Shown here piece by piece: positions 1 to 64,000 of a DNA stretch of 64,000 nucleotides (positions are counted from its first letter, which is position 1; each line of letters starts with the position of its first letter). Below the pieces are notes generated by a model. It did no database searches. It was not told the DNA's origin and saw only the letters and a list, made by a program, of their open reading frames with translations. The translations under genes and the position numbers were made by a program. Location of the stretch: contig NC_087391.1 in NCBI RefSeq assembly GCF_963675165.1, positions 4,886,646 through 4,950,645 on the forward strand, given 5' to 3'. The stretch is from Halichondria panicea (lineage: Eukaryota > Porifera > Demospongiae > Suberitida > Halichondriidae).

Positions 1-148
1 TCTGTTGTAAAATATAAAATTAGAGTACCTCAAAAATTAGACTAATCTCACCTGGCTAGAATAGCAGTGATGATGATGATTTCATGAATAAAGGTAAAGG
101 CACAGGGATAGTCACTGTACAAATGGATAGTATATGCAGTATGTATAC

Positions 149-809
149 CTTGTGGAGTTGACTAGTGAATACTGAGAACTGACTGCCCAGGAGTGGCAGT
201 AAGGAGTGTTGTCTAGTGGTATGTAAAACGTAGAGGTCTGCAGAATGGAAAGTTGATGCAATTACTGATAGCATAGTTAAACAATGACTGACTGACCACA
301 ATTAACTCACCTCTACCTCAGATGCATTAGATGCATTACCAGATGCAATACTAGATGCATTACCAGATGCATTACCAGATGCATTACCATATGCATTGAG
401 CACCATGCCCTGTAGAAACGCTTGGTGGAATCCTGGGCGCAGACACTGAACACTGTACTGTAGGCTAATGGAGAAACACACGCTTGATACCACACAAGTA
501 CACACACGCAGACATAATAATTATAGGTACAGACAGTTAACACTATATCTCTCTGAGGCCTGACCTGCTGGATGAGTCTTCTGCACCGAAACTTCTACTG
601 TTACAGACAGTTATCGTAAACGAGACATTCTCAGCTGTTTCCAACAGCACCTGTATATATATATATAGTCAGAGAGAGAACAGAATAGATAAAGGCATTT
701 CAGACGAATTGATAGCCTCAGTAATTACCATGTTCTTGTATGACAGCAGCTCCTGACTATGGGCCTCATAACCAGAGTAGCTCCAGCTCAGAGTACCAGT
801 GGCCAATGA
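149..809 (-). CDS. Unrecognised minus-strand gene, internal exons (partial)
   Basis: Four candidate exons read right to left: 729-809 (81 nt), 565-594 (30 nt), 311-457 (147 nt) and 149-237 (89 nt). Each is bounded by AG and GT; the first three are multiples of three and join in phase 0 without a stop. The acceptor before 809 has a good pyrimidine tract, and the donor after 311 is GTGAGT; the donor after 565 (GTCAGG) is weak. The predicted peptide includes TLSWSYSGYEAHSQELL, then a run of GNAS repeats, then TSTFYIPLDNTPYCHSW. I do not recognise the family. The 5' end is not located and the 3' end lies left of the window. The NAS triplets are N-glycosylation sequons, which would matter only if the protein is secreted; no signal peptide is visible. 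The gene model is an inference from open frame plus splice sites. Confidence 0.45.
319..397. repeat. 12-bp coding minisatellite (GNAS repeat)
   Basis: About six imperfect copies of a 12-bp unit (gatgcattacca). The unit is a multiple of three and open in more than one frame, so two overlapping minus-strand frames look coding. Only the frame giving repeated GNAS joins cleanly to neighbouring exons. Confidence 0.8.
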
Positions 810-1210
810 CTGGAGCAGAGAGAGTAGAATCAATAACAAAATCATCTCTCAGTCTGCTCACTGTACACTGTATGCATAACTATAATTATGTAGCTATGTG
901 CAGCTGTGAATGTATATTTGTGCATGTAGCTAGATCTTATCATAAATCTAAAAAACATCATGTCTACATGACTTGTACATGTAGCCTTTTTTAACTAAAA
1001 ATTGTAAGGTGCAACGTAGTTGTGTAGACACATACCACACCTCAAAAACTTAATCTCATTCATAATCCCTATCTTTACCACAATGTTATTTGAATATCAT
1101 TGGGCACAACTTAACTACAGTGAGCTCCAGCAAGGATATGACAAATGGGTAATCACCTTCATCACCTTCAAAGAGTGGTAACAACCTTCTCATCAGTCTC
1201 GGGCCCTCAA

Positions 1211-2252
1211 ATGAAGTGTATTCAAACTCACAGCCCTCGGACAGAGAACGCATTCCTGTTAGGGTAACAGGAAGGTAAGCCTGAGTACACGTTAATACTA
1301 ATTAATATACGCATACAGAGATATCAAGGAAATGTACAATGATGGACAATATCGGTACCCAGAGGTTCGTTTCCCCGGTGAATTCAGACCCCAGGATCCG
1401 TGGCACAAGAAATGGGTGGACTTCCCAGATGACACTCTCCCAGCAACTATTCCCATTTATCGGTTGGTACACATCACCCACCCCACACAGGCACGACATA
1501 TAGAGCAGGTACCGAACCGTCGATACAAGTTTATTCCGAAAATGAAGTGCGGAAAGTCCTATAACGAAGAGAGAATTGGTGAAACATATGTACACATAGG
1601 TGGTGAAAAGTTTGAGGAAATCACGAGCAAAGACTCAGTGTTTCCAGGCTATCTCTCTTGGTGGGGGATCGATGTGCGAGGCTGGTATGAGGACGGTTGT
1701 CAGCTACTGCAGAGTATCTCAAGGGAGAGAATTAACGGTCGATATGTTCCCGGCTATCTTGCTGCTGAGCCAGAGTCCCCCTATGGCAGTGTAGCATTCA
1801 GTATTGAGCTACCGGACATACTGAGGGATTACAAGAAAGCAAGGAATATACAAGGAGCTAGAGTGTGCTTGAAAGTGGGTGGAACCCTACGATATCGAAA
1901 GGAAATTTGTTATGTGGTCATTGTCTGCTTAAAGGATGATAATGAACTCGGAGACATGCCAAGTATTGCAGGGCCTAAATTCCCTCAATTTGTGTCCAGT
2001 GATCTAGTTGATAGCAATGGGTTTGTGATTGACCACAACAAAGCACCTGAATTCAACGCTACCTCGATTATCAAGTCTGAAATATTAGGCGAGGACCCCA
2101 CTGGAAAAAACATGTACGTTTATGACCACTACAGTTGGGAGCAACTTGTTTTTGCATTCTACTTTCCAACCAGAGGAGAAAATCTTGTGTGTACACAAGT
2201 CACCAAGACAGATTATCAACACTTTGCAAGAAACTGTCAGAAATGCGGTTAG
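1211..2252 (+). CDS. WWGIDV-family protein, subfamily A, copy A1
   Basis: First member of a tandem family. The secure part is the open frame 1332-2252 (306 codons from its first ATG). It carries the family blocks in order: IPIYRLVHITHPTQA, VFPGYLSWWGIDV, RYVPGYL, SPYGSVAFSI, LKVGGTLRYRKEICYVV and YSWEQLVFAFYFP, with a Cys-containing tail (NCQKCG). By comparison with copy A2 a short first exon should precede it. A frame matching the A2 exon (ending RVTG before a GTAAGC donor at 1275) has no ATG, whereas an ATG at 1211 reaches a weaker GTAACA donor at 1264 in the right phase to join an acceptor near 1316. The start is therefore uncertain. There is no signal peptide or membrane segment in the main exon. 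The function is unknown; see findings for a possible ADP-ribosyltransferase-like reading. The gene looks intact from 1332 onward. Confidence 0.75.
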
Positions 2253-2836
2253 ATATTATACTCTACATAGATTGGTTAAAAAATTGTTATGTCCCTATAG
2301 TGCCATGCATACCACGTATACTGTATTTCTCAAAACATGTACAACTATTTTGTATATTTTACACTTGTGAAATCAACTTTGGCTAGCAAAATCTCTGTAT
2401 AATATTATGCTAGGCACAATAGAAACGATGGGTGGTGTTGTATAACATTCAATGTCTAAATTAAGGGATAATCACCGTTCTGGTAACCGCCATCTTTACC
2501 ATAAACATCTCATCCAGCAAATATTTGCATGGTACACATTATCGTGTAAGGACTAATGTCTTGTAACCACTATCTTCAACATCTGGAAAGGGGACAATGT
2601 TCTGTCTAGTATACCGACATCTTCACTATAATATCCAGCTGCCACACATATTCTCGGTACACTGTAGCCACTTATCTTTACCATAATCATCGGCATACAT
2701 CGTAAAGGGACTAGTTCTGGTAACCATGGACTATCTTCACCACTATCTTTACCAAAATCATCCAACCATGCACCAATTATTTGCGAATATCCTTTAAAAG
2801 GGCTAGGCTGAACTGAAACTCAATATCATTACAAGT
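2253..2836. repeat. Intergenic stretch with degenerate repeats upstream of A2
   Basis: From about 2465 to 2770 a phrase like 'ggtaaccactatctttaccataatcat' recurs in four or five diverged copies. Related phrases lie upstream of A1 (about 1065-1110) and of the A3 pseudogene (about 4470-4540), so this is an ancestral 5' flank of subfamily A that has also multiplied internally. No coding exon is supported here. Confidence 0.6.
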
Positions 2837-3948
2837 ATGGCAAGCAATTCTACTAGCCCAGAATCCTCCTCGGACACCTCTGTATTGGAAGACATGGATA
2901 GTTCCCCAGTGATGACAGTGACTGGAAGGTAGGAGAATGTATAGATGATGATAATTATGTGTATAAGCCTCAGCTTATGTTCTATAGGGATATCAAGATA
3001 ATGTACAGACAAAGATGCCCAGAGGTGCTTTTCCGAAACGAATTTGTATCCCGGAATCCATGGGACGATCCAGTTGGCCCACAAACCACGTACTTTCCAG
3101 ACAACCCTCTCCCAGCTACTATTCCAATCAGAAAATTGGTACACATTACCCACCCCACAGAGGCAGGTGGCATTGAGAAAGAGGGAGACTCTCACTTCAA
3201 GTTTATTCCAAGAATGAAGTACGGAAAATCTTATGAGCCTAACCAAGGAGGAGGATACGGTGAAACTTATGAGAAAAAAGCTGATGGAAATTATGAAGAA
3301 ATTCAGTACACAGATTCAGTGTTTCCAGGCTATCTCTCTTGGTGGGGGATCGATGTGCGAGACAGCTGGCATGAAGGTAGGAGCATCGTTTCATGGAATG
3401 AACGTAATGGTCGATATGTTCCCGGCTATCTTGCTACTAAGCCACAGTCCCCCTATGGCAGTGTAGCGTTCAGTATTGAGCTATCGGACATACTGAAGTA
3501 TTACAAGAGAGCAAGGAAGAGCGATCAAGGAGCTGAAGTGTGCTTAAAAGTGGGTGGAACCCTACGATATCGACACGAAATTTGCTATGTGGTCATTGTC
3601 TGCTTAAAGGATGATGAACTCGGAGACATGCCAAGAAGGATTGCAGGACATAAATTCCCTCAATTTGTGTCCAATGGTCTAGTTGACAACAAAGGAATAG
3701 TGATTGACCGCAACATGACACCTGAATTTATAGCTACCAATATTATCAAATCCGCTAGAAACGACAATGGGAAACCCAAGAGAGGACAAAGGTACGCTTG
3801 GGATAACTACAGCTGGGAGCAGCTTGTTTTTGCATTCTACTTTCCAACCGGAGGAGAAAATCTTGTGTGTAAAGGAGTCACCAAAACAAGTTATGAGCAT
3901 TTTGATGAAAATTGTCAGAAATGCAAGAACACTACACCGATGGATTAG
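2837..3948 (+). CDS. WWGIDV-family protein, subfamily A, copy A2
   Basis: Two-exon gene. Exon 1 is 2837-2928 (ATG, Ser/Thr-rich start MASNSTSPESSSDTSV); the intron is 2929-2987 (59 nt, GTAGGA to TAG); exon 2 is 2988-3948. Splicing joins AG+G and gives about 350 residues. The family blocks are VHITHPTEA, FPGYLSWWGIDV, RYVPGYL, SPYGSVAFSI, VGGTLRYRHEICYVV and YSWEQLVFAFYFP, with a C-terminal NCQKCKN. The first exon is acidic and serine-rich and looks disordered. This is the cleanest A gene and defines the gene structure. Its neighbours are paralogues on the same strand. Function unknown; cytoplasmic or nuclear location is likely because no signal peptide is seen. The start is chosen because exon 1 supplies an ATG, a consensus-type donor and the phase needed by exon 2. 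Confidence 0.85.
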
Positions 3949-3981
3949 ATTCGTTATAATTATTATGGGAAATCTGTATTA

Positions 3982-4048
3982 CCATTAGAGTGCAGGATTT
4001 TACCCAACTACAAAATTTGCAGTTGGGTAAAATCCTGCACTCTGATGG
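3982..4048. repeat. Near-perfect hairpin (28-bp arms, 11-nt loop)
   Basis: Left arm 3982-4009 and right arm 4021-4048 are reverse complements with one mismatch. It lies 34 nt after the A2 stop codon. It could be a small MITE remnant or a 3'-UTR structure; no flanking target duplication is obvious. Confidence 0.85.
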
Positions 4049-4577
4049 GTCCATTTGGTAATGATCATTGAATGAAATTTGATCTGAAAATACCTGTGTA
4101 CAATCATGCAGCAATAAGTTGGATAGTCATGCCCTCATGCTGTACTGCTAATAGCATGTCTAATAGAGGGGTGTAGTGTAATCCTCTTATGAGTAATAAA
4201 TTAAGCTATACCACAGATTGAAGAGTTAATTGTCTCCACCCCCTGCATGCATGCAATTGTAGTGTTTTGTACTTGTGAAATCAACTTTGCATGGCGAAAC
4301 AAAATAATATCTATAATTATAGTAAATTCACACAACTTAAAAAGGCAAACTATACATAATTATGATAATAGCTTCTTGTACAATGATATTTCGCAATAGA
4401 AGCGTGACATGATGGGTGTGTTGTTAAGTGCACATACACCTGCTGATTGGCGTGGTTTGGGGGAGGTATCCGTAAGGGACTAAATGGCATGGTAACCACA
4501 ACCATTATCTATACTATATTCATGCGTATCAGCAATATTTAGGCACTCATAGATAAAGCGAAGTGAAGCAAATCAAA
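4049..4577. other. Intergenic stretch, nothing coding seen
   Basis: AT-rich sequence between A2 and the A3 pseudogene. The last ~110 nt resemble the 5' flanks of the other A copies (a 'ggtaaccacaaccattatct' phrase). No exon, RNA gene or satellite is supported. Confidence 0.6.
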
Positions 4578-5441
4578 GCATGGCAAGCCACCTATATTCC
4601 TACTCAGATTCCTGCTCAGACAGCTCTGTTCTTCATTTATCGGTTGGTACACATCACCCACCCCACAGAGGCACGACACATCGAGCAAGTACGAAAACAT
4701 GTACGAAATCGTCAATACAAATTTATTCCAAAAGTGAAATACGGAAAATCTTATCGATATGAAGGAGGATTCGATGAATCTTATGAACACATTGGTGATG
4801 ACACTTTTGAAGAAATTCTACATACAGACTCAGTGTTTCCAGGCTATCTCTCTTGGTGGGGGATCGATGTGCGAGACTGGTATAAGAAGGACGATTGCAA
4901 GCTGCTGCAGAGTATCTCAAGGGAGAGAGTTAATGGTCGATATGTTCCCGGCTATCTTGCTGCTGAGCCAGAGTCCCCCTATGGCAGTGTAGCATTTAGC
5001 ATCAAACTATCGGACATACTGAGCGATTACAAGAAAGCAAGGAATATACGAGGAGCTAGAGTGTGCTTGAAAGTTGCTGGAACTCTACGATATCGAAAGA
5101 AAATTTGCTATGTGGTCTTTGTCTGCTTACAGGATGATGATTAACTCAGTAACATGCCAAGTATTGCAGGGCCTAAATTCTCTCAATTTGTGTCCAATGG
5201 TCTAGTTGACAACAAAGGAATAGTGATTGACTATAACAAAACACCTCGATTCAAAGCTACCTCGATTACCAAGTCTGAAAAAGTAGGCAAGAACCCCATG
5301 GGAGAAAACGAATATGATTGTTACAGTTGGGAGCAACTTGTTTTTGCATTCCACTTTCCAACTGATAGACAAAATCTCGTGTGTACTCGAGTCACCAAGA
5401 CAGATTATGAGCATTTCGAAGAAAAGTGCTCAAAATGCTGA
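4578..5441 (+). pseudogene. WWGIDV-family subfamily A copy A3, broken
   Basis: The start resembles A2 exon 1 (ATGGCAAGC, then a Ser/Asp-rich phrase) but runs directly, without an intron, into sequence that in A1 lies about 40 codons inside exon 2, in the wrong frame. The body (about 4632-5441) reads as a family member: IYRLVHITHPTEA, FPGYLSWWGIDV, RYVPGYL, SPYGSVAFSI, YSWEQLVFAFHFP. One in-frame TAA at 5142-5144 replaces the Glu codon seen in its sisters, after which the same frame resumes (MPSIAGPKF) to a normal C-terminus. With a lost N-terminal block plus a nonsense codon, it is most likely a recent pseudogene, although the rest is well preserved. Confidence 0.75.
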
Positions 5442-5821
5442 GGATTCTAGATTTGCTCAATAATACTATCAGTTAACTGTCTATAATGTACATAACACAC
5501 AGACTATACAGACTACGTATACAGACTATAATGCACACTGATGATTACTCAATGTACCTAAGGCAAGCTACTATATAATTTTATGGTAAAGTAATAATAA
5601 TTAACAAACTGAGACAAAAACATTTCGGTTTTTTGGGAAACTTTTGGTGCATGGCTATTATATACAATTTATACTCAGGATCAGTGGTAAACACTACTTT
5701 TCTATGAATGGCTATATCTACTACACTACTCAGAATATGTGCATAAGTTGGCTCCAAAGGCCACTTTTCTATGAATATTTGTTGGGGAAACTTTTGGCTG
5801 CACTAATCAGACTGAATGAAA

Positions 5822-5900
5822 CCGAAAGGTCATCATGATCTAGCTTGTATAAAGCTTGCATGCATTCACATTTGTGAACACTTGATCTATTAAGATAAAT
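5822..5900 (+). promoter_or_regulatory. Duplicate of the cathepsin L promoter
   Basis: A block containing TATAAA (5848-5853) and the same 5'-UTR phrases as the real cathepsin L gene sits directly before an ATG at 5901. It is nearly identical to 6499-6577, so it could still be transcribed. Confidence 0.65.
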
Positions 5901-6050
5901 ATGGGTAAAGCACTTGTTCTACTGGCACTTGTTTTTGCATTCTACTTTCCAACTGATAGACAAAATCTAGTGTGTACTCAGTCACCAAGACAGATTATGA
6001 GCATTTCGAAGAAAAGTGCTCAAAATGCAGAGGAAATTAGATTTATTTAA
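5901..6050 (+). CDS. Chimeric ORF: cathepsin L signal-peptide start fused to A-family tail
   Basis: A 49-codon ORF. It begins MGKALVLLAL, matching the first ten residues of the nearby cathepsin L ([10 protein letters not shown]) with one change, and continues as VFAFYFPTDRQNLVCT, the C-terminal block of the A3 copy. The last ~23 residues are in a shifted frame relative to A3. The join lies in shared sequence ('acttgtttttgcattc'-like), so microhomology-mediated recombination during duplication is the simple explanation. It has its own copy of the cathepsin promoter and TATA box. The predicted product would be a short, hydrophobic-start peptide. Whether it is expressed or useful is unknown; it may be debris. 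Confidence 0.4.
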   Translation: MGKALVLLALVFAFYFPTDRQNLVCTQSPRQIMSISKKSAQNAEEIRFI

Positions 6051-6521
6051 TTACTCAATAAGGTAGACTATCAGTTAACCCTAAAACACAGGTAAAGTAA
6101 TAATTATTATTAGCAGTAGTCCAAAACTATGTTAAATGTAGACAAAAACATTTCTATGAATGGTTTTTTGGGAAACTTTTGGTGGCTACTATATACAATT
6201 TATACCCAGGATAAGTGGTAAACACTAAATGGTGGGTAGATCTACTATACACTACTCAGAATATGTGCATAAGTTTATTATTAGCAATAGTCCAAAACTA
6301 TGTTAAATGTAGACAAAAACTGAATGGTTTTTTGGGAAACTTTTGGTGGTTACTAGACTATATACAATTTATACCCAGGATAAGTGGTAAACACTAAATG
6401 GTGGGTAGATCTACTACTCAGAATATGTGCATAAGTTGATTAACTGAAAGGCCAATTTTCTATGAATATTTTTGGCTGTACTATAAATGAATGCAAAACT
6501 GAAAGGTCATCATGGTTTAGC

Positions 6522-6577
6522 TTGTATAAAGCTTGCATGCATTCACATTTGTGAACACTTGATCTATTAAGATAAAT
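6522..6577 (+). promoter_or_regulatory. Cathepsin L core promoter and 5' UTR
   Basis: TATAAA at 6525-6530, about 50 nt before the start codon at 6578. The whole block is duplicated at 5845-5900. Confidence 0.65.
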
Positions 6578-7645
6578 ATGGGTAAAGCACTTTTTCTACT
6601 GGCACTTGTGAGCCTGACCGTTGCCCTGGAGAATCCAGAAGATTGGCAAGCTTGGAAGAAGGTACATACGTTCTTGAGCAAACAATTTTTTGCAGCCAAT
6701 ATGCATGCAAATCTAGAAATTGTAATGTTTTATACTTTTACTATAATTATACAGGAGCACAACAAGCAGTACAACGATGTCACGGAGGAGCTGAACAGAC
6801 TGACCATCTGGCAAGAGAACAAAGCTTTTGTGGACGCTCATAATGCAGCAGCTGACAAGCACGGCTTCACTCTTGAGGTCAACAAGTTCTCCGACCTCAC
6901 TAACGTTGAATTCACCAAGACACACAACGGCTATCAAATGTCGGACTTCCCTTCCTCTGCTCGTATGTTTTCTCCAAATCCTCGTTTCCAGCTGCCTTCA
7001 TCTGTCGATTGGCGAGAGAAAGGCTACGTGACAGAGGTAAAAGATCAGAGTCAGTGTGGGGGGTGTTGGGCGTTCAGCGCAACAGGTTCTCTGGAGGGAC
7101 AACACTTCAACAAAACTGGCAAACTAGTCTCATTGAGTGAACAGAATTTGATCGATTGCTCGTCTAATTGGACCAATAATGGTTGTAAGGGTGGAAACGT
7201 ATACAAAGCATTCCAATACATCAAAGACAACGGTGGCATCGATACCGAAAAGAGTTATCCGTACGAAGGGAAAGATGAAATATGCCGATACAGCAAAAAC
7301 AACATTGGAGCAAACTGTACGGGCTATGTAACTTTGAGGAAGGAAGATGAAAACGCTTTAGCTGTGGCATGTGCCTCCATTGGTCCAATCTCAGTCAGTA
7401 TTGATGCCAGTAAGCACAGTTTCCAGAGCTACAGTTCCGGTGTGTACTACGAGCCAATGTGTAACCCTGATGTACGAGACCATGCTGTGCTGGTGGTTGG
7501 TTACGGGACGGAAAACGGCCAAGACTATTGGTTGGTTAAGAACAGCTGGGGCAACGACTGGGGGGAGGAGGGATACATCAAGATGGCTAGAAACAAAGAG
7601 AACAATTGTGGCATAGCTTCTGCAGCTATCTACCCAACTGTGTGA
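6578..7645 (+). CDS. Cathepsin L-like cysteine protease
   Basis: Papain-family (C1A) lysosomal or secreted endopeptidase. Exon 1 is 6578-6661, the intron 6662-6754 (93 nt, GTACAT to ACAG), exon 2 6755-7645; the spliced product is 324 residues, normal for the family. The intron is a multiple of three without stops, so the unspliced frame is also open. Domains: signal peptide (about residues 1-17, [17 protein letters not shown]), I29 propeptide with an ERFNIN-type helix ([11 protein letters not shown]...NRLTIWQEN), then the mature enzyme starting near [13 protein letters not shown]. Catalytic residues are visible: Cys132 in QCGGCWAFS, His271 in [10 protein letters not shown], Asn291 in NSWGNDWG, plus the oxyanion Gln. 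The nucleophile is Cys, so this is a protease and not a silicatein, which has Ser there. It sits between subfamilies A and B, and pieces of its 3' end occur before several B copies. Confidence 0.95.
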
Positions 7646-7841
7646 TAGGAACACACGTCATTACTTTTGAGGACAATTTATTAGTATTGTATCAGGAGTA
7701 CATGAACTCCTGATTGCATGTATATTAATTGTACCATAATAGATGATTGTGTTATATCTTTCTTGATAATTATGCCTCGTTATAACAAGTAAACAAACAA
7801 ATTAAGTACCCTACACTGTATGTAGAGACTACTTAGAAAGA
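7646..7841 (+). other. Cathepsin L 3' flank, template of duplicated B-gene flanks
   Basis: The sequence just after the cathepsin stop (acacgtcattacttttgagg and following) recurs, diverged, before B copies near 10535, 13560, 15335 and 17130. It marks the edge of the ancestral duplication unit. Confidence 0.6.
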
Positions 7842-8078
7842 ATGGCTGAGCGAGCTGACATTATAAGACTGAAGAGAGTAAGAGTGTGTGTGGTATATAC
7901 TATATATACATGCACACAAGTAACAATGATTGACAATGTACGTAATCAGACACTGCACGGCATGGAGTTGCTGAGTCTCTTATACTATAGAGCATTGCAC
8001 GTTCCTTTACATAGAGCAACAACAATTATTATTGTAAGCACAAATAACAGACTATACTTCTAGCTTGGCCTTATAGTT

Positions 8079-8165
8079 TCAGTTATTAGTCATTAATTAG
8101 TTATTAGTTAGTTATTGTTATTAGTTATTAGTTATTAGTTATTAGTTATTGTTATTAGTTAGTTT
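8079..8165. repeat. ttagttatta microsatellite
   Basis: Irregular tandem copies of ttagttatta in what was the first intron of the dead B1 copy. Confidence 0.9.
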
Positions 8166-8474
8166 TGGTAGAGTACGTACATACCGATGACCACAGTTTA
8201 CACATAAGGTTCTACTCTATTTGTACTGTGTGTGTTCATCATGTAAGCCTAACTATATACAATCACAGGTACTTCAAACCCCTCGGAAGTAAGAGGTGCA
8301 TGCAAGCACTACAAGGTTCTGGTACCTAATGAGTTCACCCCCAAACAACCCTGGGGAAACTTCCCTCAAGACAAGTGGGATGAAGTATATAGCTACCTTA
8401 AAAAGAAAGTGCGGCCTTGGATGGGCTCCGGAGCTGTAGTGGGTGGCCGGGAAACCGGCGGTGGCCAGCTCACT

Positions 8475-8800
8475 TCCTGTCTGTCTTTCATTAGTCAGCA
8501 GCACTGTCTACCTTTCATTACGTAGCAGCCCTGCTACCTTTCATTAGGTAGCAGCACCTGTCTGTCTTTCATTAGTCAGCAGCACTGTCTACCTTTCATT
8601 ACGTAGCAGCCCTGTTACCTTTCATTAGGTAGCAGCACCTACTGTCTTTCATTAGTCAGTAGCCTGTCTACCTTTCATTACGTAGCAGCCCTACTACACT
8701 GTGGTTAGTAGCACCTACTGTCTTTCATTAGTCAGCAGCCCTGGTACCTTTGATTAGGTACGTAGCAGCACCTACTACTTTTCATTAAGGCAGTAGCAAA
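8475..8800. repeat. Satellite of 'ctttcattaNgtagcagc' subunits
   Basis: About a dozen subunits of roughly 26 bp built on 'ctttcatta(c/g)gtagcagc', arranged in higher-order units of about 80 bp (three to four copies). Preceded by a short GC-rich block (8405-8470) unlike its surroundings. It lies inside the dead B1 gene. Confidence 0.85.
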
Positions 8801-8948
8801 CAGTTTATTTTTTAAACAATCCATCCAATTCTGCACAAAGTACTTCTTGGAAAGGAACACGGTATAGGTCCACGCATACCGTATCTAATAGAAAGTGAAG
8901 TTTTGTGCACACTTTAAAGACAAACTCTATTTTGTGACATTCACTTTT

Positions 8949-9725
8949 ATTACGAGTGTTGCAAGCTGCGCTGTGCTAATGCCTCTCGCCATGTTATGCT
9001 TTCGCTCAAAAAGCATTAGCACCGGGGGTATTAGAGTGTTACTATAATGAATTTTACTTACTGAGAAGAAAATACTTATTTACATGTCTATTATTGCCTA
9101 TTGTACGCCTCGAGGCATAATAATACAGAAACAGCATAATAATTTTTTACATGTCTATAGTACATGGAAATAGATAGCATGTACATGTACGTATAAATCA
9201 ATGACTGTTCAGTTCGGCAGAGTAAAAGTGGGTGTGGTTTGCTCTAACTGACACACCCAGAGCCGGCCGTGTTAGGCGAGGGGTGCACTGGAAGATGTCA
9301 ACGGGGTCAATTGTTCAGGTGGGAAAGTGGGTGTCGCTTGAGAGAGAATATTGGAAACACAGTGGAGTAAACGAGATACGACCGCTAGACCATACCTGTG
9401 TGTGTGCGTGGGTGTGTGTGTGGGTATGTGTATTATGTGTGTGCGTGGGTGGGATTGTGTGTGTGTGCTCACGATAACTAGGAGTGCTCCCTCAGTATAG
9501 CCAGGCTTGAAGGACACCGTCAAGGGGACTTCCCCCTCTTGACCGCGCATGAACCAAGATACTCCACTGTTATAACGAGTGTTGCACGCTTGCTAATGCC
9601 TCTCGCCATGTTATGCTTTCGCTCAAAAAGTATTAGTGTTATAGTAGTTTCTATAACGAATTTTACATTAAAGTTAGCTTATCTCACTGAGAAGAAAATA
9701 CTTATTTACATGCATCTATTGTCAG
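8949..9725. repeat. Direct repeats of an unclassified dispersed element
   Basis: Two related ~140-bp segments in the same orientation (8951-9088 and 9573-9712) share 'acgagtgttgca', 'tgctaatgcctctcgccatg', 'ttatgctttcgctcaaaaag' and 'gagaagaaaatacttattta'. A third, weaker copy lies near 9830-9870. The palindrome-bearing phrase 'acgcctcgaggcataata' occurs at about 9105 and 10153. No protein is recognisable, so the class is unknown. The segment between the direct repeats holds a GT-rich microsatellite (9400-9470). Confidence 0.55.
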
Positions 9726-10039
9726 TTGTTATCTATTGGCTTACCAGTACCAGGACCTCAAGAAAGAAGAAAATTGATTCTTCCATGCAGGATCAGGAGT
9801 TCAGTGTATATAACATGATAATATCTATCATAACTGAGAAGAAAAGACTTGTGTACTTGCATATGGCTAAGGTTATCTATATTAATTTGTTATATGGTAG
9901 GGTTTTGTGGCTTACCAGGCCCTTAAGATTCTGCCAGGAGAATCTGGATCTTGGATATTATTTTCTCACACATGGGGAATGAGCACGCATGCATGCGCAT
10001 TACATCCAATCCACGAATCAAAATCCAAGAGAACGTGGC

Positions 10040-10110
10040 TAGAAGCCTATGAAGCTGTTAGTTTTCGTCGCATTGCAACCGTTGAGCAGTTACAGCTGGA
10101 ACAGACACAC
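10040..10110. repeat. Dispersed repeat shared with a CFAP69 intron
   Basis: About 50 nt around 'gaagctgttagttttcgtcg' match the reverse complement of 38088-38140 in a CFAP69 intron, with few changes. An (AC)n run follows at 10105-10122. This is a mobile or formerly mobile family, class unknown. Confidence 0.65.
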
Positions 10111-10793
10111 ACACACACACACAGAGTCAGCTTTACCGTATCCCTCGTGCGGCTACGCCTCGAGGCATAATAAAGAGATAAAGCTAAAAGCTATATAATG
10201 GTGGACACAGACATGTTGAAAGTGAACATTTTAAGTTAATTTGGCAGTCGAGCCCTGTGTTCCCGGGTTATCTATCGTGGTCGGGAATTAATCGATGACA
10301 AACTAAAGAAGTATGCAGATTATGAATCCACACACAAAGTTATTATTAGGTGGGAGGACATTAGTTCAACGGAGCAACTAGTGTTTGTACTCTATTTCCT
10401 CAACCCATGCAGAGCAAGAGCTCACTTGCCAAAAGGAGTTATAGTTCAAACCAGTTTAGTGGACCTTAGCTTTATCAACTCAGAGAGACAAGTATAGAAA
10501 TACGTAAATCCAGGCAGGCAGATACTACTATGATTTTACATGATACTTTTGAGGACAATTAATTTGCCCACTGTCATGTTGTACCATACAATTTAATATA
10601 GGTAGACTATGTAATGCTTAATTGAATGCTATATATAAATGAGCAATTAATTTGTACTGATATTCATTGCCCATTTGTTGTACCATATATAGATACGACT
10701 ATGTAATGAATGCTATATATAGATAATCATGGGCTATAATAAGAAAGAGAAAGAATGGTGTGTGTGCATGTACATGTGTGTGTACATATTAGA

Positions 10794-12215
10794 ATGGCTG
10801 AGCAAGCTGAAATTAAGACTGGAGAGTAAGATTGTTGCACACATCAGATGCTGGAGTTTGTAGAATCTGTGCAATTTAGCTCAGAGCGTTGCATGTTCCA
10901 CCAACATGATTAGTTGCAAAGGACTATTTACAGATACTGCACTGCTAGCCTCGATTCCAGGCCACATTAAAACACGTATTTTTATCGGCCTGGAATCGAG
11001 GCTAGCAGTACTGCTAGCTATATAGGCACCTAGTGTATACATATAAACAATGACACGCTTACACTGATGCACTTTATGATCTATTCTGTCAATGTTACAA
11101 ATTATGTACTTTGCAGACTTGTATACTGTGTGTGTTCATCATGTGTAAACCTAACTATATACAATCACAGGTACTTCAAACACCTTGGAAGTAAGAGGTG
11201 CAAGTACTACGAGGTTCTGATACCTAACGAGTTCACCCCCAAACAACCCTGGGGAAGCTTCCCTCAAGACAAGTGGGATGAAGTAGGAGAATGCTACCCA
11301 GAGCACTTGCGAAAAACTCCTAACTTCACTACACACATCCCCATATATCGTGTATCCCACATGACACATGATGAGTCAGCAAGGAGCATCGGTTCTACAT
11401 TACCACAAGGCTACTACACATTCAAGACAAGGGCCAGACTAGGGAAACAAGGTGATCTAACTTGGGACGAGACTACAAGCTACGGTGGAGCTTCATTAGG
11501 AGAGACATACAAGCAACTTGAAAGTGGAGAATTCGAGCTACTCCAACGATCAGAAGCGAGCCCTGTGTTCCCAGGTTATCTATCGTGGTGGGGAATCGAT
11601 GTCAAGCCATTTTATAACACACAGGAGGGAAATGAATTATGTGAAAATATTAACGATATCCAGAAGAACAGACTGTACTATGTGCCTGGCTATCTAAATG
11701 AGCGAGCAAGTTCCATCTACGGCAACAACTCCTACAGTCTAGCATTTCCTGACCTACTTACCAGCTATCAAACAGCGAGAGACGATAAGCCTAGGGGTGA
11801 AATTCAGCTTAAAGTCGGAGGAACTTTATTGTATAAGCAAGAAATTTGCTACGTAGTCATGGTTGGTCTAGAAGGAGACAAAAAGCTTCGATCAATGCCT
11901 TCTATGGGGGATTACGAGTACTTCAGTCCCTTCCAACACAAGGGACTCATTAATTCCGAAGGAGTCGTCATCGATCAACAAAAAACACCGAATTTCAGAG
12001 CATTATGTATCGTTAGCAGTTTTAAGGACATTAAGTTCAACTGGGAGCAACTAGTATTTGCACTCTATTTCCCCAACCCAGAGCAAGAGCTCACTTGCCA
12101 AAAGGAGTTAGTTCAAACCAGTTCTGTGGACCACCATAAATTCTGCATTTCTACGCAACCACCCCCTAATGGAGGAAAATGGGTGTGTCCAAACAAACTT
12201 TCAAGAGAACTATAG
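10794..12215 (+). CDS. WWGIDV-family protein, subfamily B, copy B2
   Basis: Exon 1 10794-10825 (MAEQAEIKTG plus two bases), intron 10826-11170 (345 nt, GTAAGA to CACAG), exon 2 11171-12215; the spliced product is about 358 residues. Family blocks: NEFTPKQPWGSFPQDKWDE, IPIYRVSHMTHDESA, ASPVFPGYLSWWGIDV, YYVPGYL, YGNNSYSLAFPDLLTSYQTA, LKVGGTLLYKQEICYVVMV, FNWEQLVFALYFP and a Cys-containing tail ending in KWVCPNKLSREL. An open reading into the intron would add residues before YFKHLG, but the splice phase and the conserved exon 1 in sister copies favour the two-exon model. The intron contains a 23-bp-arm inverted repeat, absent from the shorter introns of B3 and B5. Function unknown; no signal peptide. 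Confidence 0.87.
10941..11009. repeat. Inverted repeat (23-bp arms) in B2 intron
   Basis: Arms 10941-10963 and 10987-11009 are exact reverse complements around 'gctagcctcgattccaggcc'; the spacer is 23 nt. It is present only in the longer intron of B2, which suggests a small MITE insertion. Confidence 0.85.
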
Positions 12216-12499
12216 AATCCACATACTATTTTTACTAAATTAAAATTACAAATGTATGAGTGTAAATGTGTTTGGTACATATTATACTTTAATTGTCATT
12301 GTCTTGTGTATCATCTGTGCTTTATGCATGTTGACCTACTGACTATAGGCAGGGATGCATTGAGGGGGGGCAAGAGAGTAATTCTCCCCCCCCCCCCAGG
12401 ATCTGGCAGATTCATTATAGTAATTAAGCATTAATTTGTGCTGCTATAATTATGATAACTTGTGAGCTGAAATTGCACTAGAATCGATCTAAGGCCCTC
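12216..12499. other. Intergenic stretch, nothing coding seen
   Basis: B2 3' flank with a poly-G run at 12364-12370 and a poly-C run around 12386-12398. No exon or RNA gene is supported. Confidence 0.6.
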
Positions 12500-12900
12500 A
12501 AATATTCAAGTACGGCTTAAAGTTGGAGGAACCCTATTGCATGCATGTACATGAAATTTGCTATGTAGTCATGGTTGGTCTAGAAGGAGACGAAGAGCTC
12601 CAATTAATGCCTTCTATGGGGGATTTCAAGTACTTTAGTCTTTTCCAGCACAAGGGACTCATTAATTCAAAAGCCGGCTATACAACAAAAAGGACTGGTT
12701 GTAAGGATAATAAGTTCAACAGGGAGCTACTATAATAGTGTTTGCCCCAAATCAGAGCAACAGCTCACTTGCAGGCCAAAAGAAGTTAGTTGAAACAAGT
12801 TCAGTGGAACATAACTTCTGCCTTTATAAGCAACCACCCCCTAACGGGGATAAATGGGTGTGTCCAAACAACCCAAAGGAAAAGCATGTATGGAAATAGA
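12500..12900 (+). pseudogene. Subfamily B fragment (C-terminal third), broken
   Basis: Begins in the LKVGG(T) block, then EICYVVMVGLEGDEELQLMPS, MGDFKYFSLFQHKGLINS, a damaged middle, and a tail matching the QELTCQ and KWVCPNNPK regions. Small insertions and a stop break the frame. Its downstream ~1.3 kb is nearly identical to 16160-17505, so both were copied as one segment. Confidence 0.8.
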
Positions 12901-13083
12901 TACATAATAGACTAAATTACAAGTGTGTGAGTAATATAAATGACCATAATTATATATATATATATACATGATTTATTTCATCGATCTGTTTCATCTGTGC
13001 TGTTTAGTACATTCTGACTATATGACCGCTCGTTTAGCCATTACTCTTGCTAGCGTCGTACACTGATATGTATGTATGTGCAT

Positions 13084-13125
13084 AAACACGCCTCTGTTTG
13101 TTTATAAACAAACAGAGGCGTGTTT
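13084..13125. repeat. Perfect 42-bp palindrome
   Basis: The two 21-nt halves (aaacacgcctctgtttgttta and its exact complement) meet without a spacer. Each half is the upstream phrase 'cagaggcgtgtttgtg' of B genes, so the palindrome is an inversion junction between head-to-head copies. A decayed relative lies at about 16646-16688. Confidence 0.95.
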
Positions 13126-13149
13126 GTGTTGTTGTGTTAGTTGAAAACT

Positions 13150-13345
13150 ATAGTTTTCTTCTGGATAACGTTAATGTTTTCACATAATTCATTTCCCTCC
13201 TGTGTGTTATAAAATGGCTTGACATCGATTCCCCACCACGATAGATAACCCGGGAACACAGGGCTTGCTTCTGATCGTTGGAGTAGCTCGAATTCTCCAC
13301 TTTCAAGTTGCTTGTATGTCTCTCCTATAATGAAGCCCCACCGTA
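13150..13345 (-). pseudogene. Inverted subfamily B exon 2 fragment
   Basis: On the minus strand it encodes part of exon 2 from the YGGASLGETYKQLESGEFEL block through ASPVFPGYLSWWGIDVKPF to the NELCENIN region, closest to B2. It has no flanking gene parts. A second copy is at 16735-16922. Confidence 0.85.
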
Positions 13346-13364
13346 GCTGTTCATCTGTGCTGTT

Positions 13365-13640
13365 TGCATTTCCTGACCTACTGACGAAGTATTAGGTGGC
13401 GGGCGTTGGAGCCGTATCGTGCAAGCAAGAAATTTGCTACATAGTTATGGTTGGGACAAAGAGCTCATATCAATGCCTTCTACGAGGGATTACAAGTATT
13501 GCAGTCCCTATACTACCCAACCAACAGCAGAGAGTATGATGTCATTAGTTTGCCCTAAAATTAAAGGGATACATCAAGATGGCTAGAAGCAAGGAAAACA
13601 ATTGAGCTTCAGAAGCCATCCACTCACTGAGTGCTAAGAA
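13365..13640 (+). pseudogene. Chimeric debris: subfamily B piece joined to cathepsin L 3' end
   Basis: Begins with 'gcatttcctgacctactgac' (the FPDLLT block), then a CYIVMVG-like phrase and 'caatgccttctacgaggga' (MPS block). It then passes to 'gggatacatcaagatggcta', matching the cathepsin L codons [12 protein letters not shown]. Sister copies are at 15060-15345 and 16925-17200. Dead. Confidence 0.75.
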
Positions 13641-13726
13641 GACATACTTGTACGTATATTCATTGCATATTGTTGTACCATAAAAATAGGTATGATTGTG
13701 TAATGCTTGATTGAACAAACTAAAGA

Positions 13727-13746
13727 GAGGCGTGTTTGTGTACATA
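13727..13746 (+). promoter_or_regulatory. Conserved element upstream of B genes
   Basis: The 20-mer gaggcgtgtttgtgtacata lies 29 nt before the B3 start codon and recurs exactly before B5 (17291-17310) and with one change before the dead B4 (15447-15466). A TATA-like run follows it. It is the same phrase found in the palindrome at 13084. A core-promoter role is inferred. Confidence 0.4.
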
Positions 13747-13775
13747 AGTATATATATACAACGCTAGCAAGAGTA

Positions 13776-14965
13776 ATGGCTGAGCAAGCTGACATTAAGA
13801 CTGGAAAGTAAGTTTGTACATGATATATAGGAATGTGTGTAGTCGGGTCAGCATCACTATTCATTGGTACACATTGGGATACTACTGAACTGTGTGTTCA
13901 ATCATGTATGACATTGTGTACAACAACTTATAATATCACAGGTACTTCAAAACCCTCTTGGATGAGAAACACAAGTACAAGCGCTACGAGGTTTTGATAC
14001 CTAATGAGTTCACCCCCAAACAACCCTGGGGAAGCTTCCCTCAAGACAAGTGGGATAAAGTAGGAGAATGCTACCCAGAGCACTTGCGGAAAACTCCTAA
14101 CTTCACTACACACATCCCCATATATCGTGTATCACACATGACACATGACAAGCCAGCAAGGAGCATTGATTCTACATTACCACAAGGCTACTACACATTC
14201 AAGCCAAAGGCCAGACTAGGAAAACAAGGGGATCTAGGGGGACCAGTCACTCGGGGTGAGACTATAAGCTACGGTGGAGCATTAGGAGAGACATACAAGC
14301 AACTTGAAAGTGGAGAATTCGAGTTACTTCACCGATCAGAAGCAAGCCCTGTGTTCCCGGGTTATCTATCTTGGTGGGGAATCGATGTCAAAGAGACACA
14401 GGAGGGAAGAGAATTAACGTCTCAAATCAAGAGGAGCAAATGCTATGTGCCTGGTTATCTAAATGATCCAGAAACTTCGATGTACGGCAACAACTCCTAC
14501 AGCATAAAATTTTCTGACCTACTGACCAGCTATCAGACAGCGAGAAGCGACAAGCCTGGGGGTGAAGTACAGCTTAAAATTGGAGGAACTTTATTGTACA
14601 AGCAAAAAATTTGCTATGTAGTGATGGTTGGTCTAGAAGAAGACGAAGAGCTCCAATCAATGCCTTCTATTGGGAATTACGAGAACGAGTACTTCAGTCC
14701 CTTCCAACACAATGGGCTTATTAATTCGAAAGGAGTAATCATCAATCCACATAAAGTACCGAATTTCAGAGCATTCTTTATCGTTAGCAGTTGGGAGAAC
14801 AAAAAGTTCAACTGGGAGGAACTAGTGTTTGCACTCTATTTCCCCAACCCAGAGCAAGAGCTCACTTGCCAAAAGGAGTTAGTTCAAACTAGTTCAGTGG
14901 AACATACATTCTGCCATTATAAGCAACCAATTCAAAACTATGGTAAATGGGCGTGTCCAAACTAG
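13776..14965 (+). CDS. WWGIDV-family protein, subfamily B, copy B3
   Basis: Exon 1 13776-13807 (MAEQADIKTG plus AA), intron 13808-13941 (134 nt, GTAAGT to CACAG), exon 2 13942-14965; the joined codon AAG begins the phrase KYFKTLLDEKHKYK and the product is about 351 residues. The same blocks as B2 are present: PNEFTPKQPWGSFPQDKWD, IPIYRVSHMTHDKPA, ASPVFPGYLSWWGIDV, CYVPGYL, YGNNSYSIKFSDLLTSYQTA, LKIGGTLLYKQKICYVVMV and FNWEELVFALYFP. Starting translation inside exon 2 would need a TTG, so the spliced start is preferred. A short indel region after WWGIDV (loss of the KPFY phrase) separates it from B2 and B5. Intact; function unknown. Confidence 0.88.
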
Positions 14966-15059
14966 AGAAGAAGTGTAGATAATTAATAACGCATATATAT
15001 ATTTTTTTGGCATTGCTGAGTACATACATTGCTATTATCATGTGTTTTATTTGAGGTGT

Positions 15060-15345
15060 TTGCATTTCCTGACCTACTGACTATATAGGTATAAAGAAGC
15101 TAATAAGCCTGGGTGTAACATTTAGGAGGATTATAAGCAGGAGATTTGATACATATAGTCATGGTTGGTCTAGAAGGGACAAAGAGCTCAGTAGTGCGGT
15201 TTCTAACTACCCAATACAACAGTGGAGAGTATGATGTCGATAGTTTGTAAAAGGGATACATCTCAAGTGGCTATAGAAACAAAGAGAACAATATTGTGGC
15301 ATACTGGCTTCTGCAGCTATCTACCCAACTGTGTGATAGGAACAC
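15060..15345 (+). pseudogene. Chimeric debris: subfamily B piece joined to cathepsin L 3' end
   Basis: Same composition as 13365-13640: a FPDLLT-block relic, a VMVGLEG-like phrase, then the last ~30 codons of cathepsin L ([17 protein letters not shown]) with small indels, its stop codon and the following 3' flank. Here the cathepsin piece is longer and extends through 'ccaactgtgtgataggaaca'. Confidence 0.8.
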
Positions 15346-15504
15346 ATGTCATTACTTTTGAGACAATATAATACGTATATTCTTTTTATATTGTACCATA
15401 AACAGGATGATTATGTAATGCTTATTGAAACTAAACAAATTAAACAGAGGCGTGTTTGTGTACATGCATACATATGTACCAGTATACGACGCTAGCAATT
15501 AGAG

Positions 15505-16440
15505 TGATGGCTAAACAACAATTTAATGCCACAGGTACTTCAAAACCAAGTAGGGAAAACAGTATACAAGTTTTACGAGGTTCTGATACTTAATGAGTTC
15601 ACCTCCAAACAACCCTGCATGGGGAAGCTTCCCTCAAGATAAGTGGGATGAAGTATATAGAAAAATGCTACCTAAAAAACTTGCAGAAACATCCTCATAT
15701 CCCTATATATACCCAAAACACTACGGAAAAATCCTAAAATTACTATACACATCCCATAATGAGCCAGCAAGGAACATCGCCATAGGGCTACTACACATTT
15801 AAGCTAAGGGCCAGACTAGGAAAACAAGTCTTATATAGATAAAGCTAAAAGCTATATAATGGTGGACACAGACATATTGAAAGTGAAAATTTGAGTTACT
15901 TCGGCAGTCAAACTCTGTGTTCCCGGGTTATCTATCGTGGTGGGGAATTGATCTTAAACCATTTTATGAGACACCAGAGGGAAGATAAGCATGGTTTTCT
16001 CAGTATAAATGAGCCAGAATCTTCAATATGCGGCAATTAATTCGGAAGAAGTATGCATGATCATGAATCCACATACTATCAGGTGGGAGGACATTAGTTC
16101 AACGGAGCAACTATAGTGTTTGCACTAAATCTCCCCACCCAAAAATTTGCTACGTATAGTTATGCGATCAATGCCTTCTATGGGGGATTACGAGTACTTC
16201 AGTCTTTTCCAGCACAAGGGACTCATTAATTCGAAAGGATATACAACAAAAAGCACTGGTTGTAAGAATAATAAGTTCAACAGGGAGCTACTATATAATA
16301 GTGTTTGCCCCAAATCATAGCAACAGCTCACTTGCATGCCAAAAGAAGTTAGTTGAAACAAGTTCAGTGGAACATAACTTCTGCTTTATAAGCAACCACC
16401 CCCTAACGGGGATAAATGGGTGTGTCCAAACAACCCAAAG
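15505..16440 (+). pseudogene. WWGIDV-family subfamily B copy B4, broken
   Basis: A decayed exon 1 (atggctaaacaa) is followed after only ~20 nt by an acceptor-like 'gccacag' at about 15533 and exon 2 homology: FYEVLI(L)NEFT, KQPxWGSFPQDKWDEV, then frame-broken YPYIYP, THNEPARNI, and a GYYTF-like phrase to about 15830. After a large internal loss, phrases of the FPGYLSWWGID block occur near 15920-15960, and C-terminal blocks near 16150-16440. Many frame breaks; clearly dead. Confidence 0.82.
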
Positions 16441-16734
16441 GAAAAGCAAGTATGGAAATAGATACATAGACTAAATTACAAGTGTGTGAGTAATATAAAT
16501 GACCATAATTATATATATATATATACATGATTTATTTCATCGATCTGTTTCATCTGTGCTGTTTAGTACATTCTGACTATATATGACCGCTCGTTTAGCC
16601 ATTACTCTTGCTAGCGTCGTACACTGATATGTATGTATGTGCATAAACACGCCTCTGTTTGTTTATAAACCAAACATAGGCGTGTTTGTGTTGTTGTGTT
16701 AGTTGAAAACTATATAAATATAGTTTTCTTCTGG

Positions 16735-17200
16735 ATAACGTTAATGTTTTCACATAATTCATTTCCCTCCTGTTTGTTATAAAATGGCTTGACATCGATT
16801 CCCCACCACGATAGATAACCCGGGAACACAGGGCTTGCTTCTGATCGTTGGAGTAGCTCGAATTCTCCACTTTCAAGCTGCTTGTATGTCTCTCCTAATG
16901 AAGCCCCACCGTAGCTGTTCATGTGCTGTTTGCATTTCCTGACCTACTGACAAAATATTAGGTGGCGGGCGTTGGAGCCGTATCGTGCAAGCAAGAAATT
17001 TGCTACATAGTTATGGTTGGGACAAAGAGCTCATATCAATGCCTTCTACGAGGGATTACAAGTATTGCAGTCCCTATACTACCCAACCAACAGCAGAGAG
17101 TATGATGTCATTAGTTTGCCCTAAAATTAAAGGGATACATCAAGATGGCTAGAAACAAGGAAAACAATTGAGCTTCAGAAGCCATCCACTCACTGAGTGC
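16735..17200. pseudogene. Second copy of inverted B fragment plus chimeric debris
   Basis: 16735-16922 on the minus strand repeats the inverted exon 2 fragment at 13150-13345. 16925-17200 on the plus strand repeats the B-piece/cathepsin debris of 13365-13640. Order and spacing match, so this is one segmental duplication carrying the upstream region of a B gene. Confidence 0.85.
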
Positions 17201-17339
17201 TAGGAAGACATAATTGTACGTATATTCATTGCGTATTGTTGTACCATAAATAGGTATGATTGTGTAATGCTTAATTAAACAAACTAAAGAGAGGCGTGTT
17301 TGTGTACATAAGTATATATATACAACGCTAGCAAGAGTA

Positions 17340-18553
17340 ATGGCTGAGCAAGCTGACATTAAGACTGGAAAGTAAGTTTGTACATGGTATATAGGAATGT
17401 GTGTAGTGGGGTCAGCATCACTATTCATTGGTACACATTGGGATACTACTGAATTGTGTGTTCAATCATGTATGACATTGTGTACAACAACTCATAATAT
17501 CACAGGTACTTCAAAACCCTCTTGGATGAGAAGTTTAAGTACTACGAGGTTCTGATACCTAACGAGTTCACCCCCAAACAACCCTGGGGAAGCTTCCCTC
17601 AAGACAAGTGGGATGAACTAAGTGACCTAGGAGCTCGAGGGCAATGCTACCCAGAATGCTTACTGAACAGTGATGCTGACCCCACTACACACATCCCTAT
17701 ATATCGTGTATCCCATATTACACATGATGAGCCAGCAAACAGCATCGATTCTACATTGCCACAAGGCTACTACACGTTCAAGACAAGGGCCAGACTAGGA
17801 AAACAAGGGAATCTAACTTGGGACGAGGCTACAAGCTACGGTGGAGCATTAGGAGAAACATACAAACGAATTGGAAAAGACAGATTTGAGCAACTCCAGC
17901 GATCAGAAGCGAGCCCTGTGTTCCCGGGTTATCTATCGTGGTGGGGAATCGATGTCAAGCCATTTTATGAGAAACAGAAGGGCAGAAGATTGAATTCTCA
18001 TATTAACGATATCAAGAGGAAAAGCTACTATGTGCCTGACTATCTAAAGGATAAGCCAAGTTCAATGTACGGCAACAACTCCTACAGTATAACATTTCCT
18101 GACCTACTGACCAGCTATCAGACAGCGAGAGACGATAAGCCTGGGCGTAAAGTACAGCTTAAAGTAGGAGGAACTTTATTGTATAAGCAGGAAATTTGCT
18201 ACGTAGTGATGGTTGGTCTAGAAGGAGACGAAGAGCTCAGATCAATGCCTTCTATCGGGGATTACAAACAATTCCAACACAATGGGCTTATTAATTCTGA
18301 AGGAGTAATCATCAATCCACATAAAACACCGAATTTCAAAGCATTTTTTATCGTTAGCAGTTGGGAGAATGAAAAGTTCAACTGGGAGCAACTAGTGTTC
18401 ACACTGTATTTCCCCAAACCAGAGCAAAAGCTCAGTTGCCAAAAGGAGCTAGTTCAAACCAGTTCTGTGGACCATACGCTCTGCATTTCTACTCAACCAC
18501 CCCCTAATGGAGGAAAATGGGTGTGTCCAAACAAACTTTCAAGAGAAAAATAA
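17340..18553 (+). CDS. WWGIDV-family protein, subfamily B, copy B5
   Basis: Exon 1 17340-17371, intron 17372-17505 (134 nt, GTAAGT to CACAG), exon 2 17506-18553; about 359 residues. Exon 1 and the intron are nearly identical to those of B3, whereas exon 2 shares features with both B2 (KPFYEKQ, tail KWVCPNKLSRE) and B3 (YFKTLLDEK start), a pattern expected from gene conversion. Blocks: NEFTPKQPWGSFPQDKWDE, IPIYRVSHITHDEPA, ASPVFPGYLSWWGIDV, YYVPDYL (Gly to Asp), YGNNSYSITFPDLLTSYQTA, LKVGGTLLYKQEICYVVMV and FNWEQLVFTLYFP. Intact. It is convergent with NEMF, whose stop codon lies about 105 nt beyond. Confidence 0.88.
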
Positions 18554-18657
18554 ACATAGAAATACGCAGATTCAGAGACTAAAACTATTAATTTACAAAA
18601 TTAATGTGTGAGTGATATAAACATACATTGTCATTGTCATTGTCATTGCCCTGTGTT

Positions 18658-21600
18658 TCATCTGTGCTGTTTCTTGCCTGTGCTCTGTGGTAGGGTCATC
18701 TTCACCTTCCCGGGAATGTAGCGGGAGAGGTCGTTATCCTGCATGCAGAGTACACGATGACACTGATACATAACTACAGATAAAGGAAACTGACCTTTAC
18801 ACTCTTCAGAAGGTCTCTCTCAATCTGAGTGCACTCTTTGTACTGGGTGAACCTGTGTACTGCAGTTTTGGCCGCTATAGGGGGTGGGGGAGGGGGTGGA
18901 GAGATTTGGAGTTATTAGCAGCACTCAGAGGAGGTAGGACAGGTCTCATTAGGTCGCTAAATGAGACCTGTCTTACCTCCTCTGGGCAGTACTAGTGCAT
19001 GTGCAAAATGGTAATACTATACAACAACCATATTCACGTACACACATATGGGTTGTATATACAGAGGAGGTCGGAGTGCTGACCAAATCTCTGGGTTGTG
19101 TATAAATGACCTCAAGGCAATTAGTGTGAACAATGTTCCTACAGGAAATTAAGTGTGTTTGTTTGTTTGCTGACCTTTTCCACGTCTGTTAGTGCCTGGT
19201 ACAAGCTTCACTTTATACCTGTACACAATACAATAAGACACAGCTGCGTGGCCGTGACGATAGCGGGGATACAACTCACTTATAGTTCTGTAATGATGGG
19301 TAAGGAGCGCAGACTGGAATGGCGTAGATCAGGACGTCCTCAAGCAATGGAGCGCCGGTCAGAGCGTCTAAGTCAGTCAGCTGCTCCTGGAGGGGAGGGG
19401 TGTTGGTATTGTGCACGGTATCAGAGATGTGCCCACACTGGTCGGTGGTGGGCGATATTAACCACCTCTAGACAACTCTCAGCCTACATGTAGTTTACCA
19501 CACATGATAGGCTATTTGTTGAAGTAAGATTGAGGATTGGAAATAGCCACCTGAACATTATTCTAGGCACATCACTCTGGTTCACATAGGCTGGTGTAGT
19601 AGCGATATAAACACATAACTCAGACAATACTAATGGCAAATATAATTATTTACTGACAACTGTCTCTAACCTTCTCCGACTCTTCCAGTGTTAAGATGTT
19701 CTCCTCTGCTAGGATGGCTCTCTTCTCCTCTTCGTCTGACTCTGCCCCGCCCTCCTCCAGACCACCCCCCTCCACTCCATCATCCACTCCATCATCAGCT
19801 ACCACATCATCGGTATTGGCTTCACTGTCATTGTGTTGTGTGGCCATTGCTTGGTCAGAGACTGGTTCAATTGTCCTAGCTGTCATACTATCATCAGGTG
19901 CAGAAATAGTTTCAACGGTTGTTTTTTGATTGACTGCTAATGTATCAACGTTGTCACTTAGCGATGGGTTGCTAGGAGCACTTTCAATAGTAGAAGGTAA
20001 CATGGTGTCACCACCAGTTAATGTTTCACTGATATCTTGACTACTAGTAGAGGGATCGTGGGAGGAAGCCATTGAGGGTTGGCGCTCCTCAGTTGTCAGT
20101 AGCAACGGTGCCGTTTGTCTGTGTGGCTGCTCAACCACTGGAGGGTGACCTTTGTCCTTTTGACGATACTTGTGTTTGGGGTTGTTAGGTTCGTTGTTCG
20201 CCTTCTTCCCTTTGCTGGACTTCTTGACTTTCTGAGGTTTTGCCTCTCGAGACGACTGTGTGTGTGTATGTGTGTGTGTGTGTGGGGGGGGGGGGGGGGA
20301 CAAAGGTTAATATGCAGTACTGAAGGAGTCTCCTGTTTGAGCAGCCATAACTTTAGTTTAGATTGCCAAATTTCAAGAGCACAGTGACCGCACTACACTA
20401 TAATGTAATAATGAAGTAATAGTGGTTACAATGTACACACTAGATCATGAGCATGAGGTATCTCACCGCCAATAGTGACATCATCACCTCCCTGTCCACC
20501 TCATCTTGGTCCCCGTACTTCTCTCGTATCTTCTTCTGCTTAGACTGAGTGAACAAGACACATAAATGTACGTTACAGGCTAATCTGCATACACACACAC
20601 ACGCACAGTAGTACATGCGCTGTACATTTAGTGAGGCATACAGTACATACAATACATGCCGACGAATTTGCATAGCAAAACTAAAGTTGTTCGTTCAAAA
20701 ATGCTCCATTTAACGCTACGTATATGTTTTGTCATACCTTTTGTCCTCTCTTTGATTGCGGGGGTTCTGGCTGAGGGGGTTGTTGAACTTTGGACTTTGA
20801 TTTTTGGGCAGGTTTAGACACAGGAGCTGCTTGAGTAACGGGCTCGCTCTTTACTCGCTGCTTCTTCATCTCTCTACGATGGCAATTAAAACATCACTAA
20901 AACAGAAAATACAGTTATTTCTACCGACCTTCTTTGTTTGGCTGACACATGTTGATGCCTCTTAGCATCATCCTATATAATGGAACAGATACAACACTCT
21001 CAGTGAGGACATCATATAGACCTTAGATCTAAGCCCCTCCCCTCATGCAATAATTGTACAGGCGACTTTGGTACTCGCAGCTGCACTTTAGGAATGTACT
21101 ATTTGAGGGGGCGATCTTGAACCCCCGGGCTAGTGACTAACTGACCTGGTCTTGTGAGTCTTGCCTGTCTGTCATTGAGAGGTGGCGGTCTGACTCACTG
21201 ACATGGGAGGAGCTCACACTTACACCACGCTGGAGCTCGTACCTGTGTGCATGGGCAGGCATGCACGACTGTACAGTAATGTATATAGCTTCACATAGTC
21301 ACCACATAGGTACTGACAGTGAAACAAGTCTGCAACAGTGGCTGTAATTAAGAGGGCCTAGGTCCAAACACATGACACATGCTATGGAAACTTTTACCAA
21401 CACCACACGCACGCACGCACGCACGCACGCACACACACACCCACACGCTAAACCTTCACTAGCACAACATTTTCCCCACGTACCTGCCTCCTGATATGTG
21501 TGCCACTGCTATGGTGGTGTCTGGCCAGGGGAAATCCTCCTCCTCACTCTCATCCTCTTGTCCTTCTTTAGAGCCTTCATCTTGTCCTTCTTTAGAGCCT

Positions 21601-24600
21601 TCATCTTGTCCTTCTTTGGATCCTTCATCTTCATCACCGTTTTTGCTGCCTTCCTCATCCAATAACTCCTCCTCCTCCACTGAGACTTCACTCACAGCCT
21701 CACTCAACTGCAGCAATAGCATACCGTATAGCGGAAGTTCAGCATGTACCGCGGAACAGTCATACCCACAAATATTATAATCTGCATGCACTCATGCACT
21801 GAAACGTGCCAGTAACAAAAATTAAATCCGCAAAATCCTTCGGCCTTTCCGCAAAAGTTTATATCTTCACAATATACCCGCTATAAGGTAGCCAGACAAG
21901 ACACAGTAGCCACTCTCTCACCATTGAGAGTTCATCCTCAGCCTTAACTCTCCTCTCGTGGAGGTGGTTGGCAATACAGGAGTCATCCACCTGATGATGG
22001 GGGTGAGAGGGGGTGGGGTAAGGCTAGCTTGTTGAGCACGCAAGGGGAACAATTAAAAGTTAAACTGAGTTGTTGTGAAAGGACTCACTCTGAACAGAAA
22101 TCCAAACCCCAGCACCAGTTGACAGGGAGGGAGGAAGTTCTTCTTACCTGGAGCACACAAAGACCACTTAGTTAGAGTGTCATTATACTAACATGTAACT
22201 ACACACATGTACCTCTGATCATGAAGCTGCCAGTAGTGAGGTATTCTCCAGATGGGGCTGTCTTGGACACCTGCAACACAGAAAACACTCTGTAAAATAC
22301 TGCGTTTGAGTCCTTAGAAGTCCACACGATCACCTCCACAACTCACACACCACACACACACCTGGTGATGATGTACCCACCAAGCGCTGATAATGATGCG
22401 AGCCTCCCAAGCACTGCTATAACACACTGCCATGTGACCAGCCTCGTTGAGGGTCTTGGGGGATACCATATCGCCTGTCAGGGGGTTAGGAGGTGTTGAA
22501 TTCACAGATTTGGGGGGTAGAGGGATAAACTGACCTGAGGGGTTCTTAATAATGACACTGGTAGCACCGTGCATGTCAGCGTGTACATACAGATCACCTG
22601 GGATAGGGAGAACCCTCTCGTTAGGGGTAATTAATGAAAACAAAACCAAACGTGTACCTATAATTTGTGTGATAGTGGCTATTTTCAATCCTCAATCTAA
22701 ATTCAATTCAACTAACAAATTTGCCTCTTTTATGTAGTAAACTAAGAGCCTAAGGTTTTGTCTTGGGTAGTTAGTATCAACCACAACCGACTAGTGTGGG
22801 CACATGCATCCCTGAACATGTACATGTAGTACAGACTGACTGTAGGAATGTACCACTCACCCTCCTTGAGGTACTTCTTGACGAGGAGCTCGTTCTGCTG
22901 CTGGTCACGCCCACCTATCACCAGATAGTTCTCCGAGCTGATGAACCAGAAGAACTTTTCAAACCAGTGCACCTTCCTTGCCTTCAGGATCTTGGCCACA
23001 GCAGCTGCTTCTTTGAGAGTTTGTTTCGTCTTTCTCTCGGCCGACTTGAGCGCCTGTGTGATGTGTGTGATGTGTGAGTGTGGGGGTGGTAGCTGTGTAC
23101 GTAGACGATTCTAGTGTAGTTTACCTTCCCTGAGGCATCGATGGTCTTCTGCTCTTTCTTTGCTGCCTGCTTCCTTCCCCCATACATCCTTTACAACAAA
23201 ATATTGATAAAGAGCACGTGCACACAACCTAACAATACTCACCTAGTAGCATTTCCATACGCTGACAAACCCAGGTCTATGTCGACCTTTGTACCCTTCT
23301 TCTTTGGCTTCTAGTTGGATAAACAACGCACATAATTTAAGATAATAATTGAGCGTGTACATGGGATTTATCTTTCAAAGTATCACTTAATATTGGTACT
23401 CTTGATGGTACATAGTATACGTATAATGATGTACACATTACGTAAGTGGTATTTAAACATACTTGCTTAGTAGCTTGAGTTTCTTCATCACCCTCGCTAT
23501 CCCACTCCTCAGAGGGGTCTCTGAAGGGTTAAAAATAATATCCGCTGGTCACTAAAGAGTTAAAACACTACCTCAGCAATAGTGTGATCTCGTTGCTGTT
23601 GAGCTTGAGTCCCTGTATCGCCGAGGCAACGGGATCGCCCCTAGCTTGATAGTCCTTAACGAGCAACTCAATGTCCCCCCAGTCCATGGCATTAGCCACG
23701 GCACTGCGGATCACCAGACACGCCTTCTCAACAAGGTCAAGGTTCATCTCGATCAGCTGCGCCTTGTACTCGTTCTCACTCTACAACATACATGATTGTA
23801 CAGCACATGTACGTACAAAAAGAATTCAACAACAAATAGTTGACAATTAAACATGCTCTCAACATTATTTGCTATAATCATGCTAAAAACACAAACAATT
23901 AACATTCACCTGCATCTTCTGTAGGGCATCTATTCTTTTCTGGTGGTCTCTACGCACATTGTCCAACTTTTTGACAGCTGTCTTTTGCTACAGAGAAAGA
24001 AACTCAAGAAACTGACACACACACCCACCCCACCCCACACACACCTACCCACCCCACACACACACCCACCCACCCCACACACACACAAGCCAATGCTTAC
24101 CACTTGAATGGCTTTCATGTCTTGCTTTTGACCACTCTTTGAAGAGAAGAATTCGTCTACAGCCTGCAAACACACACACACCGACTATATGGTCGCCGTG
24201 GCTACTGTACACGAGTGACTCACTCTATCAAATGTGTCCAGTTCTTTGTGAGGCAGAGACTCGTGTTGTCTGAACAGCAGTGGGTGGAACTCAATATTCC
24301 TGCAAGAAAGTGAGCAATGGCGTTACAGTAAGATTGTAGCGAGGAGGCTGTTAGTATGCCATGGTATGAGCAATTAATGTCCAGAAAATCATAGTTAGAC
24401 CACCAGAACATTCAAGCAATGGCCACTCGAGTTTAATTATAGTATAAGTATAGAGCCAATACTGTGTACATGTATGTGGGGCACAATGGTAGGTGCAACG
24501 TTACCATTAATTAACTTGTAAGCTACAGTAGTAATGGCAGGTGCTACAAAGGGTCTGGGGGAATGCTCTTACGAAAATTTTCAATCTCTAGATTTTTTTC

Positions 24601-26933
24601 TCTGGTGCATTTTTGGTAACGTACGTGAGGAGGTGGTCCTCATCACTGGTGATGGGTGGGGCACTGTCCACTTGAGGCAGTAACTCCCTCTTCTGGACTA
24701 GGTAGCCCTGTGGGGTAGAGGTAAATCAAATTGTGTGTGATACACAACATTCTCAATGGCGATGGAGCTTAATATTTTGAGTGTGAATTCGGGACTCACA
24801 AACTGTTCTAATTAAGTGACCGACCTTTCCAGGCTGGTCTCTGATGGCCTTGAACAGGTGGTCGGCTTCTTCCAGCGAAGCCATCACTTTGGGCAGATCT
24901 AGACAAGATTAAGGATGAAGCCAGGTAACAAAATGCTCCCAGACAAAATACATGCAGTCATATTGAGAGACCTTCCTCAATGTCCACTCCTGCCCCAATC
25001 TTGAGTGTGTCTTTGAGCCCAGCTCCCAATATACAGTGAGTGAGCAGTGCAGAGCCATACACTAAGACAGAGAAAGAGAGAAAGCTCAATAAATATAACC
25101 CCATTACTGCCTCGACTTCTAAAGCCACTCTGCTAAAAATAATGATTTCGAAGACAAGGTTAGATACAAGAGAACATGGTGCCATTGATTCCATCTTCCC
25201 CTGCATAACTAACCAAAGTGTGGATTAAGTACTTGCTTGAGTGAGTCGCCAGGTTTAGCAGCTGACAATATGTCTTTCACACTGTAGGTGGAAAGTTGTC
25301 AATGGCTATAAATTAAGGATAATAATAATCTCCCACTCACCCGTCCAGAGAGGGTGGTGGTTGCTCCATCTTGGCCGTCTCCGTGGAGAATACCTCTCGA
25401 TTAGCGAACCTCACGTCAGAGTCAGCGTCAGTACGAGTACGAAGGAGGGAGAGGATGACGTGGGCGTGGTCAGTCAGAATCACATTGCCCTGCACGTATA
25501 GAAACAGACATTGAAACTCAATCAAGCCAGGACTGTTCAAGATGCCTCACGATAATTATAGGTCTTCAAAACCATCACCAAGTTATTGAAATTGGACCTG
25601 TAGCTAACTTATTGCACACAGCAAGGAAGGCATTGGAAGGAAGTGTGTTCAGAATTATAACTAGCGCAAGAATAGAAGAGTAGAATGAAAAGTACAGTGT
25701 CACCATGCAAGCTATGGCTGTTCAAATAATTTTTAATTATGTTCAAAGTCCTATACAAAGGCAATGAAGTCTATGCAGAACTTATACTTTTCTGGAACTA
25801 GTTTTTAGTGACATCCACTAGGCTATCAGTTTAACACAGCCCTATATATACACGCCCACTCACCCTGTCGTACAGCTCCACAATGACATGGTAGGCGGCA
25901 TGGTCGGACCCAAACTGCATGTCCACCACACGGTCCACTCCCAGCTGGGTCAGGGCTGTGAGTCGGCGGGTACGCAGATGTTTACGCAACTGTGTGTGTG
26001 TGTGTGTGGGGGGGGGGTGGGCGAGGAGAGGAGGGGTTACAATAGCGGAAATATTTCAACAGAAGTGCATGATACTGCACAAGAATGAAAGGGCCAAATA
26101 TACACCAGCAGTGAGATACAAGTGTGTGTGTGTGTGTGTGTGTGTTTTGTTGGAGATGGGAAAGTGTACACTGTACATGTATGTGAAACAAAAATGAGTA
26201 ATAACAAGTACCTTCATGGCGAACCCAGATGGTTGCATGTGTTTAGGCCACTCAAACTCAGTGGTATGCATACGCACTCCAGACTCAAGCAACAGCATCA
26301 CCTTTAAATCTGTCCTAAACAGTAGGAGAGTGTGTGCAGGGTAGTGTGTGTGTGGGGGGGGGTCTCTGAACAGTAGGAGAGTGTATGCAGGGTGGTGTGT
26401 GTGTGGGGGGGGGGTCTCTAAACAGTAGGAGAGTGTGTGCAGGGTGGTGTGTGGGGGGGGGGTCTCTGAACAGTAGGAGAGTGTGTGCAGGGTGGTGTGT
26501 GGGGGGGGGGGGTCTCTGAACAGTAGGAGAGTGTGTGCAGGGTGGTGTGTGTGGGGGGGGGTCTCTAAACAGTAGGAGTGTGTGCAGGGTGGTGTGTGGG
26601 GGGGGTCTCTAAACAGTAGGAGAGTGTGTGCAGGGTGGTGTGTGTGTGGGTCTGATGGCCGCTTACTTGGCTAGCTTGATGAGGTAGGTCTTCTGATCAA
26701 TGTCATACACGTTGGCCACCCTCATACCCAGTAACCTGTGTAGAGACATGCAACGTACATACATGCAGTGTCATGCATTTACAAGCCCTTGATAAACTCA
26801 ACACTAGTGCCGACCCATTTTATGAATCGTTAATGACAAGTGAACGTGTATGATTGGTGCCTGGGCCCACTCACCGTTCCCTGAGTTCCCTGAGCACTGC
26901 AAACAGGTCTATAGTAGTGAACTTCTCCTTCAT
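18658..26933 (-). CDS. NEMF: NEMF (ribosome quality control factor, Rqc2 family)
   Basis: NEMF binds stalled 60S subunits, recruits listerin and directs CAT-tail-like C-terminal additions. The start is 26933 ([17 protein letters not shown]); stop at 18658-18660 after [15 protein letters not shown]. Many short exons. The NFACT-N part includes [19 protein letters not shown] (about 26667-26738), [20 protein letters not shown] (26207-26314), [19 protein letters not shown] and [18 protein letters not shown] (about 25340-25990); the Asp-Arg pair of the DRGN motif, linked to tRNA choice in the family, is kept. A coiled-coil/middle part lies at 23470-24950. [62 protein letters not shown] and the [15 protein letters not shown] region (22140-22990). 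An acidic repeat and Lys-rich tracts follow (19650-21790). [45 protein letters not shown] and [11 protein letters not shown] (18660-19460). The exon limits are approximate. Confidence 0.95.
18926..18984. repeat. Hairpin (25-bp arms, 9-nt loop) in NEMF intron
   Basis: Arms 18926-18950 and 18960-18984 are reverse complements with one mismatch (gaggtaggacaggtctcatt). MITE-like, no protein. Confidence 0.85.
21551..21625 (-). repeat. 24-bp coding minisatellite in NEMF acidic region
   Basis: Three copies encoding DEGSKEGQ on the minus strand, inside the acidic linker between NFACT-R and the C-terminal domain. The unit keeps the reading frame. Confidence 0.85.
24013..24090. repeat. CA/CCCAC microsatellite in NEMF intron
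   Basis: Runs of cacacaca interleaved with cccacccc. Similar runs lie at 21406-21443 (acgc/acac), 20260-20299 (gt then poly-g) and 26120-26144 (gt). Confidence 0.9.
26317..26645 (-). repeat. NEMF: Minisatellite that multiplies a NEMF 3' splice site
   Basis: A ~46-52-bp unit (ctgaacagtaggagagtgtg, tgcagggtggtgtgtg, poly-g, tct) is repeated about seven times in the intron before the exon ending at 26314. On the minus strand each unit carries a pyrimidine-rich 'cactctcctactgtt(c/t)ag'. The copy abutting the exon is the real acceptor. Confidence 0.85.
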
Positions 26934-28147
26934 GATGATTTATATTACTGTACTGTACTGTATGGCCACTGATTGAGAAACGTGGTTATCCGGTAAAGAT
27001 GGTCAATTCTACATCCTCCATTCATGTACAATAATGTATTTCTGTCCTGTATATATATACACAATGCCCCCCTGGCCTTACAATAATGTTGTCATCTTTA
27101 TATTATTCACACAATAAAATACACACATACAACAGAAACAGTTGAGTCCATGGTGATTAAAAATGAGTTAGTTCTCCAATCATCACGACATCTGCATCAA
27201 CAATACAACACAACAGTTATAATTATGTTCAGAGAATGATTAAGCTGCTTACATGAGCCGTGTGCTCAGTCATATGACGAGGAGAGGTGGGGACAATGTT
27301 CTCAGCCAGCAGCTTCATTGGAGTTGTTGCAATGGAAACATGACGGCCACAGAATGTCTGAAATAATAATAAAATTTGCACTGAAATAATACAGCATTTC
27401 TACTAATGTAGCAATCATATCGGGAGAAGAGGGAGGGTTTAATATTAGTCTATGGAAACTCACAGTGACATTGAGCCCTGGTTGGTAGAAATGTCAGCTT
27501 GTGCGTGTGTATCTCTGCTCACCCTATAGCCACATTGCTCCTGCCAGATAAATCAAGAGCACTGATCTGTTTCTACTTTGCCTCCTGTAGGAAAACAAAC
27601 ACAACATAGTAAAATACATTCACCCCGTGCGTTCACATAACAGACATGCACAATAAGTTTTTTACCGTAATGATCTTATGGAATCTATATAACGCGACGA
27701 TAGAAAACAATGTTTTTGGTTGCTTTCGAAGATCGCCTACAAGTTTCAACTATATATAGCCTTAGCCATGCACCTGATTGCTTGCTACATAAGACTGATG
27801 AACAAAATAAGAGCAGCTCTGAGGCCTCCTACAATCCCACCATCCACCTGTCCCATGTACCAGCCACTAATCCCATGCTCAGAAGATATAGAACTGATTG
27901 TTAACATGCACAGTCTTAGACTGCATGGCTGTACCAATACCTAAGGTGTTGCTGGATCAGCCACAATGGCAATGAATCATGTTGGACACTATTATAATTA
28001 TAATGCATGCGAGGGAATCAGCTGACTTTGAACATGGATGGGAACATTATACTGGTGCAAAGACCACCATAATGCTGTCAGGCTTCACAAACCACATACG
28101 GTTGGACCATTGAATCCATAATAATTATTTTTACTAAAGTGGGACAG

Positions 28148-28359
28148 TATAAAACAGCATGAGTTAGGCCACCTCAGATATCAAACAACCTTCAAGCCTG
28201 GACTACTGTGATTTCAAGAAACAACATCTCCTCAAAAACTGTTCAAGGTGATTTTAACTTTTCATTCATTCATTCAGTCAGTTCAAATTGAATGACAAAT
28301 TATACCGTAGACCTACAAATCTTTATGTGAATTTGCCTCTACTTCTATTATTTTGCAGA
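28148..28359 (+). promoter_or_regulatory. Crystallin copy 1 core promoter and 5'-UTR intron
   Basis: TATAAAA at 28148-28154. A probable non-coding first exon ends CAAG before GTGATT at 28248; the intron ends TTTTGCAG at 28358, two bases before the ATG. The same arrangement occurs in copies 2 (TATAAAA 30775-30781) and 3 (34993-34999). Confidence 0.7.
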
Positions 28360-28875
28360 ATGGCCGCGATTGTCCTGTACGAGCACGCTGGGTATGCTGG
28401 CAAGAGCCTTCCCCTGACCTCTGCAACCCCCGACCTCACTCTTCGCAGCTTCAACGACAAAGTTTCTTCCATTGAGGTCAAGAGTGGTATGTGGACTGTC
28501 TTCCAGCACGTCAATTACGAAGGGAAAAGGCTCACCCTAAGAATGGGAAAGTACGACATCGAGTACATTACCAAGAACCTGGGAAACGATGTCATCTCTT
28601 CAGCTAGACCTGCTGAAATAATCCTGTATCAGAATGCCCGGTTCCAAGGTAAAACCCTCAAGTTGAGCGTTGATACTCAGAGCTTGGTTCCAGAGGGTTT
28701 TAACGACATGGTCTCCTCTATTGAGGTTACTTGGGGCGATTGGACGGTGTACCAACACATCGACTACAAAGGAAAGAGTCTTGACCTGAAGGTCGGAAGG
28801 TATGACATGGACTTCATCACCAAGAATATGGGGAACGATGTCATCTCCTCTGTGAGACTGACACCAAGTGCTTGA
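28360..28875 (+). CDS. Beta-gamma crystallin, copy 1
   Basis: 171-residue protein of two beta-gamma crystallin domains (about residues 3-84 and 86-168), each with two Greek-key motifs. All four calcium-site signatures of the N/D-N/D-x-x-S-S type are present: NDKVSS (32-37), NDVISS (76-81), NDMVSS (115-120) and NDVISS (159-164), so this is a calcium-binding crystallin like those of microbes, sponges and tunicates rather than a vertebrate lens type. The ATG at 28360 is chosen because a good 3' splice site ends directly before it; the upstream in-frame ATG lies in the intron. There is no signal peptide. The coding region is a single exon. The gene lies within the partial CFAP69 duplicate on the opposite strand. 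Confidence 0.93.
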   Translation: MAAIVLYEHAGYAGKSLPLTSATPDLTLRSFNDKVSSIEVKSGMWTVFQHVNYEGKRLTLRMGKYDIEYITKNLGNDVISSARPAEIILYQNARFQGKTLKLSVDTQSLVPEGFNDMVSSIEVTWGDWTVYQHIDYKGKSLDLKVGRYDMDFITKNMGNDVISSVRLTPSA

Positions 28876-30965
28876 AGATAACACTAATTACTGAAAGAAC
28901 AATGTGTAGTTACATGTATAGCAGCCGAACAATTTTCTGCTTACAATAATTTTGTATTTTACTATACACTCACTATTCATGTTAAAGTAATTGTGAGATT
29001 TTAAGCTTATGTTGTTTTGCAATGACGTAAAAACAAAGAAGAAGAAGATGCTCATAGAGCATTCACCTCGTGCGTTAGCAGTTAAAGCAGTCCATGAAGT
29101 GTCTAGTTCGCTCAAACAGCTCATGTGTCCACACACACACCAATCACTCTACCCCTGCTGCGCACGCACGGGGTAATTACAAATGCTGCATCAGAGGAGA
29201 GAGGAACCACTTGACCTTAGACACTAGTTGAGCGTTCCATATAAGGAACGCTCAACCCTCAACGCTTTTTGTGTTGCAAAGATTCTGTAAATCAGTGCCT
29301 TTGGCTTCTAAATCACATGACACCTCCAAACTAACTATTGCTGACAATTAATTTGCATTATTTATACACTGCTGGTGAAGTTTTACAAACACTAATTATT
29401 AGTGACCTTAATTAAGTTGAACGGGCACTATAATTATAATACACAGCAAGTACTCACCTGCTAGAGTGCCGATGGTTCCTCTGGGTACCTCCATATCTCC
29501 CTCCTCCCTCCTCCAGAGCTCAGCCAGTAGTGACCACACTGCCTTATCACCAGACCCTCGCCACAAGACAACATGAGCTATGGCCTGCAAACACAAACAA
29601 CAACAGTGGAAAATTTATGACATGTTCGCCTACACTGTACATTATGCATGCCCACTCTGGTATGTTCTTAGGAACTTGTTGTAAGCGTAAGGAATGGCAA
29701 ATGATTTACGAAGTGACAACGTACACACCTTAGGATTCTCACACAGATCCACCAGTACTCCAAGCACTAGGCTCTGCATGTTGACTGCATAGCTCTCAAC
29801 GATACACAGTGTAACTCTGTCTTCAGTGGGCAACCCCTCCATTGTATACTGGAACCCTACACAAGCACAAGCAAAGTAGCTACATGTATTTAACAAGAGT
29901 TTAAAGTCAGTAAGAATGAACATTCCCTCACCCATCTTGCAACATAGGGCGTAGATCTTGGCCCTCATATTCTCAGTGATGTCAGTGACGGCATGGGGAG
30001 GGGGGCCACTCCACACGTGCTCTGCTCAACACCCATCAGAGGCTAGGATGTGCCTATAATCACAATAAACTTAACTCTGCATTGATACATGAATGTAGCA
30101 TTTGAAGGCACACAGATGCAAATTCAGATACTAAAACATAGGTTGTCAATGAGAAGGTTGGGTACAAAGAACTCTAATCAGACCTTGAATATATAACTAT
30201 TATAACAGGATGCTCAGTAAAGCATTCACCCCGTGCGTTCACATAACGGGTACGATAACTTTTACCGTAATGACCTTATGGGAATCTATAACGATAGAAA
30301 ACAGTGTTTTTGGTTACCTTCGAAGATCGCCTACAAGTTTCAACTGTAAGTAGCCTATTAGCCTTTAACCATGCACCTGCTTGCTTGCTACGTAAGACTG
30401 ATGAACAAACTAGGAGCAGCTCTGAGGCCTCCTACAATCCCACCATCCACCTGTCCCATGTACCAGCCACTAATCCCATGCTCAGAAGATATAGAACTGA
30501 TATGTTAACATGCACAGTCTTAGACTGCATGGCTGTACCAATACCTAAGGTGTTGCTGGATCAGCCACAATGGCAATGAATCATGTTGGACACTATTATA
30601 ATTATAATGCATGCGAGCGAATCAGCTGACTTTGAACATGGATGGGAACATTATACTGGTGCAAAGACCACCACTGACAAGAAATGCTGTCAGGCTTCAC
30701 AAACCACATTATTTTGTTCAATTATTGTATATACAGTTGGACCATTGAATCCTTATTTGACTAAAGTGGGACAGTATAAAACAGCATGAGTTAGGCCACC
30801 TCAGATATCAAACAACCTTCAAGCCTGGACTACTGTGATTTCAAGAAACAACATCTCCTCAAAAACTGTTCAAGGTGACTTTAACTTTTCAGTCAGAATG
30901 ACAAATTATACCGTAGACCTACAAATCTTTATGTGAATTTGCCTCTACTTCTATTATTTTGCAGA

Positions 30966-31481
30966 ATGGCCGCGATTGTCCTGTACGAGCACGCTGGGTA
31001 TGCTGGCAAGAGCCTTCCCCTGACCTCTGCAACCCCCGACCTCACTCTTCGCAGCTTCAACGACAAAGTTTCTTCCATTGAGGTCAAGAGTGGTATGTGG
31101 ACTGTCTTCCAGCATGTCAATTACGAAGGGAAAAGCCTCACCCTAAGAATGGGAAAGTACGACATCGAGTACATTACCAAGAACCTGGGAAACGATGTCA
31201 TCTCTTCAGCTAGACCTGCTGAAATAATCCTGTATCAGAATGCCCGGTTCCAAGGTAAAACCCTCAAGTTGAGCGTTGATACTCAGAGCTTGGTTCCAGA
31301 GGGTTTTAACGACATGGTCTCCTCTATTGAGGTTACTTGGGGCGATTGGACGGTGTACCAACACGTTGACTACAAAGGAAAGAGTCTTGATCTGAAGGTC
31401 GGAAGGTATGACATGGACTTCATCACCAAGAATATGGGGAACGATGTCATCTCCTCTGTGAGACTGACACCAAGTGCTTGA
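30966..31481 (+). CDS. Beta-gamma crystallin, copy 2
   Basis: 171 residues, almost identical to copy 1; visible differences include EGKSLTL for EGKRLTL and QHVDYKGK for QHIDYKGK. All four NDxxSS calcium motifs are intact. The promoter (TATAAAA 30775-30781), non-coding exon and 5'-UTR intron are conserved. It lies between the CFAP69 partial duplicate and a second set of CFAP69 exon copies. Copies this close in sequence imply recent duplication or continuing gene conversion, and all three look able to be expressed. Confidence 0.93.
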   Translation: MAAIVLYEHAGYAGKSLPLTSATPDLTLRSFNDKVSSIEVKSGMWTVFQHVNYEGKSLTLRMGKYDIEYITKNLGNDVISSARPAEIILYQNARFQGKTLKLSVDTQSLVPEGFNDMVSSIEVTWGDWTVYQHVDYKGKSLDLKVGRYDMDFITKNMGNDVISSVRLTPSA

Positions 31482-32026
31482 AGAGAACACTAATTACTGA
31501 AAGAACAATGTGTAGTTACATGTATAGCAGCCAAACAATTTTCTGCTTACAATAATTTTATATTTTACTATACACTTACAATTTATGTTATAAAGTAATT
31601 GTAAGATATTTAAGTTTATGTTGTTTTGCAATGACAAATTCTTAAGATGCTCATAGAGCATTCAGCTCATGCGTTAGCAGTTAAAGCATTCCATGAAGTG
31701 TCTAGTTCGCTCAAACAGCTCATATGTCCACACACACACACCAATCACTCTACCCCTGCTGCGCACGCACGGGGTAATTACAAATGCTGCATCAGAGGAG
31801 AGAGGAACCACTTGACCTTAGACACTAGTTATATGAAACGCTCAACCCTCAACGCGTTTTGTGTTGCAAAGATTCTGTAAATCAGTGCCTTTTGGGATTC
31901 TAAATCCCATAGACACCTCCAAACAGTGTCTAACTATTATACACTGCTGGCAAAGTTTTACAAACACTAATTAGTGACCTTAATTAAGTTGAAGGGCACT
32001 GTAATTATAATACACAGCAAGTACTC

Positions 32027-32402
32027 ACCTGCTAGAGTGCCGATGGTTCCTCTAGGTACCTCCATATCTCCCTCCTCCCTCCTCCAGAGCTCAGCCAGTA
32101 GTGACCACACTGCCTTGTCACCAGACCCTCGCCACGAGACAACATGAGCTATGGCCTGCAAACACAAACAACAATGGTGGAAAATTTATGATATGTGCAC
32201 CTACACTGTACATTATGCATGCCCACTCTGGTATGTTCTTAGGAACTTGTTGTAAGCATAATTAAGGGATGGCAAAAGATTTATACAAGCGACCCCGTGC
32301 ACACCTTATAGGGTTCTCACACAGATCACCAGTAGATCTACTTGCCCTTGAGTTCCCTGAACACTGCAAACAGGTCTATAGCTAGTAGTGAATTTCTCCT
32401 TT
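32027..32402 (-). pseudogene. CFAP69 exon 13/12 fragments joined to a NEMF exon 1 fragment
   Basis: 32027-32157 repeats CFAP69 exon 13 (SGDKAVWSLLAELWRREEG). 32295-32330 is a damaged piece of exon 12. It runs into 32345-32402, which matches NEMF exon 1 on the minus strand with its ATG changed to ATA. A duplication junction, not a gene. Confidence 0.8.
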
Positions 32403-32673
32403 ATGATGATGATACTGAATACTATTAGCCTGAGAAACGTGCATGGCTACCTGGTCAATTCTACATCCTCCATTCATGTATAATAGATCAAGAAATGTAT
32501 TTCTGTCCTGTACACAATGCATGCATGCCCCCCCCCCCCTGGCCTTCATATTATATTCACAAATGTAATGTTGTCATATTTTATATTATTCACACAATAA
32601 ATACATGCATACGACAGAAACAGATAATAAAATTGAGTCCATGGTGGTTAAAAATGAGTTAGTTCTCCAATCA

Positions 32674-35600
32674 TCATGACATCTGCATCAACAATACAAC
32701 ACATCATTATTGTGTTCAGAGAATGATTAAGCTGCTTACATGAGCCGTGTGCTCAGTCACATGACGAGGAGAGGTGGGGACAATGTTCTCAGTCAGCAGC
32801 TTCATTGGAGTTGTTGCAATGGAAACATGACGGCCACAGAATGTCTGAAAGAAAGAGCACTGAATAATACAGCATTTCTACTAATGTAGCAATCATACCG
32901 GGAGAAGAGGGGAGGGGGTTAATATTAGTCTCTATAGCAACTCACAGTGACATTGAGCCCTGGTTGATCCAGACTGTGAAACTGATTCCTGTATTGAAGG
33001 AGAGTGAAATTATATACACACATTGGCGGTAGAAATGTTAGCTTGTGCGTGTGTATCTCTGCTTACCCTATAGCCACATTGCTCCTGCCAGATGAATCAA
33101 GAGCACTGATCTGTTTCTGCTTTGCCTCCTGTAAGACCACGACATAGTACATCAAATGATTGACACACACACACTACTCACTTGTAATGATTTGTAGTTA
33201 GAGGTCCGCTGTAAAAAATCAGTGAAGTCCCTCTTAGCTTTCTCCTCACCCTGATGTGACTGGTTGATCTATAGATTAGAGAATGGTAGTCACACACACA
33301 CTTCGTCAGTACACAGTGACTACCTTAACATAGAACTGATGTTCATCATCCTCATCACACTTCTTCTGCTCATCGATGAGCTCACCCTGCATGGGTGAAC
33401 AAATAACACATTACCAATACACCCATGCATACACTTCATGTACACACAGTGTGGACAGTATGGGGTCATAAACATAAGTGGTGTGTACAAGTATATGTTG
33501 TGACAATAAAACCTAGGGTTTTAAATTAATAAACAAAACACATAGATAAAAGTACTGTAAATGTACCAAGATTTAGGCCCACCCCACCCACTCACCTGTA
33601 TTCTGAGTGTCTCCTCTGCCTTCTCCTCATGTGTCTGGAGGATGTTGGTGAGGCACTCCTGGTCTGGGGTGACTGGTCTCAGTCCCTCCTGAGCCAGCTC
33701 CCCAGCCACCTCATACCACACCTCACCAGACTGTACATAGGACAATACACATGTAATGAGATACGTACCATAAAGTACAGTACAGATAGTTAAATGTACA
33801 TGTTTTATAAATATAGAGAGAGATTTTCGGAGTGGTTAAACTGATGTGGGTTAGCAAGACGTTTCAATGGAGGACGATTACACGTCTTGCTAACTCACAT
33901 GCACATGTACACACAGTGGTTACCTTGAAGTCGAGATAGCTCTCAACGATACACAGTGTAACTCTGTCTTCAGTGGGCAACCCCTCCATTGTATACTGGA
34001 ACCCTACACAAACACAAGCAAAGTAGCTACATGTATTTAACAAGAGCTTAAAGTCAGTAAGAATGAACATTCCCTCACCCATCTTGCAGCAAAGGGCGTA
34101 GATCTTGGCCCTCATATTCTCAGTAATGTCAGTGATGGCAGGTGATGGTGTGAGTGTGGGGAGGGGGGCCACTCCACACGTGCTCTGCTCAACACCCATC
34201 AGAGGCTGGGATGTGCCTATAGTCAACAAGACACACAATAAACCTAACTCTGCATCAATACATGAATGTAGTATTTGAAGGCACACAGATGCAAATTCAG
34301 ATACTAAAACATAGGTTGTTAATGAGAAGGTTGGGTACAAAGAGAACTCCAATCAGACCTCGAATAACTATACATAACAAGATGTCAATAAAATGTCAAC
34401 GCACAGGGTGAATGCTCTAGCTACTGAGCAGTAGCTAGAGCATTCACTCTGTGCGTTCACATAACGGGTACGAGAACTTTTTACCGTAATGACCTTATGG
34501 GAATCTATAAAGTGATGATAGAAAACAGTGTTTTTGGTTGCCTTCGAAGATACAAGTTTCAACTATATTTTTTAACCATGCACCTGATTGCTTGCTACAT
34601 AAGACTGATGAACAAACTAGGTTTACAGCTCTGAGGCCTCCTACAATCCCACCATCCACCTGTCCCATGTACCAGCCACTAATCCCATGCTCAGAAGATA
34701 TAGAACTGATATGTTAACATGCACAGTCTTAGACTGCATGGCTGTACCAATACCTAAGGTGTTGCTGGATCAGCCACAATGGCAATGAATCATGTTGGAC
34801 ACTATTATAATTATAATGCATGCGAGGGAATCAGCTGACTTTGAACATGGATGGGAACATTATACTGGTGCAAAGACCACCACTGACAAGAAATGCTGTC
34901 AGGCTTCACAAACCACATTATTTTGTTCATATACTATAATTATTGTATATACGGTTGGACCATTGAATCCTTATTTGACTAAAGTGGGACAGTATAAAAC
35001 AGCATGAGTTAGGCCACCTCAGATATCAAACAACCTTCAAGCCTGGACTACTGTGATTTCAAGAAACAACATCTCCTCAAAAACTGTTCAAGGTGATTTT
35101 AACTTTTCATTCATTCAGTCACAATGACAAATTATACCGTAGACCTACAAATCTTTATGTGAATTTGCCTCTACTTCTATTTGCAGAATGGCCGCGATTG
35201 TCCTGTACGAGCACGCTGGGTATGCTGGCAAGAGCCTTCCCCTGACCTCTGCAACCCCCGACCTCACTCTTCGCAGCTTTAACGACAAAGCTTCTTCTAT
35301 TGAGGTAAAGAGTGGTATGTGGACTGTCTTCCAGCATGTCAATTACGAAGGAAAAAGGCTCACCCTAAGAATGGGAAAGTACGACATCGAGTATATTACC
35401 AAGAACCTGGGAAACGATGTCATCTCTTCAGCTAGACCTGCTGAAATAATCCTGTATCAGAATGCCCGGTTCCAAGGTAAAACCCTCAAGTTGACTGTTG
35501 ACACTCAGAGCTTGGTTCCGGAGGGTTTTAACGACATGGTCTCCTCTATTGAGGTCACTTGGGGCGATTGGACGGTGTACCAACACGTCGACTACAAAGG

Positions 35601-38600
35601 AAAGAGTCTTGACCTGAAGGCCGGAAGGTATGACATGGACTTCATCACCAAGAATATGGGGAACGATGTCATCTCCTCTGTGAGACTGACACCAAGTGCT
35701 TGAAGAGAACACTAATTACTGTAAAAACAATGTAATTATGTAGTTATAGTCTAGGCCGAACTATTTTCTGCTGCTTACATTGATTTATTTTGTATACAAT
35801 GTAATGTTAAAACGTAATTGTGAGATTTAAGCTTAAAAATTCTAGAATAAGATACTCATAGAGCATTCTTCCTATGCGTTATCGCACAGCGGCAAATATT
35901 TTTACCGTAACAACCTTAACATTGTGGGGTGAATCTAGAAAAAGCAACGATTAGAAAACAGTGTTTTTTTGTCGCCTTCGAATATCCTACAAGTTCCAAC
36001 TATAAGTAGCCTATTTTCAACCATGCACTGTTGTCTTCCCCCTCCCAAACTTTGAATCCTAGATGAACTCTGGTGGCACTATAATTATAATAAACAAGTA
36101 CTCACCTGCTAGAGTGCCGATGGTTCCCCTGGGTACCTCCATATCTCCCTCCTCCCTCCTCCAGAGCTCAGCCAGTAATGACCACACTGCCTTGTCACCA
36201 GACCCTCGCCACGAGACAACATGAGCTATGGCCTGCAACAACAGTGACAAATATGATATGTTCGCCTACATACAGTGTACTGTACATCATATGCATGCCC
36301 ACCCTGGTATGTTCTTAGGAATTTGTTGTAAGCGTAAGGGATGGTAAATGATTAACGAAGTGACAACGTACACACCTTAGGGTTCTCACACAGATCCACC
36401 AGTACTCCAAGCACTAGGCTCTGCATGTTGACTGGACACACCTATGGTATGGAATGAAAATATCTATCAAGCTATTTAAAATTATAACTTGTACAAACAT
36501 AAATGCAGTTATAAATGTAAGGTTAATCGAGGCTCATGCTCACCTGTAGAATGTCCAGCAGTACAAATATTCCCTCACTCTCCAGGAAGATGTCCTCCAC
36601 CATGGGGTTGCCCACCACAGCACACCACACACAGTCAGTGGCAGCCAAGAGGAGGCGATGGTGACCCAGCCCAGAGCCAAAGTTACCTATATCCCTCTTC
36701 AGATAGTTTATCACCAGTGCAACTCCACCATAGCCACCAAACAACTCCTAGAAGGGGAAGGGGGCACTAAAAAGCTTGGAAACTGGCTAAATGCATGTAT
36801 AATTTGAAAGCATAAAATTAATATTGACTAGCTTAGAGCCATTAGTACTGTAAGTACAGTGTATTGACAGTACTCATACATACATGTACATACACAGTAA
36901 CAAACCTAGCAAACGGAAGCGTATCAAACGGTGCATGTATAATAACTGTACCTTTCTGTGCATGTCTACCTCACAGACGGAGGATGTGATGAGGAGAATG
37001 TCTGCCTGCATCTCGAGGAGTACGGGAAGGTTGCTCTGGTCAGACTCAAACAGTCGCTTGAGGATGCTAATCAGTAGTGGGATGACCCCTTGTTCGTGGA
37101 GGTCACGTGTGATCATTTCATCCCCTCCACTGCACATGCTCAGTAGGAGACGTAGCGAGTACCTCAGCTGAGAGAGACGATTGCCACGACCACTATCACC
37201 ATGGAAACTATTGCCGTGCCCTTTGAATGTTCCTGAATTAATGAAACAATCCACCATTAGTAAGCATGAAACAATAGCCTTTATATATTGCTACATCATG
37301 TACATAGATGCCTTAGGCTATGTTCAAAGCAAGCAAAATTCACACACTGCATGTTACCGTGTTCTTGAGTGCACCACTCTATCAACAAGAGTATCCTGGT
37401 GTTTCCCTGACAGAGCATATAGTCCTCCACACACTGAGGGGCCAGGGTGGCCAGACTAGACAGTACCAGCAGTTGAAGCTCTTCAAACTGTGCAGGGTTC
37501 CATTGCGAATTACTCTCATTAGGCCCCACGTAGGACAGTAGGGATCGAAGTGTTTTCTCTTTAGACAATACTCTGAGAGCTGGCCCTCCGTTAGAGGCCA
37601 GGGAGGTTAGGAGGCAAATGAGCGCCTTCTTGAGCTCAAAATCCTCGTGATCCCGTGTGAAACGTAAGGGGGAGGAGGGGTGATGACCACTGGATTCTGT
37701 CGTGTGTGTATGTGTGTGGTGAAATAACAGTGTTTCAGTAAAATCAGAGCTCTTACGTAATTTGACATGTACATACCATCAGAAAATGAGGCAAAATAAC
37801 AGAGCTCCTTCAGAAAGCCAGTCTCCTACAATTGAAAATAACAAGATAAAGGTATTTTCCAGCTACATGTATGCAACTCACCACAAAGGGAGCATCAGGG
37901 CAGAGCTGTGCGATTCTGGAGCATATCATGAGCATATCATTCCTGAGCTGTCTGTTCTGCAGTCCCTTGTCACTCTCCACCATAAGCTCACAGAACACAC
38001 CCTTCAGAATGCTGATACAGTCAATGCTGCTCAACTGAGACGCCACCTAGAGGAAGACACAGATAAAGTGTGTGTGTGTCTGTGTATTCCAGCCCTAACT
38101 GCTCAACGGTTGCAATGCGACAAAAACTAACAGCTTCAGTAATAGAATTTAGAAACATATCTCCCCTTAAACTTGTGCTTAAAGTACCTGCAGTTGTGAG
38201 CCGTTCTCTAGCAAGTTCCACAGTATTTCAACGGAAGTGAATAGTAATCTAAGCCAAGTAAAGATGATAAAGATGTAATACGATTGGTAAATGTGCTTAC
38301 TGGTGGTCAGGGTCGTGAAGGGAGAGGGTGTCGCACACTATCTGAGCCCCACCCACACTCAGTATGTGATTGGAGTTGGTGGGTGTGGATGAGAGCAACT
38401 GGAGTGTACGTAACATGTCCAGTCTCACACGATAATCAGCACACAACGGGACAGCCTGTATAGTACATAAACAATCAATCATCAATGACTCAGCATTATA
38501 TCAGTGTGATTAAATCCTCTGTCGGGCCTAATCACGAGTTACAATTTCTTCTGGTATGGCATTAGCAAACAAAACGAAACGCCTCAGATTTTGGAATTAC

Positions 38601-39392
38601 AGCCTTACACCTCTACTTTAACACACCATGTTCTAAAAGCTACAGAATTCAACACATACCTCTACTAGACTTGTGGCCACTCCGCTCCTCTCCACTAGAG
38701 CAGCATTGAAGGTCAGCTTAGTCATTTGAAGGCCTGAAAAACGAAAACAGCAACTGATCAACTGAACACAACGAACACATTATTCACTTGAACCCCACCT
38801 CACCTTGTTTTAGAGCGTGATTGGGTTGCTCTGAATAGAACGCTGCCACAGCCTTAGCCACTCGGCCTCTTAATGTGTCACTCTTGCCCTTGGCCAGCCT
38901 TCCCAACCAGGACAGTGTCTCTATGACCTGAGGTGCGTATGTGTTCTCATCAGACATCTTTTCTTTTAGGAATGGAAGGCTGCAAAGCTCCACCAGTTGG
39001 CAGAGGGGCTCAATGTATTCTGGAGTTCTGTGCAATCGCTCTGAGCATGTCGAGAAAAGTTGGCATAAGTTGTAGAGCTCACGGAGAAGCTGTTGTTTTA
39101 GTCAAGGTGCATGGTGCATTTAAACTGTACACCAGCTTTTAATAGTGAAGGTGTGTGTATTATAGCTATATAGATGCATCAGGATACAAATCCAGTCTTG
39201 TTGTTCTGCGATATTTTTTTCAGAGCCTTCACATGTCTCTCGATCATCTCACTCTGCAAGTAAAGATGTAAACACAGTCCAGTAACAGGTGAACGGACTC
39301 ACAGTGTGCTTATTCTTTATGATGTTTGTCACTTTCTGGATGGTCACTGAAGATTTGATTTTATCCATTTCTGCTAGCCCTTCCTCAGCCAT
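32674..39392 (-). CDS. CFAP69: CFAP69 (cilia and flagella associated protein 69)
   Basis: Armadillo-repeat ciliary protein; vertebrate CFAP69 is needed in sperm flagella and olfactory cilia. Start 39392 (MAEEGLAEMDKIKSSVTI). Exons include 39303-39392, about 39198-39253, 38806-39090 (LCSLPFLKEKMSDENTYAPQ), 38660-38733, 38301-38455, about 38190-38250 (LLFTSVEILWNLLENGS), 37881-38047 (QLRNDMLMICSRIAQLCPDA), 37768-37826, 37357-37695 (QFEELQLLVLSSLATLAPQC), 36955-37233 (KGHGNSFHGDSGRGNRLSQL), 36542-36748 (SGLGHHRLLLAATDCVWCAV), 36376-36445, 36106-36233, 34079-34215, 33933-34003, 33597-33731 (EGLRPVTPDQECLT), 33322-33387, 33182-33270, 33066-33130, 32946-32993 and 32742-32849, ending MS-stop at 32674. 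Limits are approximate. The order and motifs follow human CFAP69 throughout. Crystallin copy 3 is nested antisense in the intron between about 34215 and 36106. Confidence 0.93.
33844..33900. repeat. Hairpin (19-bp arms) in CFAP69 intron
   Basis: Arms 33844-33862 and 33882-33900 (ttagcaagacgt core) differ at one position; 19-nt loop. Confidence 0.8.
34400..34455. repeat. Hairpin (26-bp arms, 4-nt loop) at a duplication unit edge
   Basis: Arms 34400-34425 and 34430-34455 (gaatgctctagctact core) differ at one position. The right arm begins the 'gagcattcac..gtgcgttcacataacgg' phrase that starts each crystallin upstream flank (near 27620 and 30220), so the hairpin marks a unit boundary. Confidence 0.85.
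35188..35703 (+). CDS. Beta-gamma crystallin, copy 3 (nested in CFAP69 intron)
   Basis: 171 residues, slightly more diverged than copies 1 and 2: NDKASS replaces NDKVSS at the first calcium site (fits the motif, since x is free), LTVDTQ for LSVDTQ and DLKAGRYD for DLKVGRYD. The TATA box (34993-34999) and 5'-UTR intron are kept, though the pyrimidine tract before the ATG is shortened (CTATTTGCAG). It lies on the opposite strand inside an intron of the full-length CFAP69 gene. Confidence 0.93.
   Translation: MAAIVLYEHAGYAGKSLPLTSATPDLTLRSFNDKASSIEVKSGMWTVFQHVNYEGKRLTLRMGKYDIEYITKNLGNDVISSARPAEIILYQNARFQGKTLKLTVDTQSLVPEGFNDMVSSIEVTWGDWTVYQHVDYKGKSLDLKAGRYDMDFITKNMGNDVISSVRLTPSA
35860..36010. 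repeat. Diverged copy of the crystallin upstream phrase
   Basis: 'catagagcattcttcctatg', 'tttttaccgtaacaacctta' and 'gtcgccttcgaatatcctac' repeat, in diverged form, the start of the crystallin upstream flank seen at 27620, 30215 and 34440, without a crystallin gene after it. Confidence 0.7.
38085..38140. repeat. Dispersed repeat in CFAP69 intron
   Basis: 'aactgctcaacggttgcaat' and 'actaacagcttc' match the reverse complement of 10040-10090. Preceded by a (GT)n run at 38070-38080. Confidence 0.65.
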
Positions 39393-39559
39393 TGTCTGAT
39401 CCTCAGTGCAGTCACAGTACAACAACTAATGCAAAACACAGCCTGGTGGACGACATTGGTTTCCATGGCAACTTTCGCTGGTGCAATCCAATTAGAAATA
39501 TCCTCGGCCACGTGGAGTGAGCCCTGCCCCCTTGACAAGACTTCTCGATCTCTTCTGCA
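39393..39559. promoter_or_regulatory. CFAP69/RIOX1 divergent promoter region
   Basis: 167 nt separate the two start codons on opposite strands. It holds an ATTGG (CCAAT-box complement, near 39453) and a CCAAT near 39487. No TATA box is clear. Confidence 0.5.
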
Positions 39560-42274
<2,715 letters not shown>

Positions 42275-42615
42275 ATGACAATAATAAATTATTTATGCTG
42301 TTTTGATTCAAATACTGAAAAATGTGATAAATTTTGTTCTGACTTCCCTCGCGTGACATTAATAATTACCATTACCTATCAATGATACATTTATATTTTC
42401 ATCGTGAATTTTCTTCTGACTAATGTGCCCACCCCATGTGTCTGATGGTACCTATCTCACAATAGATGACAGTTTTATGTGCCAACTGGACCACTCCCCC
42501 CCCCCCCCTTCACTTTCATCAATTTGCAATAATATTATTTTCATGTGAAGGAACACAAAATAGAAAATGGAAGTAAATAAGATAGAAAAGAAGTGAAATC
42601 AATTTGAATAGTGGT
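42275..42615. other. Intergenic stretch between RIOX1 and H4
   Basis: AT-rich; AATAAA-like polyadenylation signals for RIOX1 lie at about 42281-42290, and a poly-C run at 42498-42509. No gene seen. Confidence 0.6.
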
Positions 42616-42631
42616 GGCTCTTAGAAGAGCC
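42616..42631 (-). terminator. Histone mRNA 3' stem-loop
   Basis: On the minus strand GGCTCTTCTAAGAGCC, a 6-bp stem and 4-nt loop, 28 nt after the H4 stop. It fits the replication-dependent histone consensus and marks 3' end processing without a poly(A) tail. Confidence 0.92.
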
Positions 42632-42658
42632 TTTTTGTTGAATTTAGAGAGTTGAGAT

Positions 42659-44892
<2,234 letters not shown>

Positions 44893-45294
44893 AGTAAATA
44901 TCTCTCTGTTTGTGTGCTCATTTCACCACCATTACGTTTATTCATGATTTATAAATTGCCTATAATTATATCATTTTCAAATTGTATTCCTTTTGATGAC
45001 ATGTGACATGCTGTCAATAAACTACACAATCAATTAAAATTAATTTAATTATACATGTACGTAATCATGCTATCAATCTATAATTATTATAGTCTTGGTC
45101 CCAGCTGATTTTTTGGGGGGAGGGGTGTGGCCACATTAGTTAACAGATCTACAGATTAAAATTAATCATGAATTCAAAAATACTTTTAAGCGTATATATA
45201 CAGCGTAGCTACTGACAAAAAATTGATCTACAAACAACACAGTGTGATTTGTGATCATGTGATTGTTGGTTGTGAATGTACACACACAATAAGT
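44893..45294. other. Convergent intergenic stretch, nothing coding seen
   Basis: AT-rich 3' flanks of DRAP1 and ZFYVE1; AATAAA for DRAP1 near 45016. Otherwise featureless apart from a poly-G run (45113-45124). Confidence 0.6.
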
Positions 45295-48200
45295 TCACAA
45301 GTCTCTTCTTATAACACAAAGGTCACACACACGCACTGGATAGTCCCATCCTCTGGACGGCACAGGGATCTGATGGGTGGAGCACTTGTCACAAAACCCC
45401 TCCCCGCAAGCTCGACAATGATGCTTCGAGTCATTCGGTCCAAATTCACTCTTACATTTGTTACAGTGTTTTATCTTTGCATCGGGCACCCAGTATGAAG
45501 GTCGAGCAGACTCAACAATGACATCTTTAGGATAGCTTATAGCACCAGTTACTAAACCAATAGCAGATTGCACCACCTCTCCCATATAGCGAGCAGTCAC
45601 AGTGGCCTCGTTTGCAGCTGTCTTCTCGGTGTTTGTCGTAGCGTTTGATCTCTCTTCTTTACGTGATCTGTGTGAGGGTTTTCCTTGGGCTTGCTTGTAA
45701 CAGGAGACACACACACGCACAGGCACGTTGCCCCATCCTCTCCAAGGGACAGCCATGTATTTCGAGGAGCACCTCTCACAGAAACCACCTCCACACGCTC
45801 GGCAGTGATGCTTCGTGTTGGCCGAGCCAAACTCTTTCTGACATTCCCCACACACCTATGGAAAATTAAAACAGTTGGCATTTAGGATCACAAGCAAAAA
45901 ACTCAATTGCATAGATCGCATGTATGGAATAGAGATAGGATTCACGTGAATTCTAAAAATGTGAAGAAGGCCCTGACCGGATTTGAACCAGTGATCTCCT
46001 GTTTACTAAACAGGCGCTTTAACCAACTAAGCCACAGAGCCAGCTACACACACAATGACTTGTGCCGAAATCAAACACTCCAGAGAGGCCGGCCATACAT
46101 TAATTACATTAATGAAAATTCAAGAAAAAAGACCCTGACCAGATATGAACCGGTGATCTCCTGTTTACTAAACAGGCGCTTTAACCAACTAAGCCACAGG
46201 GCCAGCTACATAATGACTTGTGCCGAAATCAAACACTCTAGAGAGGCCATACATTAATGAAAATTCAAGAAAAAGGCCCTGACCGGATTTGAACCGGTGA
46301 TCTCCTGTTTACTAAACAGGCGCTTTAACCAACTAAGCCACAGAGCCAACTACAAATGTCTACCCACTGCTCTTACCAGGATCTTGGAGTTAGGGGTCCA
46401 GTATTTGGGGGCTATTTGATCAGACATCCAACTGGAGATAGTCTTAGCCGGCTGAGCAGAGACACTCCCCACTGCCTCTGCCACATCCCCCACACGATCT
46501 AACAGTCGTCGTACAACATTCTCTGAGCCTTGACCAGTGGCAAAGTCCTGTGAATTGATAAGAACTTGAGTGTGTCGTACTTGCACATAATACTGTATCT
46601 TACCACTCCACTACTTGTGAATGATTCTCAAATGAGATTGTAATTAGAAACATGAAGCGTACATAATTATACAATGGTCAGCAAAATCAATTACCTGAGG
46701 CCATATGTGCTTATTGTCAGTCTTGACAGCTGTTGACTCTGGGTCCTTGTTGCCATACCAGTGCTGCCTGCTCCTGTAAATCACACCACAGTGTGGGCAC
46801 TCTATCACATACCTGCACACACAACAAAGTGGTGACAAAGTTGTCAATGGTAATTTGGTAATACAGACACACAGTACTTTATGCATAATTATTGCTACGT
46901 CTTGCTTGCCTATAATAATTACACAGTGAAATTTAGCCTGGGAACTAGCTGGCCAAAATGCACTGTTTTTGAACAAATCAAAGGGTATACAATGTATACG
47001 CTTACATTGTACATGTAAGTACTCTTCAGAGCTAGCCTTACATTATAATAAGTGTACAGTACAGGATTGCTTACTCACCCTGCCCATGCGTACTTGGCCA
47101 GACCCAACCAGCTGGACTCCCCAGTGGAGGAGGTCTCAGGAGCCACCACACTCTCCACACCACGGTCAAAACATGACTGTAAAGAAGAGAGAGAGACAAC
47201 ACATTTTCCATATAATACTTGCATTGTGAGATGTACAGCCAGTTCACTTTAGACACATTATTACATGACAGGTATACAAACTTCTCCAGTACAAATAATT
47301 ATTGCTTACTTTGCAGAGGTAGGTCTTGTTATCGAAGGTATGGTTGTACTTACACCTTGCTCCGTTGATCTTATGAGATTCTCCATTTTTCAAATGGTTC
47401 ATGCTCAAATCACAACGAACCCTGACAGAGAATAAGGACAATACATTAACACTCTAGGAGCTCAAAATCAGAGAAATACTCACCCACAAGATAAACATTT
47501 CTCAGGACATGTGAAATAAGCGTCTGGGAAGGAGGACATTCTCACACTGGATACATTACCACTGAACTTGTCGTTGAGAATCTGTAAACAATCAAACGGA
47601 AAAAATCTCTATTTCAGACTTCAAATAATGTACGTACCTTCAAGGCAGTGTATACTATGTCTGGTCGGCGTGGTGATCTGACAACGTTGTTGTTGATGAG
47701 TCCTCTCACCACCTCACACAGACCACTGAAGTCAGTGGGAGGGGCTTGGGTGCGTGTACCAACATACTCCACTGAGGAGAACGCCTTGGGAATGTAACCG
47801 AGCTCAGAAAACCTGCATGGGAGAGAAGGAGGTATAACATTTATTGATTACACAAAAACATTTATCCCTTCAGTCAAATTGATACAGGTACGTTAATGCG
47901 ATCTTGACGGATGATCTTGCACTAGCCTGCTAACCTAAACTATAAACTATACTCCACCTTATTCTAAGCAGCTCCTCTGCTGTCATTTGGTGATTGCCTT
48001 TCTTGCGACTGTCTCCTTCGCTGACCTCCTCTGTGGAGAAGAACTCAGGAGGGCTGTCATCAGAGTCATCACAGCTAATAGAGTCAGTGAGCCCATCTTC
48101 TGGTGGGTCAGAGGTCACTGTGCCGTGTTCCCCTAGCAACTCAGTATACAGTGTCTCATGGAAGATGACAACACAGGGCCCGAGGGAGGAGAGGGGCGTG

Positions 48201-49508
48201 TCCAAGGAACAGCGGTCAGACGCTGCCTGGAGGGGGAGTGGGAGGAGTGGGTGTAAAGATGTGGTAGTTGAACAACAGTGAATAACCTGTATCCACTTCT
48301 TAGTTGTTAAGATGGTACTCCTCATACAATTTTACAATTGGATTACTTGCACAGGCTGTGTGGTTCATTATAGATAAATATGATGCATGCATGCTGACAT
48401 GACAACCTGTACCTTGAGCTCTGGACTGAAGTATTTCCAGTAAGCATCGGATGCATCCCCTAGGAAAGTGAACAGGTCGTTGTGAAGCCTCTCCGCTCTT
48501 GTGCGATATAAAACCACATCGGAGACAGCCAGCACCTTGAGCAGTAGTCTAGTACGACGGTGCTCGTTCTTAGAGACACCCAAGAGACCCTCAGAGTCGA
48601 TGAAGATGGCGTTGTGTTTGGGGGAGTAGGCTGCCCACACTCCAATGGTACAGGAGCTCTGGCCGGGGGAAGTGGGGAACACCTGCAGAGGAGGGGGAGA
48701 GGAATTTGATTTAATAAATGAGATGGGAGAAAATAATTATTTGGGGGGAGACACTTCACCTCTTCTGCATTTATTAGCTGTTAAGATCTACACATGGAAA
48801 CAGTACACTATGCTTTCAGCGTCGACAATGTAAATCCCCGAGAAATGTTGGTAAAGTAGGTATACAGTAGTGTCTTTAATTATTATGTGTTAAAACGCTC
48901 ATACGATAGATAGCCTTAGGGGTGTGTTTACATTTTCTCCATCGAAAAACGTATGATTGAGAGTGTGTGATTTCCCATCTCCAGTGTTCCCAAATATGGA
49001 GACCACCTTTGCCTTACAGTCACCAGGGCAACCAAGCCTCTGCACAAACTCCGCCTTGTCAGTCACCTGCAGTGAGCCATAGTCCATTAAAACACAGATT
49101 AATCAAAAAGCATAGTGAATTAAAATATAGATGGTCCATCTCGTATCCACTTGCGCTACTAATACCCTCTCCCTATAAATACATGTACAGTACGTACAAT
49201 TTCTTCTCGTTTACCATCAGTTTTTCCTCTTCATTCACGAGCAAGAAGCTGGATACGGACAAGAGTGGTTGTTTGACTTTCAACGATGCAGTCTCTTGAT
49301 TGGTTCTGCCTCTCTCTCCATGGAGACTAGTTCTAGTGTGTGCCCTGAGCTCTCTAGTGGAGTGGAGTAGACTCTCACACTTTGAGCATTGGTAGGTGGT
49401 GCAGTCTTGACAGTAGAACTCTGCTCCAGCCCCCATCTCGCAAGCCAGGCCCTCTTGACATACTCTGCCTAGGCTGGTCTCAAACAAAGATGCTTCAGGA
49501 GCAAGCAT
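45295..49508 (-). CDS. ZFYVE1: ZFYVE1 (DFCP1), double FYVE protein
   Basis: PI3P-binding protein with an N-terminal P-loop NTPase, marking ER omegasomes in autophagy and lipid droplets in animals. Exons: 49215-49508, 48932-49066, 48413-48682, 47958-48226, about 47638-47813, 47483-47582, 47313-47423, 47083-47176, 46694-46813, 46379-46547 and 45295-45855. Domains: Cys/His zinc finger (CEMGAGAEFYCQDCTTYQCS), P-loop VVSIFGNTGDGKSHTLNHTF, IDSEGLL switch-like strand, RLHNDLFTFLGDAS, zinc-binding SCGVRC and VIECPHCGVIYRSRQ regions, then two FYVE fingers in the last exon, each with RACG(G/E)GFC and a following basic patch. Relative to human ZFYVE1 the second N-terminal zinc-finger unit is missing (SLLHS...VKQPLL runs almost straight to SSFLLVNE), and an acidic insert (DSISCDDSDDSPPEF) follows the NTPase. 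Three tRNA genes lie in the last intron. Confidence 0.96.
45968..46041 (-). tRNA. tRNA-Thr (AGT), copy 1
   Basis: Minus strand: 7-bp acceptor stem GGCTCTG/CAGGGCC, D arm GCTT/AAGC, anticodon arm CCTGT-TTAGTAA-ACAGG (anticodon AGT), T arm with TTCAAAT loop, discriminator T. A TTTTT stop for RNA polymerase III follows at 45956-45960. The internal A and B boxes are good. Confidence 0.95.
46130..46203 (-). tRNA. tRNA-Thr (AGT), copy 2, possibly degraded
   Basis: Same anticodon arm and TTTTTT terminator. The T loop reads TTCATAT, so the nearly universal A58 is T, and there are extra G-U pairs in the acceptor and T stems. The B box is therefore weakened; it may be a poorly expressed or dying copy. 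Confidence 0.85.
46274..46347 (-). tRNA. tRNA-Thr (AGT), copy 3
   Basis: Same structure as copy 1 with a fully paired T stem (ACCGG/CCGGT) and TTTTT terminator. It lies ~30 nt from a ZFYVE1 exon in the same intron. The spacers between the three copies share sequence ('cattaatgaaaattcaagaa'), so the array arose by tandem duplication. Confidence 0.96.
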
Positions 49509-49760
49509 CTTTAAAAACTTTAGCGTTACTATTCTTTAACCACGCCCCCCCTAAATTGCTGAATTGGCAAATTTGCCATGTGTTGTTTGCGGCCACGCCC
49601 CCTTAATCAAATCCACATCAAAGAAACTGAAGCTTTTACCCATCAAGTTGTAACAACGTTACCTAAGGATCTAGGAAGCTTTAATTCTTACTGATCAAGG
49701 CCCTTCTGTGGAACTGTGGTCTGCAAGTTATAGTGGGGGGTAGGAGCTAGCGTAGGCAAC
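49509..49760. promoter_or_regulatory. ZFYVE1/RTF1 divergent promoter region
   Basis: 252 nt between opposite start codons; contains 'ccacgccccc' twice (49540-49550 and 49592-49602), a GC-box-like phrase facing both genes. Confidence 0.4.
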
Positions 49761-52700
49761 ATGTCTAAGACTAAGAAAAGGCCGATTATTCGGTCAGATA
49801 GTGAAGACTCGGATGGGAGTGAAAATGTGGACCAGGTAGCTGTAATAAGTCTATAAACTAGCTTAAAATCCCACTTTTCTTAAACTCTAATCATGCATAC
49901 ACACATCCACACACAACAATAATTGTCAAAAGCTATTCACCCCCGAACTTTTGGCTACAAAATGTTTGTCCCTGTTTTTATTTAAGAGGGTCCTAGCACA
50001 CAAATGGCCTCGTCCGCTTTTAGGCCTGACCCTTTTGCATTTCACCAAAAACACACAATATCCCATTGTTTGTATTCCACAGGAAGCACTTTCTCTGACC
50101 ACGACAGCTGTCAAACGGCCCAAACTGTCCTCCCCAGCTGCCCAGTCCAGCGGGTCCGACTCAAGCTCTGAGTCTGGGAGCGACAATGAGGTCAGGGTAC
50201 ATGCAGCAGTACGTATATTTACCACAAACTGACAGCAATTGACACATAACACATTCTACAATCTGATCTAACCTAAAAATGTATACATTCACCTTTTGGG
50301 GATCTAGAAAATGTTTTGCTAGTGAAACAAGCACGTACATGTATTCTATGTTAAGTAGTGTATTGCTGATTTTAAGTCTCTTTCTCAAGTGTGTCCACAT
50401 AGTTGTGACTGAATTGTTACCTTTATGTTGTGTTTGCAGTGGACTGTGGATGGTAAGAGTAAAGGCAAGAAAGGACGAGTGCCTCTGATCAATAGGGGGC
50501 GTGGCATTGGTCGTAAGATGATCATGGGTCACAAACCGTCAAGTGAGTCGAGCGATGATGAGGAGGATGGGGACAGTGAAGAGGAGATGGTGAGTCAGGG
50601 GAACCTGGTGAGGGCTGGGGGGGGGGCAGTGGAGAGGAGATGGTGAGTCAGGGGAACCTGGTGAGGGCTGGGGGGGGCAGTGGAGAGGAGATGGTGAGTC
50701 AGGGAAACCTGGTGAGGGGTGGGGTGGTGGGGGGGGGTTGGCAGTGGAGAGGAGATGGTGAGTCAGGGGAACCTGGTGAGGGCTGGGGAGGGGGGGGGGG
50801 CAGTGGAGAGGAGATGGTGAGTCAGGGGAACCTGGTAAGGGCTGGGGTGTTGAGATCACTAGCTCCTGGAACTGGTGCAATATGTACTACTTATTGGTTG
50901 ACGTACAATATTTGGCGTGTGGTGTTATTATCATTTGATTGTAGTCTGTTTTTTATCAGAATTATGCCTAATAATTATGGTCTCTAAGCGGTAGCCTTAC
51001 TAACATGCATTGTTAGCTAATGTGATATCAAAACTGCGTGTCCGTGCATACATGTACATGTAACTGTATCAGTGTGTACAATATTGTTGATGCTGATTTC
51101 CTGTGTATGTAAACAATGTACCTAAATAAATATATCTTTCTCGTACTCACAGCCAAAGCCGATGGTTGCTAGTGGCTTCTCCAGTAGTGGTCCTGGTCAG
51201 AGCTCGAGCTCGGACAGTGACAGTTCCTCAGCGGACTCCCTACAGTTTGACGATGGTCTCGACGATGAGTTGATTGGGGACGAGGATGATCGGAGTAAAC
51301 TGGACCAAATGACTGAGGCGGAGAGGGAGCAGGAGGTCTTCAAAAGGTAGAGTCTATCTTATTAGTGTTCTCTCAGTAGTGTAGCTCTCACTCTCAAACT
51401 AGAGCACAATGTTGCTCCATATACAGTAGTATATCTAACTATATAGAGTATCTGCCTCAAACTTTAATGTCTGGTATTGTATACTGGGAAAAATTAGCTA
51501 GGCTGCTATCTCTGTTGGGGACATTTTTACTCAGTTAATATCTCGTGCATAAAACATTCAGATTACACCTGCATCAAGTAGACATTTTTCTTTCTTAGGT
51601 TTGAGAAGCGGCAAGCTCTCAAAACTCGGTTTGAGATTGAGCAGAGGCTGCGTAAAGAAAAGAAGGCTGAAAAGAGGCGCTCCAAAGCGAAAGGGAAGCA
51701 GAGAAGACCCACTAGGGACACTCGAGTGAGGCAACAGGACAAGAGCAAGTCTAAAGCCATCGACGAGCTCAAAGCAAAGAGATCTGCAGGTAAGTACATG
51801 TTGCTTCCCATATTGAAAGCTATTACTTTTGTTGTTCTAGTGCTGTATTATGCATATATATATGTAAATAAACTGCCCCTTATCAAAACATTTCTCCCTA
51901 TTCGTTGGCATTTCCACTGTTAGACGAACTCTGACTGGTATCCATTTATTGAAACGGTGCTAGCATCACGAATTGCTTATAACTCTCTCCCAGACAAAAT
52001 GCGTAAGGCAGAGGCCGAGAAAGAAGAACAGTCATTCAAGCCTCTCAACGCTGCTGACATATTCTCCAGTGACGAGGAGTCCTCCAGTGGCACTGAGAGC
52101 TCCAGTTCCAACGCTGACTCAGAGGACGATGTAGGGGGAAAGTCCCTTTCTGCCCTTCGTCGAGATGGGAGCAAGAGCATCACCACTCTGGCGCAGCTCA
52201 ACAAGATCAAGCTGTCCAGATATCGACTTGAGAAGTGAGTACTTACTGCATCTTTGGGAACACTGTTATATGTTACATACATGATGTAGAGGTGCCCTTT
52301 GTTTAACAGGGGGGGGGGTGTAGTTGAACATCTTTCAACAGCCATATTAACGTTACTTTATTGATCCAATTTCAAAAGCTTAGAAAGATACCTTTCAATT
52401 GATGTGTTTAAATTCAAAATTTGGTTGGGGCCATAATTAAGCATTTTCATCCCTGTATATAATCCATGGTATTTGGCCGAAATTGGCAAATTCATTGATG
52501 ATACCATTTTAAAGGTATTTTTCTAAGCTAAGCTTTCAGAAAATTGTTGAAATTGGATCCACGGAACTCAAGTTAATGGCGACTGAAAGAATTCCAGAGC
52601 CATTATAGGTTGCATTCAAACTGTTCATTTGGTGGGCCTGGGTGCCTGACCTTTATTTTAAGGGCTGGCCGTTAAGGGGGATTCCCCTTCCCGATAGCAG

Positions 52701-54218
52701 CCTCATTGTACTTTGTATATTTTACGTATACAAACTGTTTGTGTTGTGTTGCAGGTGGGTCCACATGCCATTTTTTAAGGACACAGCCATTGGTTGCTAT
52801 GTGCGGATCGGCATTGGCGCTCACGATGGAAAAATGGTGTATCGGGTAAGTACCATATTATACTACACTATGGAATTTGGAATTTGGCTCATTTGCAAAG
52901 GTTATTTTTTCACTGTAAAACATACAATTTAACTTTTTATAGTTACATGTATACATCAAGCGTACAGTACATTCAAGCATACTATTTACAATGGTTAAAA
53001 TAAATATCATTGTCGAGTACAATAGTAATTTCGATGTGTAATCTTATACTGTTCAGTTTTTCTTGGAGTCAGACAGGCCACTAATATCGGTGGGAATGTA
53101 GTTGTAGGAGAGGGTAAGATAGTCTTCGAGCACACTAACTTGCTGTCCATAGCATTTCTCATAGCATTCGGTGGGTAGGATAGATCCAGTATTTGATTCC
53201 AAGCTTAGGGAACTCGAGTTTTGAGCAGTCAATAGCTTCTCCATGTTTACTAGTAGAGTGTTCAGGCTTGACGTGAAGTCCTTCAGCTCGATTGTGTAGA
53301 TTGCCTTAGGGGATGCTATAGGGTCTTCTTCATTAGGGCTTCTAGTAGTGGCCGAGCTTGGCTGCTCGCTGTTGGATGTGGACACGTCATCAAAGTAGTC
53401 TCTGTAGCTCAATAGAGAGGTGTAGTCGTTGATAAGGTTGGCCTGGAAGTCAGTGCTTGGGTGAGGATGCTCGTACGTGATGGGATCTCTCTCCTCTTGG
53501 AAGCAGGTCGGGGACGGAGGGACCTCATAGCCAGCTAGGATCACATTTTGGATATGGCCGAGCAGGATGCTTGCCGACTGCCAGGATTCAAGTGAGGCTC
53601 GGTTTGCATCCTCTGATAGTTTCTTTAGGCTTGGTGGAGGTGTGGTGGGTTGTTGAGTGGGAGTGTCCACAGTGGTGTCTGTGGTGGTGGGAAGAGGAGC
53701 TCCACAGGCCAGAGAGGCCATGGTGGTGAAAATGAGGAACAATACGTCTAGCTTCATTGTATTTTGTCTTGGCAGTTTCGTGAAGTTTTTTTGCTTGTTC
53801 TTCTTGTGTTTTTGATGAGTTCTACCCAAAATGTATGGAAGCGTTGCTTTAATAGCCCGCTAGCGGCTGAACTGTGTGGTTCCACTTGATGAGTGGTGCA
53901 GCATAGGCCTGCACTCTACTGCCCCCTTAACAGCCCCTCATTCTTTGTCTAACTCTAAAGGGAAAGCTTAACGCAGTCTCCTTCCACAACTCTGGCAAGC
54001 TTAATCTCATTCACGGGACTATGTTTACCATTTACCAGTCAAAATTTCCATTATTCATACCCAAGTAGGAATTCATTCACCAGTTGTCAGTGGTTAGGGG
54101 TGAACCCTCAGTTCCCCTTCTACGCTAGGGGGATTTTGAGTGTTCATAAGCACTAGATCATACCTGTACCAATCGGATCCTATTAGCGTGTGAAAATTCG
54201 TCTAGTTTTATTTCGCAT

Positions 54219-54254
<36 letters not shown>

Positions 54255-56691
54255 CATTATATGACATCACGTTGTTATGTGCTTGCTTGCAGGTATGCAG
54301 GATTGTGAATATTCAGGAAGGACCTAAAGTGTACTCTCTGGGTTCCACAAAGACGAACAAAACCCTTCGATTAAAGTGAGTACACAGAAGCCGTGCGTGT
54401 AATGTTCATGTGATTGTCATGTGACACCCATACAGACATGCTACTCAAGAGCGGCAGTTCAGAATGGAGTACGTTTCTAACAGTCAGTTCTCGGACACAG
54501 AGTTCACTAAGTGGCTACAAGAGGTGCACGCAACTTGTCTAGTTAAAAAACTTCAGTGCTAACTATAACTTGTAACTAACATTCATTTCAGTTGGAGTCC
54601 CAAGGCATGAAAGCTCCTTCTCTGGAAATGGTCAGCAAGAAAACAAAACAAATCGAAGCAGCCAAAAATTTCTCCATGAATGATAAAGATATTGAGACGG
54701 TAAAATGGCATGGCTGTGTCTTCTTTTTTTAATTTGAATTTTACACTTTGCTTTAAAATGTGTGATCCAGATTGTCAAAGAGAAGGAGAAATTCAGAAAG
54801 AATCCAAGGAACTATGCCATGACCAAGAACAGACTCATCAGAGAAAAGGTACCGGAAGTGTGTGTTGTTGATCATGTGATGCATGTATGCTTAGCTTACA
54901 TGTAAAATGGAATGTACACACCGTCTGATATCCCCCCTTCTTGTTTCCGTATTACTAGAATATTTTACTGGTGAAAAACCTTTGCAAATGAGCCAAATCA
55001 GCAGAAAATTTGACCTTTTGTGATCTAACTATTGCGTTCTGGCAAGGATCGTGTTATGTTTACTAGTGGTTTTACGATTTTATTGTTGCGAATTGGTCAA
55101 CCCTCGCAAAGTTCGTAAATATTTGATGCTTGCAAAACACGGTATCACTACCACCCCTCCACCCACTCATTCTCCTTTCTTCCAATCCCCCACTTTCTCC
55201 ATTTGTACTATTAATTACACTCCCCCCACTTTAGGAACTGGCTGAGGTAGAGGGTGACCAGGATCGAGTGGGTGTGCTCTCTACGAAGATTGAGGAGAAT
55301 GAGGAAAGGGCAGAAGAGTTGGACAAACAGCGAAACAAGGGACTCTCGGCCATCAGGTGAGGGTGGGTCGTAAGGTGTCACTATGGAGATGGCTGTATTG
55401 TTACCAACAGTACTGGTTAAGCTTACTGTAGTATGATCATGTTATCCGCTTCTTTGAGTCGTTCCAAGCAATCCGCATCTGTGACCTAGTATGTATTACA
55501 AGCAACTCACAATACAATGTAACACGTGCACTGCCTTTATTTCCCCTCAGTTACATCAACGAGCGTAACAGGCAGAGGAACGTCACCAGATCAGAACAGG
55601 CACTCAAGGTTCACACTTGTAGTGGATGAAAGTACATGTATCATGTCCCATTATAATGGCTATGTTTTTAGTATTCATATGTTTATTATTCACATTATAG
55701 GAAGAAATGGCTGCAGCTGATAAAGATGTCAATGACCCTTTCACTAGGAGAAAGTGTCAGCCTACACTAGTGACATTGGTGAGTTTGCTGCGCCCCAGTC
55801 TCTTACCACTCGCCTGTTATCAGTGTGTGTGTGTGGTGTGTTGCAGACCTTCAGGGAGGGAGGAGTGAGTGGAAATGCAGAGGAACAGTTACAACAGCTC
55901 TCTCAAGATAAGAATCAGGAGAAGGACCCAGCGAAGTCAACAGAGGTGAGTACATATGGAATGGTAACAGCTAGTGGATATAGATTACATTATTATTCAA
56001 ACAGTACGTACAGTACATAACCCACATACTGTACATACAAACTAAGCTTTCAACTCAATAGAGACGTACGTGAACTTACTTAAACTCCACAGAAAGAGAC
56101 AGCTTCAGATCTTGTTGGTACAGCTTCTAATGGACAGGTACGTAATGTGGAATATACTCAACTTTGTTAGTTTAAGTATGTTTCCTCTTCTCAGCCGTCC
56201 ACGAGTGCCGTCACTGTTCCTACGCCCACCAGTAACGTGGAGGATCTCTTCTCTGCACACGACTTCGACATACAGATTGACCTACCCACTGGACCAGAAG
56301 GTACTCACTCATGCATATCTGTTGCTAGTGTGTGCAATGTACACATGCATTGACCGACAACATTTGGAGGCCAAAGGCTATGGTAACATATTTCTTGCCA
56401 GATCCTAGGTACATATCTATTAACCGTAATTATTATGTAACTATAGACTGGCTTTTCATTGGCTGTTAGTACTTCCTAATCATTAGCTACGTAACTATTG
56501 ATTTATGTATGCAACTATATTAATTGTTTCCGTACGCATTTAATAATTACGTATGTCCCTCTCCCTCTGTAGTTCCTTCAACCATACGATCAGTCCCCAA
56601 GTCCGTCCCGACAGAAAAAGGTAGCCATGGCGACGGACCCAAACGTTCCCTTAACCTCTCAGACTATAAGAAACGGAGAGGACTCATATGA
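49761..56691 (+). CDS. RTF1: RTF1, Paf1-complex subunit
   Basis: Transcription elongation factor that promotes H2B ubiquitylation and binds Spt5. Start [20 protein letters not shown]; end [14 protein letters not shown], the same ending as vertebrate RTF1. About eighteen exons: 49761-49835, 50083-50190, 50440-50589, 51154-51347, 51599-51789, 51994-52234, 52755-52845, 54296-54376, 54436-54521, 54594-54698, 54770-54847, 55235-55356, 55551-55609, 55702-55779, 55848-55946, 56092-56138, 56196-56301 and 56573-56691 (limits approximate). Ser/Asp-rich N-terminus, histone-modification-domain region ([11 protein letters not shown]), Plus3 domain ([65 protein letters not shown]), coiled coil ([18 protein letters not shown] to [14 protein letters not shown]) and a C-terminal Paf1-binding tail. 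The intron after 52845 (~1.45 kb) hosts an antisense gene; the intron after 50589 begins with a splice-donor minisatellite. Confidence 0.96.
50572..50850 (+). repeat. RTF1: Minisatellite multiplying an RTF1 5' splice site
   Basis: Five copies of a 51-64-bp unit (gaggagatggtgagtcaggg, gaacctggtgagggctgg, poly-g). Each has GAGGAGATG followed by GTGAGT; donors start at 50590, 50643, 50694, 50758 and 50817. The first is taken as the real one. Confidence 0.9.
52246..52754. other. RTF1 intron, nothing coding seen
   Basis: Holds a poly-G run (52310-52318) and diverged, repeat-like sequence (cagccatattaacg to ggcctgggtgcctgacc) that may be an old element. No ORF of note. Confidence 0.5.
53053..53757 (-). 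CDS. Unrecognised secreted helical protein nested in RTF1 intron
   Basis: Intronless ORF antisense to RTF1. The in-frame ATG at 53829 would give 258 residues, but the ATG at 53757 directly starts a signal peptide ([20 protein letters not shown]), giving 234 residues; that start is preferred. After a Thr/Pro-rich segment ([19 protein letters not shown]) come four amphipathic, helix-like stretches: [60 protein letters not shown] and [20 protein letters not shown], separated by loops, with Cys in PTCFQEE and in ECYEKCYG. There is no membrane segment. The layout is reminiscent of long-chain four-helix cytokines, but no family motif is recognised, so function is unknown. A TATTAAAG-like element lies upstream near 53848-53856. 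A retrocopied origin is possible given the lack of introns. Confidence 0.8.
   Translation of the reverse strand: MKLDVLFLIFTTMASLACGAPLPTTTDTTVDTPTQQPTTPPPSLKKLSEDANRASLESWQSASILLGHIQNVILAGYEVPPSPTCFQEERDPITYEHPHPSTDFQANLINDYTSLLSYRDYFDDVSTSNSEQPSSATTRSPNEEDPIASPKAIYTIELKDFTSSLNTLLVNMEKLLTAQNSSSLSLESNTGSILPTECYEKCYGQQVSVLEDYLTLSYNYIPTDISGLSDSKKN
53860..54290. other. RTF1 intron upstream of nested gene
   Basis: Presumed regulatory flank of the antisense gene, then a (GT)n microsatellite at 54222-54251. No coding sequence seen. Confidence 0.6.
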
Positions 56692-57039
56692 TCCATCACA
56701 TGACTCTCTCAAAACTAATGTGTTTTGGTGTATTTGTCTCTCTTTTTGCATTATAGATTTTCAGCTTGTGCACTAACTGTTTATTATAATAATAATTATA
56801 ACAGCCGTTCAGATTAAATAACAACTATATAATTGTTGTTACCAGGCAACTGTCAATATTATATATAAATGGTGGGGTCATGACCAGCCAGCCATCTGCA
56901 TATTGAAAACCTTACAATGTACCAATAAAAAGGCATTGAGCATACACTTGACAAAATAAATAATAATTTTGCATAACAATTATACATAATACACCTGACA
57001 GTATAATTATAATTATATACAGTATATATAATAGTTGTT
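56692..57039. other. Convergent intergenic stretch
   Basis: 3' flanks of RTF1 and the next minus gene; TATTA/ATAATTAT-rich. RTF1 AATAA-type signals near 56815. No gene seen. Confidence 0.6.
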
Positions 57040-59104
57040 TTAGGTACTCTTGCTTGTGGAGTTCTTTCCAAGTTGAACGCTCAGTCTCTTCAAGTGCTGC
57101 TCTGCTTGAACACTTAACTTGTGTTTTGAACCCAGATAGGACTTGTACACTTTACACGTACAAATGAAAGGATGGAGTAAATACACTGACTATTACAGAA
57201 CATACTTTGATAAGTTGCCTGCACTATGGGGTAAGCATCCTCCAACACTTCAAGTTTCAGAGCTCTGGGAATCTATATAATTATGAGTGCACGGTACATA
57301 GTTATAGCGATACAGAATGATCGCATGTACCTCTATAAATGCTCTCTTTTTCTGCCTTGTTGCTGTTGCTTCTTCTTCCAAGTCCTTGTGAGAATAATCA
57401 CCAAAGATTAATGGGCAAATTAATGGACAGGATAACATAGATATTATACCTCTACTACTCCCTCCTTAGCTTTCTTTTTCCACTTTCTTGCCGTGACAAC
57501 CACATGGGCATCTAAGAGAGATTAGAAGGAATTGTCATAGCTGTAGCAGGTGTGGTTATAGCGACTTACACTTGGACATATTTTGTTCTGCATGTTCCTG
57601 AAAACAATATTAAAGTATAAAAATTAAGTTTTTTTGTGGAATATTGCTACCTTGCTAGACATAGATCCCGTATTCTTGCTAGACATAGATGCCGTATTCT
57701 TGCTAGACATAGATGCCGTATTCTTGCTAGCTCCTTGGTTGACGACGCGCTGAGGTAGCTCCAACATTGGTTGTATCAATTGTTGTTCTATTGCTGGGTA
57801 AGACTTGGCTCTTTTCCTAAACGCTGACTTGTCTGTCTGTGCCTTAACCTCCTCGGGTTCACTGATATTGATAGTTGGCACGGCATCAGTGCTCGAGGCA
57901 ACATTGGGAGCCTAATAAAAGGGTGAGAGTGGAATCACCAATAAATAAGATACTCTGTATCATAAATAAAACTCTTAGTCTACAGAATTTGGAGGCTCCA
58001 CAGATTTGTGCGTATAATTATACAATACATGGATGCTCACTTCGTTTGTGCCAGTGAAAACAATAACTGGAACAGAAGGTTGAGCAGCGATAACACTGCT
58101 GCTCTCGTCATCGTCACTTTCAATCACTACCTCACACTCTTGATTTTCCTAGAATGTATGGACAATAATCATTATATACCAAGATAGTAGAGAAGAGAGA
58201 AGAGTATCGAACTACCGATAGCTCTATACAAAAACTGTGCACATGACTAGCATGTGATGAAGTAATTATCGTAAAATTAATAGTACAATTAATAGTACCG
58301 TATATCTTCTAATTTATCGGACACTTCTAATTACCCCGGACACTCTTTTGGGCAACTGCTTGCTTGTTCTAATTATTCCGGACACTTCGCGTGTTCTATA
58401 AAAATCTGTTCCAATTATACCCGGACAATTTCCAAAATAATTATTTTTTTGCTGTCTGATAAATTAGAAGATATACGGTAATCTGCTATGTTAATCGTGA
58501 CGTTTTTAGGGGTGTGGTAATTCAGTATTACTTGCTCTCATTTATTTCCCTTGCACTTTACTTTACTCACTGTTAACAAATTCTGTGTGTTCCATAATGT
58601 AATGTAATGTAGTAATGCGCAAGAGTCATCAATTGCGAGTAGCTCATGCGTGCAATAGATAGTTACTTTATGGTGTAGAGCTATCGGTAGTTGACACTCT
58701 TTTTGATTATATACTGTAGATTTAAAAATCCGAAAGTGTACTTACAATAATCTCTGTCTGTGAGGTCGAGGCCAGCCATGAGTTGATAAACACTTTCCTT
58801 GAATCATCGGGAGGGCGATTGCTATGCATGGTAGAAAAAATGTGTGGTTACCAAATAAATAAATACAATTTAAATACCTTTGTCCATGCTTCACCAAAGT
58901 ACTAAGGTCCAATTTTGGTAGAGACTGCTCTGTGCTGCTGCTCTTGCTTGAACTTGGACTGCAGGAGATTTAAGTTGGTTTGACTGTTTGTTAAAAATTG
59001 AAGTGCAATCAACCATGACTACTAATTGCATTAGTGGTAGGAAGAAAAACACAGTAGTCAACCAACCTGAAATCCTCTGTATAACTAGAACTAGAAGAGC
59101 TCAT
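57040..59104 (-). CDS. Unrecognised nuclear-type protein
   Basis: Exons read right to left: about 59061-59104 (MSSSSSSYTEDF), 58880-58951 (SLPKLDLSTLVKHGQ), 58745-58815 (PPDDSRKVFINSWLASTSQT), 58043-58149 (ECEVVIESDDDESSS), 57652-57912 (INISEPEEVKAQTDKSAFRK), 57570-57597, 57451-57512 (VVVTARKWKKKAKEGVVE), 57333-57387 (LEEEATATRQKKRAFIE), 57212-57278 (ALKLEVLEDAYPIVQATYQ) and 57040-57150 (LSVQAEQHLKRLSVQLGKN), stop at 57040. Phases agree where checked; limits are approximate. The N-half is Ser-rich and acidic; the C-half is highly charged and helical, with Lys-rich patches suited to nuclear targeting or a coiled coil. I cannot name the family. The start lies 91 nt from that of PIGF on the other strand. 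Confidence 0.65.
57657..57730 (-). repeat. 24-bp coding minisatellite (NTASMSSK)
   Basis: Three in-frame copies encoding NT(A/G)SMSSK at the end of an exon of the unrecognised gene. Confidence 0.85.
58296..58480. mobile_element. MITE with 25-bp inverted repeats and TA duplication
   Basis: Element 58298-58478 (181 bp) flanked by TA on both sides. Terminal repeats begin ccgtatatcttctaatttat and match over about 25 nt with one mismatch. The interior has three or four 'ccggaca(c)' phrases and no coding capacity. The TA duplication and short size suggest a non-autonomous Tc1/mariner-type family. It lies in an intron of the unrecognised minus gene. Confidence 0.88.
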
Positions 59105-59195
59105 CTTATACTTTCATGCCACATGAATGAATCCACACCTGCAGAGAAGCAGCATAGAGATCTAGTGCGCATGTGCTAACATCTCAGTGACCAAG
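59105..59195. promoter_or_regulatory. Unknown gene/PIGF divergent promoter
   Basis: Only 91 nt between opposite start codons, which also leaves no room for more upstream PIGF exons unless they overlap the neighbour. Confidence 0.5.
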
Positions 59196-60032
59196 ATGGG
59201 CGTGTCCAGCTCAGTACTCATTCTCCTCTGCTGTATTGGTGCATTTTACAGCATTGCTGTGTTGTTTGGAGCCCACCCAATTAAGTGAGACCTTCAGAAT
59301 TTAAGCACAAACTAACTATAAATGTGTTTTTTTCCCAGGCAGTTCTGGGGTAACCTAGCTTGGGGTGTACTGATGTCTCTCCTCACTTGCGTACCTAGCC
59401 TGATCACAGTCGGCTCGAGCAGAAGGCACCTCTCGAGAGTATTCATACAGGGCCGGTACGTATTGTACTACCAACATGCTCTCAGTGTACAGGATGCTGT
59501 TTATATATTTGTTCTACGACTATTTACTGTGTAAACATGATAGTGTAACATGACTAAGTTATTATTATTATTTATCTCTGTCCGTAGTTTCAGTCGAGCT
59601 AGTGAGATTGGTGTGTACTTTGGTTGCATTGCTGCACTGTTGGGTGCGTGGGTGGGGGCTTTCCCTATTCTACTGGACTGGCGCAGACCTTGGCAGGTAG
59701 GTATAACATAATGTGAACTTTTTTATGTTGAACAGGCTCTTTTCTGAATTTCACTGAGTATATAATTTGTGAATTCCCAAAGGTTCATGGTTCATGGAGG
59801 ACCTCTTCGTGAAGATTAACCATGAAGATGATATATAATTATGTACTATATATATATATGTGTGTTGAAAATCATCTGTATTAATATCTATATATATGCA
59901 CACACATTGTAGGTGTGGCCGATACCGTGCAGTATAGCAGCTGTAGCCCTGTGGACATGTTACTGGATAGCGTATCTGACTGTACAAACTTTCTGGCCAC
60001 ATTTGCTTCTAATTACCAGAACACCATTATGA
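59196..60032 (+). CDS. PIGF: PIGF, GPI-anchor ethanolamine phosphate transfer subunit (short form)
   Basis: ER membrane protein that stabilises PIGO and PIGG, the enzymes adding ethanolamine phosphate to GPI anchors. Exons 59196-59284, 59339-59455, 59588-59696 and 59913-60032 give 144 residues. Signature region: LLGAWVGAFPILLDW, RRPWQVWPIPCSIAAVALW, matching the conserved LPxxLDWxRPWQxWP motif of PIGF/Gpi11. About four hydrophobic segments are visible. Human PIGF is 219 residues; the sponge model aligns from about residue 90 and lacks the first two membrane helices. Either the true start lies further upstream within the neighbouring gene, or the protein is genuinely short. The start chosen is the first ATG in frame and close to the shared promoter. 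Confidence 0.85.
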
Positions 60033-60198
60033 TATTACGTCATTTCATTTGTTGAATTCACACACAACATTTATATTCTTGAAAAATATAACAGCTACAT
60101 ACATAAAAAAAACAACTAAACTGTATAAGTGTGTCTATATGACATGATGTCCGTGTAACTTGTACAAACGTCACTAATTATTATAATGGTTGGTGTGT

Positions 60199-63100
60199 TC
60201 AGAGTTTGAAATGCCGGAATACCTGTACGGGAAAAGAGGTAAAGATGAGCACAATCTCCATCACACATCTACGCATTGCAAGTAGGTACACGTGTACTAT
60301 TTGTGTACATAAATGCACGAATGCAAGACTTGTTTCAACAACAGTAAAGTGGAGAGAGAAAGTATTGCAATAAACGAATATCTTACTTAACATTGGACTA
60401 ATAACTGATACTGCTTAATGTTTTTGAATCAAGAATACTCTGATTACAGTCAGTCTTGCCCAAACCCCACTATCCCTCACTCTCTCCTCAATTAAAACAA
60501 AACAGGAATATTACGTGGTGTGGTGACTCACTTTAATCTCCATGTCCTCTGAGCCGGTGAAGACTGAGTCACGGTAAATGGCCAAGGAGCGGATGGGTTT
60601 CTCGTGTCTTTGTAACGCCAGGATAGGCAGCATGTTTTCCAGGTTCCAGACCTGAGGAGTGGGTGTGGTTAAATGAGGGTGGGGAAGGTGGGGGTTGGGG
60701 TATGAGCAATATCTCACATTACTGCAGGCAGTGACTATAATTATCGTCAGTATAGTGGTAGCTGTTCTCATACAGTTGACCTTGCGTTATCTACCTATCA
60801 AGCTTATGGGAATTGTAATGGTGTTTCCTATCAACATGTGTGGTCATCTTGTAATGTACATACACTGTACACGTATCACTTTACATTAGAGGAACAAAGT
60901 TTTTGGCCACCATACGGAGGTGGCCTTTGTTGAGGGGTTACTTAGAATACAAACAGGCCTAAGTGCCAGGGCCTCTATACCACAGTTGGCAGGGGCGACC
61001 ACTAGGAGTGGTTCCACTGTTACTATGACATACGGTACAGCAATACTGCCTCACCTGCACAGTGGTGTCCGAGGAACCAGAGAACATGTACCCACCATTA
61101 TGGGATTCAGACACTTTGAGCACTGTTACTATGCCAATATGCCCGCTGAGAGTACAGATATGTTTTAGAGTGGAGATGTCATACACCTGGATGTTCTGAT
61201 TGTGGGTGCCTGCAGAGAAGAGTCAGTGCATGAGAGTATGATATTAATGGATAACTACGAGTTTGTGAACTGCACAAGTGCACGAGTGACAGTTACTAGG
61301 CATAGACGAATCAATATCCACAGTACAGCTATGGATATCCATCACATGACGAGTATACAGGACGCATCCCATGTACAAGTGCAACAACCAAAGAGAGTAA
61401 GAGAGTAGATTTTTAATTTTTGTTGTATATCAAGTAAAGGTGGTTGATCTTTGCTAGAGCGGCCTTTTTGTGATTTTTCTATATTAATTTTGATGACTTC
61501 GGCGATGATTTCTAGACGTTGTAATCCCAATTGCCACACCCCTGTGATGCAGAATGACCAATACCAACTGGGTACAGAGGAGGCACGACAGGCACGGTTC
61601 AGCTCTAGCAATTAGTCTCTGATTGAACACTAATTATTCGCTCACATACAGCATTATTGGTGTGTTCAATCAGAGGCAGTTTTTTCCGGCAAATCAGAGA
61701 GAGCTGAATGAAATGACTACTGCATTTCAGCTGGACTTCCAGCTCATTCTAGCTGGAAAAGATCACTAGATCTAGCTCATGAATAATTAATGAGCAAACG
61801 GTTTACCTTATGTGATGGCTATGCAATATGCTACGCTGAGCATTTACTTCCCTACCATGGTAACTCACTTTCAAACTAGTTAAGCCAGACAAAATATTTT
61901 ATCCAAACATGTCTGGAACATGGGCATAATCCTAGCAATCACATTTCAACCTTAATTATTTAACCAGCTAATGTTTCCATAAGAAGTAACTACAGTGCGT
62001 GACATAGATTGAGTAGGTGCTGTACACACACGTACTGTCCAGACAATTAAGGCATACCAGTGATGATGTAATCCTTGGTGACAGCCAGAGAGTACAGAGC
62101 TCCATACATTGTCTCCATCTCATGCAGGAGGGCAAAGTCATCGTGGCCCTTCCAAATGTGTATCTTGTTGAACGAGCAGCTATACAGTCGGTCCTATAAG
62201 AGAACCACACAGTACAACCTAGTACAGAGCACAAACAGGCATTGCCATAACACTGTAAACAATGCCTTAGGGGCATTTCAAGTACACCTGACTGCATTGC
62301 ACATGTACAATAATTATGATAACAGCATGCTTAGGGAAACAAATACACTAAGCAAACCGATGGATATAGTTCATAAAAACACAATAGTATTCACGAGTGA
62401 TCAATGGCATATTGTAAACTAATTCTACTTTCTTCAGATTCAGAAAGTCCCACCTTTCTCTTGTCATACTCGAGTGCCCGCACCCAGGATTGAGAGAGAC
62501 CACTGATGTTGTGGATCTCCTTCAACGTTACTGCATTCCACACCTGTGCAGAAAGTCAGGATACTCTTAAAATTCATCAGTATATTTCCTCAGTAATTTT
62601 GCACACAATAGTGACAAGTTGAAAGTACCTTGATACAGCCGAATGATGAAGTGTAGAGGTATTCCTTACTACACACCATAGCACTGACCATTCCATCATG
62701 AGCTTTCTGTGTACGTGGGGGGAGGGGGTTGAACACTTCAGGAAGTAATGATTTTAGACCACACCCACCTGCACGAAAGCCACTTCCTCCAGTGTTTCTA
62801 GGTGCCATGATCTGAGACACAAGTCAGTACCAGCACTGTACAAGATCCCCCGACCAATGGCAAGACACAATGTCTGATTGAAAACAATAATTGTTATAAT
62901 AAATTGACACCTTTAAAGCCATCAACATGTGTATACATATCACGTACTAAGTGCCCTAACACACACACATACTTATATATAAATATATACCTAGTACCTA
63001 ACAGCCCCCCACCTCCCCCCTCACACACATGTATACAGTGGGCTAGCTTACACAGTCCTTATGAGCGGCCACTGTCTTGAGGCAGCCCTTCCTCAGGTCA

Positions 63101-63842
63101 GAGGTGGCCCATACTTTGATAGTACCATCGCTGCTCCCGCTGTACATCAGGTTGTGATGGATGACCATGGACCAAATGGTACCCTTGTGGCCTCTGGGTG
63201 TGTGTGTGTGTGTGTGTGGGTGGTGTGTGTGTGTGGGTGTGTGTGGGTGGGTGGTGTGTGTGTGTGTGTGGGATAATCAATATTGACCAAGAATTCAACA
63301 ATAATAATGTGCAAGAAAATGTGTGTATACATATTAATTACAGGATCAGTGAGAGATTGACATTCCTATCAGTTCCTCCAGGGAAGGGGTTTATTGTAAT
63401 CATTGCCAGTTACAGACAACTCAATCTACATGTACTGACGTAAGTTAATACAAAGGCTCAACAGTTCTATTCATACAGCTACAGTTGGCCTAAGGGCATA
63501 AACATCAAGGTACCTACAATCACGTACAGACTACGCCTAGAGGGTGGGGCAAGGGGTGTGGTTAGGGTTAGCATACGTACCTGAAAGTGCCAATACACTT
63601 GACTGTGAAAGGCATCTCCCACACAAAATCAGTTCTTCTCGGGGCGTCCAATGACATTGAAACCGTTGAGCCCATCGAGTCCATAGACCATCTCTTTTCC
63701 TTGGCCCCACCCAATCCTGTCTTGCGGCCAGTTAGAGGCGTGATGTCTGATGTTATTCTGCTTGTCGAGGTTTGTCTTATACGAATGTTTTTGTAGTCAG
63801 CTTCTAGTTTGTCCATTCGTGATGTCAGATTCGTGATGGTCC
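60199..63842 (-). CDS. TRAF7: TRAF7, C-terminal part (partial; N-terminus outside window)
   Basis: RING-type E3 ligase and MEKK3 scaffold; only the coiled-coil tail and WD40 propeller are here. Exons right to left: about 63580-63842 (LTSRMDKLEADYKNI, then a Ser/Thr-rich linker and TVKCIGTF), 63050-63194 (WSMVIHHNLMYSGSSDGTIK), 62768-62876 (LCLAIGRGILYSAGTDL), 62628-62706 (KAHDGMVSAMVCSKEYLYTS), 62453-62545 (EIHNISGLSQSWVRALEYD), 62055-62193 (GALYSLAVTKDYIITG), 61054-61210 (TLKHICTLSGHIGIVTVLKV), 60532-60653 (ALQRHEKPIRSLAIYRDSVF) and 60199-60226 (VFRHFKL, stop). The seven-repeat layout and the LSQSWVRALEYD and HIWKGHDD phrases follow TRAF7 rather than other WD40 proteins. It is convergent with PIGF (167 nt between stops). 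RING and zinc-finger exons should lie beyond 64000. Confidence 0.88.
61211..62054 (-). other. TRAF7 intron with one hairpin, otherwise empty
   Basis: 844 nt; contains the inverted repeat at 61617-61675 and no coding or RNA gene that I can support. Confidence 0.6.
61617..61675. repeat. Inverted repeat (14-bp arms) in TRAF7 intron
   Basis: Arms 61617-61630 (ctctgattgaacac) and 61662-61675 are exact reverse complements with a 31-nt spacer; MITE-like. Confidence 0.75.
63196..63272. repeat. (GT)n/GGGTG microsatellite in TRAF7 intron
   Basis: Long runs of tgtgtgtg and gggtggtg directly upstream (minus sense) of a WD40 exon acceptor. Confidence 0.9.
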
Positions 63843-64000
63843 TATAGCAGAGAGCAGTATGATTGAAGTACGTTAATGTGTCTTAGTACATGTAATTTAT
63901 TGGTAAGCCTTTTGCTTGCCTGCACAAATTGCATATAAAAAGCTCCATTCTCCTTCACTTTAAACAATATAATAATGTATCCTCCACTAGGAGTGCATGC
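63843..64000. other. Presumed TRAF7 intron at window edge
   Basis: No exon is recognisable; it is expected to lie between the coiled-coil exon and upstream TRAF7 exons. Confidence 0.4.

What the first reader, a model, noticed from the sequence alone, without database searches (positions are those of the whole stretch)
1211..18553. Tandem array of an uncharacterised 'WWGIDV' protein family with two subfamilies
Five likely intact two-exon genes (A1, A2, B2, B3, B5) and at least three dead copies share six blocks: IPIYR(L/V)xH(I/M)TH, FPGYLSWWGIDV, YVPGYL, YG(S/N)xxxSI, LKVGGTLxYxxEICYVV and F/Y-x-WEQLVFxxYFP. I cannot assign a known function. Tandem expansion, rapid turnover and presumed gene conversion are typical of defence, recognition or toxin-related families. 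From memory, unnamed fish and cnidarian proteins have a similar 'LxxxETxLxKQEVMYTVLVH'-like block; this needs checking.
Basis: partly seen in the sequence, partly recalled or inferred. Interest (0 to 1): 0.85.

Follow-up and report, generated by a model that had tools for sequence, protein, structure and literature searches.

The report
Unnamed gene array resembling ADP-ribosyltransferases
A cluster of look-alike genes in what is probably a sponge genome makes proteins that match no catalogued family, and their predicted shape and conserved residues hint that they are very divergent relatives of enzymes that tag other molecules with ADP-ribose.

Summary
Five intact two-exon genes (A1, A2, B2, B3, B5; A1's start is uncertain) lie in 1211-18553 with relics of further copies and two antisense exon fragments that the finding does not mention. 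The family is real: 92 proteins were found, 4 of them this genome's own, none with a precomputed Pfam domain. Four protein searches found one more intact frame in the genome, 3.4 Mb away. Pattern scans of prokaryote genomes and viral contigs gave no relative. Pfam, NCBIfam, PHROGs and PADLOC give no credible match.

Best reading: a divergent, cytosolic ART-like family that turns over by unequal crossing-over. Enzyme activity and a defence role are inferred. New variant of a known kind; interest 0.55.

The parts
1211..1263 (+).
   Evidence: joins in frame to exon 2 with donor GTAACA; the alternative donor at 1275 matches A2's exon-1 frame but has no ATG
1319..2252 (+). A1 exon 2, whole conserved domain and stop
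2837..2928 (+). A2 exon 1 (31 residues with the split codon, no hydrophobic stretch)
   Evidence: donor GTAGGA
2988..3948 (+). A2 exon 2
4580..5441 (+). A3, dead copy: exon-1 start joined out of frame to the middle of exon 2; stop TAA at 5142-5144
7843..8386 (+). B-type relic: exon-1-like stretch (by eye) and a broken start of exon 2
10240..10497 (+). B-type relic of exon 2
   Evidence: repeat D9
10794..10825 (+). B2 exon 1 (MAEQAEIKTG)
   Evidence: donor GTAAGA, intron 345 nt
11171..12215 (+). B2 exon 2
12493..12900 (+). B-type relic, 3' part of exon 2
   Evidence: (D4, D15)
13156..13327 (-). inverted fragment of B exon 2, 98% complementary to B2
   Evidence: (I2)
13776..13807 (+). B3 exon 1 (MAEQADIKTG)
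   Evidence: donor GTAAGT, intron 134 nt
13942..14965 (+). B3 exon 2; the only one of 84 aligned rows with K at position 220 (dead A3, not among the 84, also has K)
15507..16460 (+). B4, dead copy with many stops (start by eye)
16726..16916 (-). second copy of the inverted B fragment, carried in the duplicated unit, 96% complementary to B2
   Evidence: I1
17340..17371 (+). B5 exon 1
17506..18553 (+). B5 exon 2; the query used for structure model 1
12703..13912 (+). duplicated unit upstream of B3 (97-99% identical to 16264-17476)
16264..17476 (+). duplicated unit upstream of B5

Best explanation
The array encodes soluble, probably cytosolic one-domain proteins of about 330-360 residues that are very divergent members of the ADP-ribosyltransferase (ART) fold, H-Y-E side. 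Proposed working: NAD+ is held by H61-x-T63 in strand beta-1 and by the helix behind it. An aromatic residue (F/Y184) on the strand before helix 188-198 packs on the nicotinamide. E285 at the start of the WEQLVF strand polarises the ribose, and ADP-ribose passes to a target set by variable stretches (residues 31-45, 151-165 and 256-285 among B-type proteins). The conserved SWWGI strand and a C-terminal H-C-C cluster (H314, C317, C331), perhaps zinc-holding, are features of this family. Copies multiply and die by unequal crossing-over between tandem units. A role in defence is a guess from that turnover. Shown: genes, family, copy history, confident models, conserved residues, the only VIA-align matches being ARTs. 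Inferred: triad roles, zinc, catalysis, target, defence.
Confidence: 0.5

Rival explanations
1. ART-fold pseudoenzymes: the domain binds NAD+, ADP-ribose or a partner but transfers nothing, as proposed for LRRC9.
For: The putative glutamate is lost in 6 of 81 rows (4 of them to S, A or G) while the rest of the domain stays conserved. The abstract of PMC7955679 describes such a divergent, probably inactive ART-like family with an immune flavour. E220 is K in B3 although its frame is intact.
Against: H61 and T63 are near-invariant and E285 is kept in all five window genes and 75 of 81 rows.
Confidence: 0.2
2. A new fold or a fold unrelated to ARTs; the ART matches are a by-product of a split beta-sheet with helices, and the true active site is around SWWG, R199 and E220.
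For: No Foldseek match, low Z, no profile support; the most invariant residues are not the proposed ART ones.
Against: All nine VIA-align rows over two models are ARTs of four kinds, and the order H-x-T, aromatic, E and the 101-residue aromatic-to-E spacing fit (89 in DarT2 by the residue numbers; 96 in PARP2 by recall).
Confidence: 0.22
3. An ordinary enzyme or structural family with no defence role, whose array simply grows and shrinks by unequal crossing-over. (Not exclusive of the ART reading: it concerns the role.)
For: Only seven full or nearly full copies were found in the genome, one of them dead; dN/dS below 1 in all four pairs that could be computed; no known domain is fused to any of the proteins scanned.
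Against: B-type relics (four, two with exon-1-like starts) outnumber the three intact B copies; ten other contigs seem to bear two or more members (equal contig lengths); B-type proteins differ most in a few stretches.
Confidence: 0.3

Closest known systems
DarT (PF14487; DarT1 8baq, DarT2 7omw)
   Different: No profile similarity; R51 of DarT2 has no proven counterpart; no PF14487 match in this genome; about 130 residues longer than the 209-residue DarT2, with the SWWGI strand
PARP / ARTD catalytic domain (PF00644; PARP2 6tx3, 5dsy)
   Different: No Pfam or hhalign match; the genome has its own PARP-profile matches, 56 exon-level, 55 over the cut-off
OspC3 / CopC ADP-riboxanases
   Different: rmsd 5.6-6.8, 9-11% identity over the aligned part; bacterial effectors; their sequences were not fetched
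LRRC9 ART-like domain (PMC7955679, abstract)
   Same: Another uncharacterised eukaryotic family put among the ARTs by remote evidence, perhaps in innate immunity
   Different: That domain lies between leucine-rich repeats; these are one-domain proteins
Fish Gig2 / PARP-like antiviral genes (recalled)
   Same: PARP-related multigene family in animals
   Different: Recalled only, not tested

Membership tests
ART superfamily | ART fold (six-stranded core sheet, helices after beta-1 and beta-2) | tested here: inconclusive
ART superfamily | H (or R) in beta-1 contacting NAD, with a T/S two residues on | tested here: met
   as a motif: H61 68 of 69, T63 73 of 75 rows, in predicted strand 58-63 before helix 65-72; contact with NAD is inferred
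ART superfamily | aromatic (Y) in the second triad position, strand before helix | tested here: inconclusive
   F 71, Y 13 of 84 at position 184, strand 182-187 then helix 188-198; the assignment is by order and context only
ART superfamily | catalytic Glu (or D/Q) at the start of beta-5 | tested here: inconclusive
   E285 75 of 81, D 2 of 81; E220 is an alternative (83 of 84)
ART superfamily | NAD+ binding and ADP-ribose transfer | not testable with these tools
   needs protein
PARP family PF00644 | match to the PARP profile | tested here: not met
   (35 and 65 members scanned); hhalign probability 0.1-0.2%
DarT PF14487 | match to the DarT profile | tested here: not met
   no match in 65 members; hhalign probability 0.0-0.4%
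Known anti-phage defence families (PADLOC) | match to a PADLOC model | tested here: not met
   0 of 8 proteins
Animal immune multigene family | induction by infection, allele diversity | not testable with these tools
   no transcripts or populations on hand

The most novel reading that the evidence does not exclude
An animal-only class of mono-ADP-ribosyltransferases with the DarT-like HITH NAD grip, a family-specific SWWGI strand and a zinc-capped C-terminus, kept as fast-turning tandem arrays that act as intracellular immune effectors, perhaps on nucleic acids as DarT does.
Probability: 0.12. Interest if true: 0.85.

Novelty: new variant of a known kind. Interest (0 to 1): 0.55.

Why it matters
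A family of at least 92 proteins with strongly conserved residues matches no family of Pfam, NCBIfam, PHROGs or PADLOC in the members scanned, and its SWWGI motif is in no held paper. If it is an ART family, it adds a new branch of NAD+-using proteins, probably in an early animal lineage, and a defined triad to test. If it is not, a confidently modelled domain of about 300 residues lacks a recognised fold. Either way the array, with intact, dead and inverted copies side by side, is a compact case of gene birth and death.

Tried and rejected
Pfam, NCBIfam, PHROGs, PADLOC: only sub-threshold chance hits. PDB by sequence: chance hits for B5, and the profile gave only a pectate lyase at E 1.1. Prokaryote genomes: 29 pattern stretches, 0 relatives; viral contigs: 17 stretches, 0 relatives; both scans need a conserved peptide pattern, so distant relatives could be missed. 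PARP kinship by profile: no support with 10 domains from the same genome. DarT kinship by profile: no support with 74 of 80 fetched loci; the 6 without the [YFW][HY]x[TA][HP]-type motif that I used to trim were dropped. Foldseek on both models in PDB, and on model 1 in viral models: nothing. In the intron count 32 rows were listed and 18 flagged by a loose rule; I leave out P0018, P0061, P0064, P0077, P0078 and P0086, where the search word fell inside the domain, and recounted the other 26: 15 read Arg and 4 Ser at the junction; P0014's flag was spurious. Variability among B-type rows counted gaps of three truncated rows as differences; the recount without gaps keeps the same stretches among the 9 rows, but among the three window genes only 151-165 stands out. 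Papers: searches; no paper on this family was listed. I saw the abstract and section list of PMC7955679, passages of PMC8195603, PMC11543638 and PMC9967889, and listings only of the rest. The sponge origin is inferred from memory (small genome, beta/gamma-crystallin genes); the crystallin search listed no sponge structure and does not prove it.
Full report
Observation. The window is G000:C15:4886646-4950645 of a 131-Mb, 39-contig genome. With their splice sites, five are intact: A1 328, A2 350, B2 358, B3 351 and B5 359 residues. The second exon carries the whole domain; the first adds only a short start (MAEQADIKTG in B3 and B5; MASNSTSPESSSDTS... in A2) without a hydrophobic signal, so the products are probably cytosolic. 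A1's start is uncertain. A3 has lost its exon junction and has a TAA at 5142. Further relics lie at 7843-8386, 10240-10497, 12493-12900 and about 15507-16460, with a scrap at about 15072-15200 seen by eye.

Turnover. B3 and B5 sit in units that are 97-99% identical over eight successive 150-base windows (12703-13912 against 16264-17476), but only 73-93% in the seven windows from 13913 on, which hold exon 2. One exchange with a breakpoint near the start of exon 2 explains this better than simple divergence. The unit also carries an inverted piece of exon 2 (172 bases, 98% complementary to B2; second copy 191 bases, 96%). Between copies dN/dS is 0.41-0.50 (B2, B3, B5) and 0.68 (A1-A2) by NG86, and 0.58-0.72 and 0.88 by YN00; A-B pairs are saturated and gave no value. 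This is weak purifying selection, with no sign of positive selection over the whole length.

Family and spread. Two searches with B5 and its alignment gave 88 proteins, and one with the seventh copy 4 more; 92 in all, 4 of them (P0001, P0004, P0026, P0034) matching the window's own genes. The tables show a precomputed Pfam domain for none of the 92. In this genome four protein searches found, besides the array, one intact frame at C15:1522616-1523650 (346 residues, 32% identical) and a fragment beside it; the tool calls such counts lower bounds. Pattern scans of prokaryote genomes and viral contigs gave no relative. The 85-row tree puts A and B in separate supported clades, each with members from other sources. 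By equal length of the longest contig, taken as the same contig, ten contigs hold two to five members each (26 of the 92 proteins; for the short ones equal length may be chance). The 653,027-base one holds both B-side (P0008, P0012) and A-side (P0029, P0033, P0040) members, so a linked A/B cluster seems old. Of 26 frames that reach upstream of the domain (one of them A2 itself), 15 read an Arg codon, and 4 a Ser, where the AG acceptor would be read through, and 7 show no such junction; this suggests a widely conserved intron and eukaryotic genes. That the organism is a sponge is inference.

Residues. In 84 rows (gaps set aside): H61 68 of 69, T63 73 of 75, H64 75 of 75, S135 82 of 83, W136 83 of 83, W137 84 of 84, aromatic 184 84 of 84, Y195, R199, T214 and Y217 84 of 84, E220 83 of 84 (K in B3), D232 83 of 84, E285 75 of 81 (D 2, S 2, A 1, G 1), H314 79 of 81, C317 80 of 82, C331 80 of 80. 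DarT2 (Thermus sp. 2.9) binds NAD ribose with H13, T15 and N19, nicotinamide with I14 and Y71, and needs R51 and E160 (PMC9967889, passages); DarT1 needs E152 (PMC11543638, passages). The DarT2-type sequence fetched here reads PIYHITHIDNL and KQAEFLVY, and the PDB chain has A at that Glu. Here the blocks are IPIYRVSHITH in strand 58-63 before helix 65-72, YGNNSYSITF before helix 188-198, and WEQLVF at the start of strand 284-293. The aromatic-to-Glu distance is 101 here against 89 in DarT2; the aromatic lies farther from H (123 against 58) because of the inserted hairpin, the SWWGI strand and helices.

Limits. The sequence does not prove the kinship: hhalign against 10 PARP domains of this genome gave probability 0.1-0.2%, and against 74 DarT proteins 0.0-0.4% depending on settings (12 runs). 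In the one DarT alignment printed, HxTH lies on HITH, but the putative Glu strands are not matched. Under the stated rule this is not filed as a PARP or a DarT. It is filed as ART-like, with the fold test inconclusive.

Verdict. The most likely reading is a divergent ART-fold family; an inactive ART-like binder, another fold, or an ordinary gene family remain live rivals.

Noticed in passing
window 6563-7645 (+): An uninterrupted cathepsin-type cysteine protease with I29 propeptide (Pfam Peptidase_C1 E 1.8e-84) sits between the A and B parts of the array.
   Followed up: partly
window 28258-28875, 30885-31481, 35143-35703 (+): Three nearly identical beta/gamma-crystallin frames in tandem (Pfam Crystall, E about 1e-34).
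   Followed up: partly
window 13156-13327 and 16726-16916 (-): Inverted pieces of B exon 2, 98% and 96% complementary to B2, lie in the duplicated unit upstream of B3 and B5; transcripts could pair with sense mRNA.
   Followed up: no
G000:C15:692184-770253 and other places: The genome has 56 exon-level PARP-profile matches (55 over the cut-off), 18 of them in one stretch of the contig that holds the array.
   Followed up: no
window 8476-8766 (+): Short imperfect tandem repeat (unit about 81 bases) where a B-type relic is cut off.
   Followed up: no
window 36874-37778 (-): Two exon-like frames of a cilia- and flagella-associated protein 69 gene (Pfam CFA69_ARM_rpt).
   Followed up: no
G000:C15:1521594-1521984 (-): A broken fragment of the family beside the distant seventh copy, so that locus too has duplicated and lost a copy.
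   Followed up: partly
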